NCBI GenBank assembly: GCA_029062165.1
Contig: JAIDQQ010000023.1
Span: forward strand, 124,001-188,000
Length of the DNA stretch: 64,000 nt
Source: Ruminococcus sp.
GTDB taxonomy: Bacteria > Bacillota > Clostridia > Oscillospirales > Ruminococcaceae
Direction: 5' to 3'
Shown: one piece after another, positions 1 to 64,000 of the stretch
Layout: the number at the start of each line of letters is the position of its first letter
Position numbering within the stretch: position 1 is the first letter of the stretch
Made by a program: the position numbers and the translations under genes
The notes under the pieces: generated by a model
The model's input: only the letters and a program-made list of their open reading frames with translations
Databases searched by the model: none
Told to the model about the DNA's origin: nothing

Positions 1-810
1 AAGTCTCAACAGAAAAATAATTCCGCCGATAACAAAAAAACGGAATTAAAACCGGAAAAATCAACTGAAAAATCAGAAACCGTCGCTGAATCCAAACCGG
101 AAGAACTCGAAAAACCGAAAGAACCTGAAAAAACTGAAACTGTCAGAACTCCGAAAGAAGTAACAATAGAAAGAGTACCAGCACCGAAAGAAGATTATAC
201 TTTCATAAAAATGTTGTGTGCTACTTTTCTGGCATTAGTCCTGATAATCGGTATAAGGTCATGTGTAAGCGGAAAAACTTCTTCTGACGATAAGTACAGA
301 AAAGCAATATATCCGGCAGTAATCACGGATATAAATTCATTTGAAAATCCGTCGGAATTGCCAGTAAGTCAGATATTAAGTACGGCTGTATGGTCAGTCA
401 TAATAGACAACGAAAAACTTTCGGCATATCCGCAACGTGTCGACGATATGGCAATCATACCGGCAGAGGATATTGAAAAATATGCAACTGAAATTTTCGG
501 CGAGGATATTCCGGAACTTACACACAGTACTATACTTACATCTGATTCAAAATTCTACTACAATGATGAGGCAAACTCCTATACCGTTGAAGTAAGTCCG
601 CATAATGTGACGTATTCGCCGGAAGTTACTTCCGTATCGAAAAAAAGCGGAAAATATATCGTTGAAGTGAACTACATAGAACAGCACCCCGAATGGATAG
701 AAGATACTGTTTCAAAGACCGCTGAATACGTACTCTCGAAAAACGGCAACGGTTACATGATTGAATCCATGCACGAAAAAACTACTACTACAGATACTAC
801 AACGGAATAA
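1..810 (+). CDS. Membrane-anchored protein of unknown function, 5' end outside window
   Basis: The reading frame is open from base 1, so the start lies upstream and the first in-window ATG (211) is internal. About 67 visible residues rich in Lys, Glu and Pro look like a disordered cytoplasmic linker. A single membrane segment follows (coded about 211-255, LCATFLALVLIIGI), then an extracytoplasmic domain of about 150 residues and a short Thr-rich tail. The layout resembles Firmicutes proteins with an N-terminal zinc ribbon, linker, TM helix and outside domain (compare the protein at 43292), but the N-terminus is not visible. Function is unknown. It ends at a shared bidirectional terminator. 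Confidence 0.75.
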   Translation, partial: KSQQKNNSADNKKTELKPEKSTEKSETVAESKPEELEKPKEPEKTETVRTPKEVTIERVPAPKEDYTFIKMLCATFLALVLIIGIRSCVSGKTSSDDKYRKAIYPAVITDINSFENPSELPVSQILSTAVWSVIIDNEKLSAYPQRVDDMAIIPAEDIEKYATEIFGEDIPELTHSTILTSDSKFYYNDEANSYTVEVSPHNVTYSPEVTSVSKKSGKYIVEVNYIEQHPEWIEDTVSKTAEYVLSKNGNGYMIESMHEKTTTTDTTTE

Positions 811-833
811 TTTCACACGCAAAACGCAAAAAA

Positions 834-866
834 AGACCTTGCTTTTATAAAAAAAGCAAGGTTTTT
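834..866. terminator. Bidirectional intrinsic terminator
   Basis: A 10-bp stem (CCTTGCTTTT / AAAAGCAAGG) is flanked by A and T tracts on both sides. It lies between the convergent genes ending at 810 (+) and 871 (-), so it can serve both. Confidence 0.85.
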
Positions 867-870
867 AATA

Positions 871-1857
871 TTATTTGCTGTAATCCTTGAAACTGATATT
901 CAAATCAACATCTGTTGAGATTCCTGGTATTTTTCCGTCGCTGGCGTACTGCCATATCTTGAAATCGTGGTAGTAAGTCGGTTCGTCTTCCTCGTCCTCA
1001 ATGTACTCCGCAAGCCATAAATCGTACTGCTGTATTCTCGACAAATCAAGTTTGTAAAGTAATGTACTTGTATTCTGATAAATCATAGGTGTATAACCGG
1101 CTTCCTTTATACGTTCGCAGAAAGCTATACAACAGTCTGTGAGGGAATCAGTAGAAATATCATCTGTACGGGCATAGTCTTCATAGATAATTTCCCAGTC
1201 GAATACAACCGGATACGTTATATTGAACGGTTTTATACATTCAATGACAGCGTCAGCTTCTTTAATAGCTTCCTCAACTGTAAGTGCCTGTGAAAAGAAG
1301 TATACACCTGTATGAACACCGGCACGGTCAGCGGAGTAGAGATTTTCTTTGAATCTGCTGTCATATATAATACCGCCGTCGGCATAAGTCCGGCAACCTA
1401 CTCTTATGAAAGCAAAATCAATACCGGAATCCTTTACCTGTTTCCAGTCTATGTAACCCTGAAATTCAGAAACGTCTATACCGTCAATTTCTACTTCTTT
1501 TTCGTCAGCCGGAAGCCCTGTCATTTCTTCGTGAAAAGCATAGCCTTCTTTTGACATTGTTGTTGTGAGTGGTACAGTAGTAGTTGTAGTAGTGGTAGTA
1601 GTGAATGATGTTGTAGTAGTAATATCTTCGGACAGCATTTCACTGTTGATAATATTATCCGTGACAGTTTCAGCGGATTGTGTTTCCGGTTGGTAGGCGA
1701 TTCCTGTACTGTAAGCCTGCTCTTTGGTTATGGTAGGTATGGTACTGCCTGTCCTGTTATGTACCAGTGTATACCATACAAGCGGAACAGCCAGTATAAC
1801 TATCAGGACAGCTTCAATAATGGCGATAGTCTTTATTTTTTTATTATCATTAAACAT
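871..1857 (-). CDS. Membrane-anchored GH25 lysozyme-like muramidase
   Basis: This 328-residue protein has an N-terminal signal anchor (about residues 8-30), a Ser/Thr-rich linker with runs of Thr (about 75-100) and a C-terminal glycoside hydrolase family 25 domain (about 125-325). GH25 hallmarks are visible: DGIDVSEFQG at the domain start, FAFIRVGCRTY, GVYFFSQA, and VFDWE carrying the expected catalytic acid. GH25 enzymes cleave the MurNAc-GlcNAc bond of peptidoglycan, so a role in wall remodelling outside the membrane is inferred. The start follows a strong GAGGAGG site. It is transcribed alone from a promoter divergent to the gene at 2004. Confidence 0.88.
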   Translation of the reverse strand: MFNDNKKIKTIAIIEAVLIVILAVPLVWYTLVHNRTGSTIPTITKEQAYSTGIAYQPETQSAETVTDNIINSEMLSEDITTTTSFTTTTTTTTTVPLTTTMSKEGYAFHEEMTGLPADEKEVEIDGIDVSEFQGYIDWKQVKDSGIDFAFIRVGCRTYADGGIIYDSRFKENLYSADRAGVHTGVYFFSQALTVEEAIKEADAVIECIKPFNITYPVVFDWEIIYEDYARTDDISTDSLTDCCIAFCERIKEAGYTPMIYQNTSTLLYKLDLSRIQQYDLWLAEYIEDEEDEPTYYHDFKIWQYASDGKIPGISTDVDLNISFKDYSK

Positions 1858-1890
1858 TTTTTCCTCCTCTATAAAAACACTGCTTTTAAT

Positions 1891-1919
1891 ATAATATCAT
1901 ATTTCAGCGTATTTGTAAA
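1891..1919 (-). promoter_or_regulatory. Promoter of the GH25 gene
   Basis: On the minus strand TTTACA is followed after 17 bp by TATTAT, ending about 30 bp before the GH25 start codon. It is back to back with the promoter at 1942. Confidence 0.6.
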
Positions 1920-1941
1920 CAGTTTACGAAAAAAATTTCTG

Positions 1942-1970
1942 TTGACAATAATTTATAATTATGATATAAT
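1942..1970 (+). promoter_or_regulatory. Promoter of the DUF2225-like gene
   Basis: A perfect TTGACA, a 17-bp spacer and a perfect TATAAT lie 34 bp upstream of the ATG at 2004. Confidence 0.8.
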
Positions 1971-2003
1971 CAGCTTATTATAAAATGAAAGGAACGTTTT
2001 TTT

Positions 2004-2648
2004 ATGAAAACTGAAATAAAAAAGGTTGTATGCAGTGTATGCGGTACGGAATCCGCACATACTGTAATAACGGAAATACAGTCCGGAGATATACAGGAAA
2101 TGGATTTAAGACCTACCGGCGAACATCGTAATACTATGGAATACTGGGTAATGGAGTGTCCGGAGTGTAAGTATTGTAACGGTACACTTGAAACTCCGCT
2201 TGATACAGACAGACGTTACCTTAAGAGCAGGGAATATACTACACTGGGCGGTCTGAAAACTGATAACGTACTTGTTTCAAGATTTGTCCGTAAAGCTCTT
2301 GTATGTCTCCGAAACCGTGATTATGCTGAATCCGTGAAATCGTATCTGTATGGTGCATGGGTTGCCGACGATACAGAAAATACTGAAACGGCTTCGGAAT
2401 GTCGTAACGAGGCTATAAGCATAATGGAAAACAGTACGTTTCTTGACAGTGACGACATGATGTTATTAAGGGCTGACCTGCTTAGACGTTCCGGACAGTT
2501 CGATAAAGTCATAAGCGAATACAGTGAAAAATATTTTGATAATCCTTTTATACTTCTTGCATCACAGTACGAGGTTAAACTTTCAAGAGACAGTGACAGT
2601 TCAGCACATAGTATGTCAGATATACCAGGGGTAAAGTTTACAACCTGA
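2004..2648 (+). CDS. DUF2225-like zinc-binding cytoplasmic protein
   Basis: This 214-residue soluble protein has two Cys pairs: CSVCG near residue 10 and CPECKYC near residue 52. The latter is the kind of CxxC pair found in DUF2225 proteins, where the cysteines probably bind zinc. The rest looks helical and TPR-like (RKALVCLRNRDYAESVKSYLYGAWVADD), which also fits that family. A GAAAGGAA ribosome site precedes the ATG. It is a single-gene transcript with its own promoter and terminator. Function is unknown; the family assignment is by pattern only. Confidence 0.65.
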   Translation: MKTEIKKVVCSVCGTESAHTVITEIQSGDIQEMDLRPTGEHRNTMEYWVMECPECKYCNGTLETPLDTDRRYLKSREYTTLGGLKTDNVLVSRFVRKALVCLRNRDYAESVKSYLYGAWVADDTENTETASECRNEAISIMENSTFLDSDDMMLLRADLLRRSGQFDKVISEYSEKYFDNPFILLASQYEVKLSRDSDSSAHSMSDIPGVKFTT

Positions 2649-2658
2649 AAACTTTCAG

Positions 2659-2687
2659 AACGGACGGTTTAACCGTCCGTTTTTTTA
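2659..2687 (+). terminator. Intrinsic terminator
   Basis: A stem AACGGACGG / CCGTCCGTT with a 5-nt loop is followed by seven T. It ends the DUF2225-like gene and abuts the convergent tex stop codon at 2685. Confidence 0.85.
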
Positions 2688-5189
2688 CTTCTTTTTTATC
2701 CTGAAACTGCTGTTTCTTATATTGCTTATAACGTTTCTTTCCGGAGTTTTTCTGTTGTGTTTTCTGGACGGTTTCGGATTATCCGGATTATTACCTGTTT
2801 TCATAGTGAGGGAAATTCTTTTCTTATCCGGCTTGACTTCAATTACACGTACTTTTACATTGTCGCCGGTTTTAAGGACTTCCGACGGGTGATTTATATG
2901 TTTCTGTGAAATCTGTGAAATATGTACAAATCCGTTGATTTCCGCACCTATGTCAATGAATGCCCCGAAATTTGAAAAACTATCAACAATGCCGTCAAAT
3001 TCCATACCGGCTTTTAAGTCGTCGAGTTTGATTAAATCGTCGGTTATCATGGTCAGGGAAATTCTGTTTCTTTTTACGTCGACTTCAAGTACACGTACTT
3101 TTACAACTTCCCCGACTTTCACGACTTCAAGGGGATGTCTTATATGTCTTTTGCAAATCTGCGAAATATGTACGAGACCATCAGTATGTACGCCTATATC
3201 GACAAATGCACCGAAGTCAATAATATTCCTGACAGTTCCTACAAGTTCCATACCGGCTTTAAGGTCTTTTACTTCCATGATGTCACCGCTTCTTAATAAA
3301 GGTGGTGGGAGTTCGTCACGTAAATCTCTGCCAGGTTTTTTAAGTTCGCCGATAATGTCTGTAAGAGTAGGTACGCCTATGCCTAATTTTGTACTTATGT
3401 TTTCAAGTCCGATATTTCCGGCTTTTTCGGATATTTCCGGAATACCACCGTTTTTGACGTCGTCAAGAGTGAAGCCACATTCGGTAAGGAGTGAAGTAGT
3501 TGCGGAATAGCTTTCGGGGTGTACGCCTGTATTGTCAAGCGGATTTTTTCCGTCACGTACTCTTAAGAATCCGGCACACTGTTCAAAGGCTTTTTTGCCG
3601 AGTTTCGAGACTTTCATTAATTCCTTGCGGTCTGTGAAACTGCCGTTTTCCTCACGGTAGGCGACTATATTTTTCGCTACTGCTGAATTTATTCCGGAGA
3701 CGTATGACAGCAGTGAATATGATGCTGTATTTAGGTCAACGCCTACCATGTTTACACAATCTTCTACTACTCCGGAAAGTGCTTCGTTCATACGAGCCTG
3801 TGGCATATCGTGCTGATACTGTCCTACTCCTATGGCTTTCGGTTCAATCTTGACGAGTTCAGCGAGTGGGTCTTGTAAACGACGTGCAATAGATACGGCA
3901 CTTCTTAAGGAAACGTCATATTCCGGAAACTCTTCCGCACCGAGTTTTGAGGCCGAATATACTGACGCACCGGCTTCACTTACTACCATATAGCTTATTT
4001 TCTGTGGGATTTCTTTGAGTAAGTCGACGACAAAATTTTCAGTCTCTCGTGAAGCTGTACCGTTTCCGATAGAAATTATTGTAACGTTATGTTTGTTTAT
4101 GAGCGATTTTATAGTTTCGGCGGATTTGGCTACATTCTGTTTGGAACTTGCCGTAGGATATATAACGCCGGTATCGAGTACTTTTCCAGTATGGTCTATA
4201 ACGGCTACTTTACAACCTGTCCTGAAACCAGGGTCAAGACCTAATATTACATTGTTTTTCAGCGGAGCCTGTAATAATAACTGTCTTAAATTTGAAGCGA
4301 ATACTTTTATAGATTCTTCACTGGCTTTTGAAGTCATTGCCGAACGTATTTCACGTTCCACCGACGGAAAAATAAGTCTTTTGTAACTGTCCTCACAGGC
4401 TGATTTTACTATCTCACCGCACAGGGAGTTATTTTTGACGTACTTGTTTATAATTATACCTGTTGCAGTTGATTCGTCCATGTGTACGGAAACTTTCAGG
4501 AAATTTTCTTTTTCGCCACGGTCTAAGGCGAGTACACGGTGATTAGCTACTTTTGAAACAGGTTCTTTATACTCATAGTAATCCATGTATACGCTTTCTT
4601 TTTCAGGGTCTGATGCTTTGGAAGTTATTTCACCGTTTTCGCCGATAAGTGTACGGAGTTTTTTTCTTATATCGGCGTCGTCGGATATATTTTCAGCGAT
4701 TATGTCCATAGCACCTTGTAAAGCGGTTTTGGTATCGGGTACGTTTTTTTCTTCGCTGACATATTTAAGTGATTCGGTTTCAGGGTCTGTATCGGGATTC
4801 TGTCCGATTATGATTAGTGCAAGCGGTTCGAGACCGTTTTCACGGGCTATACCGGCACGAGTACGACGTTTAGGCTTGAAAGGTCTGTATATATCTTCCA
4901 CTTCAACGAGTGTAGTGGCGTTACTGATAGCGTATTCTATTTCAGGGGTCATTTTTTCCTGCTCCGTTATGGAGTTGAAAATTTCTTCCTTGCGTTTTTC
5001 GAGGTTGCGGAGATACATGAGACGGTCATGTAATTCACGGAGTAACTGGTCATCGAGAGAGCCTGTAAGTTCTTTACGGTAACGTGCGATAAACGGAATA
5101 GTCTTGTCGTCGTCGATAAGCTGTACAGTATTGTCAACTTGTTCCTGTCTTAGATTAAATTCCTGTGCAAGAGTTTTGTTAATATCCAT
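2685..5189 (-). CDS. tex: Tex family RNA-binding transcription accessory protein with two S1 domains
   Basis: This 834-residue protein has the full Tex architecture: N-terminal helical Tex domain (MDINKTLAQEFNLRQEQVD), YqgF/RNase H-like domain (NVILGLDPGFRTGCKVAVID), helix-hairpin-helix segment (LLSYVSGINSAVAKNIVAYREENG) and C-terminal S1. Tex proteins bind nucleic acid and contact the transcription machinery. Usual members end in one S1 domain at about 720-780 residues. Here two consecutive S1 domains (about residues 637-715 and 722-795) are followed by a basic tail, which explains the extra length. It is the second gene of an operon with the hydrolase at 5193, only 3 bp away. Confidence 0.93.
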   Translation of the reverse strand: MDINKTLAQEFNLRQEQVDNTVQLIDDDKTIPFIARYRKELTGSLDDQLLRELHDRLMYLRNLEKRKEEIFNSITEQEKMTPEIEYAISNATTLVEVEDIYRPFKPKRRTRAGIARENGLEPLALIIIGQNPDTDPETESLKYVSEEKNVPDTKTALQGAMDIIAENISDDADIRKKLRTLIGENGEITSKASDPEKESVYMDYYEYKEPVSKVANHRVLALDRGEKENFLKVSVHMDESTATGIIINKYVKNNSLCGEIVKSACEDSYKRLIFPSVEREIRSAMTSKASEESIKVFASNLRQLLLQAPLKNNVILGLDPGFRTGCKVAVIDHTGKVLDTGVIYPTASSKQNVAKSAETIKSLINKHNVTIISIGNGTASRETENFVVDLLKEIPQKISYMVVSEAGASVYSASKLGAEEFPEYDVSLRSAVSIARRLQDPLAELVKIEPKAIGVGQYQHDMPQARMNEALSGVVEDCVNMVGVDLNTASYSLLSYVSGINSAVAKNIVAYREENGSFTDRKELMKVSKLGKKAFEQCAGFLRVRDGKNPLDNTGVHPESYSATTSLLTECGFTLDDVKNGGIPEISEKAGNIGLENISTKLGIGVPTLTDIIGELKKPGRDLRDELPPPLLRSGDIMEVKDLKAGMELVGTVRNIIDFGAFVDIGVHTDGLVHISQICKRHIRHPLEVVKVGEVVKVRVLEVDVKRNRISLTMITDDLIKLDDLKAGMEFDGIVDSFSNFGAFIDIGAEINGFVHISQISQKHINHPSEVLKTGDNVKVRVIEVKPDKKRISLTMKTGNNPDNPKPSRKHNRKTPERNVISNIRNSSFRIKKK

Positions 5190-5192
5190 TGT

Positions 5193-6104
5193 TTAAAATT
5201 TCCTTTCTGTCCATGATGTAAGATGGTCTGCTATGTCGTTCCAGACCTGAATTTTATCTGTTTCGTTGAGAATTTCGTGTCTCATGCCGATAAAAAGTTT
5301 ATGGGTTATATTTCTGTAACCGGCATTTTCAAGGGATTTTATAGCCTCAAAGAATTTTTCTTCCGATAACATACATGGGTCATCTTTACCTGAAATGAAT
5401 CTTACCGGCAAATCGGGATTAGTAGTTGTTTCCGGTGAATAGGCACGTTTCATAAGTCCGGTGAGTGCCTGATAACCACTTAATGTATAGGTAAAATTAC
5501 ATAAAGGGTCATTATTGAACGCCATAACTACTTCCGGATTAGTGCAAATCCATGAATGCGACATATCTTCAAAATTTCTGTTAAGAAACTTTTCAGACCA
5601 TTCACTTATAATATCACTCCGGTAATCCGGTGAAAGTTTCTTTTCGAGTTCAGAAGTGAGCAGGTCTGCAAACGGTGCAAGTCTGCTGTAACACGGCGTA
5701 CCGATTAAAATAACACCGTCAGTATTGTTATACTGCATACAACATCTTGCTATAAGCGAACCCATACTATGACCTATCATGAAATGCGGTACTGACGGAT
5801 ATTTGACAGCAAGCATTTTATTGATATATCCGGCGGTACGTATTAAAAGACCGTCAGGGGATATATCATGTATATAGCCTAAATCGTGTGGTGGGTGTAC
5901 GCTTTTTCCGTGACCTATGTTATCGGCGGTCAGTGTTATAAAACCTTTTTCGCCTAAGAATTTCATGAAATCGTAATAACGTTCTTTGTGTTCGCTCATA
6001 CCGTGAATAATCTGTACTGTAGCTACCGGATTTTCCGGTATGTTCACGGCAATGTGTATTTTAAGATTTTCTATATAATATTCATTGAAATTCTTGTCAG
6101 GCAT
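5193..6104 (-). CDS. Alpha/beta hydrolase of the monoacylglycerol lipase / S33 type
   Basis: This 303-residue protein has the nucleophile elbow GHSMGS, an upstream HGMSEHKERY oxyanion region typical of monoglyceride-lipase-like hydrolases, a late Asp in ISGKDDPC and a late His in GMRHEIL, completing a Ser-Asp-His triad. Substrate is not predictable beyond a lipid ester or similar. An in-frame ATG at 6119 lies on the Shine-Dalgarno sequence itself, so the ATG at 6104, 8 nt after GGAGG, is chosen. It is the first gene of the operon with tex. Confidence 0.85.
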   Translation of the reverse strand: MPDKNFNEYYIENLKIHIAVNIPENPVATVQIIHGMSEHKERYYDFMKFLGEKGFITLTADNIGHGKSVHPPHDLGYIHDISPDGLLIRTAGYINKMLAVKYPSVPHFMIGHSMGSLIARCCMQYNNTDGVILIGTPCYSRLAPFADLLTSELEKKLSPDYRSDIISEWSEKFLNRNFEDMSHSWICTNPEVVMAFNNDPLCNFTYTLSGYQALTGLMKRAYSPETTTNPDLPVRFISGKDDPCMLSEEKFFEAIKSLENAGYRNITHKLFIGMRHEILNETDKIQVWNDIADHLTSWTERKF

Positions 6105-6121
6105 AATAAAATCCTCCATTT

Positions 6122-6150
6122 ATTATAGCATATTTTTCCGGAAAAATCAA
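6122..6150 (-). promoter_or_regulatory. Promoter of the hydrolase-tex operon
   Basis: On the minus strand TTGATT, a 17-bp spacer and TATAAT lie just upstream of the hydrolase start. The spacer begins with the palindrome TTTTCCGGAAAA, which recurs in the tRNA-Thr promoter at 30559. Confidence 0.7.
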
Positions 6151-6162
6151 GTATAATATAAC

Positions 6163-6197
6163 ATATTCCCCCGCCGGTGAGCAGGGGAGTATTTTTT
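6163..6197. terminator. Probable terminator hairpin between DUF4340 gene and hydrolase promoter
   Basis: A 9-bp stem (ATATTCCCC / GGGGAGTAT, one G-U pair) has a 12-nt loop and a T run on the plus side. It lies directly after the minus-strand gene ending at 6201. The U tract in the minus orientation is weak, so termination there is uncertain. Confidence 0.5.
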
Positions 6198-6200
6198 ATA

Positions 6201-7619
6201 TTATTCTTCTTCCGTAAGCGGATTGTTTTTTACTGTCCGTACTATTCCGGCACGTTCGCAGAATGAACTGTAGAAAGACTGTGCGGAATTTTTACCGGTC
6301 AGACGTCCCATGTCGACTATACCGCCACTGTAAATATCATTCTTGAAAATGTAACATTTATCGTTACCGGCATCTACAAAATCAATTTTTATGTCGTCTA
6401 TGTCGTCGAAATGGTATATTGCAGTAAGTACAGGGTCTGAATTGTCGGGAGTAGCTTCAATGTCGGTATCGGTGAATATGAGCGTTGTGAATGAATTATA
6501 GAAATTCTGGAAACAGGTATATATTTCAGAATTTTCCATATCAACCGGTTTATCGTTCATTTCAAGTAATCTGTCTGTCATGTTGAGTGTGAAGGAATCC
6601 TGTATATCACCGAAAATGAAATCAAAACCGTTTATATTATATATTCCGGCACTTGCAATTGAATCCGGCAGGAAGTCAAGAGGTCTGTAGTTTATGAAAT
6701 TAAGGTCTGACGTGTAATATCTTGCCACCTGATTGGAGTCTTTCATAAGAACATAAAGATAAGTCTGATTATTGTCAGTTTGTCCGCCGATAAGGAAATT
6801 TTTTTCTGTACCGTCAATGCCTTTGATAGTCACTTCGGCGGTGGGCTTGTCGAAACCGTATTTAGTCATATCTTCGAGGTATTCTTCAAGTAACTGGTCA
6901 GCTTCAAGACGTGTAAGCGTCGTAAGCATAGAGGAAACAGCAGTCTGGTCAAAAGGCAGTTCGGAATATTCTTCCGACAGTGACCATGCAGAATTTTCAG
7001 TATCGTATGTTATGTCATAAGTAATTCTGCCGTCTTTCTTTACGGTAATCTGTTTTATATCGGTATCGCCGTATGGTATGAGGTCTTTGGCTTTTAACAT
7101 CATACGACTTACTTTCAGTACGCTACCCTGTAACGAACTTACAGTATAAACCTTGTCTTTACCCTCAGCCATGAAATAATAATAATCGTTTGTAGGGGTT
7201 ATATTTCCGACGTATACCGTATAATTTTCCGTACCGTCGGAAACGGTGATAGTTTCTGCCGGATTATCAAGACCGTACATAGCTTTTTTAGCGTCATCGG
7301 GTACGCCATAATTAGTTTCCGCTGTGAAATCCGATACAAGATATAAAAGAGTTTTTATATAATCCTGGTCTATGACAAATTCATTGTTATCGAGTTTCCA
7401 TGTTTCGTCCTCGTATACTACTCTGTAGTGACCGTCCGGACAGTCAAAATTAATTTCAGTAACATTATCGCTGTCGAAACTGAACACTTCATTTTCAGCG
7501 AGTTCGGAAACCTGTTTTTCAGTTTCCTTGTCACTCTTGTTCTTGACCGCAAGAAACGCTCCGAAAGAACCTCCGGCGACTACGAGTAAAGCAACCATTG
7601 CTATAATAACTTTTTTCAT
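6201..7619 (-). CDS. DUF4340 lipoprotein-like partner of a Gld-type ABC system
   Basis: This 472-residue protein has an N-terminal membrane anchor (MKKVIIAMVALLVVAGGSFGAFLAV) and repeated beta-rich units of the DUF4340 type (YRVVYEDETWKLDN, YGLDNPAETITV, YGFDKPTAEVTI). DUF4340 proteins are usually the last gene of clusters encoding an ATPase, an ABC-2 permease and a GldG-like protein, as here. Its stop-start junction with gldG is a TAATG overlap, indicating coupled translation. The transported substrate is unknown. It probably sits on the outer face of the membrane with the complex. Confidence 0.8.
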   Translation of the reverse strand: MKKVIIAMVALLVVAGGSFGAFLAVKNKSDKETEKQVSELAENEVFSFDSDNVTEINFDCPDGHYRVVYEDETWKLDNNEFVIDQDYIKTLLYLVSDFTAETNYGVPDDAKKAMYGLDNPAETITVSDGTENYTVYVGNITPTNDYYYFMAEGKDKVYTVSSLQGSVLKVSRMMLKAKDLIPYGDTDIKQITVKKDGRITYDITYDTENSAWSLSEEYSELPFDQTAVSSMLTTLTRLEADQLLEEYLEDMTKYGFDKPTAEVTIKGIDGTEKNFLIGGQTDNNQTYLYVLMKDSNQVARYYTSDLNFINYRPLDFLPDSIASAGIYNINGFDFIFGDIQDSFTLNMTDRLLEMNDKPVDMENSEIYTCFQNFYNSFTTLIFTDTDIEATPDNSDPVLTAIYHFDDIDDIKIDFVDAGNDKCYIFKNDIYSGGIVDMGRLTGKNSAQSFYSSFCERAGIVRTVKNNPLTEEE

Positions 7620-9112
7620 TAAGCGTATCTCCTTTTAAGCCATACTGCAACACCGATAATTGCAACGATTACCGGAATAATAACAAATATTCTTAATACA
7701 GATTCTGCTTCCTGAGCGTCTTCAAAGTGCATGGTATCATATGAGTTTGACTTGTTACCGATACCCATTTCAATATCAGTATCGTAAAGCCATGTATTTG
7801 AGAATATAGCAAGATATTGTGTACCGGAAATCATGAAGTTAAGGTTTTCAGTACCGAGTATATCAGTAGTACCCATAAGTATCATTTTACCGAAAGTCTG
7901 TTTGTTGTATGAGTAGTAACCGAAATATAAATCTCTTGCACTTAATTCTTCGTTGGCTTCTTTCTGTGATTTGGTATCGCCACCCATAGCGACACTTTTT
8001 GTAGTATACTTGTTTGTGGTAGCGTCCATAATGTTCTGAACTATCGGAGATTTTTCGATATAACTTGTTGAATCAGTATATTCATATACGCTTCTTGTGT
8101 TGGAGATACCGGCTATATAAGTACCATTACTGATAAGTGTATTAATATCGGTAGTCAAATCCTGTGTGAAATCCGTCGTATAAGGTGTATACTGTACACG
8201 GAAGTAATTATCACTTTGTTTTGCTTCTGTGTTCTGTAACTGGTTTACGCTGTTAGTTTCCGTGACGTAGTTGTAATCCATACCGAGTTCAAACTTTTCA
8301 AGGAGCAGGTCAATATTCTTGAAACGTCCTTTAGTCTCGCACGGTGAGGCGAATACTGCAATACTACCACCCCTGTCGGCGTATGCACTCAACATTCTGA
8401 ACTCATTGTCGGTGATGTCCTGTGTAGGACCGGCTATATATATTATAGCTGTATTATCCGGTACTTCTCCGGCTTGTTCTAAATTAAGTTCCTTGACATC
8501 GTAGTTGTTTGCCTTGAGGGTATCGGCATACGTTGCGTATGTATCGTCTACCGATTTTTCACCATGACCGCTTAAAAAGTATACCGTCGGAAGTGAACCG
8601 CTTGTACATACTTTTATGGCACTTGCAATGAGTTCCTCACCGGCGTACTGGGATACACCTTCGGAAGTAGTCTGGAAAATTCTTTCACGAGCTACTTTCT
8701 TTACTACATCTCCGCATTTTACGAAAACATCAGCTTTACTTACTCCGAGTATGCCGGTAGGGTCAAGAGCCTGTGCCTTGTCTGCCTCTTCGTCAGGATT
8801 GAAAGAAATAAGTTCAATATTGTCCCGCTTGCTTAACTCTTCAAGTGTATGGTACAGCGGAAGAAATTCCGGAGCACTCTGAAACGCACTAAGACTGTAT
8901 TCGTAAAGATAATATATTTCAATCTTCTTGTCGGAAACGCTGTCAAGAAATTCAACTGTTTTTTCATTGAGTGTGTATTTGCCGTTAGGGGTCATATCGT
9001 ATACCTTGTCGGCATATGAGAATATAAGATTTATTGGTACTGCAATAAGCAATATAAGAATTGACATTATAAACGCAAATATTCCCGAAAAATTAAATTT
9101 TTTCTTCTGCAT
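7619..9112 (-). CDS. GldG-like ABC transport auxiliary protein
   Basis: This 497-residue protein has one N-terminal and one C-terminal membrane helix (about residues 10-32 and 470-490) around a large outside domain. The middle part (VYFLSGHGEKSVDD, DNTAIIYIAGPTQDITDNEF, GGSIAVFASPC) matches the GldG/DUF4350-type fold of gliding-motility-associated ABC systems. In Firmicutes these clusters are not linked to gliding and their substrate is unknown. It lies 6 bp after the permease gene and overlaps the DUF4340 gene by one base. Confidence 0.82.
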   Translation of the reverse strand: MQKKKFNFSGIFAFIMSILILLIAVPINLIFSYADKVYDMTPNGKYTLNEKTVEFLDSVSDKKIEIYYLYEYSLSAFQSAPEFLPLYHTLEELSKRDNIELISFNPDEEADKAQALDPTGILGVSKADVFVKCGDVVKKVARERIFQTTSEGVSQYAGEELIASAIKVCTSGSLPTVYFLSGHGEKSVDDTYATYADTLKANNYDVKELNLEQAGEVPDNTAIIYIAGPTQDITDNEFRMLSAYADRGGSIAVFASPCETKGRFKNIDLLLEKFELGMDYNYVTETNSVNQLQNTEAKQSDNYFRVQYTPYTTDFTQDLTTDINTLISNGTYIAGISNTRSVYEYTDSTSYIEKSPIVQNIMDATTNKYTTKSVAMGGDTKSQKEANEELSARDLYFGYYSYNKQTFGKMILMGTTDILGTENLNFMISGTQYLAIFSNTWLYDTDIEMGIGNKSNSYDTMHFEDAQEAESVLRIFVIIPVIVAIIGVAVWLKRRYA

Positions 9113-9118
9113 GACCTG

Positions 9119-9850
9119 TTACCCCCTGTTCCAACGTCTTTTTTCTATGGAAATGAAATTCCATGCAAGAAGTACCACTATTGCGGATATGAAGAATACT
9201 ATATCTGAAAGGCGTATGAATCCCTGTGAAAAATATGCAAATCGAGGTTGTGCGGCGAATGCGTATAATATTTCCTGTACTTTCGGGAACTGTGAGATAA
9301 AAGCAGTCTGTGAAAAGTCGTCTATGAAAAGGAATATGAACATTGCTATTTCACCGATTATAGCCGCAAGTATCGAACTTTCAGTAAATGACGATACAAG
9401 CATACCGAGGGCGATATACATAGCACCCCAGCAGAAAAATCCGATATACGCACATATAAGCTGACTGATTACTACTTCGCCATTGATAGCCGTTACAATA
9501 GGGAATATGGTTGAGCCTAATATCATGAACATGAATACTGTCAGATTGGCGAAGAATTTTGCAAGTACTATTTTCAGTACGCTGACAGGCGACGTCATAA
9601 GCAATACTTCTGTACCGAATTTTCTTTCGTCGGCATATGTACGCATGGTCATGATAGGTATAAGGAATATGAAGTAGAATATTACGTTGTAGAAAATTTC
9701 CGTGAATGAAAACTGTAATGTACTTGAATCAATGTTGCTTATCGGGATATTGAACATATACGTGAAAAGCAACATGAACAATGCCGTAAGTGTATACGCA
9801 AATGGCGTATAGAAAAACGACTGTAATTCTTTTTTATAAATAGGAAACAT
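9119..9850 (-). CDS. ABC-2 type permease, GldF-like
   Basis: This 243-residue integral membrane protein has six predicted helices, beginning MFPIYKKELQSFFYTPFAYTL. The segment RTYADERKFGTEVLLMTSP is the conserved ABC-2/GldF coupling region. It is the membrane channel partner of the ATPase encoded 3 bp upstream (9854-10879) and of GldG downstream. It belongs to a four-gene operon transcribed on the minus strand. Confidence 0.88.
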   Translation of the reverse strand: MFPIYKKELQSFFYTPFAYTLTALFMLLFTYMFNIPISNIDSSTLQFSFTEIFYNVIFYFIFLIPIMTMRTYADERKFGTEVLLMTSPVSVLKIVLAKFFANLTVFMFMILGSTIFPIVTAINGEVVISQLICAYIGFFCWGAMYIALGMLVSSFTESSILAAIIGEIAMFIFLFIDDFSQTAFISQFPKVQEILYAFAAQPRFAYFSQGFIRLSDIVFFISAIVVLLAWNFISIEKRRWNRG

Positions 9851-9853
9851 TTT

Positions 9854-10879
9854 TTAATTTTCCTCCTTTTTATCTTCGGTATAGGAAGCATTTTCCGGTA
9901 TGATGTCATTGACCAGTTCCATAAGTCCACCGCTTTTTGCCGGACGGTTTATCAACTCAATGAATACGTTTTCGAGATTTGGTTTTTCGGAATAAATCTC
10001 GGCAATATCGACTTTATTTTTAATCAGTTCCGCCATGAGATTACGGCGTACTTCTTCGGCATTACTGCTTTCAAGCTGTGCGGTAAAGCTGTACATACCG
10101 TTATCTTCTTCGGTGATGTCAGTTATTTCCCTGACACCCTTTGTCATTTCTATGATAGATGCCGATTTTGTCTTAGAGCCGTTCACCTTGATATGAAGTA
10201 CAGACGTTGCACCGAAAGATTTTTCAAGATTTTCGATAGTATCAATAGCCCTTATACTACCCTTGTTGATAATTACAACCCTGTCACAGACCTCGCTTAC
10301 TTCGCTAAGTATATGCGAACTGAATATTACAGAATGTGATTTACGTAAATCCTTTATGATATTACGCACTTCAATGACTTGATTCGGGTCAAGACCTACT
10401 GTGGGTTCGTCGAGGATTATGAAATTAGGATTGCCGAGTATAGCCTGTGCGAATCCTACACGACGTTTATAACCGCCGGAGAGATTTTTAATCAGCTTGT
10501 CCTTTACGTCAGTTATGCGGAGGAGTTCCATAACACGTTTAATTTCGTCTTTTTTCTTTGCGTGCGGAATACGTTTCAGACCGGCACAGAATGACATATA
10601 TTCCTTCACACGCATATCCGGATATACCGGAGGGTCTTGCGGAAGATAGCCTATTTTCGCCTTAGCTTTTACAGGTTCTTTGGAAATGTCCGTACCGCTG
10701 ATAGTGACAGTACCGCCTGACATGGGCAGATAACCGGCTATCATGTTCATTGTGGTTGATTTTCCTGCACCGTTAGGACCAAGAAAACCAAGAATCTCAT
10801 TATCATTTATTGTAAAACTGATATTATTCACGGCACGATTGTTACCGTAGAATTTTGTAAGATTTTCAATAGTAATCAT
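9854..10879 (-). CDS. ABC transporter ATP-binding protein, GldA-like
   Basis: The 341-residue ATPase has Walker A GPNGAGKST (about residues 36-44), Q-loop YLPQDPPVYPDM, signature LSGGYKRR, Walker B FIILDEPTVGLD and the switch His in IFSSHILSEV. The C-terminal 110 residues form the accessory domain typical of ABC-2 exporters. It energises the GldF-like permease. It is the first gene of the operon, with GAAAGGAG before the ATG. No clear consensus promoter was found in front of it. Confidence 0.92.
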   Translation of the reverse strand: MITIENLTKFYGNNRAVNNISFTINDNEILGFLGPNGAGKSTTMNMIAGYLPMSGGTVTISGTDISKEPVKAKAKIGYLPQDPPVYPDMRVKEYMSFCAGLKRIPHAKKKDEIKRVMELLRITDVKDKLIKNLSGGYKRRVGFAQAILGNPNFIILDEPTVGLDPNQVIEVRNIIKDLRKSHSVIFSSHILSEVSEVCDRVVIINKGSIRAIDTIENLEKSFGATSVLHIKVNGSKTKSASIIEMTKGVREITDITEEDNGMYSFTAQLESSNAEEVRRNLMAELIKNKVDIAEIYSEKPNLENVFIELINRPAKSGGLMELVNDIIPENASYTEDKKEEN

Positions 10880-11257
10880 GAGTTTCTCCTTTCATTATAT
10901 AATTTTAACAGGTAATATAAAAAGTATATCACCCTATTATGACAGAAAAATATGTCTGAAATATTAATAAATCATGAACTGCATATTAATTCAGTTTAAA
11001 CACGCTCCTGACGGAAAATTTTCTATAGTAAAAATCCCTGTAAATATTACAACATTCCTGTGTGGAATATGTGAAAGATTATTGTAAATAAGATGAATTT
11101 GAAAATATTATATTAAAAAATAAAATCTGTTAATATTGTGTTTATATTCAAAAATTTCATGTCTTTTCAGCAACAGGCAAAATGCACAAAAAATACCTTC
11201 ATGTTATGTACATTACGACAAAAATTTATTCTGACTGAATTAAAATCGGATAAACTG
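10880..11257. other. AT-rich intergenic region between divergent operons
   Basis: No gene is visible. It separates the ABC operon (-) from the GH48 gene (+). A dyad ACATTCC-tgtgt-GGAATATGT lies near 11049, and a related TGTGGAATAT recurs near 11274 inside the first GH48 promoter. Either could be a regulator site, but this is weak. Confidence 0.4.
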
Positions 11258-11286
11258 TTGACATAAGATAAAATGTGGAATATAAT
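11258..11286 (+). promoter_or_regulatory. GH48 promoter P1
   Basis: Perfect TTGACA, 17-bp spacer, perfect TATAAT. It lies about 240 bp upstream of the GH48 start. Confidence 0.85.
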
Positions 11287-11355
11287 TAGAGTTGAACAAA
11301 ATGGATTCCTGTTCTATGCTCCTCAGACACCGGAGCAGGATTTCAGCAGTTTTTC

Positions 11356-11384
11356 TTGACAGGCACATTCCTTAGTGGTATAAT
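11356..11384 (+). promoter_or_regulatory. GH48 promoter P2
   Basis: A second perfect TTGACA-17-TATAAT, 98 bp after P1, predicts a 5' leader of about 134 nt. Two tandem perfect promoters indicate very strong expression of the cellulase. Confidence 0.87.
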
Positions 11385-11390
11385 ATCACT

Positions 11391-11432
11391 ATACGGTGGA
11401 ACAGCCGTATTTCAAGCCTGTTTTATACAGGC
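11391..11432 (+). promoter_or_regulatory. Two hairpins in the GH48 5' leader
   Basis: ATACGG/CCGTAT (11391-11410) and GCCTGT/ACAGGC (11416-11432) form consecutive small hairpins at the start of the P2 transcript. Neither is followed by a T tract, so they look like mRNA-stabilising or regulatory leader elements rather than terminators. A further dyad, TGCTCC/GGAGCA near 11318-11337, lies between the two promoters. Confidence 0.55.
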
Positions 11433-11524
11433 AGTTCATTACATCTGAGGGTTGTATGGTGCTTTTCCGGTACTGTACATAATATCATTATTCTATCAAA
11501 TCTTACGAGAGGGGAAAAATTTCT

Positions 11525-14047
11525 ATGATAAGCAAAAAGACCAAGGCTTTAACAGCCGGTATCCTTTCTGCCGTAATGTCAGCAACAGCAGTTATCCCTG
11601 CTATGTCTTCAGCAGCTAACGAATACGCTACTGAAAACGGTGCTAACGAGTCATATGCCAAGATGTTCGCATCTCTCTATGACGACGTTATGACCAATGG
11701 TGTTGAAAACGGCTACCTTAGCAAGCAGAACAACGGCGGAGACTCTTTCGGTATTCCTTACCACGCAGTTGAAACACTCTGCGTTGAGGCTCCTGACTAC
11801 GGTCACGAGACAACTTCAGAAGCTATGTCCTATATTTCATGGGTTGCAGCTATGCACGATATCCTCGTTAATAACGGTACTATCGAAGGCAGTTCCGGTG
11901 ACCTCGCTAAAGCATGGAAGACTATGGAAGCTATTATTCCTGGTTGGTCAAATGCTTCCGGCAGAAGTGATATAAGATACAGTTCTATCTGGCAGCAGCA
12001 GAGACTTAAGGCTGATACCGCAGAAGAAAAGGATACTCCTAACGAATATCCTACAAACAATGTCGGCGTTGACGCTGAAAACCCGCTTTACGAGGCTTAT
12101 AAGTCTGCATACGGTAGCGATAATGGTTACTACCTCATGCACTGGCTCGCAGACGTTGACGACTGGTATGGTTTCGGCGGTGGCAGTGGTAAATTCACAT
12201 TTATCAATACTTTCCAGCGTGGTGAACAGGAATCCTGTTTTGAAACTGTTCCGCATCCGTGTCTTGAAGAACTTAAATACGGTAACCAGCAGGACGGTAT
12301 CAAGGGTATCTTCAATGGCGTAGGCAACGTTGCTAAACAGTACGCATTTACAAACGCTCCTGACGCTGAAGACCGTGCTATTCAGGCTGTTTACTTTGCT
12401 AATCAGTTCGGTGCAGAAAATTCCGAAGTTACAGCACTTGCCGGTAAAATGGGTGACCAGTGCCGTAACGATATGTTCGATAAGTATTATCATGAAATCG
12501 GTTGTCAGGATATCAAGGCAACTGGTACATCTCACCAGCTCGGCGACAAGGGCGGTCAGCATTACCTCATGGCATGGTATACATCATGGGGCGGTGCTCT
12601 CGACAATTATGACTGGGCTTGGCAGATTGGTGCTTCACACTCACATCAGTTCTATCAGAACCCACTCGCTGCTTACGCTCTTATTGATGATAAGGGTATG
12701 GCTTCCGCTATGAAGGCTTCCGGAGCTGTTGAAGACTACAGAGAATCCTTCAAGAGACAGATTGAAATGTATCTGTGGTTACAGTCTGTTGAAGGTCCGT
12801 TTGCCGGTGGTTGTACAAACTCCTACAGAGGACGTTATGAAAAATATCCGGACGGCTACCCGACTTTCTATAACATGGTTTACGTTCCGCACCCTGTATA
12901 CGCTGACCCAGGTTCTAACCACTGGACCGGTAACCAGGTATGGCCAATGCAGAGACTTACAGAACTTTACTACTATGTAAAGACCAACGGCGAAAGCGAA
13001 GCTGTAAAGGGTCTTACATACGGTGGTCTCACACTCGAAGAAGCACTCAAGGCTCTTATCGAAAGATGGGTTGCATGGTTCGAGGATAACATGAAGTTTG
13101 ACTATGTAACTGACGACGGTGTAGAAATGGCTTACGCTATGCCTTCAAGTCTTGACTGGGGCGATTCTGATACAGACTACAGCGTTGTTCCTGATACATG
13201 GGACGGTAAATATGACCCGAACGGCAACCAGAAACTTCACTGTACAATTACAGGCTACGGCATGGGCGACGTTGGTTGTATTTCTTCACTCTGTAATACT
13301 CTTATCTACTACGCTAAGGCAGAAGGCGTTGACGGTAAATTCGCTACAGACGAAAACGGTACAACAACTGCTGAAAAAGGTCTCTACCTTGCTAACAAGC
13401 TCCTTAGCACACAGTGGAATCTCGGTCGTGACGAAATCGGTATCGCATTTGAAGACCACAACGGAAACCTCAAGAGAATCTTCGAGGAAGAAGTTTATAT
13501 CCCTGCTAACTATCACGGAACAATGCCTGACGGTTCTAAACTCGAAAATGGTGCAACATTCTCCACAATCCGTGAAAGCTATGCTAATGACCCGATGTAT
13601 CAGGCTGCTAAGGCTGAATATGATGCTACAAAGTCAACAGACGGCTACTACTACAAGTTACACAGATTCTGGCACCATGGTGACGCTCTTATGTCATACG
13701 GTTCTATGGCTCTTCTCTATCCTGAAGTTAAGCCTCTTGATACAGAAAATCCTGACCAGCCAACAACAGACGATAAGAGTGATGCAGATAAAGACAAGAT
13801 TCTCTGGGGCGACGCTAACGTTGATAGCGAAGTAACTCTCGCTGACGCTGTACTTATAATGCAGTCACTCAGTAATCCTGACACATATAGCCTTACTGAC
13901 CAGGGCAAGCTTAATGCAGACGTTGTTGACAATGGCGAAAGTGGTATCACAACTGCTGATGCTCTTGCTATTCAGTGTGTTGGTATCAGTCTCATTAAGC
14001 AGGCTGACCTTCCTGTCAAGGGCGACGTTTTAAACGGCTTAAAATAA
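11525..14047 (+). CDS. Cellulosomal GH48 processive cellobiohydrolase with C-terminal dockerin
   Basis: This secreted 840-residue enzyme starts with a Sec signal peptide (residues 1-31, ending MSSAA). The GH48 catalytic module spans about 35-740. The motif VEAPDYGHETTSEA carries Glu88 and Glu99, spaced like Glu44 and the catalytic acid Glu55 of Cel48F. GH48 enzymes release cellobiose processively from cellulose. The C-terminus (about 760-826) is a dockerin with two Ca-loop repeats, DANVDSEVTLADAVLIMQ and a second ending in TTADALAIQ, for docking to a scaffoldin cohesin. Codons are biased to those of highly expressed genes, unlike neighbours. It is monocistronic. R. flavefaciens-type ruminococci carry this architecture. 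Confidence 0.95.
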   Translation: MISKKTKALTAGILSAVMSATAVIPAMSSAANEYATENGANESYAKMFASLYDDVMTNGVENGYLSKQNNGGDSFGIPYHAVETLCVEAPDYGHETTSEAMSYISWVAAMHDILVNNGTIEGSSGDLAKAWKTMEAIIPGWSNASGRSDIRYSSIWQQQRLKADTAEEKDTPNEYPTNNVGVDAENPLYEAYKSAYGSDNGYYLMHWLADVDDWYGFGGGSGKFTFINTFQRGEQESCFETVPHPCLEELKYGNQQDGIKGIFNGVGNVAKQYAFTNAPDAEDRAIQAVYFANQFGAENSEVTALAGKMGDQCRNDMFDKYYHEIGCQDIKATGTSHQLGDKGGQHYLMAWYTSWGGALDNYDWAWQIGASHSHQFYQNPLAAYALIDDKGMASAMKASGAVEDYRESFKRQIEMYLWLQSVEGPFAGGCTNSYRGRYEKYPDGYPTFYNMVYVPHPVYADPGSNHWTGNQVWPMQRLTELYYYVKTNGESEAVKGLTYGGLTLEEALKALIERWVAWFEDNMKFDYVTDDGVEMAYAMPSSLDWGDSDTDYSVVPDTWDGKYDPNGNQKLHCTITGYGMGDVGCISSLCNTLIYYAKAEGVDGKFATDENGTTTAEKGLYLANKLLSTQWNLGRDEIGIAFEDHNGNLKRIFEEEVYIPANYHGTMPDGSKLENGATFSTIRESYANDPMYQAAKAEYDATKSTDGYYYKLHRFWHHGDALMSYGSMALLYPEVKPLDTENPDQPTTDDKSDADKDKILWGDANVDSEVTLADAVLIMQSLSNPDTYSLTDQGKLNADVVDNGESGITTADALAIQCVGISLIKQADLPVKGDVLNGLK

Positions 14048-14068
14048 TTATATAACATAATAAAATAA

Positions 14069-14104
14069 AAATAAGGGGACGCTTCGGTGTCCTCTTATTT
14101 TTTT
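14069..14104 (+). terminator. Strong intrinsic terminator of GH48
   Basis: A 12-bp stem AAATAAGGGGAC / GTCCTCTTATTT, extendable to a TTCG tetraloop, ends in eight or more T. Confidence 0.93.
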
Positions 14105-14114
14105 CTTAAAATGC

Positions 14115-14143
14115 TTGCATTTTATGGTGATTAGTGGTATAAT
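14115..14143 (+). promoter_or_regulatory. Promoter of the yicC-spoVM operon
   Basis: TTGCAT, 17-bp spacer and TATAAT lie directly after the GH48 terminator, 32 bp before the yicC start. Confidence 0.7.
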
Positions 14144-14175
14144 AATACATATTATTGTAAAGGCAGGCGATTCCG

Positions 14176-15054
14176 GTGACAAAAAGCATGACAGGCTACG
14201 GCAGAGGACAGAAAATTATAGGCGGTCGTGATATTCTCGTTGAAATACGCTCCGTCAATCACAGGTATTATGAATATTCGTCAAGAATCCCACGGGCTTA
14301 CGGATATATCGACGAAAAACTTAAATCTCTTCTTAAAACGGCAGTTTCAAGGGGAAAAGTTGAAGTTTCTGTTACAATCAACAACATTGAAGCCCGTGAA
14401 TCTGAAATTTCAATAAACAAGGCAGTTGCAGAGGGTTATATAAATGCCCTCCGGAGCGTTTCCGGTGAACTTGGTCTTAGAGATGACCTCGTACTCTCCA
14501 AACTTATAAAACTTCCTGAAATTTTCGTCGTTCAGAAATCACCCGACAATCAAGAACAGATATGGAATGATGTTTCAGAAGTTGCTACAGAAGCATTACA
14601 GAAATTCGTTGAAATGCGTCAGACAGAGGGCGAAAAACTTAAAGAAGATATAATTTCAAAAGCCGGTTATATTCTTGAAATGGTCTCAAAGGTTGAGGAA
14701 CTCTCACCGCTGACCGTTGAAAACTATCGCAGAAAACTTTATCAGAAAATTTCTGAAGTCCTCGACGGAAAAGACATAGACGAACAGCGTATAATCACAG
14801 AATCGGCGATATTTGCCGAAAAAATAGCCGTCGACGAAGAAACAGTCCGTCTGCGTAGTCACGTATCACAGCTTAAGGATATTTTCAGTTCAGATGACCC
14901 AGTTGGCAGAAAACTTGATTTCATAGTTCAGGAAATGAACCGTGAAGTAAATACAATCGGGTCAAAGGCACAGGATTTGAACATAACTAAAATCGTCGTT
15001 GACATGAAAGCTGAAATTGAAAAAATCCGTGAACAGATTCAGAATATCGAGTAG
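14176..15054 (+). CDS. yicC: YicC/YloC family endoribonuclease
   Basis: This 292-residue protein begins with the family signature KSMTGYGRG and ends with the conserved [15 protein letters not shown] segment, then the helical tail. YicC family members are endoribonucleases acting in RNA turnover. A GTG start at 14176 is used because AAGGCAGG lies about 8 nt upstream; the internal ATG at 14188 would cut the conserved start. It is the first gene of the 13-kb housekeeping operon, as in Bacillus (yloC). Confidence 0.93.
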
Positions 15055-15062
15055 GTGACAGC

Positions 15063-15296
15063 ATGAAATTTATAAATATAGGTTACGGCAACATGATTTC
15101 TGCTGAAAAAATTATTTCTATAGTCAGTCCGGAATCAGCACCCATAAAACGTATGGTTCAGGACGCAAGGGAAAACGGTATGGCTATTGACGCTACACAC
15201 GGCAGAAAAACAAGGGCAGTCATTTTTATGGACAGCGGACATATTATATTATCGTCGCTGATTACTGAAACATTGGCATCACGTCTCAATGAATAG
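15063..15296 (+). CDS. remA: RemA-like DUF370 regulator
   Basis: This 77-residue protein matches RemA/DUF370 over its whole length: [28 protein letters not shown] and the [18 protein letters not shown] block. RemA in Bacillus is a DNA-binding activator of matrix genes that forms oligomeric rings. It lies 8 bp after yicC and 11 bp before gmk, the same place as in Bacillus. Confidence 0.92.
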
Positions 15297-15307
15297 GAGG
15301 TATTGTT

Positions 15308-15895
15308 ATGAAAAAGGGCAGACTTATAATTTTTTCTGCACCTTCGGGGTGCGGAAAAGGTACTATGCTTGCGGAAATCCTTAAGGATAAAAATTACAGG
15401 TGTTCAGTTTCCGCAACAACAAGAGAACCTCGTGAGGGCGAAAAAAACGGTATTAATTATTATTTTCTTACACGTAAGGAGTTTGAACAGAAAATATCGG
15501 AAAATTCTTTCCTTGAATACGCCGAATACTGTCAGAATTATTACGGTACACTTCTTTCAGAGGTTGATGACTATCTTGAAAAGGGAACTGATGTTATTCT
15601 TGAAATAGAAGTACAGGGTGCTTTGAAAGTAATGCAGAAAAGACAGGACGCAGTTTCAGTTTTTATCGCACCGCCGTCAATAAACGAACTCCGCCGGAGA
15701 CTTAAAAAACGTGGTACTGAAACGGAAGCCGTAATAGAGGAAAGAGTTTCACAGGCTGAACGTGAAATAAGTCAGGCAAAAAATTATGATTATATTATAG
15801 TCAATGATGTTCTTGAAAATGCTGTAAGCGATTTTTTTGCGGTTATGCGTGCAGAAAGGCTTAAATCAGAATTTTCAGACGATATTATAAAATGA
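15308..15895 (+). CDS. gmk: Guanylate kinase
   Basis: The 195-residue enzyme phosphorylates GMP to GDP with ATP. Visible motifs are the P-loop SAPSGCGKGT, the GMP-binding TTREPREGE and the segment FLEYAEYCQNYYGT, and length is typical. GGAGG stands 8 nt before the ATG. It lies between remA and rpoZ in the conserved operon. Confidence 0.96.
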   Translation: MKKGRLIIFSAPSGCGKGTMLAEILKDKNYRCSVSATTREPREGEKNGINYYFLTRKEFEQKISENSFLEYAEYCQNYYGTLLSEVDDYLEKGTDVILEIEVQGALKVMQKRQDAVSVFIAPPSINELRRRLKKRGTETEAVIEERVSQAEREISQAKNYDYIIVNDVLENAVSDFFAVMRAERLKSEFSDDIIK

Positions 15896-15906
15896 GGTGT
15901 TGAATT

Positions 15907-16113
15907 ATGCTAAGACCAGCAGTAAATCAGATTATTTCAAAAAATGAAAGTTGTTATTCACTTGTAATCGCTGTCGCAAGACGTGCAAGGGAAATTTCCG
16001 ACGAACTATGCGAAAAGGGAATGACTCTCGAACAGAAACCTGTTAAAACCGCCGTTGAGGAAATCGCAAGCGGTAAATACAAGATAGTAAGCACCAATCC
16101 GCAAGGTGAATAA
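15907..16113 (+). CDS. rpoZ: RNA polymerase omega subunit
   Basis: This 68-residue protein has omega features: a short N-terminus (MLRPAVNQI), SCYSLVIAVARRAREI and KPVKTAVEEIASGKY. Omega helps assemble and stabilise RNA polymerase. Its stop overlaps the priA start as TAATG. In Bacillus coaBC lies between rpoZ and priA; it is absent here. Confidence 0.92.
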   Translation: MLRPAVNQIISKNESCYSLVIAVARRAREISDELCEKGMTLEQKPVKTAVEEIASGKYKIVSTNPQGE

Positions 16114-18557
16114 TGTCGTCAATAGCGGAAATAGCTGTCAGCAATACGGCGTATTCATTTGATATGCTTTTCAGCTATGCGATACCCGAAAATTTCATAG
16201 CGGAATGTGGTTGCCGTGTTCTCGTACCGTTCGGGAAAGGTAATGCACACCGTATGGGCGTTATCATGAAAAAACGCTCCGGAAGTACAGCAAAGTTGAA
16301 GAAGATAATATCCGTAATTGACGATAAACCGGTACTTTCTTCCGAAATGCTTGAACTTGCTTCACACCTGCGTGACTATACATTCTGTACGTATTATGAC
16401 GCTTTGAAAATAATGTTACCACCTGCAATGAATGTACAGATACAGGAAAAAATCAGGATAAACAGGGATTTCACCGGCGATACATCGCTAAGTACACAGG
16501 CATCTGAACTCTTTGAAAAACTGAAAACTTTTCCCGACGACAAACAGGTAAACGAATTTATAAGCGATTTTATTTCTGAAAACGGCAGAAAGACTGTCGA
16601 CGAACTTTGCGAAAGCAATGCGGTTATATCAGATAATATTTTCCGTCAGAATGTTAGGGACGCTACTATGAAAATGGTACGCCTTACGGAAAAATATATC
16701 AGTAATCCGGATAATTTCACGCTTACACAGAAACAGAAAACTGTTGTTGATTTTCTTGAAGAAAATAATACGGCTTCCGTCCGTGAGACCGCCTATATGT
16801 GCGGAGTAACCGGAGTTGTCATTTCAAATCTTGTAAGAAACGGTACGGCAGAATATTATGAAATTGAAGTATTCCGTCATGTAGAGGACTTTTCAGAGGG
16901 TCATATTGATATAAATGATACGATTCTTTCTGACGAACAACAGGCGGTATATGATACTGTATCGCAACAGATACAGACCAGTAAACCGGCTGTCTACCTG
17001 CTCCACGGCGTGACCGGCAGTGGCAAGACCGCAGTATTTGAAAAACTTATTGAATATACTGTAAATTCCGGCAGACAGGTACTTCTTCTTATTCCGGAAA
17101 TAAGCCTTACACCACAGATTTTAAAAAGATTCCGTTCGCTTTTCGGCGAAAGAGTAGCAGTTATCCATAGCGGACTGTCTATGGGTCAGCGACTTGACGA
17201 ATATAAGCGTATAAAGTACGGTCAGGCGGATATTGTAATAGGTACAAGAAGTGCCGTATTTGCACCGCTTGAAAATATAGGTCTTGTAATCATGGACGAA
17301 GAAGGCGAAAAAACCTATAAATCGGAAATTTCACCACGCTATGATACACATGACGTTGCAAAAAGAAGATGTTTTTATCACAACGCAACACTTTTACTGG
17401 CATCTGCTACACCGTCTATGGAAAGTTATTACCTTGCAGAAAAAAATATCTATCATCTTGTCAGACTGAGAAAACGTTATCAGAATATGCCGTTGCCGGA
17501 AGTAAGTATCGTCGATATGGACGAGGAACGCCAGAACGGTAATACGAATTTTTTCAGTAATAAACTTGTCAATGAGATAAACGAAAACCTCGCCAACGGT
17601 GAACAGACTATATTATTACTTAATCGCCGTGGATATCATACTGTAATAAGCTGTGTCGACTGTTCAAAGACAGTACAATGTCCTAACTGTTCAGTACCGC
17701 TGACCTATCACAGAAAAAATGAAAGGCTTATGTGTCATTATTGCGGATATTCAGCAGAGTACATCTATAAATGTCCGTCATGTGATTCCACACGGCTGAA
17801 ACGTATCGGATTCGGTACACAACGTCTTGAAGAAGAACTTGATATGTATTTTCCGTATGCACGTGTTCTCCGAATGGACGCCGATACGACTTTTTCAAGA
17901 TATTCGTATGAAAAGGGTTTCAATGATTTCCGTAACAAGAAATACGATATAATGATAGGTACGCAGATGATTGGCAAGGGGCTTGATTTTCCGGACGTAA
18001 CACTTGTAGGTGTGCTGTCAGTTGACGGTGCTTTATATGCCGGTGATTTTCGTGCATATGAAAGAACATTTTCACTTATAACGCAGGTAGTAGGAAGAAG
18101 CGGTAGGGGTGAACGTACCGGACGTGCGGTACTACAGACCGAAAATCCGGAACATTATATCATAAACCTTGCAAGTCAGCAGGATTACGAAAGTTTCTAT
18201 AATGAAGAAATAGCCCTCCGGCGTTCTATGGTATTTCCGCCGGTATGCGATTTATGTGTTTTTGCGTTTTCCGGCAGGGAGAGTACAGCAGTACAGACCG
18301 GTGCAGAAGCCGTATTCATGCTTATGAAACAGAAACTTGACGAAATTCAGCCGAAAACTCCTGTAAAAGTAATAAGACCGGTCAGGTGTTCATACGAAAA
18401 AATAAACGGACGTTACAGGTGGCGAATCATAATGAGGTGCAAGAATACCGCTGAAATAAGAGGTTTTATAAGCGATATACTTAAAAATTCCGTAAAGCTG
18501 AAAGAAATGAAAGATATTTCAGTTTTTGCCGATATGAACGGCGATACAGGAATATAA
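16113..18557 (+). CDS. priA: Primosomal replication restart helicase PriA
   Basis: The 814-residue helicase restarts stalled forks. In order it shows the N-terminal 3'-end-binding domain, a helical middle, Walker A HGVTGSGKT (about residue 297), motif II at residues 395-398, SATPSMES, and a zinc-binding insert with four CxxC pairs (about 514-558: CVDC, CPNC, CHYC, CPSC). The C-terminal helicase lobe contains QVVGRSGRGERTG. Motif II reads DEEG, where PriA usually has DEEH. All other motifs are intact, so it is probably active. Start codon overlap with rpoZ implies translational coupling. Confidence 0.95.
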   Translation: MSSIAEIAVSNTAYSFDMLFSYAIPENFIAECGCRVLVPFGKGNAHRMGVIMKKRSGSTAKLKKIISVIDDKPVLSSEMLELASHLRDYTFCTYYDALKIMLPPAMNVQIQEKIRINRDFTGDTSLSTQASELFEKLKTFPDDKQVNEFISDFISENGRKTVDELCESNAVISDNIFRQNVRDATMKMVRLTEKYISNPDNFTLTQKQKTVVDFLEENNTASVRETAYMCGVTGVVISNLVRNGTAEYYEIEVFRHVEDFSEGHIDINDTILSDEQQAVYDTVSQQIQTSKPAVYLLHGVTGSGKTAVFEKLIEYTVNSGRQVLLLIPEISLTPQILKRFRSLFGERVAVIHSGLSMGQRLDEYKRIKYGQADIVIGTRSAVFAPLENIGLVIMDEEGEKTYKSEISPRYDTHDVAKRRCFYHNATLLLASATPSMESYYLAEKNIYHLVRLRKRYQNMPLPEVSIVDMDEERQNGNTNFFSNKLVNEINENLANGEQTILLLNRRGYHTVISCVDCSKTVQCPNCSVPLTYHRKNERLMCHYCGYSAEYIYKCPSCDSTRLKRIGFGTQRLEEELDMYFPYARVLRMDADTTFSRYSYEKGFNDFRNKKYDIMIGTQMIGKGLDFPDVTLVGVLSVDGALYAGDFRAYERTFSLITQVVGRSGRGERTGRAVLQTENPEHYIINLASQQDYESFYNEEIALRRSMVFPPVCDLCVFAFSGRESTAVQTGAEAVFMLMKQKLDEIQPKTPVKVIRPVRCSYEKINGRYRWRIIMRCKNTAEIRGFISDILKNSVKLKEMKDISVFADMNGDTGI

Positions 18558-18580
18558 AAAACAAGAAAGGATTATAACAA

Positions 18581-19042
18581 ATGGCTTTAAGAAAAATTTT
18601 AACCGACAAAGACGAATCACTTCACAAAGTATGCAGACCTGTTGAAAAATTCGATGCAAAACTTGCACAGTTACTTGACGATATGCACGAAACTCTCGAC
18701 AAGGCACAGGGTGTAGGACTTGCCGCCCCACAGATTGGAATATGCAGACGTATATTTATAATGCATCTCGAAGAGGGCAATATTGAGGCAATCAATCCGG
18801 AAATAATAGTCCGTAAGGGCAGACAGCGTGTTGAAGAAGGTTGTCTTTCATGTCCGAATGTGTGGGGATTCGTTACACGTCCTATGCAGTGTCGCCTTAG
18901 AGCTCAGGACAGAAACGGTAACTGGTGGGAACGTGATTTCAGGGAACTCGGTGCACAGTGTACCGAACATGAATATGACCATTTAGACGGTCATGTTTTC
19001 ACGGAAAAAGTAGAAGAATTTTTCGTACCCGAGGAGAGTTAA
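18581..19042 (+). CDS. def: Peptide deformylase
   Basis: This 153-residue metalloenzyme removes the formyl group from nascent proteins. All three motifs are visible: GVGLAAPQIG, EEGCLSCP with the metal-binding Cys, and EHEYDHLDG with the HExxH metal site. It precedes fmt by 6 bp, the usual functional pairing. Confidence 0.96.
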   Translation: MALRKILTDKDESLHKVCRPVEKFDAKLAQLLDDMHETLDKAQGVGLAAPQIGICRRIFIMHLEEGNIEAINPEIIVRKGRQRVEEGCLSCPNVWGFVTRPMQCRLRAQDRNGNWWERDFRELGAQCTEHEYDHLDGHVFTEKVEEFFVPEES

Positions 19043-19048
19043 AAGTTT

Positions 19049-19975
19049 ATGAAGATTGTATTTATGGGTACACCTGATTTTGCGGTACCGTGTCTGCGTA
19101 AACTGGTAGAAAGTCCGCACGAAGTTGTAGCAGTTTTCACGCAACCCGACAAGCCGAAAGGTAGAGGATATAAGATGATACCTACACCAGTTAAGTCCGT
19201 AGCTATGGAATACGATATACCGGTATATCAGCCGGTATCGCTCCGTAAGGGTGAGGACGCTGAAAAATCGCTTGAAATCCTGAAAAATATTTCACCGGAT
19301 TTGATAGTAGTCACGGCATATGGACAGATTCTTCCGAAAGAAATTCTTGAACTTCCGAAATACAGATGTATAAATATTCACGCCTCACTGCTACCGGCTT
19401 ACAGAGGTTCAGCCCCTATAAACTGGTGTCTGCTGAACGGCGAAAAAATAACAGGAATAACTTCAATGCTTATGTCAGAGGGTCTTGATACCGGCGATAT
19501 GCTTATTAAAAAATCAACGGAAATAGGCGTAAATGAAACGTATCAGGAATTATATACAAGACTTGCTGATATGGGCGGTGAAGTTCTTGCGGAAACCATA
19601 ACGGCTATCGAAAGCGGTACACTCATACCGGAAAAACAGGACGATTCACTTTCAAGTCATGCCCCTATGATTCGTAAGGAGATGAGTTTTCTGGACTTCT
19701 CAAAAAGCGTAAAGGAAATTCATAATACCATACGTGGTGTGACCGGTTTCACGACGTTAGGCGGAAAAAGACTGAAAATTTTCAAATCTGAAATAGTTTC
19801 GGGTACTTCCGGAGCGGAAGACGGTACTGTAGTAAATACCGGTGATTTCACCGTAAAATGCGGTGACGGTGGGCTGATAAAGTTCAATGAAATTCAGCTT
19901 GAGGGCGGAAAACGTATGAAAACAGCTGATTTCCTCCGTGGCAGAAAACTCACAACCGGCGAAAAGTTAGGTTAA
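19049..19975 (+). CDS. fmt: Methionyl-tRNA formyltransferase
   Basis: The 308-residue enzyme formylates initiator Met-tRNA using 10-formyl-THF. It starts MKIVFMGTPDFAVP and has the catalytic region INIHASLLPAYRGSAPINW and GLDTGDML. The C-terminal tRNA-binding domain is complete. It sits between def and rsmB as in Bacillus. Confidence 0.96.
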   Translation: MKIVFMGTPDFAVPCLRKLVESPHEVVAVFTQPDKPKGRGYKMIPTPVKSVAMEYDIPVYQPVSLRKGEDAEKSLEILKNISPDLIVVTAYGQILPKEILELPKYRCINIHASLLPAYRGSAPINWCLLNGEKITGITSMLMSEGLDTGDMLIKKSTEIGVNETYQELYTRLADMGGEVLAETITAIESGTLIPEKQDDSLSSHAPMIRKEMSFLDFSKSVKEIHNTIRGVTGFTTLGGKRLKIFKSEIVSGTSGAEDGTVVNTGDFTVKCGDGGLIKFNEIQLEGGKRMKTADFLRGRKLTTGEKLG

Positions 19976-19987
19976 TAGGTGGCGTGT

Positions 19988-21289
19988 ATGTCAGATGCAA
20001 GGTATACAGCAGTAAAATTATTATGCAAGACATTTTCCGGCGGAAGTTTTTCAAATATACAGTTAAATAACGGTCTTAAGAAATCGTGTCTCGAAGAACG
20101 TGACAGGAAATTATGTTCGCTTATTTATTACGGTGTTATCGAAAGAAAAATTTACCTTGATTATATCATAGAAAAATTTTCGTCAAGACCGTTAAAAAAA
20201 CTCGATGATGTAATTTTGAATATATTGAGGTGCGGAATATATCAACTTATGTTTGCGGAAAATATTCCAGAAAGTGCGGTAGTAAATGAAAGCGTAACGC
20301 TTGCCGGAAAATTCGGAAAAAAAAGTGCTTCCGGAATGGTCAATGCTGTTTTGCGTAATTTTATCCGTCAAGGGAAAAAAGTTACTCTTCCGGACGAAAA
20401 GTATAAAAGATATAGTATAGAGTATTCCGCACCGCCGGAATTTACAGAAAGTCTTATTTCCGACTATGGTGAGGAACTCGCCGTAAATCTTCTCGCCGAT
20501 TCTTTAGGAAGTCCGCCGGTGACAGTCCGTATGAATCCGTTGAAATGTACAGAGCAGGAATTTATTTCCGCACTCGGAAACATAAAAGCAGTAAAAAATG
20601 AAATAATTCCGGAATGTTTTTCGCTGTCCGGAGATGTCACGAATACAGAGGCATTCCGGAAAGGTTATTTTCACGTACAGGATTTAGCGTCACAACTGTG
20701 TTGCGAATCGCTTGCACCGTCGGAAAATGATGTAGTACTTGATATATGTTCCGCCCCTGGTGGAAAAGCGTTTACTATGGCGGAAATAATGCACGGTAAG
20801 GGAAAAATAATGGCTTTTGACCTACATCAGAAACGTGTTGAATTAATCCGTTCAGGTGCGGAACGTCTGGGACTGACAAATATTTATGCCGATACCGGTG
20901 ATGCTCTGAAATTCAATCCGGATTTACCGCAGTTTGATAAAATTCTTTGTGATGTTCCATGTTCGGGGTTGGGTGCAGTCCGGCGAAAGCCGGAAATAAA
21001 GTATAAAAATTTCGACGATTTTTCAGGTCTGCCGGATATTCAGTACAATATTGCCGAAAACGCTTTGAATTATCTGAAAACCGGCGGTGAAATGGTTTAT
21101 TCAACCTGTACTTTACGTAAAGCCGAAAACGAATATATTATAGAAAAACTTCTTTCCGGACACAAGGAGCTTGAACCGGTTCAGCTACCTGAACCACTCG
21201 GCGAAAGATTCGGTAGTATGGCTTCAATATTTCCGTGTTACTTCGGCAGTGACGGATTTTTTATAGCAAAATTAAGGAAAGTAAGGTGA
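19988..21289 (+). CDS. rsmB: 16S rRNA m5C967 methyltransferase RsmB
   Basis: This protein of 433 residues has an N-terminal NusB-like domain (ARYTAVKLLCKTF) and a C-terminal SAM-dependent methyltransferase. It shows SAPGGKAFTMAE for SAM binding, the DVPCSGLG motif and STCTL with the catalytic Cys pair. A GTG at 19979 is in frame, but AGGTGG stands 5 nt before the ATG at 19988, which also gives the usual N-terminus, so the ATG is preferred. Its stop overlaps rlmN by 4 bp. Confidence 0.93.
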   Translation: MSDARYTAVKLLCKTFSGGSFSNIQLNNGLKKSCLEERDRKLCSLIYYGVIERKIYLDYIIEKFSSRPLKKLDDVILNILRCGIYQLMFAENIPESAVVNESVTLAGKFGKKSASGMVNAVLRNFIRQGKKVTLPDEKYKRYSIEYSAPPEFTESLISDYGEELAVNLLADSLGSPPVTVRMNPLKCTEQEFISALGNIKAVKNEIIPECFSLSGDVTNTEAFRKGYFHVQDLASQLCCESLAPSENDVVLDICSAPGGKAFTMAEIMHGKGKIMAFDLHQKRVELIRSGAERLGLTNIYADTGDALKFNPDLPQFDKILCDVPCSGLGAVRRKPEIKYKNFDDFSGLPDIQYNIAENALNYLKTGGEMVYSTCTLRKAENEYIIEKLLSGHKELEPVQLPEPLGERFGSMASIFPCYFGSDGFFIAKLRKVR

Positions 21290-22350
21290 ATGATTTGGAA
21301 AAAACTGATATTCTTAGTCTTGACCTTACTGAACTTGAAAATATTTTAACAGAACACGGTGAAAAAAAATTCCGTGCAAGACAGATTTTTCAATGGCTTC
21401 ATGTAAAAAAGGTATTTGATTTTGACAAAATGACTGATATTTCTGCACAATTAAGAGAGTATCTTAATGGAAATTTTTGTATAAACAGACTATTTATACA
21501 AAAAAGACTTGAATCTTCTATAGATAATACTGTAAAATATCTATATAGACTTCCGGACGGTAATTATATTGAAACTGTCCTCATGAAATACAATTACGGT
21601 TATAGTATATGTGTTTCAACACAGGTAGGTTGTAAAATGGGTTGCAGATTCTGTGCTTCGGCGATAGCGGGATTTGTCCGGAATCTTTTACCTTCTGAAA
21701 TACTCTTGCAGATTTACGAAACTGAAAAAAATTCCGGCGTAAAAGTTTCCGGCGTGGTACTTATGGGAATAGGCGAACCGCTTGACAATTACGGAAATGT
21801 AATGAAATTTCTGTCATTGATTTCCGATAAGAACGGAAATAATTTCAGTCTCAGACACGTTTCATTGTCGACGTGCGGAATTGTCCCACGTATATATGAA
21901 CTCGCTGAACTGAAAACCGGTCTCACGCTGTCGGTTTCACTGCACTGTGCGGACAATAAAGGGCGTTCCGAAATAATGCCTGTAAACAGAAAATACAGTA
22001 TCGAAACACTTCTTGAAGCGTGCCGGTACTATATTAAAACTACAGGACGGCGTATTACTTTTGAATATGCTGTCATTGAAAATGTAAATTCTTCCTCCGA
22101 CGATGCGGACAGGCTTGCTGATTTGCTGAAAGGTATCAACTGTCATGTGAATCTCATTCCTGTAAACAAAGTCAGGGAGAGGAATTACCGGACTGCCAGA
22201 ACAGGCGTTACAGCATTTGCGGAACGTCTCGGCAGGAGGGGAATAAATGCTACCGTGAGGAGAACTCTCGGAAGCGATATTGAAGCGGCTTGCGGTCAGC
22301 TCCGGCGTGACGTCGCTGAACAGGATAGAAATGGAGGTGCGGATTTTTGA
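21286..22350 (+). CDS. rlmN: 23S rRNA A2503 / tRNA A37 C2-methyltransferase RlmN
   Basis: The 354-residue radical-SAM enzyme carries the cluster motif CKMGCRFCAS (CxxxCxxC), the ATQVG-like VSTQVGCKMGC region, the conserved VVLMGIGEPLDNY and the C-terminal Cys in RTLGSDIEAACGQL. It uses a GTG start within a GTGA overlap with rsmB. Confidence 0.95.
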   Translation: MNDLEKTDILSLDLTELENILTEHGEKKFRARQIFQWLHVKKVFDFDKMTDISAQLREYLNGNFCINRLFIQKRLESSIDNTVKYLYRLPDGNYIETVLMKYNYGYSICVSTQVGCKMGCRFCASAIAGFVRNLLPSEILLQIYETEKNSGVKVSGVVLMGIGEPLDNYGNVMKFLSLISDKNGNNFSLRHVSLSTCGIVPRIYELAELKTGLTLSVSLHCADNKGRSEIMPVNRKYSIETLLEACRYYIKTTGRRITFEYAVIENVNSSSDDADRLADLLKGINCHVNLIPVNKVRERNYRTARTGVTAFAERLGRRGINATVRRTLGSDIEAACGQLRRDVAEQDRNGGADF

Positions 22351-23075
22351 GGTTCAAATCCGGTACGGATATTGGTCTGAAACGAGACGAAAATCAGGAC
22401 GCAGTACGATGTGAATATTTCGGCGAAAACGTCCTTGCGGTTGTATGCGACGGCATGGGCGGTGAAAACTCCGGCAAAGAGGCAAGCACAATTGCCGTTG
22501 AGGAGTTTTTTCAGCGATTCTCCGAGGGCTACAACGAAAATCTGAATGATGAGGAAATCCGCAGACTTCTCATATCGTCGGTTTCGGCTGCAAATTCCGT
22601 GATTTATACCAGAGCAAAACTCGATTTTAATAACTTCGGCATGGGTACTACCTGTGTGGCGGCGTTCGTTACTGATAAGTTGGCATTTATAGTAAACGTC
22701 GGCGACAGCAGGGCATATCTTATTGTGGAAAATGAAGGCGTTTTCCAGATAACTACAGACCATAACGTAGCGTCATTGCTTTACGAGCAGGGCAGAATCA
22801 CTAAGGAAGAGTTTGAAACTCACCCTCAGAAACATATGCTTGTAAGGGCGGTTGGTGTGGAACAGACAGTTCAGGCAGATACTTTCATAATAAAGTATGA
22901 AAATTCAATTAGTCTGCTGTTGTGTTCGGACGGGCTTTCCGGCTACTGCACCGACACTGAAATATATGATGTTGTTACTTCTTCCGGATACGATAACATC
23001 ACAGAAAATCTCATAGCCCTTGCACTTGAAAAAGGTGGTCGTGACAACGTGACTGTTGCGGTAATTTATGAGTAA
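22347..23075 (+). CDS. prpC: PP2C-type Ser/Thr protein phosphatase
   Basis: This 242-residue phosphatase is the partner of the PASTA kinase downstream. PP2C motifs are present: RDENQDA, VCDGMGG with metal-binding Asp, NVGDSRAYL, CSDGLSGY and GGRDNVTV. It starts at TTG (22347) in a TTGA overlap with rlmN, with GGAGG upstream. It reverses phosphorylation by PrkC and itself acts on wall growth and stress regulators in relatives. Confidence 0.94.
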   Translation: MRFKSGTDIGLKRDENQDAVRCEYFGENVLAVVCDGMGGENSGKEASTIAVEEFFQRFSEGYNENLNDEEIRRLLISSVSAANSVIYTRAKLDFNNFGMGTTCVAAFVTDKLAFIVNVGDSRAYLIVENEGVFQITTDHNVASLLYEQGRITKEEFETHPQKHMLVRAVGVEQTVQADTFIIKYENSISLLLCSDGLSGYCTDTEIYDVVTSSGYDNITENLIALALEKGGRDNVTVAVIYE

Positions 23076-23096
23076 AACAGGAGGAAAAAAGAGGAA

Positions 23097-25475
23097 ATGG
23101 ATAAGTACATTGGCAAAAAACTTGACGGGAGATACGAAATCACCGAACTTATAGGTGTAGGCGGTATGGCTGAAGTCTATAAGGGTATTGACGTAATGGA
23201 CCATAAGGAAGTAGCAATCAAGATTCTTAAAAAGGAGTATGCGGAAAATGAAGAGTTTCTCCGCCGATTCCGTAACGAATCAAAGGCGATAGCAGTTCTT
23301 TCCCACCCTAATATCGTCAAAATCTATGACGTTGGCTTCTCTGACAAGATTCAGTATATCGTCATGGAGTACATTGACGGCATAACCCTCAAGGAGTACA
23401 TTGAAGAAGAAAAAGTCCTTACATGGAAGGATACTGTACATTTTGTAATACAGATTTTAAGGGCATTACATCACGCACACGACAAGGGCATAGTCCACCG
23501 TGATATAAAGCCACAGAATATTATGATGTTCACAGACGGTACTATAAAAGTCATGGATTTCGGAATTGCCAAATTCGCACGTGAAGAGGGCAAGACCGCT
23601 ACAGACCAGGCTATAGGAAGTGTACATTATATCAGTCCGGAACAGGCTGGCGGTGACGTTACCGACGCAAGAAGCGATATTTATTCCGTCGGTGCAATGA
23701 TGTATGAAATGCTCACCGGTAGCAAACCTTTCGACAATGATAATCCGGTTGCAATAGCGGTTATGCATATGCAGGATATACCGGAACGTCCGAGAGCCTT
23801 GAATCAGGATATTCCGGACGGTCTCGAAGAAATCGTACTCAGGGCTATGGAAAAAGACCCCGAAGACAGATACCAGTCTACAGCGGAAATGATGTCTGAC
23901 CTTGACGCTTTCAAAGTCAATCCTAATATGACTTTCGGTTACTATCAGGAAGAAGACGAGGAAGAAGACGACGAAAATTATGTACCGGTAGCCGAAGAAC
24001 CCGACGAAGAAATCGAAGTGGAAGAAAACGGTAAAGGCAAGAAGAAAACAAAAGTCGCTGACCCGCCTGTAAAACGTGGTAAGAAACAACTGGCTTATGA
24101 GGGCGGTTATGACGACGAATACGAAGACCCCGACGAAGAAGAGCCGGAAAGAGCTTCACTTGTTGTACCGGTACTTACTGCCATAGTAGTTGTTGTAATT
24201 ATCGTTGCGGTAATATTCGTTGCAACGCTCCTCAGCGGACTTATCAAGGGCGACGGTCAGACAAATGACTTCAAAATGCCTGATTTCTACGGTATGGATT
24301 ACAATGCAGCCGTAAGCCAGTACGGTAATAACATTCAGTTTGAAATGGACGGTTCAGACTACAACGAACTTGACGAGGGACTTATATTTGAACAGAGTGT
24401 AGACCCAGGTACAGAATTTAAGCGTGGCGATACACTTAAGGTTAAAATAAGTAAAGGTATGGAGACTATCGAAGTACCTAACGTTGCAAATATGAACTCC
24501 GAACTCGCAAGAGACCAGTTAAAACAGCGTGGTCTTGAATGCGAAATAAAGAACTCCGCAAGTACGGAAATACAGAAAGGTTATGTAATCAATACAGAAC
24601 CGGAAGCCGGTACGGAAGTACACAAGGGTGCAACAATCGTACTTTATGTAAGTATGGGTATCGACGCAGGACAGGTAAGTGTTGACGACTATGTAGGACA
24701 GATTGCAGACGACGCTGTAACACTTGCTGAATATGCAGGTCTCAAACCGGTAACAGAACTTAAGGCGTCATACGAACCGGAAGGCAAGGTTATTGAACAG
24801 AGTATCGGTAAGGGTGCAAAAGTTGACGAAGGTACAGAAATCATACTTTATGTAAGTAATGGTGTAGCTCCCGACGGTGAAATTCCTTTCACAGTACCGT
24901 TCCCTGAAAAAGCTAACGGCAGATTCGTAATTGACTTTGTAATAACAAATGAAGACGGTACAACTTCAACAGATTCAACAAACACACTTCTCGTACCTGA
25001 AATGAATCAGGTAAGCCAGCCTGTAAAGGGTTCAGGTGAAAACGTATCTGTAGTAGTAGTCCTCACGAACATGAATACAGGTGTAAGAGCTCAGATTGGT
25101 TCATACTTCTTCAACTTCGCTACAGGTGAAGTAAAAGTACAGTCAGAAGACATCAACGCAGCATTCATAGCTGTAGGCGGTATCAGTGCTGACGAAACAC
25201 CGACAGAAGCTACTACAACTACAACAGAATACATTGTACCGATACCGGAAACAACCACTACAACAACAGAATATTATTATGAAGAACCTGAATATACAGA
25301 ACCACCATATGAAGAACCGGAAGTAACAACCACTACAACAACAGAGTATATCGAACCAACCACACAGGCTACAACTGCTTTTGACCCGTCATTAGTAGGC
25401 GAGTTCTACCGTGATGCCGGTGACGGTTACGGATATTTCGACGTATACGGTAATTACTATCCGTACTATTATTAA
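23097..25475 (+). CDS. prkC: PASTA-domain Ser/Thr protein kinase with Thr/Tyr-rich tail
   Basis: This 792-residue kinase has a cytoplasmic kinase domain (GVGGMAEVYKG loop, VAIKILK, HRDIKPQN, DFGIAKF), an acidic juxtamembrane region, one TM helix (about 352-376) and three PASTA domains (about 392-590) that sense muropeptides in the family. Unusually, a further beta-rich domain of about 110 residues follows, then a linker of Thr runs alternating with Glu/Tyr/Pro, and an aromatic end (GDGYGYFDVYGNYYPYYY). Most PrkC proteins end soon after the last PASTA. Its stop overlaps rsgA as TAATG. Confidence 0.95.
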   Translation: MDKYIGKKLDGRYEITELIGVGGMAEVYKGIDVMDHKEVAIKILKKEYAENEEFLRRFRNESKAIAVLSHPNIVKIYDVGFSDKIQYIVMEYIDGITLKEYIEEEKVLTWKDTVHFVIQILRALHHAHDKGIVHRDIKPQNIMMFTDGTIKVMDFGIAKFAREEGKTATDQAIGSVHYISPEQAGGDVTDARSDIYSVGAMMYEMLTGSKPFDNDNPVAIAVMHMQDIPERPRALNQDIPDGLEEIVLRAMEKDPEDRYQSTAEMMSDLDAFKVNPNMTFGYYQEEDEEEDDENYVPVAEEPDEEIEVEENGKGKKKTKVADPPVKRGKKQLAYEGGYDDEYEDPDEEEPERASLVVPVLTAIVVVVIIVAVIFVATLLSGLIKGDGQTNDFKMPDFYGMDYNAAVSQYGNNIQFEMDGSDYNELDEGLIFEQSVDPGTEFKRGDTLKVKISKGMETIEVPNVANMNSELARDQLKQRGLECEIKNSASTEIQKGYVINTEPEAGTEVHKGATIVLYVSMGIDAGQVSVDDYVGQIADDAVTLAEYAGLKPVTELKASYEPEGKVIEQSIGKGAKVDEGTEIILYVSNGVAPDGEIPFTVPFPEKANGRFVIDFVITNEDGTTSTDSTNTLLVPEMNQVSQPVKGSGENVSVVVVLTNMNTGVRAQIGSYFFNFATGEVKVQSEDINAAFIAVGGISADETPTEATTTTTEYIVPIPETTTTTTEYYYEEPEYTEPPYEEPEVTTTTTTEYIEPTTQATTAFDPSLVGEFYRDAGDGYGYFDVYGNYYPYYY

Positions 25476-26347
25476 TGAGTGAGGCTGTAAAAAGCGGAAT
25501 CATAACAAAATGCTTAGGGGGTCTCTACACCGTGGAGACCCCTGACGGTATTTTTGAGTGTAAAGCAAGAGGAATTTTCCGCAACCGTGGTGATAATCTG
25601 TATACAGGCGATAATGTGGAAATAACAAACGGTGTTATTTCCGGAATCCTGAACAGAAAAAACTGTATAATAAGACCTCCTCTTGCAAATCTTGACCAGC
25701 TTATATTTGTAGTTTCGACGTGTAGTCCGTCGCCGAATTATCTTATACTCGATAAATTTATAGCCATTGCGGAGTATAAGAACATAACGCCGGTAGTCGT
25801 GATAACAAAGACCGATTTAGGCGACAGTACGGAAATAAAGGAAATATATCGTAATATCGGAATAGACGTACTTGAAATTGACTACGGAAAACCGGAAACT
25901 GTTACGGCAGTAAGGGAAATTTTCCGAGGAAAAATAAGTGCATTGACAGGAAATTCCGGAGCAGGTAAGTCAACACTTCTGAATGCAGTTGACCCGACAC
26001 TTAATATTCCTACTGCTGAAATCAGTAAGAAACTCGGAAGAGGAAGACACACAACACGTCACGCACAACTTTATAAGTTAGCGGACGGCGGATATATTGC
26101 CGATACAGCAGGTTTTTCAACTTTCGATACGAACAGTTACGACATAATACGCAAAGAGGAATTAGCAGAATGTTTCAGAGAGTTCAGGGAATATAATGAC
26201 TGTCGTTTCCGTGATTGTTCGCATACGTGCGAAAAGGGTTGTAAAGTAATCGAGGCTCTGAATGAGGGTAAAATTTCCGTAAGCCGTCACGAAAGTTACT
26301 GTATCATGTACAATGAAGCGAAACAGTTAAAGGAATGGGAATTATGA
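25475..26347 (+). CDS. rsgA: Ribosome small subunit-dependent GTPase A
   Basis: The 290-residue circularly permuted GTPase matures the 30S subunit. Order of motifs is G4 VITKTDL (Thr in place of the Asn of NKxD), G1 GNSGAGKSTLLN, G3 DTAGFS. The C-terminal zinc knuckle is C-x4-CSHTCEKGC. An OB-fold precedes the GTPase domain. In Bacillus rpe follows rsgA; here thiN follows directly. Confidence 0.95.
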   Translation: MSEAVKSGIITKCLGGLYTVETPDGIFECKARGIFRNRGDNLYTGDNVEITNGVISGILNRKNCIIRPPLANLDQLIFVVSTCSPSPNYLILDKFIAIAEYKNITPVVVITKTDLGDSTEIKEIYRNIGIDVLEIDYGKPETVTAVREIFRGKISALTGNSGAGKSTLLNAVDPTLNIPTAEISKKLGRGRHTTRHAQLYKLADGGYIADTAGFSTFDTNSYDIIRKEELAECFREFREYNDCRFRDCSHTCEKGCKVIEALNEGKISVSRHESYCIMYNEAKQLKEWEL

Positions 26348-26955
26348 CAGCTGTAATATTTGCCGGTGGTGAAATCCGGAATTATGATTTTATCGACATA
26401 AAAGCCGATTTGGCAATATGTGCCGACAGTGGAATAATTCACGCTGAAAAACTGGGTATAACTCCGGATATAATAACCGGTGATTTTGATTCATATAACG
26501 GTGAAATTCCGGTATGTCGGGAAATTTTCCGGAGTGTTCCCGAAAAGGACGATACTGACACAATGCTTGCCCTGAAACTCGCTCTCGAAAGAGGTGCGGA
26601 CAATATAAGGCTTTATGGTGCTACAGGCGGACGTTTTGACCATACATTCGCAAACGTTCAGGCTTTAATATACGCCCATGAACATAACTGTAAGATGTCA
26701 ATATACGACGAAAGCAATATAATTACAGTACAGGGTAAAGGTACAGAAAGATACGAGAAGTACAAGGACTGGTATTTTTCGGTATTCGCACTGACGGAAA
26801 AACTTTACGTAAAAAAAATGACCGGCGTAAAATATCCGGTTGAGGACTATATTTTCACACAGGGATTTCCGTTAGGTGTGAGTAATGAAATAACCGATAC
26901 AGCAGTTATAACCATTGAAAAAGGTCTTGCACTGATTGTGAGGTCGGGAAGATAG
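26344..26955 (+). CDS. thiN: Thiamine pyrophosphokinase
   Basis: This 203-residue enzyme makes thiamine diphosphate from thiamine and ATP. Motifs: ADLAICADSGIIHAEKLGITPDIITGDFDS and EKDDTDTMLALKLALERGADNIRLYGATGGRFDH. An in-frame ATG at 26335 abuts the AGGA site with no spacer. The ATG at 26344, 9 nt after AGGA in an ATGA overlap with rsgA, is chosen. Confidence 0.92.
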   Translation: MTAVIFAGGEIRNYDFIDIKADLAICADSGIIHAEKLGITPDIITGDFDSYNGEIPVCREIFRSVPEKDDTDTMLALKLALERGADNIRLYGATGGRFDHTFANVQALIYAHEHNCKMSIYDESNIITVQGKGTERYEKYKDWYFSVFALTEKLYVKKMTGVKYPVEDYIFTQGFPLGVSNEITDTAVITIEKGLALIVRSGR

Positions 26956-27013
26956 GAACAAATCTCCGTTTACTGAATATAATAAAAGTATATCAGTGAA
27001 GGGAGGATACATA

Positions 27014-27097
27014 GTGAAAATTGTAGTGATACGCAGTCCTAAATTTCTTTCCGGTTTTTTGAGAATGATTTTCAAGATTAAAAAAGAACAGGAATAA
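27014..27097 (+). CDS. spoVM: Stage V sporulation peptide SpoVM
   Basis: A GTG-started reading frame encodes 27 residues (first half MKIVVIRSPKFLSGFLR). It matches Bacillus SpoVM position by position at Met1, Lys2, Ile6, Pro9, Lys10, Phe11, Leu12, Gly14 and Arg17, including the helix-breaking Pro9. SpoVM is an amphipathic helix that recognises the convex forespore membrane and anchors coat assembly. A strong GGGAGG lies 7 nt upstream. The position directly after thiN is the same as in Bacillus. It implies a sporulation pathway or its remnant in this organism. Confidence 0.85.
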   Translation: MKIVVIRSPKFLSGFLRMIFKIKKEQE

Positions 27098-27099
27098 CA

Positions 27100-27127
27100 G
27101 AAAAGAGGCTTTTTCAAGCCTCTTTTG
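27100..27127. terminator. Bidirectional terminator between spoVM and tyrS
   Basis: AAAAGAGGCTT / AAGCCTCTTTT is a perfect stem with a short T-rich loop. It terminates the housekeeping operon (+) and the tyrS operon (-). Confidence 0.9.
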
Positions 27128-27128
27128 C

Positions 27129-28343
27129 TTATATAACGGCAATTTTCCTGAATGCCTTTTTGCCTTTACGGATAATAACGCCGTCGGGAGTTATCTGTGA
27201 TTTAGGGTCAGTAATTTTTTCGTCATTGACGGTTATTCCACCTTGCTGTACAAGTCGACGTGCTTCCGATACCGACGGTGCAAGACCGGCTTTTACAATA
27301 AGATTCAGCAGACCTATTTTACCGTCAGAGAGGTCAGCGGAGGAAATTTCAGCGACAGGCATATTTTCGTTTGAACCGCTTCCGCCGAAAAGTGCTTTAG
27401 ATGCGGTTTTAGCTTTTTCGGCTTCGTCCTCACCGTGTACGAGTTTTGTAAGTTCATAGGCGAGGAGTTCCTTAGCTTTATTGAAGCCTGCTCCTTCAAG
27501 AGTTTTTTCCATTTCCTCGATTTCCTCAATCGGCACGAACGTAAGCATTTTAAGACACTTTATAACATCAGCGTCAGCGACGTTACGCCAGTACTGGAAA
27601 AATTCGTAAGGAGAAGTTTTTTCAGGGTCAAGCCATACAGCACCTTTTTCGGTCTTGCCCATTTTCTTACCCTCGCTGTTGAGGAGAAGTGTTATCGTCA
27701 TAGCGTAGGCGTCCTTGCCGAGTTTACGGCGTATAAGTTCAGTACCGCCTAACATATTACTCCACTGGTCATCGCCACCGAACTGCATATTACAACCGTA
27801 ATCCTGAAAGAGTTTATAGAAATCGTAACTCTGCATAATCATGTAGTTAAATTCGAGGAATGATAAACCACGTTCCATACGCTGTTTGTAACATTCAGCG
27901 GTCAACATACGGTTTACGCTGAAACAAGCACCTACTTCACGGAGCAGGTTGACGTAATTCAGATTCATAAGCCAGTCGGCGTTATTGACAGCTATAGCTT
28001 TACCGTCCGAGAAGTCAATAAAATGGCTCATCTGTTTCTTGAAACACTCGATATTATGCTGAATCGTTTCAGGTGTGAGCATTTTACGCATATCGGTCTT
28101 GCCGGACGGGTCACCAATCATACCGGTACCACCGCCGAGAAGTACAATAGGTTTGTTACCAGCCATCTGAAGTCTTTTCATAAGACACAGTGCCATAAAG
28201 TGTCCTACGTGCAGACTGTCGGCAGTAGGGTCAAAACCGATATAAAAAGTAGCTTCGCCCTTGTTTATGAGTTCTTCAATTTCTTTTTCGTCGGTCAACT
28301 GTGCAAGCAGTCCACGGCGACGGAGTTCTTCAAAAGTAGTCAT
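27129..28343 (-). CDS. tyrS: Tyrosyl-tRNA synthetase
   Basis: This 404-residue class I synthetase shows [13 protein letters not shown] (HIGH signature), [18 protein letters not shown] for tyrosine/tRNA binding, [13 protein letters not shown] (KMSKS-like) and a C-terminal S4 domain ([21 protein letters not shown]). It is the last gene of a minus-strand operon. Only 40 bp separate it from the gene upstream, with AAGGAG but no clear promoter. Its regulation therefore probably comes from the tyrosine T-box at 30246-30484. Confidence 0.96.
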
Positions 28344-28383
28344 AATTTTTTCTCCTTTATGTTAATTTATTTATAAGCATTAT

Positions 28384-28764
28384 CTACCATAAAAATCCAT
28401 ATGTTATTTGATTTACAGAAAATCCCCATTCCGCCAGTAAATCGAATCCGCTGTAAGTGATATGCTTTCTTGTAACAAAATTATCTGACTTTAAATGTGA
28501 AAGCATAAAACCTGCCATTGCAGGCGAAATAGTTTTAATATCGCACACGCTGTCAATTGTAATATATTCAGGATATTTTTCAATTCCTACATATTTTTCG
28601 TATTCATCAGTGATTTCTTCAGTATCGCATAAGAAATTCACTGTAATAACTGATGTTTTATCGTTAACAGGAGACAGATTGATTTGTGCAATTCCTGCTC
28701 CTAACCCATACCACCATACATATTTCCTGTCATTTACTGTAATTATTCTTGTTTTTCGTTTCAA
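28384..28764 (-). CDS. Hypothetical protein
   Basis: This 126-residue protein of unknown function begins MKRKTRIITVNDRKYVWWYG. It is soluble, with a mixed alpha/beta composition and no recognised motif. Its start overlaps the stop of the epimerase by 4 bp, so it is translated with it. Its place between an epimerase and tyrS gives no functional hint. Confidence 0.75.
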   Translation of the reverse strand: MKRKTRIITVNDRKYVWWYGLGAGIAQINLSPVNDKTSVITVNFLCDTEEITDEYEKYVGIEKYPEYITIDSVCDIKTISPAMAGFMLSHLKSDNFVTRKHITYSGFDLLAEWGFSVNQITYGFLW

Positions 28765-29675
28765 AGTAAATCACACTCCATTAAATTATCTTTTATATAC
28801 CGCAAATAATCCTTGCGGACTATCAGTTTACGGTTATTTACGTACCATTCATAAGACTGTTTTAAACCGGTTTCGAGTGGTTTGACATCTGATATAAATT
28901 CTTTCTGCTTTGTGACATCAAGTATATATTCATAATTCCTGAACGGAAAATACATACGCTGATTTATTTCAGACTTTACACATCTTATATCGGGAATTTT
29001 GCCAATTACTCCGTAACAAAGTTTAACCCATTCTTCTATGGTTACGGTTTCGGGATTGCCCGCATTAAAAATATGATTCTGTGGTTTATTCTCAATAATT
29101 TTTTCAATAAATAAGCATAAGTCCTCAATATCAAAAAACTGTAATTTCATTTTTTTGTTTTCCGGTACAAAAAATGGCATATTTTTTTCCGCACATTCAA
29201 ATACAAATGCCTCTCTGTAAAGATTATTCATTCTTCCGTAAAGATAAGGCGGACGGATAATATAAGCATCAGGAAGTTTTTCAGTCAGATACTTTTCAGC
29301 ATTTATTTTATTTGTACCGTAATCTTCCCAGTGAATATTAAATCCGCATTCTTGATTTTCCGTAAATGGTTGTGGATTTGTTTCAGGATATACGGCACTT
29401 GAACTAATCATTATATAACTGCCGAAATCGCCGACAGAATTTAAAATATCTTTTATATCAGTTTCATTGTATGCGGTCACATCAATAACCGCATCGAAAC
29501 AAATATTTTTCAGCTTTTCACCGATATTATGCCTGTCGCAGTTTATAAGAGTTACATTTTCTGACTGTGGTCTTGTATTTCTGTTGAGTACATAAACATC
29601 ATGACCCTTTTTCACGAAATATTCCGCAGTATAACGGCTCACAAAAACAGTACCGCCGGTTACAAGTATCTTCAT
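28761..29675 (-). CDS. NAD-dependent epimerase/dehydratase family protein
   Basis: The 304-residue extended SDR protein has an N-terminal nucleotide-binding start MKILVTGGTVFVSR. The third Gly of the usual GxxGxxG is replaced, a variant I recall in this Firmicutes subgroup. An SSS-to-Tyr active region follows (MISSSAVYPE, with Y-x3-K as YGTNK), and then IIRPPYLYG. Substrate is probably a nucleotide sugar, but this is not certain. It lies 3 bp after the membrane protein gene. Confidence 0.83.
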   Translation of the reverse strand: MKILVTGGTVFVSRYTAEYFVKKGHDVYVLNRNTRPQSENVTLINCDRHNIGEKLKNICFDAVIDVTAYNETDIKDILNSVGDFGSYIMISSSAVYPETNPQPFTENQECGFNIHWEDYGTNKINAEKYLTEKLPDAYIIRPPYLYGRMNNLYREAFVFECAEKNMPFFVPENKKMKLQFFDIEDLCLFIEKIIENKPQNHIFNAGNPETVTIEEWVKLCYGVIGKIPDIRCVKSEINQRMYFPFRNYEYILDVTKQKEFISDVKPLETGLKQSYEWYVNNRKLIVRKDYLRYIKDNLMECDLL

Positions 29676-29678
29676 AAG

Positions 29679-30227
29679 TTATTCCTTCCTGTGTACAGAT
29701 TTTATAAGGCGTGGTCTGTTGTATCGCTGTATCACGACAAACTGCAAATCGTAGATACTTGCGAGAACAGAAGTTATAATAAATACGTGAACAGTACCGA
29801 ACCATATACTGAAAAATATCGGTATATAGCTTGCGAAAATATTTACAGTATGTACGATTTCGGCATTACAGTTGTTTATTATAATCTGCCTTAATGAATT
29901 TTTTTTAATGTCAAATTCGTCGGGGTTGTAAGTCGGAATGTTTGCTTTCCGTTTTTTGACATTCAGTTTTTTATATATACTTTTTTCAGTTTCCGATACT
30001 CTGAAATATCTGCTGTCGGTATTTATTTTTCCCTTGAATAAGCTGACAATGTAACCTATAACAAGTCTTACGATAAAATGATAAGCGAAAGTCATAGAAG
30101 TTACCGCCAGTGTCAGCAGGATTCCGGAACTGATACGACTGTTTAAAGCGAAAAAAATTACAGTCAGTGATGCAGATACGAAAGATATTACATACATTAT
30201 TTTTCTGAAACTGATATTTTTTTTCAC
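29679..30227 (-). CDS. Small membrane protein, CrtO-like acyltransferase family
   Basis: This protein of 182 residues has four hydrophobic segments. Its C-terminal part (NIPTYNPDEFDIKKNSLRQII, AEIVHTVN, FVVIQRYNRPRL) resembles membrane proteins annotated as glycosyl-4,4'-diaponeurosporenoate acyltransferase. Function here is not established. The frame extends upstream to an ATG at 30308, but that part overlaps the T-box terminator. The GTG at 30227, 7 nt after AGGAAG, is taken as the start. It is the first gene after the tyrosine T-box. Confidence 0.6.
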   Translation of the reverse strand: MKKNISFRKIMYVISFVSASLTVIFFALNSRISSGILLTLAVTSMTFAYHFIVRLVIGYIVSLFKGKINTDSRYFRVSETEKSIYKKLNVKKRKANIPTYNPDEFDIKKNSLRQIIINNCNAEIVHTVNIFASYIPIFFSIWFGTVHVFIITSVLASIYDLQFVVIQRYNRPRLIKSVHRKE

Positions 30228-30245
30228 AAACTCACTTCCTGAAAT

Positions 30246-30484
30246 AAAAAAATCCGCAGACAGCATGAAAACTGTCTGAGGACGAATTAAATCGTGGTAC
30301 CACCTCAATTTATCAGAATAAATATTCTGACCTCGATAGACTATAACGTGTCAAAACGTCCGCACCTACTCGGTTTCAATGCGGAAACTCCCGAATGTAA
30401 TTCCCTGTTGTACCTCAACTCCTCGCACCAACCGGAGCTTCTCTGTACAAGCATTTCAACAGGTTTTATCCGTTCACAGTTTGT
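30246..30484 (-). promoter_or_regulatory. Tyrosine T-box riboswitch leader
   Basis: Read on the minus strand, the leader contains an AG-bulge/distal-loop region (AGAGAAGCTCCGGTTGGTGC) and a specifier segment GAAT-TAC-ATTCGG near 30386-30400. This aligns with GAAA-GGC-AUUC of the glyQS T-box and so reads UAC (Tyr). The T-box core GAGGTGGTACCACG spans 30294-30307. A terminator stem TCCTCAGACAG / CTGTCTGCGGA ends in seven T. Uncharged tRNA-Tyr should favour antitermination and turn on the operon ending in tyrS. Confidence 0.88.
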
Positions 30485-30490
30485 AATAGT

Positions 30491-30519
30491 ATCATAACAC
30501 ATACGGAAAAAAAAGTCAA
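30491..30519 (-). promoter_or_regulatory. Promoter of the T-box operon
   Basis: Minus-strand TTGACT, 17-bp spacer and TATGAT precede the T-box leader. Transcription should start near 30484. Confidence 0.72.
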
Positions 30520-30558
30520 GATTTTTTAAAGTTAAAATAAAAAAATATCTCAAAACTA

Positions 30559-30587
30559 TTGACTTTTCCGGAAAAGCATTGTATAAT
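30559..30587 (+). promoter_or_regulatory. Promoter of tRNA-Thr
   Basis: TTGACT, 17-bp spacer and TATAAT end 14 bp before the tRNA. The spacer starts with TTTTCCGGAAAA, as in the promoter at 6122. Confidence 0.8.
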
Positions 30588-30601
30588 AATTTATGTTGAT
30601 T

Positions 30602-30677
30602 GCTGATGTGGCACAGTCGGTAGCGCAACGCCTTGGTAAGGCGTAGGTCGTCGGTTCAAGTCCGATCATCAGCTCCA
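30602..30677 (+). tRNA. tRNA-Thr (anticodon GGT)
   Basis: A complete cloverleaf is visible: acceptor GCTGATG/CATCAGC, D-arm GCAC/GCGC, anticodon stem ACGCC/GGCGT with loop TTGGTAA, T-arm with TTCAAGT, and encoded CCA. Its 3' part is the attachment site of the downstream element, and the integrated copy keeps the gene intact. Confidence 0.95.
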
Positions 30678-30679
30678 AC
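30633..30679 (+). repeat. attL core (left direct repeat)
   Basis: This is the 47-bp copy inside the intact tRNA-Thr, from the anticodon loop to two bases past CCA. It is identical to 40343-40389. Confidence 0.93.
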
Positions 30680-30688
30680 TAATAAAGC

Positions 30689-30733
30689 GAAAAGCAGGCT
30701 TTTTCCATATTCTGGAAATTGTCTGCTTTTTCA
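30689..30733 (+). terminator. Terminator after tRNA-Thr, supplied by the element
   Basis: A long imperfect stem AAAAGCAG...CTGCTTTT with a T tract follows the tRNA. It lies inside the element, so integration replaced the native tRNA terminator (see 40391). Confidence 0.7.
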
Positions 30734-30806
30734 GTCTGTGTAAAATTGTACATTATTTGTACTTTGTTTTCAGAAAAACATAAAATTCGGCTGTAATTCG
30801 TTGCTT

Positions 30807-32036
30807 TTATCCGGTCTTTTCTTCGATTTTTTTCACTGCTTTAACATTTCTTTTTGTGATAAGCATATTCTGTAAAACATTGGCGGCTTCCTCATCAGCT
30901 TCCGCTATGCAGTGTAAATACTTGTTTGTTGTTGATATGTCACCGTGTCCGAGACGTTCCTGAACCTGCTTGAGATTAACTCCACCATACAGGAGCAGGG
31001 TTGCAGAAGTATGACGTAAGCTATGAAATTTTCGGTGTTTCAGTCCGTGCTTTTTCAAGAACTTGCTGAATTGCTTTGTAGGTGTCTGGGAATTCATAAT
31101 TTCGCCGTTGTGCTGAGTAAATAACCAATCTTCATTGTGCCATGTTTCCGCCTGCTCAATAGCCTGTTGTTCTTTTTCAGCTTTTAAAAGCCTAATAAGC
31201 TCAATACAGTAGCTATTTATTGTTATGGTTCTGACTTCATAGTCTTTTGGCGGTTTAATTTCCGTCGGTTGTCCTGATACCTTATAGGCAGAACGTTCAA
31301 CAGTGATTTTGTTTGTCTGATAGTCAATGTCACTGAATTTCAGTCCGACAAGTTCGCCGCATCGGCAGCCGGTCATTATTGCAAGCTGTATCAGCACCTG
31401 AAACTGTAACGGTTCATTTTCCAAACATGACAGCATTTCTGCCGCTTCCTGCTTGCTGAATATCTCAATTTTTGGCATTACTGTTTTTGGAATAGTTAGT
31501 TTTTCAGCATTTGCCGGATTGCTTGAAATAATGTCAAGTTTAACCGCTTGTCTGAATATTGACTGCAAAACCGTAAGTTTTCGCTTAATAGTTGCATTTG
31601 AGAGTTTTGGATTTTCGGTATCTGCTGAACCGTCTTTTTTGAGTTTTACATTGCCCTGTAAGTAGTGAATAAACTGCTGTATGTGCGACGGTTTTATATC
31701 TGACATTTTCATATGACCGAGTAAAGGTACTATCAGATTGTCAATAGTCCTGCTGTAATCGTGCCATGTTCGTGGTGCGAGAACATCTCTTTTAATATCA
31801 AGATACATGATGCAAAATTCAGACAGCTTTATATTACGGTGATTGCCTGTCATGCCATTCTTGCATTGGTCTTCAAAGATTGCCGCTTGTCTGGTTGCTT
31901 CCTTTTCTGCTTGCTTAGCTGTCATATCCTTGTCGGGTTTCCATGTCATCGACTTTACGATTTGTTTTCCATTGGTATCATATCCACACGATACACGGAA
32001 TAAATAGCTATTTTTTTGCTTTCTGATACTTGCCAT
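30807..32036 (-). CDS. int: Tyrosine recombinase / integrase
   Basis: This 409-residue integrase has an N-terminal AP2-like arm-binding domain, a SAM-like core-binding domain (LSEFCIMYLDIKRDVLAPRTWHDY) and the catalytic domain. The latter carries Arg in TGCRCGELVGL, HSLRHTSATLLLYGG, LGHGDISTTNKYLH and thus the R-H-R-H-Y set. It should catalyse integration and excision at tRNA-Thr. Its ribosome site lies in a hairpin (32046-32069), so translation may be controlled. Confidence 0.95.
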   Translation of the reverse strand: MASIRKQKNSYLFRVSCGYDTNGKQIVKSMTWKPDKDMTAKQAEKEATRQAAIFEDQCKNGMTGNHRNIKLSEFCIMYLDIKRDVLAPRTWHDYSRTIDNLIVPLLGHMKMSDIKPSHIQQFIHYLQGNVKLKKDGSADTENPKLSNATIKRKLTVLQSIFRQAVKLDIISSNPANAEKLTIPKTVMPKIEIFSKQEAAEMLSCLENEPLQFQVLIQLAIMTGCRCGELVGLKFSDIDYQTNKITVERSAYKVSGQPTEIKPPKDYEVRTITINSYCIELIRLLKAEKEQQAIEQAETWHNEDWLFTQHNGEIMNSQTPTKQFSKFLKKHGLKHRKFHSLRHTSATLLLYGGVNLKQVQERLGHGDISTTNKYLHCIAEADEEAANVLQNMLITKRNVKAVKKIEEKTG

Positions 32037-32045
32037 TATTTAAAT

Positions 32046-32069
32046 TCCTCCTTGATTTTTCGTGGAGGA
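32046..32069 (-). promoter_or_regulatory. Hairpin covering the integrase ribosome-binding site
   Basis: On the minus strand TCCTCC pairs perfectly with the integrase GGAGGA site across a 12-nt loop, 10 nt before the ATG. This would mask the site and lower integrase translation. Confidence 0.6.
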
Positions 32070-32080
32070 TATGTTATAAT
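32052..32080 (+). promoter_or_regulatory. Promoter of candidate small RNA 1
   Basis: Plus-strand TTGATT, 17-bp spacer and TATAAT point away from the integrase, in a gap between two minus-strand genes. A near-perfect dyad (GGATAT...ATATCC) overlaps the -10 region. Confidence 0.6.
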
Positions 32081-32086
32081 AAGCAT

Positions 32087-32164
32087 GGGGATAGCTTTTT
32101 ATAAAATATCCTTGATTCTTTTTAGAAAATGCCGTCCACCTGCCAATCTGGACGGCGTTTTTTC
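32087..32164 (+). ncRNA. Candidate small RNA 1 of the element
   Basis: About 78 nt lie between the predicted start and an intrinsic terminator (GCCGTCCA / TGGACGGC, 10-nt loop, then GTTTTTT, 32131-32164). No plausible reading frame with a ribosome site is present. Same design as the candidate at 34555. Confidence 0.55.
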
Positions 32165-32168
32165 CTAT

Positions 32169-33812
32169 TTACATATTCTTTATAAGTGGATTTATTTTAA
32201 TACGTTCTTTCGGCTTTCCTCGTTCGCCGTTCCTGATAATTTCAATTCTGATACAGTTCATATCTTCTAAAATCTCTAATGGTGCATCAAATTCATATGC
32301 TCGTAAAATCCTACAAAGTCTAAGTAATTCACTTTTTGATAGTATATTCTTATTTGACTTTTGTAATTTTTTCAGTATGTATTTAGCGTTTTTTATCTCT
32401 GTCGGCTCTGATGCAGTGCCAGACAACGTATTCAGTGCATGGTTTTCTGCCCACGTTGCTATTGCTATTGAGTTTATAGCGGTCTGCCCTGTAAGACGTT
32501 CTGCCGGTTCATGTTCGCATAAATGAAAGATACCGGCTATTCTCAACGCCCTGCCGAATTGTTTTGATGCCCATTCTTTCAGGTTCTCGAATGTTCCGCC
32601 GTCCCTGATTTCTTTTTGTAAGTGGTCATGATAATCAGAGAACAATAATTCTGCTTCTCTATCGCACACTATAATAGGCATATCAGGCGTTGACGGTATA
32701 CGGAGCAGGCGGTTTATTAAGTCACTGTACTGATTTTGAAGTGATTTAGGTATGTCCGGACTGCTCATTTTCAAATATCCTGCTCTGCTTTCAGGAAACG
32801 AAAACAAAAACCTGTGAATAAATCCACGTCCTACAAACTGCCTGTTGTTCATAGCATCTGTAAAGTGTTCCGGCTGTACCATAAGCCCCATAGTAAGCAA
32901 TGGTTTTTTCAGTTCAATATTTTCTTTGGTACGTCTCAGAATGGTATAATTTGCACCGTCATAAGCTTTCAGAAAGATGTTGATATTCGCTTGTCCGTTT
33001 GAATAAATACCGCTTAAAACGTCAAATACACTGCCCTCGTCGTCTATGATGCCGATTTTACCGCCCTGCCTGTACATTTCCATTGCAAGTGCTTCCGGCG
33101 TTGCATCGCTCGCATTCAATACTAATTCATGTTTCCTTTCAAGGCTTGCAAGCTGTTTTGCATAGGTCTTTGCCGCCTGCAAATCTGCTTTCAGTGCTTT
33201 TGCTCTCTTATTCTCCAAAAATGCACGTTCCGTCCTGTATTCCTCGACTTCCGGAGCGTGTATTTTATTATACATTTCCTGAAATTCTTCTACAGGTCGC
33301 ATAAATTCTTTAAGGCTTCCTGATTTTCTTTCACCGGGTGCGGCTATCGTGATTGTATAGATGTTCAATGGCTCTGTGTGGCTGTTTCCCGTATGCTTTA
33401 TGACTGCTTTTCCCTGTACGCATAGTGAAAGGACTGACAAAAGCGGAAGTATTGCCATTTCCGGAACAACCTGCACATAGTCTGATACCGCTTGCAAGTA
33501 GTTACGGAGTAACGGCGGTAAACTCTGCATAGGAAATGGAGCAGGTTTATTTACTTTGTCGAAACTTTGAGGCAGTTCCCAGAGTTCCGGCTCGTTCCAT
33601 TCAACTGCCTTTTGCTGTGCTAATTCTTCAATTTCCTGCTCAATATCAAAGTTCCTTGCTGCTGTCATGATGTTGGTGAAGTAATTCGCACGTTCATAAG
33701 GTTCATGGATTATAAGCATTGTTCCCAGCTGATTATCAATACATGAAATGAATCTGTCTTTTGTTAATGTTCCGTTTTCAATTGCTTCTGTTATTGTTTT
33801 GTTTTCGTTCAC
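32169..33812 (-). CDS. DUF3987 (YfjI-like) replication-associated protein
   Basis: This 547-residue protein matches DUF3987 proteins of mobile elements: PLPPLLRNYLQAVSDYVQVVPEMAILPLLSVLSL, a P-loop-like APGERKSGSLKEF, GKIGIIDDEGSVFDVLSG and RFLFSFPESRAG. Members look like replicative helicase/primase-type ATPases and are common in phages and islands, so a role in replication of the excised element is inferred. The open frame runs to 33848. The GTG at 33812 is preferred because TTAGGAGG lies 10 nt before it, inside the longer frame. Confidence 0.83.
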   Translation of the reverse strand: MNENKTITEAIENGTLTKDRFISCIDNQLGTMLIIHEPYERANYFTNIMTAARNFDIEQEIEELAQQKAVEWNEPELWELPQSFDKVNKPAPFPMQSLPPLLRNYLQAVSDYVQVVPEMAILPLLSVLSLCVQGKAVIKHTGNSHTEPLNIYTITIAAPGERKSGSLKEFMRPVEEFQEMYNKIHAPEVEEYRTERAFLENKRAKALKADLQAAKTYAKQLASLERKHELVLNASDATPEALAMEMYRQGGKIGIIDDEGSVFDVLSGIYSNGQANINIFLKAYDGANYTILRRTKENIELKKPLLTMGLMVQPEHFTDAMNNRQFVGRGFIHRFLFSFPESRAGYLKMSSPDIPKSLQNQYSDLINRLLRIPSTPDMPIIVCDREAELLFSDYHDHLQKEIRDGGTFENLKEWASKQFGRALRIAGIFHLCEHEPAERLTGQTAINSIAIATWAENHALNTLSGTASEPTEIKNAKYILKKLQKSNKNILSKSELLRLCRILRAYEFDAPLEILEDMNCIRIEIIRNGERGKPKERIKINPLIKNM

Positions 33813-33872
33813 TGTATTTTTTCCTCCTAAAACAAACAGCAGACACATAATTAAAATGCCTGCTGTTAATAT

Positions 33873-34052
33873 TCATTTGTGCTGATTTGGTTCAATAGGT
33901 TTGAGGTTGGTATTGATGTAGCATCTGTAACCGCCCGAACGTGCAGTATAAAGACGACTTTTTGTTATGTTTGGAAAGATTTCAGACAACTTTTTATAGA
34001 CTTTTTCTATTTCGTTTTTTTCACCTATGATTCTGATTTCCAAAGTGTTCAC
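33873..34052 (-). CDS. Small DUF3970-like protein of the element
   Basis: A GTG-started frame of 59 residues begins VNTLEIRIIGEKNEIEKV and continues with SGGYRCYINTNLK. The beta-alpha-beta pattern (xxIRIIGExxEIEKVxxxL...YRxYxxxx) is like short DUF3970-type proteins found in integrative elements. AAGG precedes the start by 3-6 nt. It lies 6 bp after the Cys-rich gene and about 60 bp before the DUF3987 start, in the same direction. Confidence 0.6.
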   Translation of the reverse strand: MNTLEIRIIGEKNEIEKVYKKLSEIFPNITKSRLYTARSGGYRCYINTNLKPIEPNQHK

Positions 34053-34058
34053 TTCCCT

Positions 34059-34490
34059 TCAAAATGGCAAATCACCATTTGCTATTATTTCTGCTTCATT
34101 AATATCTGTTCCACCGAAAATTTTTTCAGGCGGTTCGCCCTGCATTGCCCTGTAAAGATTATCAGATTCAACTTCTGCTGCACATTCATTGTAAAAGCAA
34201 TCGTCATAATATTTACAGCCTTTACAGCGGTATCTGTCGAAAATTTCCCTGCATTCGTCATCATAATAGCCGTAATAATCGTCATCGTCATAATAACCGT
34301 AATCGTCATCGCATTCATCGTCTGTAGGTTCGCTGTTGTTATTATTATTGAATTTTAATTCACCGGAGCAGGCAGGATAAAGCCAGCAGTCTTTGCAATA
34401 ACTTTCTTCAAAATACCCCTTGCATACGGATTCATCTTCACTGTCTGGACAGCTTTCATCATGAAATGGTATTGCTTTATGTTCTGTCAT
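34059..34490 (-). CDS. Cys-rich acidic protein of unknown function
   Basis: This 143-residue protein has two Cys clusters (CPDSEDESVC...CKDCWLYPAC near residues 14-41 and CKGCKYYDDCFYNEC near 89-103). They are separated by five Asn and a low-complexity Asp/Tyr stretch (DDYGYYDDDDYYGYYDDE). The clusters look metal-binding. No family recognised. It is part of the minus-strand block of the element. Confidence 0.7.
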   Translation of the reverse strand: MTEHKAIPFHDESCPDSEDESVCKGYFEESYCKDCWLYPACSGELKFNNNNNSEPTDDECDDDYGYYDDDDYYGYYDDECREIFDRYRCKGCKYYDDCFYNECAAEVESDNLYRAMQGEPPEKIFGGTDINEAEIIANGDLPF

Positions 34491-34519
34491 ATTTTCACCA
34501 CCTTTTTTACATTACTGTA

Positions 34520-34548
34520 TTGACTTTACAAAGAGAGTATGCTATAAT
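34520..34548 (+). promoter_or_regulatory. Promoter of candidate small RNA 2 with flanking dyad
   Basis: TTGACT, 17-bp spacer and TATAAT. A perfect 13-bp inverted repeat, ACAAAGAGAGTAT (34528-34540) and ATACTCTCTTTGT (34561-34573), brackets the -10 and start site and looks like an operator. Confidence 0.65.
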
Positions 34549-34554
34549 AAAAAT

Positions 34555-34639
34555 ATCAAGATACTCTCTTTGTTTCAGGAAAGTGTTTTGTGCGGTGCAG
34601 ATTGCTTTATTCGCTGGTGGTCTGCATCGCTCTTTTTTT
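34555..34639 (+). ncRNA. Candidate small RNA 2 of the element
   Basis: About 85 nt lie between the predicted start and a terminator: a 10-bp stem GCGGTGCAGA / TCTGCATCGC with a 19-nt loop and TCTTTTTTT. It lies between two minus-strand genes. It has no convincing coding potential. Confidence 0.6.
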
Positions 34640-35048
34640 ATTCCCAGTCGTCTGGGTTGGTGTACTCTGGATAACGGATTTTTATTGCTTCCCAGTAATA
34701 CGGAGCATACGGACAACAGAAAATATTATCCACCGTATAGTAACTGCTTGTCAGACTATGCATATATCCGTCGTCATCGGTGTAACTTTCGCCGTCGGTG
34801 TCCCAGCCGTTCCAAAGATTGAACGCTAAACGTGTAGTTTTTTTGCTTGTACCGGTCTGCCATGCCTTGTCAAGACTTTCGGTTCTGATAACGCTTTCCT
34901 TGAAGTCGAATATTTCTTCAACGTGCTTTCTGCACACGTCGTCAAGGGCTATCAGATAAGCAACTGACTGGTGGTATACATCTTTTGACTGCATCTTCTG
35001 CATGATTACCCAGAATAAAGTTTCGTGGTATTCGTCCCTGAATTTCAT
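34638..35048 (-). CDS. DUF6075-like protein
   Basis: The 136-residue protein resembles the DUF6075 family of Firmicutes mobile elements: MKFRDEYHETLFWVIM, DVYHQSVAYLIAL, WQTGTSKKTTRLAFNLWNGW, and PYAPYYWEAIKIRYPEY. Function of the family is unknown. Its start overlaps the stop of the upstream gene (TAATG), so the two are co-translated. Confidence 0.75.
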   Translation of the reverse strand: MKFRDEYHETLFWVIMQKMQSKDVYHQSVAYLIALDDVCRKHVEEIFDFKESVIRTESLDKAWQTGTSKKTTRLAFNLWNGWDTDGESYTDDDGYMHSLTSSYYTVDNIFCCPYAPYYWEAIKIRYPEYTNPDDWE

Positions 35049-35314
35049 TAAAAATCATTCCTTTCATTCATTTCCATTGCTGCATCGAATGTTCCGTTTA
35101 TCGCACGTATAAACAGTGTACGTTCCGGAAGTTCATACTGCTTCAGTATGTTTTCAAGCCTTGTTTTTTCGTCCTGCTCCCACGGATTTTCAATGCCGTT
35201 GTCGTCAAGAAACTTAAAGCCTATCCATAATTCCGGAAATACCATGCTGTCACCGGCTTTGGCGTTCCTGACTGTTTCCTGATACTCTTTCATGTATTCC
35301 CAGTATCTTTTCAT
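35048..35314 (-). CDS. Hypothetical small protein of the element
   Basis: The 88-residue acidic helical protein starts MKRYWEYMKEYQETVRNAKAGDS. The ATG at 35314, just after AAGGGGGTG, is preferred over the in-frame ATG at 35332 that precedes the site. It is coupled to the DUF6075-like gene. No function can be assigned. Confidence 0.7.
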   Translation of the reverse strand: MKRYWEYMKEYQETVRNAKAGDSMVFPELWIGFKFLDDNGIENPWEQDEKTRLENILKQYELPERTLFIRAINGTFDAAMEMNERNDF

Positions 35315-35453
35315 GGTTTCACCCCCTTTCAAATTGTTTCACTCTCACACTTACCGTTCTGCTACCGAAAAAAGAAAATTGTCCTTTATTTGTACATTAT
35401 TTTCAAAAAATTTCAGTTCTCAAACGGTTGGCGGTTGCTGTGTGTTCCTGCTG

Positions 35454-35669
35454 TCAGTCCTTTCTGATATAGTTTTGTCTGTCGCAAAGTCCGTCAAGTG
35501 AACAATCAAGAACATCTGCTAAGGCTATCAGCGTATCAAGTGACGGTTTTTTTGTTCCGTTTTCATATCTTGCAAGCGTTACACGATTGACGGCTACTGC
35601 ATTTGATAATTCTGCCTGTGTCATGTTGTGCTTCTGTCTTTCAGCTTTAATCGCTTTACCGATTGACAT
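35454..35669 (-). CDS. Xre-family helix-turn-helix regulator
   Basis: This 71-residue single-domain Cro/cI-type protein carries the HTH MTQAELSNAVAVNRVTLARYENGTKKPSLDTLIALADVL. It resembles the short Cro-like regulators that open lytic-type operons and is transcribed divergently from the larger regulator at 35844. It probably controls the minus-strand block. Confidence 0.88.
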   Translation of the reverse strand: MSIGKAIKAERQKHNMTQAELSNAVAVNRVTLARYENGTKKPSLDTLIALADVLDCSLDGLCDRQNYIRKD

Positions 35670-35705
35670 TTTTACTCACCTCTTTTTATTTTATTTTCAA
35701 GATTC

Positions 35706-35734
35706 TTGACTTTTTGCGTGCCTTATGGTATACT
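35706..35734 (+). promoter_or_regulatory. Promoter of the cI-like regulator
   Basis: TTGACT, 17-bp spacer and TATACT lie about 110 bp upstream of the regulator start. Confidence 0.7.
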
Positions 35735-35744
35735 AAAATAAAGA

Positions 35745-35763
35745 TGTAACCTTATATGTTACA
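35745..35763. promoter_or_regulatory. Operator candidate in the divergent regulator region
   Basis: A perfect dyad TGTAACcttatatGTTACA directly follows the -10. Two smaller dyads follow, GTTAT-t-ATAAC near 35767 and CTAAA-tt-TTTAG near 35779. They are probable binding sites of one or both Xre proteins. Confidence 0.6.
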
Positions 35764-35843
35764 ATTGTTATTATAACTCTAAATTTTTAGAATGTCAATA
35801 GAGATAGCTAAAAAAATTTATACAAATTTCCGGAGGTGTTTAT

Positions 35844-36245
35844 ATGAATTTTGCACAAATACTGGATAAAATAATGACAGAAAAAAACATTTCTAATTAT
35901 GAAATGAGCCGAAAAACAGGTATTTCCGATAGCTTGATAGGATATTGGAGACGTGGAAAAAGTGTACCTAAAGCCGATAATCTTTTAGTTATCTCGAATT
36001 TTTTAGAGGTGTCTGTTGATTATTTGTTAGGAAACACATCTAATTTAGTTCCATCCGTTACACAAACAATAACTGGAAACGATAATAATTATAACATAGC
36101 CTCTAATACAGATAGCTCTGCAAATCGTGATATACCTAAAAGAGATTTAGAACTAATGGAAAAAATAAACTCACTGGACTTTGAAGATTATGCGGAAATC
36201 ATAAACGCTGTTAATCAGAAGCTTAAAAAGAAAAACTCTGCATAA
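35844..36245 (+). CDS. cI-like Xre repressor
   Basis: The 133-residue protein has an N-terminal HTH (ISNYEMSRKTGISDSLIGYWRRGKSVPKADNLLVISNFL, SVDYLLGNT), an Asn-rich linker and a C-terminal helical segment. There is no LexA-type Ser/Lys protease domain, so induction would not be by self-cleavage. GGAGGTG precedes the ATG. It is the probable master repressor of the element. Confidence 0.85.
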   Translation: MNFAQILDKIMTEKNISNYEMSRKTGISDSLIGYWRRGKSVPKADNLLVISNFLEVSVDYLLGNTSNLVPSVTQTITGNDNNYNIASNTDSSANRDIPKRDLELMEKINSLDFEDYAEIINAVNQKLKKKNSA

Positions 36246-36250
36246 AGAAG

Positions 36251-36285
36251 AATCCGTCCGGCATAACGTCGGGCGGATTTTTTTC
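36251..36285 (+). terminator. Terminator of the cI-like gene
   Basis: A 10-bp stem AATCCGTCCG / CGGGCGGATT is followed by seven T. Confidence 0.9.
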
Positions 36286-36549
36286 CCATTTGACAGATTT
36301 TCAGAAAAAATTATTCTGAATACGTGGGAATTTTGGGAAAAAAAGGAATAAAATAATTAAAACCTCTGTATTTCGGCAAAAAATCAACTCTTTTCCAAAT
36401 GGGAAAGTATTGGAAATAAATAATTCAATATGGGAAAGAAATATTTTTTCCATTTTATTCCCTTGTATTCCCATATTACGAAAAGCACTATAAACCGCAT
36501 AGAACAGGCAAATTTAATATTTATTTCCCAAAATTCCCAAAGTTCCTGT
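36283..36549. repeat. Cluster of TGGGAA repeats (iteron-like)
   Basis: The hexamer TGGGAA or its complement TTCCCA occurs at 36283, 36325, 36334, 36400, 36431, 36468, 36535 and 36544 in about 270 bp of gene-free AT-rich DNA. The paired copies at 36325-36339 and 36535-36549 are inverted relative to each other. A replication origin or a multi-site regulator region of the element is possible. Confidence 0.6.
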
Positions 36550-36607
36550 ACTTTCAGAATAAAAAATCAATCCGGAGCAGGTCGCTGTAATTACCTGCCT
36601 GCTCCTG

Positions 36608-36657
36608 CTCTGGTAGCCGTATGGCGTTGTGATGCACGCCCAGAGAACATAGAGCAG
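36608..36657 (+). ncRNA. Conserved-loop hairpin, copy A
   Basis: CTCTGG / CCAGAG closes a loop holding GCCGTA...TTGTGATGCACG. The loop is shared with copy B (38311) while the stem sequence differs. An alternative outer pairing, CCTGCTCT / AGAGCAGG, is also possible. It lies upstream of the gene at 36738. Confidence 0.5.
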
Positions 36658-36737
36658 GTGAATATTTTGATATTTTATTGCATATTCCGGTATAAAATGT
36701 TATAATTTTACTATCAGATTACAAAGGGGGCGTGAAT

Positions 36738-36947
36738 ATGTCTGCACAACAAGCAGAAAAAGAATCAGATGCAGTTGTATTTGAAAAAACAGTTTCAGAA
36801 CTGATTGATAAAATTCAAAAGCTGTCCGTTGCTGACAGATTACATATACTTACTTGCATAGCGGAAACGTTAAACGACATTGAGAACGGAAACATATACC
36901 AGACACGGCGTAGAAATATTTTAGTAACAGTATATCCGGCAAAATGA
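36738..36947 (+). CDS. Hypothetical small protein of the element
   Basis: This 69-residue helical protein starts MSAQQAEKESDAVVFEKTVSEL and has a coiled-coil-like middle (LIDKIQKLSVADRLHIL) and basic end. The ATG at 36738 is 7 nt after AAAGGGGG; the in-frame GTG at 36732 is too close. No family recognised. It is the first of three plus-strand genes between the two conserved-loop hairpins. Confidence 0.65.
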   Translation: MSAQQAEKESDAVVFEKTVSELIDKIQKLSVADRLHILTCIAETLNDIENGNIYQTRRRNILVTVYPAK

Positions 36948-36977
36948 CGGAGCAGGTTAAACAAGGGGGTATTGAAC

Positions 36978-37565
36978 ATGATAACAGTTGAAACTATTGT
37001 TAATGCTTTTATTTCGACAGATAATCATATTTCTGTCTTGTATAAATTGTATGGAGAAAATCGCAAAACTTACACACCATTTGAAAAATTTAAAAATGGT
37101 ATATCAGAATTTTACCGATATACAGGAAATGACACGGATTTTAAGTCATGTTATTCTTTTGAGACGTTCGCCAATTTCTTTTATGATGCAGTCTGCTATG
37201 ATGAAGAGCTTCCGGAGTACATACAGGAAAAATTTATAATTTATTTTAAACGTCCTGAAAAGACGGAAATTGACAAAGAATATATAAATTCTGTACTCCA
37301 TGAAATCAGGGCTTATATAGTGAAGTCAAAACTTGATGAAGCTGTAAAAGACTTCTGGATAAATGATAATGACAGAAAAACAAAAAAAGTCCGTGAACTT
37401 ATATTCCGTCCACACCCTGAATGTAATTCAGCTACACTTGTTAGCCCTGTGATTACGTGGGCTGAGAATCATAACCGAATGACTTACGAATTTATATATA
37501 AAATTTTTGAGTATGGGTACATAACAGGAAAGAGAGACGAAAGAGCAAGAAAGAAAACAATATGA
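36978..37565 (+). CDS. Hypothetical protein of the element
   Basis: This 195-residue soluble protein of unknown function is rich in aromatic and charged residues. It starts MITVETIVNAFISTDNHISVLYKLYGENRK. The ATG lies 8 nt after AAGGGGG. It follows the 69-residue gene by 30 bp. No motif recognised; codon use is AT-rich as in the rest of the element. Confidence 0.7.
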   Translation: MITVETIVNAFISTDNHISVLYKLYGENRKTYTPFEKFKNGISEFYRYTGNDTDFKSCYSFETFANFFYDAVCYDEELPEYIQEKFIIYFKRPEKTEIDKEYINSVLHEIRAYIVKSKLDEAVKDFWINDNDRKTKKVRELIFRPHPECNSATLVSPVITWAENHNRMTYEFIYKIFEYGYITGKRDERARKKTI

Positions 37566-37567
37566 AA

Positions 37568-37583
37568 GTATAACAAGGTATAC
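37568..37583. repeat. 16-bp repeat, copy 1
   Basis: GTATAACAAGGTATAC, itself partly palindromic, lies directly after the gene ending at 37565. An exact inverted copy is at 37741 and a 15/16 direct copy at 38142. Confidence 0.75.
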
Positions 37584-37740
37584 TTTTATTTATGCCAGAG
37601 CAGGCAGAACGGAAATAAAATCATTGACAATTTCAGCTTGTAGTTAGTTCGTCTGATATTCAGATACTTGATACACCGCTTAGGAAGCAATGGTCTAACA
37701 GAAATCTGTCTATTTGATTTTTACTTCCAATAATTTGAAT

Positions 37741-37756
37741 GTATACCTTGTTATAC
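37741..37756. repeat. 16-bp repeat, copy 2 (inverted)
   Basis: GTATACCTTGTTATAC is the exact reverse complement of 37568-37583. The 160 bp between them hold no gene. Confidence 0.75.
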
Positions 37757-37876
37757 TTTGTTGTCGATTCTGTATGTGTAAAGTTGTGCATCAAAGCTAC
37801 ACTGTACAGGGGGAGTGCTGAAAAGTTCCGCTGAATATGATATGATTATTGTAAAAATATGAATGGGGGTAAAAGT

Positions 37877-38086
37877 GTGGAGACGGTTAATAACAACGCT
37901 TCCGGAAATACTATTGACATTGATTGTAGTAATATTGGAAACGTGGGTAATATTGCAGCGACTACAGTTAATATCAATATACAATCATATGGCATATTAT
38001 CGGAATTTATTTCATATATGAATACTTTGCCGTTTGAAAAGCAAGTGAAAATAATGCAGTTTGCACTTAAACAAAAGAACGGCTGA
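37877..38086 (+). CDS. Small Asn-rich protein of the element
   Basis: This protein of 69 residues has an N-terminal half made of Asn/Thr/Ile repeats (NASGNTIDIDCSNIGNVG...TTVNINIQS) that looks like short beta strands. A helical C-terminus follows (FEKQVKIMQFALKQKNG). GTG at 37877 is 7 nt after GGGGG. The in-frame ATG at 37859 lies before that site. Function unknown; the pattern recalls leader regions of small element-encoded effector or regulator peptides. Confidence 0.5.
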   Translation: METVNNNASGNTIDIDCSNIGNVGNIAATTVNINIQSYGILSEFISYMNTLPFEKQVKIMQFALKQKNG

Positions 38087-38141
38087 AAAAAAAGAAATCT
38101 ATATTTTTACAGTACAATATGATACATCAATAAAAATGAAT

Positions 38142-38157
38142 GTATAACAAGATATAC
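38142..38157. repeat. 16-bp repeat, copy 3
   Basis: GTATAACAAGATATAC differs by one base from copy 1. It lies downstream of the gene ending at 38086. Confidence 0.65.
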
Positions 38158-38310
38158 TTGTAATGCGGATTTTCTTCACCTGCTCCACCATTTTGAATTG
38201 TCAGAAAAAATAACAAACGGTGTAACGAAAACAGAAACGGAAGCGACTGCAAAGACCGGAATAAACAGGGCAGGGGACTTGAAAATAAATTCACAATTGA
38301 ATAACATTCT

Positions 38311-38375
38311 TTGTTGGTTCTCGCTCTGATTGCCGTACTTGCTTTGTGATGCACGTCCAACAAGGAACGGAGCAT
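38311..38375 (+). ncRNA. Conserved-loop hairpin, copy B
   Basis: TTGTTGG / CCAACAA closes a loop containing GCCGTA...TTTGTGATGCACG. It matches copy A in the loop, while both stem strands have changed together. Confidence 0.5.
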
Positions 38376-38411
38376 GAAGAACATCTGCCCTAAGTACAGT
38401 TTAAAGGGTCT

Positions 38412-38447
38412 CAAAGTATCATAAAGTATCAGGTTTATGATACTTTG
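38412..38447. repeat. 14-bp perfect inverted repeat
   Basis: CAAAGTATCATAAA and TTTATGATACTTTG are separated by GTATCAGG. Three AAGTATCA-like units are present. There is no T tract, so it is more likely a protein-binding or partition-like site than a terminator. The 38087-38604 stretch holds no gene. Confidence 0.6.
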
Positions 38448-38591
38448 ATATATAGAAACCCCCTGCTCCGTCCGGTTCTTTTATCGGGAAAACGTCCGAA
38501 AAAATAAAAAGGGATTCTATGGGACAATACGGTTATTGACAATAAAAGCAGGGTTTTCAGAAAATTTTTAAAGGTATTCAGGCAATAAAAA

Positions 38592-38620
38592 AGACCGTCC
38601 GGAATCATTCAGACGGCTTG
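38592..38620 (-). terminator. Terminator of the DUF3486 block
   Basis: On the minus strand an imperfect CCGTCTGAA / TTCCGGACGG hairpin ends in TCTTTTTT. It overlaps the last codons of the gene ending at 38605. Confidence 0.65.
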
Positions 38621-39168
38621 CAGTTTAACTCTTTCTGTTGGTTTTTTATGAAATTTTTTAGTTCTCTGTACAGTTTTGGATTATCTTCTGACATTATTTC
38701 AAATAGTGTTGACATAAATTCATCTTGACCGTTTTCAAGTATGGATTTATTTTTTATTTCAATGTTTCTTTTGTATGCGACGGCTCTTGTTAAAGCAATA
38801 GTATTTTTTATAATAGCATCTATTCCGATTTCCTGTAACTGTTCGCCCGAAAGGTTGTTAATCTGTTCAAGAAGCTGACCGCATAGCAAACGTGTAAGCG
38901 GTTCTGTAAAATCAATGTGGTTATAGTTTTCCGTTTCGTCCATGATTGCCCTGAAATTTGCCTGTGTCATTCTGATACTCTGTATTGACTGCATTAAATT
39001 GGCGGCGTATCTCTGCACTGCTGAAATTGACACACTGTTTCCGGATTCTTTGATATACTCTACTATTTCACGGTATGTAAAATCAGCTTTAATCATTTCG
39101 TCAACAGTTCCCTTGATTTCAGGCGGTAATTTGTCAATGGCATAATGTTTTCTTGTATGCTTTCCCAT
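38605..39168 (-). CDS. DUF3486 protein, phage Mu gp27-like
   Basis: The 187-residue protein has the DUF3486 start pattern: HYAIDKLPPEIKGTVDEMI, TYREIVEYIKESG, VSISAVQRYAANL, a small HTH-like domain followed by helices. Mu gp27 belongs to the late packaging region and DUF3486 proteins are taken as small-terminase-like. It is the only packaging-type gene of the element. It follows two small genes in the same direction. Confidence 0.7.
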   Translation of the reverse strand: MGKHTRKHYAIDKLPPEIKGTVDEMIKADFTYREIVEYIKESGNSVSISAVQRYAANLMQSIQSIRMTQANFRAIMDETENYNHIDFTEPLTRLLCGQLLEQINNLSGEQLQEIGIDAIIKNTIALTRAVAYKRNIEIKNKSILENGQDEFMSTLFEIMSEDNPKLYRELKNFIKNQQKELNCKPSE

Positions 39169-39181
39169 ATCGTTCCCCCTG

Positions 39182-39511
39182 TCAGATGTCTATGCAGTTA
39201 TCTTCAATAATTCCTCTTAATACCTGAATCCCCTTTGCTGTAAGTGCTGTTTCAGTATTTCTGAATTTATCTTCTTTCAGGTCAACAGGATTTCCGCTGT
39301 TGCAGTCCATAAGTTTTATATAATCGCTTTCATACAAGTATCTAATACTTTCAGTAAATGAATTGTGGTCTGTTGTTTGTCGGAAAACAAATTCAAGGCT
39401 TGATAATCCGCATCGGCTGTCCTTAATAACGTTTAAAGTCCTTAATATTGTGCCGTTCATGTGAAAGAATTTACTGTCTGCAATGTCTTTCTGAATTTTT
39501 TCGGCGTTCAT
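39182..39511 (-). CDS. Hypothetical winged-helix-like protein
   Basis: This 109-residue protein looks like a winged HTH: helices in KFFHMNGTILRTLNVIKDSRCGLSSLEFVF, then SFTESIRYLYESDYIKLMD and LTAKGIQVLRGIIED (a phage-type ALTAKGIQVL end). It sits in the gp27 block, as small HTH proteins do in Mu-like regions. Stop and start overlap with the gene at 39508 by 4 bp. Confidence 0.6.
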   Translation of the reverse strand: MNAEKIQKDIADSKFFHMNGTILRTLNVIKDSRCGLSSLEFVFRQTTDHNSFTESIRYLYESDYIKLMDCNSGNPVDLKEDKFRNTETALTAKGIQVLRGIIEDNCIDI

Positions 39512-40050
39512 AATATTCCCCCATTCGTTTTACATGATATGCCTATATCCCTTTCCATATTTTCAGACAGCAGACATTTAATTCTGCCCTCTAACCGTAT
39601 TTTTTGTGTTCTGCTGAGATACGGAGATACTTTTTCAATGAAGTCAATAAATGTGCGGTTATAACCTGTATCTCGTTTCATCGGCTTGCATTGTCTTGTT
39701 ATATCCGGCTCATTGACTGTAATATTTTCCGGCAATTTAGCATTTATAAGTGTCTGCAACAGTCTGAGACCGACATTCAGACCGTTTTCAAATGCGTTTT
39801 GTGCAGCAATGCAGAAATAGCATTGCATATCATTATCAAATTTTCTCTTAAAATCTTCATCAAGTGCTGTTGCATTAGTTATCCGTTCTTGCAGTGACGT
39901 TAACCGTTCTTGCAGTGACGTTAATCGTGCATCATCTTCCGGACTGAATACTTCACAATGTTCACGGTCAAAAATCTGAGATATTACCATATCGCATATA
40001 GTTTGTATGTTTATATCCCAGTCCCTGACAAATTTTTCATAAAATCCCAT
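39508..40050 (-). CDS. Hypothetical protein with heptad repeat
   Basis: This 180-residue soluble protein of unknown function contains a tandem seven-residue repeat (RLTSLQE twice, then RITNATA). It is coded by a 21-bp direct repeat near 39885-39930 and probably forms a short coiled coil. It is the first gene of the three-gene block with DUF3486. Confidence 0.6.
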   Translation of the reverse strand: MGFYEKFVRDWDINIQTICDMVISQIFDREHCEVFSPEDDARLTSLQERLTSLQERITNATALDEDFKRKFDNDMQCYFCIAAQNAFENGLNVGLRLLQTLINAKLPENITVNEPDITRQCKPMKRDTGYNRTFIDFIEKVSPYLSRTQKIRLEGRIKCLLSENMERDIGISCKTNGGIL

Positions 40051-40342
40051 TTTTCAACCCCCACAATCAATATTTAAATACCTTTCAAATGGCATTTAAA
40101 TAGCATTTAAAAAGTCTTTAAAAATATGTACTTTCAATTAGTTTAAAAATTAAATTATAATTTTTTAGCTTTATTATGCAATCTAAAGTACAATATAATT
40201 ATATCATGAAAGGAAGTTAAAGTCAATGTACCATATTTTTTGTACTTTATTTAGTACTTATTATTTCAAAAAAGAAAAGTAAATCACCTATTGAGTATAA
40301 GGAAAAAGGCTATTATACGTTATCAGAATGCTTGTATACACT
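40051..40342. other. AT-rich end region of the element
   Basis: No gene is visible. It holds repeated GCATTTAAA units (about 40092-40115) and several GTACTTT / AAAGTAC copies between 40127 and 40258, possibly integrase arm or regulator sites next to attR. Confidence 0.4.
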
Positions 40343-40389
40343 TTGGTAAGGCGTAGGTCGTCGGTTCAAGTCCGATCATCAGCTCCAAC
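40343..40389 (+). repeat. attR core (right direct repeat, partial tRNA-Thr)
   Basis: This is a 47-bp perfect copy of the tRNA-Thr 3' part with CCA. The bases before it do not form a tRNA 5' half, so this is not a second gene. Confidence 0.93.
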
Positions 40390-40390
40390 A

Positions 40391-40429
40391 AAAAGCATTT
40401 CCGATTATACCGGAAGTGCTTTTATTTTT
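40391..40429 (+). terminator. Original tRNA-Thr terminator, displaced by the element
   Basis: AAAAGCATTTCC / GGAAGTGCTTTT with ATTTTT follows attR. Before integration it would have followed the tRNA directly. Confidence 0.7.
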
Positions 40430-40450
40430 AAGGAAAGGAATTATTTAATA

Positions 40451-41716
40451 ATGTCAGTAAAAATAATGCATGAAATAGATGTATCTGAAAATAACTGGTG
40501 TAATTCTGCGATTATGTTCAGGGTATGGAACGGCAAGGGCGTTATTACTTATCAGTATGGCACAGACGACGAAGATTATTATTATAACAGTAAATTACTA
40601 CTTGATGGCAAGCCCATATTACAGGCACATCTGCCGGTATCTCCTACCTGTACCGGATTACTTGCGACAGGTTACGGCATAGAAAACATAGACTGTCCGG
40701 AACTGAAAGCGGTTCGGGAAAGTCTCAACGGCGATTACGAAAATATACGGACTTCCGCAGAAATGCTTAAACCGTTTCTGAATCTCCTTGAGGACGGTTA
40801 TTATTTACTGGCAGATGTTCCGCATGACCCTACCGACGGCAACAGTAATTTTTTCTGGTCTGTACCGAATAATCTGACTGAAAATCCTGCTTGTCTTGAA
40901 GAATATTATACTTGTGAAAACTTTTTTTATAAAGAGAGTTTCCCGAAATATCTGTATCCCACGCAATCGGCAGACCTATGTAATCAGAAACGCATTGAAG
41001 AATATGTTGAGATACTGAAAAATAATCCTAATCCACCGAGGGCGTTGGCGTATCATGAACACGGTTTTATAAGTGCATTGCTTGACGGTCACCACAAGGC
41101 GACGGCTTCGGCACTTCTCGGACAGGCGGTTAATTGCCTTACTATAATGAATGTCGGAAGAGTTTATTTTGAAGCATATACAGAAACCATAGAATATAAT
41201 ACACGAATAAAGAGTATAAATTTCAGTGATATTAAAATTCCCGTACCTGCCGGAAGTCTTTACGGTGATTATTTCGGATTCACAATGAAACTTCATGAAG
41301 ACAATCTGACGATTACTGAATACAATCTGACAGGAAAAAAGTTCCCACAAGCTGAATTGAATGCGGAAAATTTATATCTTGATATAGAAAGTCTTATGGG
41401 ATTATATAATTATGGTCTTGAAAACACTGAATTTACTGACGAACTTATTGACGAATGGATAAATAACGTCAGTTATGATAATTGTTTCCGGTTAAAATAT
41501 ACTATTAAATATCTTATGCTGAAAGATAAAGATATGGCGTATCGTACTGCTTTAAAAATCGTAAAAAAGAATTATATTTATCTGCCGTATGAAGAAGCAT
41601 GGACGGCTCTTAAAAAATTCCGTGACGAAAAAACAGAAAAGATTTTCATTGATTATATTGTCAGTCATACTAAAAATGACAGGTTCTGGAATATTGTCAC
41701 TTCTTATTGGGATTAG
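40451..41716 (+). CDS. Large hypothetical protein with ParB-like DGHHK motif
   Basis: The 421-residue cytoplasmic protein begins MSVKIMHEIDVSENNWCNSA. The central ISALLDGHHKATASALLG resembles the DGHHR box of ParB/sulfiredoxin-like nucleotide-using domains. The C-terminal third is helical and HEAT-like. The frame continues upstream through attR to 40328, but GGAAAGGAA lies before the ATG at 40451, which is chosen. It lies outside the element. Its 3' end overlaps the convergent gene at 41697 by 20 bp. Function unknown. Confidence 0.7.
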   Translation: MSVKIMHEIDVSENNWCNSAIMFRVWNGKGVITYQYGTDDEDYYYNSKLLLDGKPILQAHLPVSPTCTGLLATGYGIENIDCPELKAVRESLNGDYENIRTSAEMLKPFLNLLEDGYYLLADVPHDPTDGNSNFFWSVPNNLTENPACLEEYYTCENFFYKESFPKYLYPTQSADLCNQKRIEEYVEILKNNPNPPRALAYHEHGFISALLDGHHKATASALLGQAVNCLTIMNVGRVYFEAYTETIEYNTRIKSINFSDIKIPVPAGSLYGDYFGFTMKLHEDNLTITEYNLTGKKFPQAELNAENLYLDIESLMGLYNYGLENTEFTDELIDEWINNVSYDNCFRLKYTIKYLMLKDKDMAYRTALKIVKKNYIYLPYEEAWTALKKFRDEKTEKIFIDYIVSHTKNDRFWNIVTSYWD

Positions 41717-42347
41717 TACGCTTTGCCCATAATTTCTTAATCCAGCCGATAACCATTCCTACCATTAGTGACGCTATAACCGTACCTACTCCGACGCTAC
41801 CTAATGTATGCAAAACTATCAGACAAGTTATAAGCGATACGATAACCATAGTCACATCAAATGCAACCTTGACTTTTGAAAACTCTACTTTAATAGTATC
41901 AGATACCGCCTGCATGACACCCTCACCGGCAAGTGGCATTATATCCGACGGAAGATACATGAATATCCCTATCGCAACGAGTACTACACTTATCAGAATC
42001 ATGCATATCCTTATGAAATAGTTGTCGGTAGTCGGCAGACGGTCTGCGAGTGAGTTACAGAACGTCGTGAAATAGCCGAAAACTATTCCTACTGGTAACT
42101 GGAGCAGGGATTTTATTTTAAAATTTTTTCTTAAAATAAGTATCTGTATTACAATAAGTACGCAATGAAAAAGTATAGTTGCCTTGCCCATCTCGATACC
42201 CCAACAGACTGTAAGCGTATACGGAATGGAACTCACCGGCGATACGCCTAAATCTGATTTTACTGAAAGTGCGATACCGATAGTCATTATGAATAATCCG
42301 ACAAAATAGCATACAAGGCGATTAGTAATAGTACGTTTATTTTCCAT
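41697..42347 (-). CDS. YczE/YitT-type membrane protein
   Basis: This 216-residue membrane protein with about five helices has the family pattern FIMTIGIALSVKSDLGVSPVSSIPYTL and PVGIVFGYFTTFCNSL. Members are of unknown function, often adjacent to regulators. It is 6 bp downstream of a MarR-family gene and probably controlled by it. Confidence 0.83.
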   Translation of the reverse strand: MENKRTITNRLVCYFVGLFIMTIGIALSVKSDLGVSPVSSIPYTLTVCWGIEMGKATILFHCVLIVIQILILRKNFKIKSLLQLPVGIVFGYFTTFCNSLADRLPTTDNYFIRICMILISVVLVAIGIFMYLPSDIMPLAGEGVMQAVSDTIKVEFSKVKVAFDVTMVIVSLITCLIVLHTLGSVGVGTVIASLMVGMVIGWIKKLWAKRTNPNKK

Positions 42348-42353
42348 AGTGAA

Positions 42354-42773
42354 TCATTCCTTTCCGTCGAGATTCCGACATATTTCAGTGAGTATATTTT
42401 TAACTTCCTGAACTTTTTCCGGACTGATACCGTTTACTGCCTGCTCATCTGCCTGACTGAAAATATCATGCATTTTTTCACAGATTTCTTTTCCGCTGTC
42501 GGTGAGATAGACGTATAATGACCGTCTGTTACCGTTTTTCTGACGGCGTTCTATTAACCCTTTCTGCTCCATGCGTAACAGAATACTTCCGAGTGTTGCC
42601 GGTTCTATTTCACAGTAACCGGCTATTGTTTTCTGGTCACTACCTTCATGTTCGTAGAGGTAGTCAAGAATTTTAGGCTGTCCTGATGTCAGACCTAATT
42701 TCTGTGCCTCTGAATAAATTTTCCTCTGCATGACCGAATGTGACTTCATTAATAAATAGTGAAGCGTTTCCAT
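42354..42773 (-). CDS. MarR-family transcriptional regulator
   Basis: The 139-residue winged-helix protein carries LTSGQPKILDYLYEHEGSDQKTIAGYCEIEPATLGSILLRMEQKGLIERRQKNGNRRSLYVYLTDSG, the MarR recognition helix and wing. It likely represses its own operon with the YczE-like gene through the dyad just upstream. Confidence 0.9.
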   Translation of the reverse strand: METLHYLLMKSHSVMQRKIYSEAQKLGLTSGQPKILDYLYEHEGSDQKTIAGYCEIEPATLGSILLRMEQKGLIERRQKNGNRRSLYVYLTDSGKEICEKMHDIFSQADEQAVNGISPEKVQEVKNILTEICRNLDGKE

Positions 42774-42796
42774 AAAGAGACCTCCCGAATAATAAG

Positions 42797-42832
42797 TATT
42801 ATTATAATAACTATTCTTATTATAATACTTGA
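42797..42832. promoter_or_regulatory. MarR operator candidate
   Basis: AAGTATTATTATAATAA and TTATTATAATACTT form an extended AT-rich imperfect dyad 24-60 bp before marR. Confidence 0.5.
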
Positions 42833-42850
42833 AACTGTATTTGTCAAGAG

Positions 42851-43207
42851 TTATTTTACAGAAATTTCCCAGTAGTAACGGCGGTTTGATTCGGGGAAAT
42901 CATTTAATATATAGTGTTCAGGGTCATAGAAAGTGCCGTCATAGTACAGTGACCAGTGCCAGCACCGAGGAGTTTCGAGACTAAGCAGGCATAATATCGG
43001 TAAATCTTCTTTATTCTGTACGGGCTTACGGGTATCGGAAATTTCAAAACCGTGATTTCTTAAAGTCTGTTTCATTTCTTTCAGATTGGTTTCACGGTCA
43101 TTGCCGAGGTACTCGACTATTTCTCCGACTGTTTTTCCGAGTATCATAGCAAGTACAGCCTGTCCGCACTGTAGGTCAGTAGGTTCATGAATGTAATTTA
43201 TTTTCAT
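42851..43207 (-). CDS. C39-like cysteine peptidase
   Basis: This 118-residue single-domain protein has LQCGQAVLAMILGKTV with the catalytic Cys, and a late HWSLYYDGTFYDP with His and Asp, as in bacteriocin-processing C39 and related papain-like folds. No signal peptide or transporter is nearby. An intracellular peptidase or toxin-processing role would be a guess. Confidence 0.65.
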   Translation of the reverse strand: MKINYIHEPTDLQCGQAVLAMILGKTVGEIVEYLGNDRETNLKEMKQTLRNHGFEISDTRKPVQNKEDLPILCLLSLETPRCWHWSLYYDGTFYDPEHYILNDFPESNRRYYWEISVK

Positions 43208-43226
43208 TATATATTCTCCTTTTCTG

Positions 43227-43255
43227 TTGACATTTCTGTTATTATGTGATAAAAT
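43227..43255 (+). promoter_or_regulatory. Promoter of the zinc-ribbon protein
   Basis: TTGACA, 17-bp spacer, TAAAAT, 36 bp before the start at 43292. Confidence 0.75.
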
Positions 43256-43291
43256 ATAAAAAATTGGTTTTTTATGGGAGGTTTTTATAAT

Positions 43292-43942
43292 ATGTCATTT
43301 TGTCCGAACTGTGGGAGACAAGTTCCAGACGGTGCAGTATGTAACTGTCAGAGTATTGTACCGAAGCAGAAAAATAAATTTATTGTACCGGTCATTGCCG
43401 GTGTAGCCGTTGTAGCTGTTGCAATAGGTGTATCTAACGTTGCCGGAGCAGGTTATAAAAAACCTGTCAGGGATTTGGTCAAAGCTATAAACAAGTGCGA
43501 TACAAAAAAACTTCTTTCTGTTGTGATACCTGAAAGTCAGTTGAAAGAAATAAAAAAAGAAGCCAAAGACAGTATTATTGACTGGGACGCTTTACTTGAT
43601 AAAATGGACGAAGCCTTAGAAAAAGAAATGAAAGAACTTGAAGACGATTACGGAAAAAATGTAAAATATTCCGCAAAAATCGTCAACAAGAAAAAGGTAA
43701 AGGGTGATGACCTTGAAGACATTCAGGAAGAGTATGATGATACATACGATGCTGAAGTAAAAAAGGCTTATAAACTTAAAGTTGAAATGTCCATACAGGG
43801 AAAGAAAGATAAAGATTCCGAAAAAATTTCAGTTTATGTTGTAAAAGTCAAAGGCGACGGCTGGAAGATATACGACTTTGATAGTAATGCAGGTATTTTT
43901 GATTTTGACCTCGACGATATTTTTGATTATTCATTTTTCTGA
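43292..43942 (+). CDS. Zinc-ribbon membrane protein of unknown function
   Basis: The 216-residue protein has an N-terminal zinc ribbon (SFCPNCGRQVPDGAVCNC), one TM helix (FIVPVIAGVAVVAVAIGV) and an outside Lys/Asp-rich domain with many coiled residues. The ATG at 43292 follows GGGAGG by 10 nt, so the upstream ATG at 43274 is not used. Such proteins are frequent in Clostridia and uncharacterised. Confidence 0.8.
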   Translation: MSFCPNCGRQVPDGAVCNCQSIVPKQKNKFIVPVIAGVAVVAVAIGVSNVAGAGYKKPVRDLVKAINKCDTKKLLSVVIPESQLKEIKKEAKDSIIDWDALLDKMDEALEKEMKELEDDYGKNVKYSAKIVNKKKVKGDDLEDIQEEYDDTYDAEVKKAYKLKVEMSIQGKKDKDSEKISVYVVKVKGDGWKIYDFDSNAGIFDFDLDDIFDYSFF

Positions 43943-43946
43943 TAGT

Positions 43947-43977
43947 AAAAATGCTGTCCGTAAAAAGACAGCATTTT
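43947..43977. terminator. Bidirectional terminator
   Basis: AAAATGCTGTC / GACAGCATTTT with flanking A/T runs lies between two convergent genes. Confidence 0.88.
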
Positions 43978-43978
43978 A

Positions 43979-44392
43979 TTATTTTTCCGTACATTCGGAA
44001 CATTTACCATAGAATACAGTCTGTGAGGGGTCAACCTGAAACCCATGATGTTCAAATATATGACGGTCTATACCGGAGAGACGTTCACAGTTAAGGTGGA
44101 TAAGTTTTCCGCATACTGTACATTTAAGGTGAAAATGTTCGTGACATTCTTTTTTGTCTTCTATGTACTGATAACACGCACCTGTTTTTCCGTCGAAGTT
44201 GTAACGCCTTACTGTACCGGCTTCAACGAGTTTGTCAAGTTGGCGGTATATCGTGGCAGTACCTACAGGTGTACCCTCTGCCGTAAGAAATTCGCTTATT
44301 TCATGTACGTTTGTATGTTTTTCCCTGTTTTTTACAAGATAGTCAAGAATTTTTTCTTTCTGTCTTGTTTTATATCCGGAATCATTTTTCAT
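43979..44392 (-). CDS. Fur-family metal- or peroxide-responsive repressor
   Basis: This 137-residue regulator has a winged HTH (HTNVHEISEFLTAEGTPVGTATIYRQLDKLVEAGTVRRYNF), the HEHFHLKC metal-binding segment and two CxxC pairs (CTVC and CSEC) for structural zinc. The subtype (Fur, Zur or PerR) is not decided by sequence alone. An AT-rich dyad upstream suggests autoregulation. Confidence 0.9.
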   Translation of the reverse strand: MKNDSGYKTRQKEKILDYLVKNREKHTNVHEISEFLTAEGTPVGTATIYRQLDKLVEAGTVRRYNFDGKTGACYQYIEDKKECHEHFHLKCTVCGKLIHLNCERLSGIDRHIFEHHGFQVDPSQTVFYGKCSECTEK

Positions 44393-44421
44393 AATTTTCC
44401 TCCGAAACTTATTATGTTTCT

Positions 44422-44470
44422 ATTTTAACATATTATAATGTATCTGTCAATAGTGATAATATGTTAAAAT
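44422..44470. promoter_or_regulatory. Operator dyad upstream of the Fur-family gene
   Basis: The 15-bp sequence ATTTTAACATATTAT recurs as a perfect inverted copy at 44456-44470. It probably comprises two binding sites of the regulator encoded next to it. Confidence 0.6.
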
Positions 44471-44528
44471 ATATTTATAATTATCCTGTCAATATCAACA
44501 AATCAGCCGTTTTTCCTGTAAAAATCTA

Positions 44529-44557
44529 TTGACATTTCCGGCGTTGTTATGTATAAT
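44529..44557 (+). promoter_or_regulatory. Promoter of the SH3 surface protein
   Basis: Perfect TTGACA, 17-bp spacer and TATAAT, 63 bp before the start at 44621. Confidence 0.82.
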
Positions 44558-44620
44558 ATTATACAGACATAATTAAAAGTCGGGAACACCGGAGTGTTTC
44601 CGGAAAAGGAGTTTATTGAA

Positions 44621-45376
44621 ATGGCAAAGAAAAAAGTTCTTAATGTCGGCAAGGTAATGGTAATTGTAGGTGCGATAATAATAATGATTCTTGTGGCGTT
44701 ATGGTGCGGAAGTCTGCTGAAACTCACTCATGACCAGCGGAAACCAAGCAATGCAGACCCGCTTTCCATGCAGTCCACGATGTCAGTTAATGTGATAGTT
44801 CCACCTGTTACGACAACTACTACTGTTACAGTCGCCGAAATACCACAGACGACGTTATTTGAGGAAATACCGACGGAAACTACTACAGTACAGAGTAACG
44901 GAGCGTTCAGGGAATATCTTATCAGGCTTGCAAATCCGGAACTTAGTATTTATGCTGAACCCTCTTATAACAGTGCGGTAGCAGGAGTTATTACGGACAG
45001 AGGCAGTTATACAATCACTAAGGAAACTGTCGACGACGACGGCAACAAATGGGGCTATATCGATTCTGAAACTACTTTTGGCTGGATAAACCTCATGGAC
45101 GCAAGAAAAACTGACCCCTCTGAAGTCGGCGGTGCAAAGACTACTACTACTACAAATACAAATGCAAGTACCACAACAACAATCGCTGACGGAAATGACT
45201 ATACATACGGTTACGCAAATGAAAGTGATTATTATATCGGCGTTGACGCTGACGGCGACGGCATAGACGACGGCTGGAATCCGGAAGCATGGTGTATAAT
45301 ATGCGGTTATGATTCATACTGGAATGATGCCGACGAATGTTATTACTGCTCACAAGGTCACGCATGGAACTATTAA
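44621..45376 (+). CDS. Membrane-anchored SH3-domain protein with C-terminal Cys motif
   Basis: This 251-residue protein has an N-terminal membrane anchor (about 8-30), a Thr-rich linker and a bacterial SH3 domain (LSIYAEPSYNSAVAGVITDRGSYTI...WGYIDSETTFGWINLMD). A second Thr run and an Asp/Gly-rich part follow, then two CxxC pairs (CIIC, CYYC) near the end, an odd zinc-knuckle-like feature on an exported protein. SH3 domains bind peptidoglycan. ATG at 44621 follows AAAAGGAG; a longer frame from 44594 is not used. Confidence 0.75.
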   Translation: MAKKKVLNVGKVMVIVGAIIIMILVALWCGSLLKLTHDQRKPSNADPLSMQSTMSVNVIVPPVTTTTTVTVAEIPQTTLFEEIPTETTTVQSNGAFREYLIRLANPELSIYAEPSYNSAVAGVITDRGSYTITKETVDDDGNKWGYIDSETTFGWINLMDARKTDPSEVGGAKTTTTTNTNASTTTTIADGNDYTYGYANESDYYIGVDADGDGIDDGWNPEAWCIICGYDSYWNDADECYYCSQGHAWNY

Positions 45377-45391
45377 AATACAGTTGAAAAT

Positions 45392-45422
45392 TAACCGGTA
45401 CTCACTATGAGTACCGGTTTTA
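45392..45422 (+). terminator. Intrinsic terminator
   Basis: Perfect 12-bp stem AACCGGTACTCA / TGAGTACCGGTT with a 3-nt loop; only four T follow. Confidence 0.8.
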
Positions 45423-45480
45423 ACATTGTTTTCTGAAAATAAAAAAAGAAAAACGCCTTGAAACAGACGTTTTTCAATAG

Positions 45481-45553
45481 TGGAGCATAGGGGACTTGAA
45501 CCCCTGACTTCCACACTGCCAGTGTGACACGCTCCCAACTGCGTTAATGCCCC
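45481..45553 (-). tRNA. tRNA-Ala (anticodon GGC)
   Basis: On the minus strand the acceptor GGGGCAT pairs with ATGCTCC, including the G3-U70 pair that identifies tRNA-Ala. The anticodon loop is CTGGCAG, the T-loop TTCAAGT, and CCA is not encoded. Confidence 0.93.
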
Positions 45554-45578
45554 ATGAATATATAAATCATTTTTTTGT

Positions 45579-45607
45579 ATTATAACATATTTTTCCTTGA
45601 AAGTCAA
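45579..45607 (-). promoter_or_regulatory. Promoter of tRNA-Ala
   Basis: Minus-strand TTGACT, 17-bp spacer and TATAAT end about 25 bp before the tRNA. Confidence 0.8.
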
Positions 45608-46327
45608 TATTTTTCTGAAAAAATCTCTTGACAAAAAATTTCAACTATGTTACAATATTTTTAGTGAAGATACACTGATTTCTGATTTTTATTCTATATC
45701 CATACTATTATGAAGTATCAAAGTATATGGAAATATCATATAGTATACTGGTTTAATACTTTATATGTCATCTTATCTGATTTGCGGAAGATTAATATTA
45801 CTATCAGTTTTCAACTCTCTGTATATTTGTTTTTATCAAAATGACTAAACTTGATAACATCTAATTATCTATAATGACGAATTTCACAAAAAACTATTGA
45901 CATTTATAACAATCCGTGATATTATTATTTTATCAAAACGGTAGCCGTTTCTATGATAAAGAAGCAGATTAAAAATTATGTGCATATTGTCTTTTTTGTA
46001 CTGGGTTTTATCTGAAAATTAATGTTTAAATTCTCATACAAAAATGATATTATATATATAGAAAAAATAATAATGATATGTACAATAATTTATGGAATCT
46101 GCTTGTATAAGATATTCTGAAAGCAGAAAAATATTTAATAACTTTTACTATTAATAATTTAATGTTATTTATAACTTGATTTTTATATTCTGGCTTATGT
46201 TATTTTTAAGGTTATCTATAACATATTGATTAATAGATTTATGGTTATTCGATATTTTTTTGCTTTTATTTTATGTACGGATAAATTTTTATGATATACA
46301 AGCATTAGGAAAGGCAGATGAAATTTT
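45608..46327 (+). other. Long AT-rich leader of the pilus locus with two promoters
   Basis: No gene is present in these 720 bp. Two plus-strand promoters are visible: TTGACA-17-TACAAT at 45628-45656 and TTGACA-17-TATTAT at 45897-45925. They imply 5' leaders of roughly 665 and 395 nt. Hairpins AAACGG-tag-CCGTTT near 45937 and TCTGCTT / AAGCAGA near 46097-46126 are recognisable. No known riboswitch was recognised. Confidence 0.55.
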
Positions 46328-47779
46328 ATGATTTTAAGAAAATCTCAATTATTTAGTGTCGTTGTATGCATTATTACTGTTTTATCGGTTCTTTCTTTGA
46401 TGATTCCGAAAGGTACATATGCAGAAGGTAACGACAAATCCATGACACTTGTATGTGTCAACGGCGATACGATTCTTGCCGGTATGGAGTGGAAAATTTA
46501 CAGGGTAGGTCAGAGAAGTGCAGACGGTCAGAGTTTTGTACAGAATGAAGATTTTTCCGCAGTTCAGATAAATCTCCGCCGAATCACTGCCGACAGTATC
46601 AACAAGGCGGCTCAATCTTTTCAGAGTTATGCCATTGCAGCAGGTATACAACCAGTTCAGACAGGCGTAACCAACGAAAATGGTGAAGTACAGTTTACAG
46701 GACTTAGTGCCGGTCTCTATCTTACTTCCGGTAAAGTACTGAAAATAGGTACTAATTATTATGTACCGTCTACAACACTTATCGAAGTAAAGGAAGAAGA
46801 TACTGACCTTAAATACGACGCTTATCCGAAATCCGAATATCAGGTAATGGACGGTCGTGTTCGTGCGCACGTCGTTTACAAAGAGTGGGAGGGCGATGAC
46901 GAACATCTTGACCAACGTCCAGACCATGTAACAGTCGACATCTACAGAGATGAGGAATATTATACAACAGTTACTCTCAATGCTGAAAACAGATGGCGTT
47001 ACAGATGGGTTGACGAAACAGGCTCTTCAAGCTGGATTGTTATGGAAAGAGATATTCCTGAATGTTATGAAATGATGATTGAATATGATAACAATTATCG
47101 TATCCAGAACTCATATAATGAAGAATTTACAACAACAACTACTAAAACCACAACAATCACTACTACAACTACCACAAGAAAACCGGTTACAACAACAACT
47201 ACTACTACAAGTAAACCGGTTACTACAACTACAACAATACGTACTTCAATTTCAGTAGGTCAGGAAAGTACAACTGTTACTACAACTTTCCCGTTAGGTA
47301 ATGAAACCGTTACAAGAACAAGAACTACTACAGCGACTTTCCCTGTAATGAACGGTTCTGAAACAAGGTCAAGAACTACTTCCAGTGTTACAAATACTGA
47401 AACAGTTACCGTTACTACTGAAACAACAACCGAAACTGAAAGCGGTTCGGAAACAGATACAGAAACTACTACAACTACTACTGAAACAGTTACTGGTACA
47501 GGTACTGTAACAACGGTTTCTTCTGAAACAGAAAGCGGTACAGGTACTGTAACAACTGTTACCACTACAACCGAAAAGGAAGAAACTCCGGAAACTACCA
47601 AAAAAACTACAAGCTATAGCTCCGGTGGAAAAAACAGTGGAAGCAGTGGCGGTGGCAGTAGCGTGAAACTTCCGCAGACCGGTCAGTTATGGTGGCCTGT
47701 TGTACCACTTTCAATAGGTGGTGTACTGTTTATTTCAGCAGGTCTTGTTATGAAATCGAAAAGAAAATCAGATGATTAA
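46328..47779 (+). CDS. LPQTG-anchored pilin-like surface protein with Cna-B domains
   Basis: This 483-residue protein has a signal peptide (about 1-32), a SpaA-type prealbumin-like domain with a Lys near its start, a Cna-B-like domain (AHVVYKEWEGDDEHLDQRPDHVTVDIYRD) and a Thr/Ser/Glu-rich stalk of about 150 residues. It ends in a Gly/Ser segment, the sortase signal LPQTG, a membrane helix and a Lys/Arg tail. It is the first gene of the pilus operon and may be a basal or minor pilin. Confidence 0.88.
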   Translation: MILRKSQLFSVVVCIITVLSVLSLMIPKGTYAEGNDKSMTLVCVNGDTILAGMEWKIYRVGQRSADGQSFVQNEDFSAVQINLRRITADSINKAAQSFQSYAIAAGIQPVQTGVTNENGEVQFTGLSAGLYLTSGKVLKIGTNYYVPSTTLIEVKEEDTDLKYDAYPKSEYQVMDGRVRAHVVYKEWEGDDEHLDQRPDHVTVDIYRDEEYYTTVTLNAENRWRYRWVDETGSSSWIVMERDIPECYEMMIEYDNNYRIQNSYNEEFTTTTTKTTTITTTTTTRKPVTTTTTTTSKPVTTTTTIRTSISVGQESTTVTTTFPLGNETVTRTRTTTATFPVMNGSETRSRTTSSVTNTETVTVTTETTTETESGSETDTETTTTTTETVTGTGTVTTVSSETESGTGTVTTVTTTTEKEETPETTKKTTSYSSGGKNSGSSGGGSSVKLPQTGQLWWPVVPLSIGGVLFISAGLVMKSKRKSDD

Positions 47780-47806
47780 TTTTCCGTAAAAAAGGAGCTT
47801 TATTTT

Positions 47807-48013
47807 ATGACTGATAAGGAACTGCATAAGCTGAAACGTCCGGAACTTTTAGAATTATTGTTTTATATGCGTAAGGAACTGGACGAACTTCAGGCGGAAA
47901 ATGAAAGTCTTAAAAAACAGCTTGAAAATAATTCCCACAATCGTGAACTGCTTGAAAAAATTTTCAAAGCCGTATGTCCCGAAAGTGAAAAGGAGTCCGG
48001 CAATGAGCAGTAA
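47807..48013 (+). CDS. Small coiled-coil protein of the pilus operon
   Basis: This 68-residue cytoplasmic protein has the heptad segment LLFYMRKELDELQAENESLKKQLEN. It starts 27 bp after the LPQTG gene, has AAGGAG upstream, and its end overlaps the signal peptidase gene. Its role is unknown. It may scaffold or regulate pilus assembly. Confidence 0.65.
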   Translation: MTDKELHKLKRPELLELLFYMRKELDELQAENESLKKQLENNSHNRELLEKIFKAVCPESEKESGNEQ

Positions 48014-48593
48014 AATTAATCTTTCTAAGGAAAATCTACCCACAGCAGAACAGTTTGATACTGAAATTAAACAATTAAAATACCGCAAGGATTTTATAAA
48101 AGTATTGATTAATACAGTATCATCACTGCTTGTGGTTGCGGCAATAGCGGTACTGGTTGCAATGCTTCTGTTACCAGTACTTAGGGTTACAGGTTCGAGC
48201 ATGACACCGACTTTACAGAATGATGAGTTGGTTATATGTTCAAAAAGAAGTGATTTCCGTTCAGGCGATATAGTAGCTTTCTACTATAATAATAAAATTC
48301 TTCTTAAAAGGGTTATCGGAACAGCCGGTGACATCATAGACATTAAAGAGGATGGTACAGTATATGTCAACGGTGAGGAACTCGATGAGCCTTATGTAAA
48401 TGAAAAGGCACTGGGTACTTGCGATATAAGTTTACCGTATCAGGTGCCGGATAACAGAATTTTTGTAATGGGTGACCACAGGTCAGTATCTATTGACAGC
48501 CGTTCAGTAAGCGTCGGTTGTATAGCAGATGAATACGTTATCGGAAGAGTTGTCGTAAGACTATGGCCATTTGAAACTATTAAACGGATATAA
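48003..48593 (+). CDS. Type I signal peptidase of the pilus locus
   Basis: This 196-residue protein has a TM helix (SLLVVAAIAVLVAMLLLPVL), the catalytic Ser in GSSMTPTL, the Lys in LLKRVIGTAGD and the box GDHRSVSIDSRS, i.e. a Ser-Lys LepB/SipA-type peptidase. Pilus islands in other Gram-positives often carry a dedicated signal peptidase needed for pilin assembly. ATG at 48003 follows AAAAGGAG, inside the end of the upstream gene. Confidence 0.92.
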   Translation: MSSKINLSKENLPTAEQFDTEIKQLKYRKDFIKVLINTVSSLLVVAAIAVLVAMLLLPVLRVTGSSMTPTLQNDELVICSKRSDFRSGDIVAFYYNNKILLKRVIGTAGDIIDIKEDGTVYVNGEELDEPYVNEKALGTCDISLPYQVPDNRIFVMGDHRSVSIDSRSVSVGCIADEYVIGRVVVRLWPFETIKRI

Positions 48594-48632
48594 TTTTTTA
48601 AATCATAAAAAATTTCAGAGGAGGGAGCTTCG

Positions 48633-51600
48633 TTGAAGAGATTTCAGACAATAATTCAGAAATATATTACGAATCATCAGAAACATAAAAAATATCTTGC
48701 GGGTGTGCTTGCTCTGTCCGTATTGGTTTCATTTGGTGTTTCTTCCGGACTTATTATGCCGGCAATCAGTATGACAAAAGAGGATACGACAGAAAGCTAT
48801 GAAAATGAAATAGAACAGTTAAATTATGATGATGATAATTACGATTACGAAGATAATTATGATGATTATAATTATTATGATGAAGATTATGGCATAGAAA
48901 TGTATAGTGCAGATGAAAGTTATAATTTTGGTCAGAATATTACTGGAATAACATTTTCAGGTGGCGGTGTATCTCAGAAAGGTAATGAGGTTACTTTTCC
49001 TGCAGACGATTGGTCAGGTGCTGTAAGTATCAACTATAATAATCTGAAATGGTCTGATATTACATTTGGTGATGCTGATTGTACATGGGAAAATATACCG
49101 GAAGCGAATAAGTCAATTGTATATCGATTACCAGATGAGATTACTATTTTAAAAACAGAATCCGGAAAGGTTAATGACCCGACTAAATTGTGGAACGACT
49201 TTAAAAATGCAGATGGAAATGAAGCTTATAGATATGCTTCAGCTGGTACTTATACAATAGATAAGGATTCTAAGACAATAACTATCACATTCAGCGAAGG
49301 TTATCTTAAGTATTTGTATGAAAAACAAACGGCTGCTCAGGGTGGTTTGAATTTTAAGGCTGAAATGCACCGTGGTGGCAACAAAGACAACAATAAAAAT
49401 TTTGATGTTGGTAACTCAAACATTTCAGTATTTTTTCCTGCGAGAGAAGTTTCATTTAACAAGAACGCAGAAAATGTAAATAATGAGAAGATAAAATGGT
49501 CTCTCAAAATACAGAATCCGGGCGGAGACGCTACACTTAATGAAGTTACCGACGAAATGTTTAAATATGCTGACGGAAACTATGAAATAACTCCTGAAGG
49601 TGCTGTAACAATTAACAAAGAATCCGGCAAGGCTGTTATTAATGAGGGTTTCAACGGTGCAGATGAAATTGCGATTGTTTACTATACACCTATCAAAGAT
49701 GTTTACGACCAGAGAAAAGAAAATGGTGAGCTGTCTAATAAAGCTGAATTGTACATTGAGGGCGGTGAACCGATATCCAAAGAGGCTAAGACATGGTTGG
49801 AGAAAGATTTAATCAAGGCGAAAATCAGCAAAACCGGTACACCGTCTTATCAGATAAACGGCGAAAAAGGTTACATTGAATGGACTATCAACGTTGAGCG
49901 TGGCTATGGTCTTTCACTTGCCGGCTATGTGATTGAAGATACCGGAGAGAATGGCTTCTCAAAGGCTATAGAGGGTAGCATTACAATTGATGATAATAAG
50001 CAGTTTACTCGTGACGGAGATAAAATTACTCTCGGTGATTATTCAAGTGCTGTAATTAAGTACAGAACTCTTGTTACAGCAGACGATTTAAAAGACGGCG
50101 ACAAGCAATTTGAAAACCTTGCAACATTGAAGCCACCACCGGAAGACCCTCCGAATCCTCCGGAAGACCCTAATAAACCACCTAAAAACCCACCACCTGA
50201 CACACCACAGCCTGCAAAACCTACTTACAAGAAAAATGTATTTACAGTAGATAAGCGGGGTTCTGAAAAGCAGACCGATAAAAGCAAGGTTGTATGGACT
50301 ATCACAATTAATGCAAATGTTGACTACAATAAGGGTACATTAAACGGATTCACTGTTGAAGATGCCGATTTTGAAGAAATGACACAAGGTACTAATATTA
50401 GTATTGTCGGCACAAGAAACGGTCAGCCAGTTGATAATGTTACATTAACCGGTAGTGGTACTACGAGAACAATAAGCGGTGATGCAGATTATGTTACTAT
50501 TACATTTGAACGTCCGTTGAAACCGGAAGAAGAACAGGCAAGAGAAAAATTGACTTCCGGTCAGAAAACAAATGCTGAAAATACTGTAACAGTAAAAGAC
50601 AAAGACGGCGAAAAAGTCGAAACGAAAGGTACTGCTGAAATAGGTCCGTTGGAAAACTATTTTGGCAAAAAGCTGTTAAGTACTGACAATAAAACAGTAG
50701 AGGGTTCTTATACTGACCCTGCCGGAAAGAATGACGAAGAAAACACAATACTTGATTGGCAGATTGATATAGAAAATTATCAGAATTTTTCCGGTAGTGC
50801 AAATACAGTAGTTGATATAATGAGTACCGGCGGTAATGGTGGTAACCATTTTATCACTCCAGAACAAATCAACGACATTAAAATAACTTTCCAGAAAATG
50901 GACGGAACACGTACTGAATTAACAGCAAATAGTGGAGCATTTACAGTAACTGGAGAAGGCAACAACAATAAATACAACAAGTTTACTGTTAAATTCGACG
51001 AAACATATTGTAAAAATAACGGTTATGTAAGAGCTGAAATTAAATATAGTACAACTGCTGAAACTAAAGGTGTTGAAAAAGGTAAGACAGAAACTTTCAG
51101 CAATAAGGCAAATGATATTCCAGGTACAGATTTCACATTCAAGAGAACTGACCCATCAATAGTACCTAAACACAAACTGAATTTAAGTAAAGCATGGGAG
51201 CGAGATGATGAATCTTCTAGACCTGACAAAATTAAAGTTCAGTTGCAGAGGAAAAATGCAAGCGGTCAGTGGGAAGCCTATCCGCCTGAAAATAGTAGCG
51301 AATGGACTGATAATAATAATGGTACATTTACAAATAAGACATATAAATATGTGACAGAATCAGCTAATCAGACAGTTTCAGACCCATATACTTTCCAGTG
51401 GAATGACTTGCCGGAGCGTTCAGAGACAGAAGCAAATAAGTATTATGAATATAGAATCGTTGAAATCAAAGATAGTGGTTCTACGGTGGCTGAAAATAAT
51501 GCAGTTATTGGCGACTACAGAGTAAATTATGGCGAAGAATCAGTTGAACTTAATAGTGATAAGTACTTCCATATTACTAATACCTATATCAAAACTGAAA

Positions 51601-54600
51601 TCGAAGTACAGAAAAACTGGGTAGGCGACGATTTAACAAATGAACAAAGAGACCCTGTAACTGTTAAACTTGAAAAAAGAATCGCTGGCAACGACAACTG
51701 GGAATATGTAGGTACGGAAACTCTTGATTCAGGTAATAAATATACAGTTAAATTTGATAACCTCGATGGTATTGATAGGGCGACTGGTAAGGATATTTAC
51801 TACAGAGTTCAGGAAACAACTAAAATTGATGGTTATACTACAAGTTATTCAGATAACAATAAAGAGGGTATTAACTCCGGAATGCTTGAAGTAACCAATA
51901 CTTATAATCAGATGTATGTCAAAGCTGATAAGTACTGGGATGACGGTACAGGTGCAGTAAAGACAATTCCTGACGATGTTGATTCAATTGATTTGGAATT
52001 ACAGTGGAAATTGAAAGGCACTGGTTTTGAAGAGTCATCAAATGAAGTACAAATTTATGAAGCAAGTAAATATGGTGATGCATTAAGATATTATGAGAGT
52101 ACATTAGAAAACTTTTCTTCAGGTGATAAAATAAATATTCGTCTTAAGGGAGATGGTGACCCTAAGGGTATAATAAAAATTTACTGCGATGATAAGTTAT
52201 TGATTACAGACAATTGGCAGTTTGAAAATTGGCAGTTTGATAAAGACTATATTATTAATGATTCAGGACAAATTAAAATCGTAGTAGAGGTTAATAATCC
52301 TAATGGCAACACATATTTAGATGCAAAATACAGAATAGCCAAAAAAATTGATAGTGATATAGAGGGACTCACATATCAGTGGCAAAAAGCCAATGTGACT
52401 GATGCTGAAAAGCACCTTACAAAATCTGATTATAGTGACGGATTTTCATTCAGGTGGGGCAATCTTGATAAAACTACTTCCGACGGCAGAGATATTATAT
52501 ATCGTGTAATTGAAAAGAATAATTCAGAAAAATATTCTGTTTCATACTCACGTGCCGAAATATCAAAGAGTGGTACGGTAAAAATCACCAACAAAGACAA
52601 AGAAGCCGGTAGTAGTGTTAAAAAAGCTATATATCCTAATCTAACAAGTGGTGTGGATTATAAAAGTACAGATACTCCGCATAAAGAAATTAAATCAATT
52701 ACATCAGACGACCTTGCAAACTGGCCTACAAGAAATATTGACGGAAAAGAATATTATATTTTCAAATGGAAACTTGAATTTGATGATGCAGAATATGTTA
52801 AATTTGAAGATGAAGTTGACGATGAAAATATTATAAATCCGTATTTTGATGAAGAATTTGATAATAGCAATGCAAAAGATAGATTTGATTTTGTTATAGC
52901 ATGTAAAGATAAAGACGTTTCTGGAGTAGCTTGTAACAATTGGTATCAGTTTAAATCTGCAATTGGTACAACGGTTACTGATAGTAACAAAGCATCTTTT
53001 AGTTTTGACAATTCCGGTGTTGCTGATTTCAAAAATGTCCAGTGGATAACCTATTGTACAGCCGTTCCGAAAGAAACTATTGACAATGCAATGAAAGCAG
53101 AAAACGGCAAGTATGAAGTTATAAACAATATCAGACTTGATGGCGAAAATGAATTCTCACCGGCTAAACTCACAATCACAAAGGAAGCAGAAAAACCACC
53201 GTCAGAAAAACTTATTGAAAAAGGTATTATCAGAAAAGACGATACGGCAAATGCAATTTATAAATTGATATTAAATAAAGAAGGCAAGAATCTTACTAAC
53301 GGTGACATGATTGACATCTCAGATATATTTGAACCAAAAAGCTTCACTGTTGTTGATGACGACGGCACTGTTTTATCATCAGAAACCGGAAATAATTTAT
53401 TTGATGTTAATTTAAGTAATATTGTAATTCGTGAGTTAGATGAGAACGGAAAAGAGTTAAGAATACTTAGTGCTTCTGAATATATTTACTTGTTTAACTC
53501 CGGTGAAACCGAAAGTCAAATTCCTTATCAGTTTAATGAATTAAAGAAAAGTGAAGCTAATAATGGTGTTACTGGATACGAAGGTAAAATTTCTATAGGT
53601 TTTAGCGGATTATCAGAAACATATAAACGACTTTTCCCAGAAGATACTTTTAAAGTTAAAGTTAAAGGTATAGCTGGTTCAGATGTCTTACCAACAATAT
53701 CAGGTGGAAACAGTAATAGATTTGAGATTGTGAATAGCAATGTCAAATATGGCGCTGATGGATATGCTGAAGTAGAGATTAAAATGTTAGATGTTCATTC
53801 TGAAAATGAATATGTTAGTGCAGTGTATAATGCTGAGTTAAACGTCAAAAACATACAATCACCTATTGATATGAAATTTGTAGGCGATTCTGATGTTAAG
53901 GCATGGTTTGGCAGTGCAGATGCATATATTCAAGAGGTACGTGGTACAGGTGCTACACAAATTCAAGTATCCGGTGCTAATCTTACAAAAGATTCAGAAG
54001 TAACATTCACAATATCGGGTGGTGAGCCTGGTAAGCCTGTTGTTGCTAATAATAATTACAACGCTAATGTTGAGATTGTAAGTGATTCAGGTGTATATGA
54101 TAGTCAAGGTAATGCAACCGTTGTAGTAAAAATGGTAAGCGCAGGTAGTGGAATTTCATTTTCAGTTGCAAATATTGCAAACAATGATAATTTAAGTGTA
54201 AGTGCTACAACAACAGGAACTTCCAAGGAGACCAGTTTACAGTTATCAGTTCCGGACGGTATGCCACTTTCAATTGAATACACATATAATTTCACAGTTA
54301 ATGAGAATACCCCTTATAAAAAAGGTTTGGACGGAAGCGATGTTGCTATTGGTACTTCATTAGACCAGTTAAGCCCTGCTCCTACTATTGCCATGAAAAA
54401 CAAGGCAAGTTTCCAGACGAGTAATGGTGAGGAAAGCGATGAACATGATGAAAATGAATTTAAGATTTCTTATTCAGCTGCTAATATTCAGTTGACAGAA
54501 GTTCCGGTAATCAAGAAAATCGACGTAGGTGACCATTCAATTGAACTCAGTGCTGATTTCTACCTTGCAAAGTTTAATAAAACTGATAAAACATGGGAAT

Positions 54601-57600
54601 ATGTTACAGATGTAACATCAGCAGAAGATCCGGATAGCGGAAAAATAATAAGTACCTTAAAATATAACGATGTATTTGAAAGTGCTGGAAAAGTTCCAAC
54701 AAGAGCTAAAAAGATTGAAGTTCCGGGAAACGGTTTCAATGTAAGAAATCTGGAGAAGAATACACTTTATAAACTCATTGAGTGTAAAGTGCCTGATGGA
54801 TATGTTGATTTAGATTATACCGCAGATTCACCTGTAAACGGCAAATATCCATATGTATATTATTTCATGTATGAAGGTGATGTAGACAATACACTTATCA
54901 GCAGTATTAATACTGGTATAACCGGAAACAACACTGTCAGCAATAAAGATATTACTATACTTCGTGATAAAGGTACTCTGCAAGTTCCGAACAACAACAA
55001 ATTTAATTTAGTTGCTGAAAAGGAATGGGGAGTTATCCAACTAAATAGTGAAGCAGTTTCAGTAGAACTTGAACTTGTATGGTCTTATAAAAAATCAAGT
55101 AATATTCCGGAAGTAACTTATCCGCTTTCAGAATTAGGAAGAACTGACAGTATAAAGACAATCGCCGGAAAAGATGGTGGTCAGACACAATGGAATGACC
55201 TCCCGAACGGTAAAGACGGCAGACCAATTTACTACTATGTAGTTGAAAAGTCATACACTGTAAAAGAAAATGGTACTGATAAAAAGTATACATTAAGTGA
55301 CGACGGTACTTACAAAAACGGCGAAAAAGTCGGCGACTTTAAACCGATTTATACCGGAAACGGTCTGAATGCCGGAAAATCTGACGGAACAGCAGGTAAG
55401 GTTGAAATTAAAAACGCATCTAAACTTGTTGTCAAGAAGATATGGCAGAACGCAGACGGTACAGAAATTACCGGAACATACCCGCTTAGTGAGATTAAGT
55501 TTAACCTTTATGGCATAAAAGCAGACAAAAAAGAAGTACAGCTTGTTACAGACGGAGTTATTAAGGAATCAGAAAATTGGCAGAAAGTTATTGATAATAA
55601 TGATTTAAGCAGTTATGAAAAGTTCAGAGTAGAAGAAGTTATTGTTACTGATACCGAAAAAGAAGTTATGGCTAATTACACTATCAGTGATACTTATAAC
55701 GTAATTGACGGTACAGGTGAAATTATTCTCACGAATAAGAGTAAAGTTTCAGAAGTTGATATTACAGTCAACAAGGTATGGGACGACGGCAAAGAACAAA
55801 ACACTCATGACGGCATTAATGTAAAACTTATTCGCTCCGATAGTTCATTGAAAGTTGAAGAATTAGATTACAATAATTTAGGTAACAGTATATCTGTTAT
55901 AGAAGAATTTGAATTGAATAATTCTAATAACTGGACACACAAATGGGAAAAACTTCCGGGCAAGAATGACAATAAAAACTGTTATTATTACGTTATTGAA
56001 AATGCTCCATCCGGATATGAAGTAACCTATGAACGTACCGGCAATACAATAACTATCACAAACTCAAAGACGACACCAAAAACAGAAATCACGATTAACA
56101 AAAAATGGATTGACGGTAATAATGCAGACAACAAGAGACCTGAAAGCCTGACACTTAAGTTAGAACGTTCATTAAATAATGGTGCAACATGGGAAGAAGT
56201 TAAGGACGTAACATTAACTGGTACTGGTAATGAATGGTCTGAAACAGTTGATAATCTTGACAAGTGCAATGATAATAATGTAGACTATATTTACAGGATT
56301 ATTGAGCCAGAAGTTTCAGGTTATACTGTCAAGTATGTCAATGACGGAAAAGCTGAAAATGGTGTTATCAATCTTACCAATACAAAAGTTGTATCGCTTA
56401 AACTTAGGAAAGAATGGTCTGACAGTGACACAAATAACCACGTAGATGACCACATTAAAGTAAACGTTCACCGTTCAACAGATAAGGACACAGCCGAAAA
56501 TAACAATCTTCCGTTGATGATGTCAATCACTTCTGAGAATGATGTTTCTACTATGAATATTGGTTCAGAAATAACATTGACTGTAAACAGAGATAATGTT
56601 ACATGGTCATCTTCTAATTCAAGTGTAGTTGCGATTTCAGCACAAGGTGGTACGATTTATGCAATGAAGAGGGCTTCAGCTGATGAAACTTCAAGTGCTA
56701 CAATAGTCGCAAATGGTTTAGGTAAAGCTGTTATCACTGCAAAGTGTGGTAGCGAAACCGCAACGATTGAAATTACAGTTACCGGTTCACAGATAGAACC
56801 TGCATCTTCTGAAACTACAACGACATCTACCACTACCACTAAAAAGACTACTACCACCACGACAACAACAACCACTACTACAACTACTACAGTAGCAGTA
56901 GCATCAAGCGAAGAAGAACCTACAACAAGTTCAACAACCACAACTATAGCTGGTGGCTCAACTGGTAACAATGTTATAGTTTTACCAAATGTTGATACTA
57001 TACAATATGGTAAATATGATTTATCTGCATATGATTATACAAAAATTACAGCTATTCAAATCAATATGTCAAATATGGTTGACAGTGTTAATGGAAATGG
57101 AGGATTAAACACTGGAAGCGATTATCCTTCATTAAAGGCAAGTGATTTTGTAAATGGTTCTTATACAGTTAAAATTGTTTCACCAGGAGAGAGTTTGACA
57201 ATAACTAATTATTATGGTTTAGGTACAATAGATTCTATAACTATTTATTTAAATGGTGCTGAAAGTGCTAATGTATCTGCTCAGAACTTCTCACTCAAGC
57301 CTATATCACTCGGAATGCTTGGTTTAAAACGTAGCACTGAATCTACTACACCAACCGGCAAATTAACAGAGTTTAAAGACAATGTTGCAACTGTTGAGAT
57401 GAGTTATAACAGCAGTTCCGAAAATGGTGCATATTGGTATGAAGTACTCAATCTTCCGGCATACGACGAAAACGATAATGAATACTATTACTGGGTAGAT
57501 GAAGATGAAGTAAGTGCAATGGGTTATACAGTAAGTTATCAGTTTAAAGACAGTAACGACGATACTACACATTGTATACAAGGTAACGGCGAAATAACAA

Positions 57601-57743
57601 TCATAAACACCAGAGAAGAAGCACCTTCCGTAACACTTCCTTCAACAGGTGGCACAGGTACAACATGGTATTATATCACGGGAATGGCATTAATGTTGAT
57701 ACCGATAGTTATACTTGCAAGAAGACGTAAAAAAACGACATAA
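48633..57743 (+). CDS. Giant LPSTG-anchored multi-domain adhesin
   Basis: This 3036-residue wall-anchored protein starts at TTG (48633) after GAGGAGGG. It has a long signal peptide, an Asp/Tyr-rich stretch (about 65-90), several Ig-like collagen-adhesin-type domains, a Pro-rich hinge (near 490-525) and many Cna-B domains (for example KAWERDDE, KNWVGDD, KKWIDGN starts). There is a Big_2-like domain with a Thr linker, then LPSTG, a helix and RRRKKTT. Isopeptide-forming Cna-B stalks are expected. Three segments interrupt otherwise regular domains (see findings). It is the probable pilus-tip adhesin binding host or plant surfaces. Confidence 0.92.
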   Translation: MKRFQTIIQKYITNHQKHKKYLAGVLALSVLVSFGVSSGLIMPAISMTKEDTTESYENEIEQLNYDDDNYDYEDNYDDYNYYDEDYGIEMYSADESYNFGQNITGITFSGGGVSQKGNEVTFPADDWSGAVSINYNNLKWSDITFGDADCTWENIPEANKSIVYRLPDEITILKTESGKVNDPTKLWNDFKNADGNEAYRYASAGTYTIDKDSKTITITFSEGYLKYLYEKQTAAQGGLNFKAEMHRGGNKDNNKNFDVGNSNISVFFPAREVSFNKNAENVNNEKIKWSLKIQNPGGDATLNEVTDEMFKYADGNYEITPEGAVTINKESGKAVINEGFNGADEIAIVYYTPIKDVYDQRKENGELSNKAELYIEGGEPISKEAKTWLEKDLIKAKISKTGTPSYQINGEKGYIEWTINVERGYGLSLAGYVIEDTGENGFSKAIEGSITIDDNKQFTRDGDKITLGDYSSAVIKYRTLVTADDLKDGDKQFENLATLKPPPEDPPNPPEDPNKPPKNPPPDTPQPAKPTYKKNVFTVDKRGSEKQTDKSKVVWTITINANVDYNKGTLNGFTVEDADFEEMTQGTNISIVGTRNGQPVDNVTLTGSGTTRTISGDADYVTITFERPLKPEEEQAREKLTSGQKTNAENTVTVKDKDGEKVETKGTAEIGPLENYFGKKLLSTDNKTVEGSYTDPAGKNDEENTILDWQIDIENYQNFSGSANTVVDIMSTGGNGGNHFITPEQINDIKITFQKMDGTRTELTANSGAFTVTGEGNNNKYNKFTVKFDETYCKNNGYVRAEIKYSTTAETKGVEKGKTETFSNKANDIPGTDFTFKRTDPSIVPKHKLNLSKAWERDDESSRPDKIKVQLQRKNASGQWEAYPPENSSEWTDNNNGTFTNKTYKYVTESANQTVSDPYTFQWNDLPERSETEANKYYEYRIVEIKDSGSTVAENNAVIGDYRVNYGEESVELNSDKYFHITNTYIKTEIEVQKNWVGDDLTNEQRDPVTVKLEKRIAGNDNWEYVGTETLDSGNKYTVKFDNLDGIDRATGKDIYYRVQETTKIDGYTTSYSDNNKEGINSGMLEVTNTYNQMYVKADKYWDDGTGAVKTIPDDVDSIDLELQWKLKGTGFEESSNEVQIYEASKYGDALRYYESTLENFSSGDKINIRLKGDGDPKGIIKIYCDDKLLITDNWQFENWQFDKDYIINDSGQIKIVVEVNNPNGNTYLDAKYRIAKKIDSDIEGLTYQWQKANVTDAEKHLTKSDYSDGFSFRWGNLDKTTSDGRDIIYRVIEKNNSEKYSVSYSRAEISKSGTVKITNKDKEAGSSVKKAIYPNLTSGVDYKSTDTPHKEIKSITSDDLANWPTRNIDGKEYYIFKWKLEFDDAEYVKFEDEVDDENIINPYFDEEFDNSNAKDRFDFVIACKDKDVSGVACNNWYQFKSAIGTTVTDSNKASFSFDNSGVADFKNVQWITYCTAVPKETIDNAMKAENGKYEVINNIRLDGENEFSPAKLTITKEAEKPPSEKLIEKGIIRKDDTANAIYKLILNKEGKNLTNGDMIDISDIFEPKSFTVVDDDGTVLSSETGNNLFDVNLSNIVIRELDENGKELRILSASEYIYLFNSGETESQIPYQFNELKKSEANNGVTGYEGKISIGFSGLSETYKRLFPEDTFKVKVKGIAGSDVLPTISGGNSNRFEIVNSNVKYGADGYAEVEIKMLDVHSENEYVSAVYNAELNVKNIQSPIDMKFVGDSDVKAWFGSADAYIQEVRGTGATQIQVSGANLTKDSEVTFTISGGEPGKPVVANNNYNANVEIVSDSGVYDSQGNATVVVKMVSAGSGISFSVANIANNDNLSVSATTTGTSKETSLQLSVPDGMPLSIEYTYNFTVNENTPYKKGLDGSDVAIGTSLDQLSPAPTIAMKNKASFQTSNGEESDEHDENEFKISYSAANIQLTEVPVIKKIDVGDHSIELSADFYLAKFNKTDKTWEYVTDVTSAEDPDSGKIISTLKYNDVFESAGKVPTRAKKIEVPGNGFNVRNLEKNTLYKLIECKVPDGYVDLDYTADSPVNGKYPYVYYFMYEGDVDNTLISSINTGITGNNTVSNKDITILRDKGTLQVPNNNKFNLVAEKEWGVIQLNSEAVSVELELVWSYKKSSNIPEVTYPLSELGRTDSIKTIAGKDGGQTQWNDLPNGKDGRPIYYYVVEKSYTVKENGTDKKYTLSDDGTYKNGEKVGDFKPIYTGNGLNAGKSDGTAGKVEIKNASKLVVKKIWQNADGTEITGTYPLSEIKFNLYGIKADKKEVQLVTDGVIKESENWQKVIDNNDLSSYEKFRVEEVIVTDTEKEVMANYTISDTYNVIDGTGEIILTNKSKVSEVDITVNKVWDDGKEQNTHDGINVKLIRSDSSLKVEELDYNNLGNSISVIEEFELNNSNNWTHKWEKLPGKNDNKNCYYYVIENAPSGYEVTYERTGNTITITNSKTTPKTEITINKKWIDGNNADNKRPESLTLKLERSLNNGATWEEVKDVTLTGTGNEWSETVDNLDKCNDNNVDYIYRIIEPEVSGYTVKYVNDGKAENGVINLTNTKVVSLKLRKEWSDSDTNNHVDDHIKVNVHRSTDKDTAENNNLPLMMSITSENDVSTMNIGSEITLTVNRDNVTWSSSNSSVVAISAQGGTIYAMKRASADETSSATIVANGLGKAVITAKCGSETATIEITVTGSQIEPASSETTTTSTTTTKKTTTTTTTTTTTTTTTVAVASSEEEPTTSSTTTTIAGGSTGNNVIVLPNVDTIQYGKYDLSAYDYTKITAIQINMSNMVDSVNGNGGLNTGSDYPSLKASDFVNGSYTVKIVSPGESLTITNYYGLGTIDSITIYLNGAESANVSAQNFSLKPISLGMLGLKRSTESTTPTGKLTEFKDNVATVEMSYNSSSENGAYWYEVLNLPAYDENDNEYYYWVDEDEVSAMGYTVSYQFKDSNDDTTHCIQGNGEITIINTREEAPSVTLPSTGGTGTTWYYITGMALMLIPIVILARRRKKTT

Positions 57744-57753
57744 TCGTATTCAC

Positions 57754-57777
57754 GGGGCTGTGTGACGGTCCAGCCCC
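57754..57777 (+). promoter_or_regulatory. Intercistronic hairpin before the major pilin
   Basis: GGGGCTG / CAGCCCC stem with a 10-nt loop lies between the adhesin and pilin genes, without a T tract. It may be an RNA processing or stabilising element that raises pilin over adhesin. Confidence 0.55.
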
Positions 57778-57819
57778 ACCAAATCCAATCCGAAAAATTT
57801 TATTAAAGGAGAAAAATTT

Positions 57820-59844
57820 ATGAAACACTCTAAGAAATTTGCAGCTATGATGGCTGCCCTCGCACTCACAGCATGTTCAATCGCCCCTATGTTCGTTATG
57901 AACGCTTCTGCAACAGAAGTTAAAACAGGTAGCATTTCCATATCAAAGGCAGAAGCAGGACACACATTCACAGCATACCAGATTTTCAGCGGTTCAATCG
58001 ATAAAGACGGTAGTGCTGTAACATTTGGTCAGGTTGTATGGGGTACAGGAATTGATGACGAAAAAACATTTGATGTAACAGTCGATGGCACAGTTGTGGC
58101 AAGAAACATTTATGCAGCATTGAAAGCACTTGATATTACTGTAGAAGTTGAAAAAGAAGGTGGTACTAAGGAGAATGTAAAACCTTTTGACTTTAACTTT
58201 GACGATGAAACACCTGAAACCGCCGCAGATGTTGCAAAGGGACTTGAACTTATTCAGAGTAACGCAAATAAGAATACAAGAACAGATATTGACAAGGTAG
58301 CAGAAGTTTTTGCAAAGTATAAAAAAGGCAATGGAACACCAGCAACAGCACCAACGACTGAAGGCGGAGATTATACTTTTACTGATTTAGATGCTGGTTA
58401 CTATCTTGTAACTGATTCAACTACAAGCGGTGCGGAAACAACACAGCTTTCTAAGTATATGCTTCAGGTTGCAGCCGGAGAAGTTGTAGATGTTGCTGTA
58501 AAATCAGACGCACCTAAGGTAATGAAGAAAGTATTTGAAGATACAAAGACACAGAGCGATACAGTAAGTTTCGACGGTAAAAATATTGACCTCGGCACTG
58601 GCTTTAATGATGCTGCTGACTATGATATGAATCAGGTATTTGAGTTTAACCTTTATGGTTCACTTCCTTCAAACTATGAAGTTTATGAGGGTTATTCATA
58701 TGAATTTGTTGATACATATGATAAAGGTATAAGCCTTGTAGATACAAATAAGACTGTTGAAGGTATAGATGCTACAGATTTCACAATTACTGTAGGTAAC
58801 ACAGTAATTCCGGCAGTAGGTGCAAATGATACTGTTAACTACACATATACAGCTTTAACAAAGGATGCAGATGAAGTAACAGGTGATAGAGAAGCCGGTT
58901 TCAAGCTTACATTTGCTGACCTTAAGGATATTGTAGATGCTGACGGTAACGCTATTACATTAACTGCTGATTCAGTTATTAAGGTATCATATAATGCAAT
59001 TCTTAATGCAGATGCTGTTATTGGTAACCCTGGTAACGAAAACGACGTTTTCCTTAAGTATTCAAAGAATCCTTATAATGGCGGTGCAGGAACTGAAAAG
59101 CCTAAGGAGAAAGAAGAAGACAAGGGCAAAACACCAAAGGATACCAACGTTGTATTCACATATAAAATTGATTCTACCAAGTATTTAAATGAAATAAAAG
59201 CCGGTAACGAAGCCGGAGAAAACGAAGCAGGATTCGTACTTAAAAAAGTTATAACTAATGACGATGATACAACTACTACATTGTATGCTAACGTTGATAG
59301 TAGCAACAAGATTTTAGGATGGGCAACAGAAGATGACGCATTTAATAAAGATGAGGATGGTAAAATAACAACACCTAAAGACGGATTTGAAGTAAAAACG
59401 GCTGATAAAGGTAAATTCGGCTTTACAGGTCTTCAGGACGGCACATACACACTTGTAGAAACAACAGTACCTACCGGTTATAACAAAATGGATGACCTTA
59501 CAATTAAAGTTACTGCCGTTACAAATAATGAAGCTGCAAATACATGCCAGAATTACCTTGAAACAGAAGGAACTGATACAGGCAAAGTATTAACTAAATT
59601 ACAGGTTGAAGTTAATGGTGAAACTACTGACGGAAATGCAACAGAGATAAAAAATGAACAGAATGAAGTTTTAGTTGGCACACAGGGTCAGGTAGACTTA
59701 AGTATTCTTAACCAAAAGGGTTCAACACTTCCTTCAACCGGTGGTATCGGTACAACTATATTCTACCTCGGCGGTGGTGCTATGGTAGCAGTAGCTGGTG
59801 TATTCCTCATCACTAAGAAGAGAATGGGCAAAAGAGAAAACTAA
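57820..59844 (+). CDS. LPSTG major pilin subunit
   Basis: The 674-residue protein has a signal peptide, an N-terminal domain, the pilin-type Lys region SDAPKVMKKVFED, a fimbrial isopeptide-forming D2-like domain and a Cna-B-type C-terminal domain. The latter contains the E-box YTLVETTVPTGYNK. The end is LPSTG, a helix and KKRMGKREN. It should be polymerised into the shaft by the class C sortase downstream. Ribosome site AAAGGAG precedes ATG. Confidence 0.92.
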   Translation: MKHSKKFAAMMAALALTACSIAPMFVMNASATEVKTGSISISKAEAGHTFTAYQIFSGSIDKDGSAVTFGQVVWGTGIDDEKTFDVTVDGTVVARNIYAALKALDITVEVEKEGGTKENVKPFDFNFDDETPETAADVAKGLELIQSNANKNTRTDIDKVAEVFAKYKKGNGTPATAPTTEGGDYTFTDLDAGYYLVTDSTTSGAETTQLSKYMLQVAAGEVVDVAVKSDAPKVMKKVFEDTKTQSDTVSFDGKNIDLGTGFNDAADYDMNQVFEFNLYGSLPSNYEVYEGYSYEFVDTYDKGISLVDTNKTVEGIDATDFTITVGNTVIPAVGANDTVNYTYTALTKDADEVTGDREAGFKLTFADLKDIVDADGNAITLTADSVIKVSYNAILNADAVIGNPGNENDVFLKYSKNPYNGGAGTEKPKEKEEDKGKTPKDTNVVFTYKIDSTKYLNEIKAGNEAGENEAGFVLKKVITNDDDTTTTLYANVDSSNKILGWATEDDAFNKDEDGKITTPKDGFEVKTADKGKFGFTGLQDGTYTLVETTVPTGYNKMDDLTIKVTAVTNNEAANTCQNYLETEGTDTGKVLTKLQVEVNGETTDGNATEIKNEQNEVLVGTQGQVDLSILNQKGSTLPSTGGIGTTIFYLGGGAMVAVAGVFLITKKRMGKREN

Positions 59845-59906
59845 TTGACATAACTGCAAACAATAAATTATAATTCAAATCTGCCGGTGGAGCAATCTGC
59901 CGGCAG
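59845..59906 (+). promoter_or_regulatory. Internal promoter and hairpin before the sortase
   Basis: TTGACA-18-TATAAT lies at 59845-59874. A hairpin CTGCCGG / CCGGCAG follows at 59881-59906 with no T run. The sortase could thus be transcribed separately from, and more weakly than, the pilins. Confidence 0.5.
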
Positions 59907-59932
59907 TATCTGCTGAAAGGGAGGTCACACAG

Positions 59933-60799
59933 GTGAGGAAAAAAAAATCAGGAGTTGTTTCAACAATTGTATTAATAGTCATCTTGCTTGTTGGACTTGC
60001 CGTAATGCTTTACCCGACTTTCAGTAACTGGTGGAACTCGAAAGTACAATCAGGAGCAGTAACAAAATATCAAGAAATGGTAGCACAGTTGTCTTCCGAA
60101 GAAACTGAAAGAATGATGCAGGAAGCACACGAATATAACGAAAAACTCTCTCAGCTTTATGCACCGTTCACGAACTATAAGGAAATATCAGGTTATGACG
60201 ATATACTTAATATTTCAGGAACAGGAATAATGGGTTTTGTATCAATACCATTTATAAAAGTCGAGTTGCCTATATATCACGGTACAAGCGAGGAAGTTTT
60301 AAACGTAGCTGCCGGACATCTTCAGGGGTCTTCATTTCCGGTAGGCGGAAGCAATACACACGCTGTAATATCGGCACACAGGGGATTACCGTCTGCGAAA
60401 CTTTTCACGGACCTTGACCAGCTTGTTGTGGGAGATACTTTCACAGTAAACATACTCGGAGAAGTACTTACATACGAAGTTGAGGAAATACTTATTGTAA
60501 AGCCGTCTGAAATAGATAAACTGGCGATAATTCCGGATGGTGACTATGTCACACTTATGACCTGTACACCATACGGAATAAACTCGCACAGAATGTTGTT
60601 ACGGTCACACCGTATAGAGACAGCTTATCATTATAACGCCAAAGTAGTAGCCGATGCGACACAGGTAGACCCTTTACTTGCAGTACCGGTAATAGCTCTT
60701 CCGTTTATTTTACTGCTTATATGTTTCTGGTCATTAAGCGGTAAGAAAAAAACCGAACGTTCCGGAGAGCAGTTGTTTGAATTACTATATAAAAAATAA
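59933..60799 (+). CDS. Class C (pilin-polymerising) sortase
   Basis: This 288-residue membrane protein has N- and C-terminal helices, as in class C. Catalytic residues are His149 (SAHRG), Cys211 (TLMTCTPYGINSHR) and the following Arg. Substrates are expected to be the LPSTG/LPQTG proteins of this operon. The region that normally holds the lid motif DPF/DPW reads YAPF, so the lid Asp is missing. GTG start after GGGAGG. Confidence 0.92.
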   Translation: MRKKKSGVVSTIVLIVILLVGLAVMLYPTFSNWWNSKVQSGAVTKYQEMVAQLSSEETERMMQEAHEYNEKLSQLYAPFTNYKEISGYDDILNISGTGIMGFVSIPFIKVELPIYHGTSEEVLNVAAGHLQGSSFPVGGSNTHAVISAHRGLPSAKLFTDLDQLVVGDTFTVNILGEVLTYEVEEILIVKPSEIDKLAIIPDGDYVTLMTCTPYGINSHRMLLRSHRIETAYHYNAKVVADATQVDPLLAVPVIALPFILLLICFWSLSGKKKTERSGEQLFELLYKK

Positions 60800-60806
60800 A
60801 CAAAAA

Positions 60807-60841
60807 AACCGTATACAATTATGTATACGGTTAATTTTTTT
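60807..60841. terminator. Terminator of the pilus operon
   Basis: AACCGTATAC / GTATACGGTT perfect stem, 6-nt loop, then T run; A run on the other side so it can also serve ispF. Confidence 0.9.
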
Positions 60842-60853
60842 GTGTCCGGCGTG

Positions 60854-61333
60854 TTAAAATTTTTTCTGCATAAGTACTACAGCGTGTGCAGATATACCGA
60901 GTTTTTCGCCGGTGAATCCGAGTTTTTCTTCAGTAGTAGCCTTTACGCTTACCTGCTCCGGATTACAGTTGCATATTTCTGCAATATTTTCACGCATTGA
61001 ATTTATATAAGGTGCGAGTTTCGGAGACTGTGCGATAACAGTAGCGTCTATATTTCCGACAGTATAACCTTTTTCGGCGGTTATGCGACATACTTCACAT
61101 AAAAGTTTCATACTGTCAGCACCCTTGAAAGTTTCGTCGGTATCGGGAAAAAGATGTCCTATATCTCCGAGAGCCAACGCACCTAACATAGCGTCCATGA
61201 CAGCGTGTACGAGTACATCTGCGTCTGAATGACCAAGAAGCCCTTTATCATGTGGGATTTCCACACCACCGAGAATAAGTTTTCTGTTTTCGACAAGTCT
61301 GTGTACGTCATATCCGTGACCTATTCTTAACAT
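60854..61333 (-). CDS. ispF: 2-C-methyl-D-erythritol 2,4-cyclodiphosphate synthase
   Basis: This 159-residue MEP-pathway enzyme cyclises CDP-ME 2-phosphate. It shows [11 protein letters not shown] with the metal-binding Asp and His, [29 protein letters not shown] and the C-terminal [12 protein letters not shown]. Its ATG directly follows the ispD stop (TGAATG). Confidence 0.96.
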
Positions 61334-62014
61334 TCAATCACCTCTTTCAAGAAGTATTTCCGCAATTTTAATATCTTCCGGAGTAGTTATTTTAATATTG
61401 GTATAGTCGCCGGTAGTCATGCAGATTTTACCGCCTATAGCCTCGACAAGCTGACAGTCGTCAGTAAAATCAAGACCGTGTTCAATAGCGAAGTCAATAC
61501 CTTCAAAATAGAGATTACGTTTAAAAACCTGTGGTGTTTGAGTTATATACAGAAATTTTCGTGGTGGAGTATCAGTAATAAGACCGTCTTCAACAGTTTT
61601 TATGGTATCCTTGACAGGTACACCTAAAGTAGCACCACCGAAAACAGAAGCGTCTTTAATAGTTTTTTCGATATGTTCCGGCTTGACAAGAGGTCTCGCA
61701 CCGTCATGAATGGCGATAAGTTCAGTATTTCGGGAAATACATTTCATACCGTTTATGACGCTTTTCTGACGTGTTTCGCCCCCGACAGTACAGGTTTTAA
61801 GTTTGGAGATACCAGCGTTTTCAGCTTCCTGACGTATTGCCGGTATGTCACATTCACGGGCGACTATTATTATTTCCGAAACACTTTCACATTTTTCAAA
61901 AGCCTGCATGGTCACGCCTATAACAAGACGTTCACCCAATGGCATAAGAATTTTATTTATACCGCCCATTCTCGTGGAATTTCCGGCACAGACGATAACA
62001 ACTGATGTATTCAT
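61334..62014 (-). CDS. ispD: 2-C-methyl-D-erythritol 4-phosphate cytidylyltransferase
   Basis: This 226-residue MEP-pathway enzyme has the nucleotide-binding start VCAGNSTRMGGINKILMPLGE, IAIHDGARPLV, and TPQVFK with DDCQLVE. The start at 62014 follows AAGGAGG; an in-frame ATG at 62104 lies upstream of the promoter and is not used. It forms an operon with ispF. Confidence 0.95.
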   Translation of the reverse strand: MNTSVVIVCAGNSTRMGGINKILMPLGERLVIGVTMQAFEKCESVSEIIIVARECDIPAIRQEAENAGISKLKTCTVGGETRQKSVINGMKCISRNTELIAIHDGARPLVKPEHIEKTIKDASVFGGATLGVPVKDTIKTVEDGLITDTPPRKFLYITQTPQVFKRNLYFEGIDFAIEHGLDFTDDCQLVEAIGGKICMTTGDYTNIKITTPEDIKIAEILLERGD

Positions 62015-62042
62015 AATCAACCTCCTTATGATTATATACTCA

Positions 62043-62071
62043 ATTATAGTATAATTATGTGAAAATGTCAA
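62043..62071 (-). promoter_or_regulatory. Promoter of ispDF
   Basis: Minus-strand TTGACA, 17-bp spacer and TATAAT, both perfect, 28 bp before the start codon. Confidence 0.83.
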
Positions 62072-62247
62072 ATTAAATGTGAAAAAAATGACAGTAATTT
62101 TCACGTTTTTATCAGACAGTGAAAAATTTCACACAAAAGATTCCGCAAAACAATACATAAAAAGCAAATCAGTATCACAATAGGGGTTTATAATACAATC
62201 ATACTAAAGAACACAAACAAAGTACCTGAAAGGATTGTGATTTTATC

Positions 62248-63489
62248 ATGAACGAATTTAATAATATAAACCTCGACGACAATAACAACTATTCAAAGAA
62301 GACAAGAAAAAATACTTTCGGAAAAGTTACAGCTTTTCTTATGGCAATGGTAATGGTTTCCGGCGGTTCGATAGCTGTATACCGTCAGTTTACTGAAAGT
62401 CCTGTTTCAGCGGTCACGGAGACAGAAGAACAGGTTTCTGACAGAAAGTCATCACTTTCAGCCGAAACAGTAAGCCTTATAAATACCGGCAATAATTCCG
62501 GCACTGCACTTACAACGGAAGAAGTTGTACAGAAAGTTCTTCCGTCTGTAGTGGGTGTTGAATCGGAATTTACAGTAACATCGAATAATAACGGATATTA
62601 TTACGGCTTCGGAATGCCGACAACATCTGTTGCAACCGGTACAGGTACAGGCGTTGTGATTACTGAAGACGGTTACATAGTAACAAATGCACACGTCATT
62701 TACGACAGTGAATACGGAGCAGGGCTTTCGGAAAAAATAACAGTCCATATGAGCGACGATAACAGTTATGATGCCGAAGTAATCGGATATGATACCGACT
62801 GTGACCTTGCTGTACTTAAAATAGATGCAACTGGTCTGACGTCGGCAGAATTTGGTGACAGTGACAGTCTTATGTTAGGCGAATCGGTTATAGCTATCGG
62901 AAATCCACTCGGTTTTGATTTGAAAAATACGGTCACAAGCGGAATAGTTTCCGGACTTAACAGAAACATAACAATAAATGACAAGGCAATGAATCTTATA
63001 CAGACTGATACCGCAATAAATTCCGGAAATTCCGGCGGACCTCTTATAAATAAGTATGGTCAGGTAATAGGTATAAATTCCTCCAAGATGTCGGCAAGTT
63101 ACGGCGAAGCAAGTATAGAGGGTATCGGATTTGCGATACCGTCGAATGAAACTTCAAAAATAATAGATGACCTCATGTCATATGGATACGTAACCGGCAA
63201 GCCACAGTTAGGAATAAGCTGTCAGGACGTTACGGAAAATGTTTCCAGAATGTACAATATGCCGGTAGGCGTGTACATTACGGAAGTATCTGCCGGAAGT
63301 GCTTCCGAAAAAGCCGGATTGCAGTCGGGCGATATAATAACAGCCGTCGACGGTATGGAAGTTTCAACCGCCGAGGAACTCAATGCACAGAAAAATACTC
63401 ATTCTGCCGGTGATACTATAACGGTTACATACGTAAGAAACGGTAATGAAAAAACTACTGAAATAACTCTTGACGAAATAAAAAAATAA
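62248..63489 (+). CDS. HtrA/DegP-like membrane serine protease
   Basis: The 413-residue protein has a cytoplasmic N-terminus, one TM helix (about 26-45), a trypsin-like domain with His149 (TNAHVI), Asp186 (CDLAVLKID) and Ser262 (GNSGGPL), and one PDZ domain (about 320-405). It is an extracytoplasmic quality-control protease. Near 62189 a TATAAT is present, but no good -35 was seen. Confidence 0.93.
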   Translation: MNEFNNINLDDNNNYSKKTRKNTFGKVTAFLMAMVMVSGGSIAVYRQFTESPVSAVTETEEQVSDRKSSLSAETVSLINTGNNSGTALTTEEVVQKVLPSVVGVESEFTVTSNNNGYYYGFGMPTTSVATGTGTGVVITEDGYIVTNAHVIYDSEYGAGLSEKITVHMSDDNSYDAEVIGYDTDCDLAVLKIDATGLTSAEFGDSDSLMLGESVIAIGNPLGFDLKNTVTSGIVSGLNRNITINDKAMNLIQTDTAINSGNSGGPLINKYGQVIGINSSKMSASYGEASIEGIGFAIPSNETSKIIDDLMSYGYVTGKPQLGISCQDVTENVSRMYNMPVGVYITEVSAGSASEKAGLQSGDIITAVDGMEVSTAEELNAQKNTHSAGDTITVTYVRNGNEKTTEITLDEIKK

Positions 63490-63529
63490 AAAAATTTTCC
63501 CTCTCCTTTAATTATATAAAAAAACAGTT

Positions 63530-63558
63530 AAGACCGCCTGAAAATAGCGGTCTTTCTG
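63530..63558 (+). terminator. Terminator of the HtrA gene
   Basis: AAGACCGC / GCGGTCTT stem with a weak T stretch. Confidence 0.65.
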
Positions 63559-63624
63559 CATTTAACCGAAGAAATAACATTTTAAATAATCTTAAAGAAA
63601 AATCTTGAAATATTTTTGTTGTTC

Positions 63625-63653
63625 TTGACTAATCATTTCTATTGTGATATAAT
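63625..63653 (+). promoter_or_regulatory. Promoter of the last gene
   Basis: TTGACT, 17-bp spacer, TATAAT. A small dyad AGGTG/CACCT follows near 63661-63682. Confidence 0.75.
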
Positions 63654-63710
63654 AAATTTAAGGTGTGATTTTTGATTCACCTGAAAATTTTATTAAGGAC
63701 GTGATTTTTT

Positions 63711-64000
63711 ATGTCGCCAAAGGAATTTATGAATAAGGGCTCATCAATGTCAGATAAGAAATTGTTGTCATCTCTTGTGCAGTTTTATATTAAACTTCCG
63801 GAAGAGATTATTGAACAGGCTATTGAAAAACTTAGCCGAAAGGACAGACGTGATGCACAAGGTAAAAAGAAACTTAATGAAAAAGTTATTGCCGCCCTTA
63901 ACAGCTCATCTGCAAGTACATTCGCAGACGGAATTTATCAGTGTCTAAGTGGTAGTATGCTTATTCCTACAGATATTGATTATGAAAGTATAATTTCGTC
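63711..64000 (+). CDS. Hypothetical protein, 3' end outside window
   Basis: Frame open to the window end, 96 complete codons seen, beginning MSPKEFMNKGSSMSDKKLLSSLVQFY. Charged, helical N-terminal region. No family recognised. AAGGA lies 11 nt before the ATG. Confidence 0.65.
   Translation, partial: MSPKEFMNKGSSMSDKKLLSSLVQFYIKLPEEIIEQAIEKLSRKDRRDAQGKKKLNEKVIAALNSSSASTFADGIYQCLSGSMLIPTDIDYESIIS

Follow-up and report, generated by a model that had tools for sequence, protein, structure and literature searches.

A phage-satellite-like island in a tRNA-Thr gene of Ruminococcus carries a terminase small subunit of the Mu-like phage family

A 9,757-bp island inside a tRNA-Thr(GGT) gene of Ruminococcus sp. 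(30633–40389 of the window, the whole 64,000-nt stretch of DNA analysed) is, as judged from its genes, probably a phage satellite that lives at the expense of Mu-like transposable phages and redirects the packaging motor of its helper. PICIs have been described for Gram-positive cocci and Gammaproteobacteria, with one Mu-family helper, that of the PICI PmCI172 in Pasteurella multocida (PMC6092414, PMC6893505). The island would be a variant of this already known kind in Ruminococcus. No report of such satellites in Ruminococcus was found in a literature search that covered few subscription journals and is weak evidence of absence; in the text available on PICIs and Ruminococcus, PICIs are mentioned in passing only.

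The insertion is precise, with an exact 47-bp repeat at both ends, as the sequence-only reading had claimed. The 3' half of the tRNA-Thr gene recurs in direct orientation as a 55-nt match at 95% identity (30628–30682 and 40338–40392) that contains the exact 47-nt core, and the tRNA stretch has four matches in its own genome, namely itself, the attR-side copy (98%), and two more at 75% and 82%. The uninterrupted site is present in two genomes of the genus, where the 47 bp occur once and both window flanks adjoin (L184, at G334:C55, with flank identities of 95% on the left and 90% on the right, and L185, at G386:C67). Two further candidates for an empty site were set aside, L182 as broken by N and L183 for additional DNA beside the site. 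The tRNA-Thr site is occupied elsewhere too. Among the eight Rfam matches listed, only a T-box and the tRNA passed the family threshold. The features of the island are as follows.

30602..30677, + strand: tRNA-Thr (GGT), integration target, 3' half is attL (ARAGORN, Rfam)
30633..40389, no strand: whole island, 10 copies of GGAGCAGG/CCTGCTCC on both strands
30633..30679, + strand: attL core, 47 bp, exact direct repeat, uninterrupted in L184 and L185
30807..32036, − strand: tyrosine integrase, 409 aa (PF00589 6e-29)
32169..33848, − strand: DUF3987 replication helicase, 559 aa (PF13148 3.5e-90; PHROG 2373, DNA helicase)
33873..34052, − strand: small ORF, 59 aa, relative in L078 (68%)
34059..34490, − strand: acidic protein rich in Cys, 143 aa, matched in part in L079, L080, L121, L131 and L135
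34638..35048, − strand: DUF6075 protein, 136 aa (PF19552 1e-42), relatives in L078, L079, L081, L116, L131 and L135
35048..35332, − strand: ORF without assigned family, 94 aa, matched in L116 (69%) and, over a short length, at the L147 contig end
35454..35669, − strand: Cro-like Xre regulator, 71 aa, leads the leftward operon (HTH_3 5e-17)
35844..36245, + strand: CI-like Xre repressor, 133 aa (HTH_3 8e-9; PHROG 8)
36246..36572, + strand: conserved non-coding block in which TGGGAAA recurs, candidate origin of replication
36603..36660, + strand: first copy of the TGATGCACG element, flanked by inverted arms as judged by eye
36732..36947, + strand: small ORF, 71 aa, no Pfam family of weight
36972..37565, + strand: protein without credible family match, 197 aa
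37859..38086, + strand: small protein, 75 aa, 89% in L116 and 80% across a short segment in L131
38310..38385, + strand: second copy of the TGATGCACG element, similar stretch immediately downstream of terS in L079 and L116
38605..39168, − strand: terminase small subunit (TerS), 187 aa, satellite clade (PF11985 8e-15; PHROG 426 2e-24)
39182..39511, − strand: "p26" (name coined here), partner gene upstream of terS, 109 aa (PHROG 25462, whole length)
39508..40050, − strand: orf180, 180 aa, leads the terS operon, with a relative (34%) carried by transposable element L113
40343..40389, + strand: attR core, 47 bp, exact direct repeat, uninterrupted in L184 and L185

A search for att-bounded relatives yielded two. 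L079 (8,022 bp) occupies the same tRNA-Thr with the same 47-bp att, and L085 (8,122 bp) lies in tRNA-Ala with a 79-bp att; both carry an integrase, a primase-helicase (DUF3987), divergent regulators, p26, and TerS, and in neither was a large terminase or structural gene found. These close relatives, compact elements of 8.0 and 8.1 kb with att at both ends, are not full prophages or ICEs of which the island would be a decayed copy, and the intact gene set recurs in them, with a separate TerS clade and purifying selection. L079 also encodes a homologue of the Mor late activator (PF08765, 3e-14), and L111 has a copy of the tRNA-Thr att at 92%. L113, a transposable element with a satellite-clade TerS, carries a head/capsid-protein gene (PHROG 422, 5e-61). 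L096 is a hybrid in which a Mu-like early region and p26-TerS-NusG are fused with the DUF3987 end of a satellite and with an integrase at tRNA-Thr. A second species has a nearly identical TerS (99%) at this tRNA-Thr, and the relatives found at tRNA-Ala are diverged. In one set of relatives added by name, all are MAGs.

The tyrosine integrase and the divergent Xre regulators of the sequence-only reading are both present, as two HTH_3 genes on opposite strands in the latter case. The integrase is 95% identical to that of L079 (dN/dS 0.048) and 49% identical to that of L085. The proposed DUF3987 replication-type protein holds as to family but not as a full replication protein: the island copy consists of the helicase part only, its CHC2 and TOPRIM primase half missing with the frame kept, whereas this half is present in the proteins of L079 (793 aa) and L085 (801 aa). 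In the CI-like regulator, Pfam gave HTH as the only matches of weight and no peptidase (self-cleavage) domain, in agreement with the earlier claim; Stl-like derepression by a helper is putative and is proposed from the absence of this domain. The non-coding block that follows the repressor gene is 78% identical to L111, and one part of it is 69% identical to L116; within 350 bp, by raw counts that carry no chance control, TGGGAAA occurs five times in the island and six times in L111, and TATCCCA six times in L116.

The protein read earlier as Mu gp27-like and of packaging type proved to be a TerS, by its matches to PF11985 (Phage_Mu_Gp27) and PHROG 426 ("terminase small subunit") and by its partner p26, which precedes TerS both in satellites and in Mu-like transposable phages of the same TerS family. 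In a TerS tree of 66 rows, labelled by script as 47 phage, 15 noTerL (TerS without TerL, NusG, or transposase markers nearby), and 4 tnp_sat, all 15 noTerL rows fall, together with L113 and L145, which adjoin transposases, into a single clade (97/93) nested in phage TerS. The tree leaves out TerS translations that are broken or shorter than 150 aa (such as L059, L143, and L144), L061–L063, and added loci repeating a genome already present; L096 is labelled phage in it through its NusG-like gene. Of the remaining two tnp_sat rows, both labelled like TerL-less transposable elements, L057 falls outside the satellite clade and L139 is cut by a contig end. The contig of L145, a member of the clade, also encodes a large terminase at some distance, from a different family. 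Residues Y9, A10, F87, P90, and C96 mark 15 of the 17 clade TerS and are found in at most 10% of phage rows. The satellite-clade TerS is under purifying selection, with dN/dS of 0.04–0.15 in the 18 pairs, out of 25, that have a finite dS. The predicted structure of the island TerS is poor (pLDDT 65) and matched no PDB entry at an E-value of 0.001 or lower. A SaPI-like division of TerS into a changed DNA-binding part and a kept TerL-binding part is unsupported because no single region separates satellites from phages, and no pac or cos site was identified.

In the 15 island ORFs scanned with Pfam, which were chosen as likely genes, no family for head, tail, lysis, relaxase, or secretion functions was found, so that the absence of these functions noted earlier stands for this set; likewise, no structural or lytic family was found in the 10 island ORFs scanned with PHROGs, and neither a TerL, a capsid gene, nor a recombinase among the island ORFs scanned. 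TnpA, TnpB, TerL, portal, and capsid markers gave no tblastn match within the window. By megablast, the island matched no phage record; in the viral contigs scanned, DUF3987 and orf180 found no relative and TerS found one locus.

The sequence evidence suggests Mu-like transposable phages as the helper class. The island shares the p26-TerS pair with such phages of Oscillospiraceae (FP_Mushu MG711460, L041, and L117, among others), and satellite L079 has the Mor activator in common with them, whereas the island has no match to their other markers, which comprise both transposases (A and B), the large terminase, the portal, the head genes and, in L041 and L117, a NusG-like gene. A phage-type TerS is co-present in 7 of 11 genomes with a satellite-clade TerS versus 14 of 114 others (Fisher p = 3e-4), or in 5 of 9 versus 14 of 114 (p = 0.0045) when the island's own genome and that of the hybrid are removed; for these counts, TerS hits were sorted by gene context and two weak hits (G304 and G376) were counted as none, and the co-occurrence may stem from relatedness among the genomes. 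No intact helper was seen in the same genome, the Mu-like genes lying on broken contigs or in early-only or late-only pieces.

In Mu-like helpers, replication proceeds by transposition and it is integrated copies that are packaged, and a satellite of a transposable phage poses the question of how a packageable substrate arises from a circular satellite. A testable answer is offered by the enrichment of GGAGCAGG, which the data suggest is a Chi-like octamer of the host. It occurs 860 times in the 2.72-Mb genome (reversed control, 40). In ten satellite stretches totalling 79,285 bp it occurs 99 times versus 15 expected at each host's own density, a count for an octamer picked after being noticed in this island and for stretches of which three (the island, L079, and L085) have att boundaries and seven are contig stretches that may include some chromosome (that of L111 was extended to 7400, past its att at 6732; L078, L080, L081, and L113 were examined but left out of the pool). 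Loci of Mu-like phages are far sparser in the octamer (43 in 284 kb). The octamer is lineage-specific, and a genus-wide Chi is weakened because some genomes of the genus show no over-representation of it. Its high density, together with the lack of a recombinase among the scanned ORFs, suggests that the multimers required for packaging are made and protected by host AddAB/RecA. Chi-rich lambdoid phages of E. coli without recombinases (PMC3784561) are alike in combining a dense host octamer with no recombinase found; there, however, Chi is proven, whereas here the role of the octamer is putative and the elements are satellites.

In the mechanism we propose, the integrase inserts the island at the 3' half of tRNA-Thr, as the precise insertion and the uninterrupted sites show, and the layout points to silencing of the resident island by the CI-like repressor, opposed by the Cro-like regulator. 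With an active Mu-like helper, the leftward operon (regulator, DUF6075, DUF3987 helicase, and integrase) would excise the island and replicate its circle, probably from an origin just 3' of the repressor gene. The orf180-p26-terS operon would then make TerS, whose satellite-clade family is clear, and TerS with p26 would pick satellite DNA for the large terminase and procapsid of the helper, the packaging multimers perhaps being formed and protected by host AddAB/RecA through dense GGAGCAGG. More tentatively, and with rather less than even confidence in the whole taken jointly, we propose that Ruminococcus harbours a whole satellite lineage that depends on Mu-like transposable phages and whose members have a TerS clade in common and have exchanged all else, some being of the integrase/tRNA kind and others Mu-type transposons with a capsid gene (L113), and that the integrase kind forms circles that need multimers and is loaded with the host Chi octamer, hence depending on host AddAB recombination for packaging.

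Other explanations fit parts of these data. That the island is a decayed Mu-like prophage in which terS and p26 were left by chance would agree with the homology of both genes to Mu-like phage genes and with the composition of hybrid L096, but the island has an integrase and att and no transposase match, its TerS belongs to the satellite clade under selection and is not scattered among phages, and the gene set is att-bounded at two tRNA sites; we consider this origin very improbable. An IME or ICE relative moved by the conjugation of another element, with terS as cargo, is unlikely: DUF3987 and tyrosine integrases do co-occur without TerS elsewhere in these genomes (e.g., L087, L092, L095, and L097), yet no relaxase, coupling protein, or secretion family by which such an element would be recognised was found in the ORFs scanned, and relatives with replication genes as unlike as DUF3987, VapE, and D5/DUF5906 all keep p26 and TerS.

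Two further alternatives concern what TerS and the octamer are for. One is a phage-interference island, in which TerS and p26 would serve chiefly as decoys against helper packaging and the island itself would be transferred little or not at all. In its favour, a TerS kept in the absence of TerL might compete with that of the helper, and the island copy of DUF3987 lacks a primase half; the integrase, att, regulators, and replication genes are nevertheless retained alongside TerS, and the 99% TerS in another species and the diverged tRNA-Ala relatives speak for movement, making this quite improbable. Uptake sequences are genome-wide and lineage-specific, and so is GGAGCAGG, which could be a DNA-uptake or segregation motif of an island spread by natural transformation and not by particles. 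To this we assign a low probability, as TerS is retained under selection and the octamer is far denser in TerS-bearing islands than in Mu-like phage loci.

A satellite of Mu-like phages, the reading we prefer, compares with known systems in several respects. P4, a satellite of P2, uses the P2 cos site and is not known to have a TerS. It resembles the island's relatives in pairing an integrase with primase-helicase replication, and L079 in carrying a homologue of the late activator of its presumed helper (Mor in L079; P4 delta is a homologue of P2 Ogr). Like PmCI172, the island would be a satellite with a Mu-family helper, here deduced from sequence, whereas PmCI172 has a Gram-negative host, a capsid-protein homologue, and small capsids in experiment (PMC6092414, PMC6893505); no capsid gene was found in the island, known from its genes alone, and relative L113 has a head-protein gene. 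With Gram-positive PICIs (SaPIs) the island shares an integrase with att, divergent regulators in which no self-cleavage domain was found, a replication gene, its own TerS, and no structural or lytic genes found in the ORFs scanned (PMC6092414). PICIs have int on the repressor side with the replication module opposite and a typical size of ~15 kb (PMC6092414); in the island, int and DUF3987 lie in a leftward operon behind the Cro-like gene with the CI-like gene on the other strand, the island and its relatives measure 8–10 kb, the TerS is of the Mu-like phage family, and the host is Ruminococcus. The earlier designation as a PICI-like satellite is therefore supported by the sequence evidence, but that of a PICI in the strict sense is not, because layout and size depart from those of the Gram-positive PICIs described. 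Chromosomal DNA has been reported to be packaged in particles in Ruminococcus callidus and other Ruminococcaceae (PMC12946183), and particle sequencing is therefore feasible in this group.

The TGATGCACG element was considered as a packaging site and rejected, no link to TerS being seen. Its two contexts in the island and those in L079 and L116 are alike and those in L135 are looser, and other matches in the scanned loci look like isolated nonamers.

The stretch 30633–40389 of the window is a precise insertion in a tRNA-Thr(GGT) gene, the 3′ half of which recurs 9,710 bp further along, over 55 nt with 95% identity in the window repeat comparison. The att core comprises 47 nt repeated exactly at 30633–30679 and 40343–40389, in agreement with the 47-bp duplication proposed in the sequence-only reading. 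Two genus genomes hold the uninterrupted site, L184 (G334:C55), whose flanks are 95% and 90% identical to those of the window, and L185 (G386:C67); in both, the 47 bp occur once between the two window flanks, which establishes the insertion as precise. Shorter elements sit at the same tRNA-Thr in L187 (G318:C16) and L186 (G359:C2), with a further 45-bp att copy 4.2–5.6 kb off. A T-box leader (Rfam, 1.6e-28) lies on the minus strand at 30275–30486, upstream of the CrtO-like gene flanking the island.

The island spans 9,757 bp, about 75% of it coding in our gene set, and is organized as follows:

30602–30677, tRNA-Thr(GGT), the integration target
Leftward, in order: Cro-like regulator, 94-aa ORF, DUF6075, Cys-rich 143-aa protein, 59-aa ORF, DUF3987 helicase, tyrosine integrase
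Rightward, in order: CI-like regulator, then ORFs of 71, 197, and 75 aa
Far end, leftward again: orf180 (a 180-aa ORF), p26 (our name for the partner gene upstream of terS), terS (terminase small subunit)

The integrase gene of the leftward set adjoins the tRNA gene, and the CI-like regulator has HTH matches alone in Pfam. The proposed absence of structural and conjugation genes is borne out, as Pfam gave no match to a structural, lytic, relaxase, or secretion family among the 15 island ORFs scanned. Inverted copies of AAGTATAACAAGGTATACTT at 37565–37586 and 37738–37759, 95% complementary, are perhaps regulator sites, and orf180 contains a tandem 21-bp duplication (39878–39919, 95% alike). A non-coding element around TGATGCACG is present at 36603–36660, this copy with inverted CCTGCTC/GAGCAGG-type arms, and at 38310–38385, and recurs in the close relatives L079 (at 7216) and L116.

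The Mu gp27-like packaging-type protein of the sequence-only reading can be named as the terminase small subunit, TerS (187 aa; Phage_Mu_Gp27, 8e-15; PHROG 426, 2e-24). The preceding p26 (109 aa) aligns along its entire length with PHROG 25462. TerS relatives are present in 23 of 297 family genomes, the window's own included, and in 27 of 125 genus genomes. They typically lie among genes for Mu-type transposases A and B, a Mor activator, p26, a NusG-like protein, the large terminase (TerL), and a portal, which is the gene set of Mu-like transposable phages; a NusG-like or large-terminase marker lies within 9 kb of TerS in 47 of 66 tree members. Among the markers tested, the island has p26 and TerS in common with these phages, and the regulators weakly.

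In a maximum likelihood tree of the 66 TerS sequences, the 15 labelled as lacking TerL, NusG, and transposase neighbors form one clade (97/93) together with those of L113 and L145, which lie beside transposases; several members are on short contigs. This satellite clade is nested inside phage TerS. Further along the L145 contig, a large terminase from a different family lies behind a stretch resembling an IS110 transposase, so that this terminase may or may not be part of the L145 element. Two further rows labelled as having transposase without TerL fall outside the clade, namely L139, which is truncated by the end of its contig, and the distant L057. Residues Y9, A10, F87, P90, and C96 distinguish the clade, except in L131 and L135, which have A10 alone of these five. 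TerS dN/dS (NG86) is 0.04–0.15 in 18 of 25 pairs; dS is saturated in the other 7 and is high in several of the 18. The clade and the low dN/dS suggest that selection retains terS as a working gene in elements that lack its normal partner.

Of the 125 genus genomes, 38 hold DUF3987 relatives, and TerS is also present in 3 of 20 fetched DUF3987 stretches (L079, L085, and L096). Att-bounded relatives had been named as a check on the island, and two of these loci, whose gene sets are of the same kind as the island's, are such elements, with no TerL match in the marker search of either. L079 (G405; 8,022 bp) uses the same tRNA-Thr and 47-bp core as the window and is 95% (integrase), 99% (TerS), and 88% (p26) identical to the island; L085 (G334; 8,122 bp) lies at tRNA-Ala with a 79-bp repeat and is 49% (integrase) and 50% (TerS) identical. 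The window's DUF3987 protein aligns with that of L079 except for ~240 residues (CHC2 and TOPRIM), which are absent with the frame kept. L111 has a TerS 82% identical to the island's and a tRNA-Thr att copy, with no integrase on its contig. On partial contigs (L116, L118, L121, L129, L131, and L135), same-clade TerS lies near DUF6075, resolvase, integrase, or primase genes. Replication genes vary among the relatives, being CHC2-TOPRIM-DUF3987 (L079, L085), CHC2-TOPRIM-VapE (L121), or TOPRIM-D5/DUF5906 (L118). The hybrid L096 (G301:C24:815200-835190) has a Mu-like early region with p26, TerS, and a NusG-like gene fused onto a satellite-type end, where a satellite integrase at tRNA-Thr accompanies the final 79 residues of a satellite DUF3987.

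The 7.2-kb element L113 (G378:C73, about 56–7241) has inverted repeats at its termini (TGTAATGGGTCATGCAAAA, recognized by eye). It encodes Mu-type transposases A and B, Mor, p26, and satellite-clade TerS, along with a major head protein (PHROG 422). No large terminase, portal, or tail gene was seen in its 7.2 kb, nor a target duplication at the locus, and by gene content it looks like a transposable, capsid-encoding satellite.

We interpret the island as a phage satellite that would exploit Mu-like helpers in the manner of a TerS-type PICI, being induced and packaged by them. Its integrase, att sites, and own conserved TerS support the PICI-like satellite first proposed, whereas its layout and size depart from those of Gram-positive PICIs as outlined in PMC6092414. 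The same paper reports a PICI with a Mu-family helper in Pasteurella, the likeness being the type of helper that we propose here.

For co-occurrence, TerS matches in 125 genomes were classed by gene context as satellite-clade or phage-type, with G379 counted by its transposases and weak matches in G304 and G376 as none. Phage-type TerS is present in 7 of 11 genomes with satellite-clade TerS (hybrid G301 counted) versus 14 of 114 others (Fisher one-sided p = 3e-4; 5 of 9, p = 0.0045, minus the own and hybrid genomes), an association that may owe something to relatedness and to gaps in the MAGs. Mu-like pieces in the window's genome comprise a late cluster, L044 (G000:C13; Mor, p26, TerS, TerL, portal, and head genes), with no transposase match in its 20 kb, an early region (C16:341499-343466), a C17 TerL, and fragments at contig ends; none of these pieces could be recognized as an intact helper. 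In L079, a Mor homologue (3e-14) directly precedes p26; it may be a late activator of the satellite's own or one common to satellite and helper. Late clusters like L044 (Mor, p26, TerS, TerL, portal, head morphogenesis) recur in L138, L140, and L141, with TerL 84–95% alike to that of L044; no transposase match lies beside any of the four, some contigs ending early. This cluster may be a remnant or a domesticated particle, and GTA-like packaging is reported in Ruminococcaceae (PMC12946183).

The octamer GGAGCAGG was first spotted in this island and counted elsewhere afterwards. It occurs 860 times in the window's genome, about one per 3.2 kb and about 22-fold over the reversed control (40), and 13 copies lie in the parts of the window that flank the island. 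Ten satellite stretches hold 99 copies in 79,285 bp, where the densities of their respective hosts predict 15. Every stretch taken singly reaches p of 0.0014 or less, although for this island the value is post hoc. By script score it is the top 8-mer in 9 of the 10 stretches and fourth in L118; it is not top-ranked in L113, L078, L080, or L081. Loci of genus Mu-like phages hold 43 copies in 284 kb, and L113 holds 2 in 7.3 kb. The over-representation is absent from some genus genomes, the motif being lineage-specific within the genus. Bobay et al. (PMC3784561) describe Chi as abundant in the host and enriched in recombinase-less lambdoid phages, and GGAGCAGG resembles it in host abundance and in enrichment in elements in which no recombinase was found. 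By this analogy GGAGCAGG could be the host Chi, and we regard it as a candidate for either a Chi site or an uptake motif in this group of Ruminococcus.
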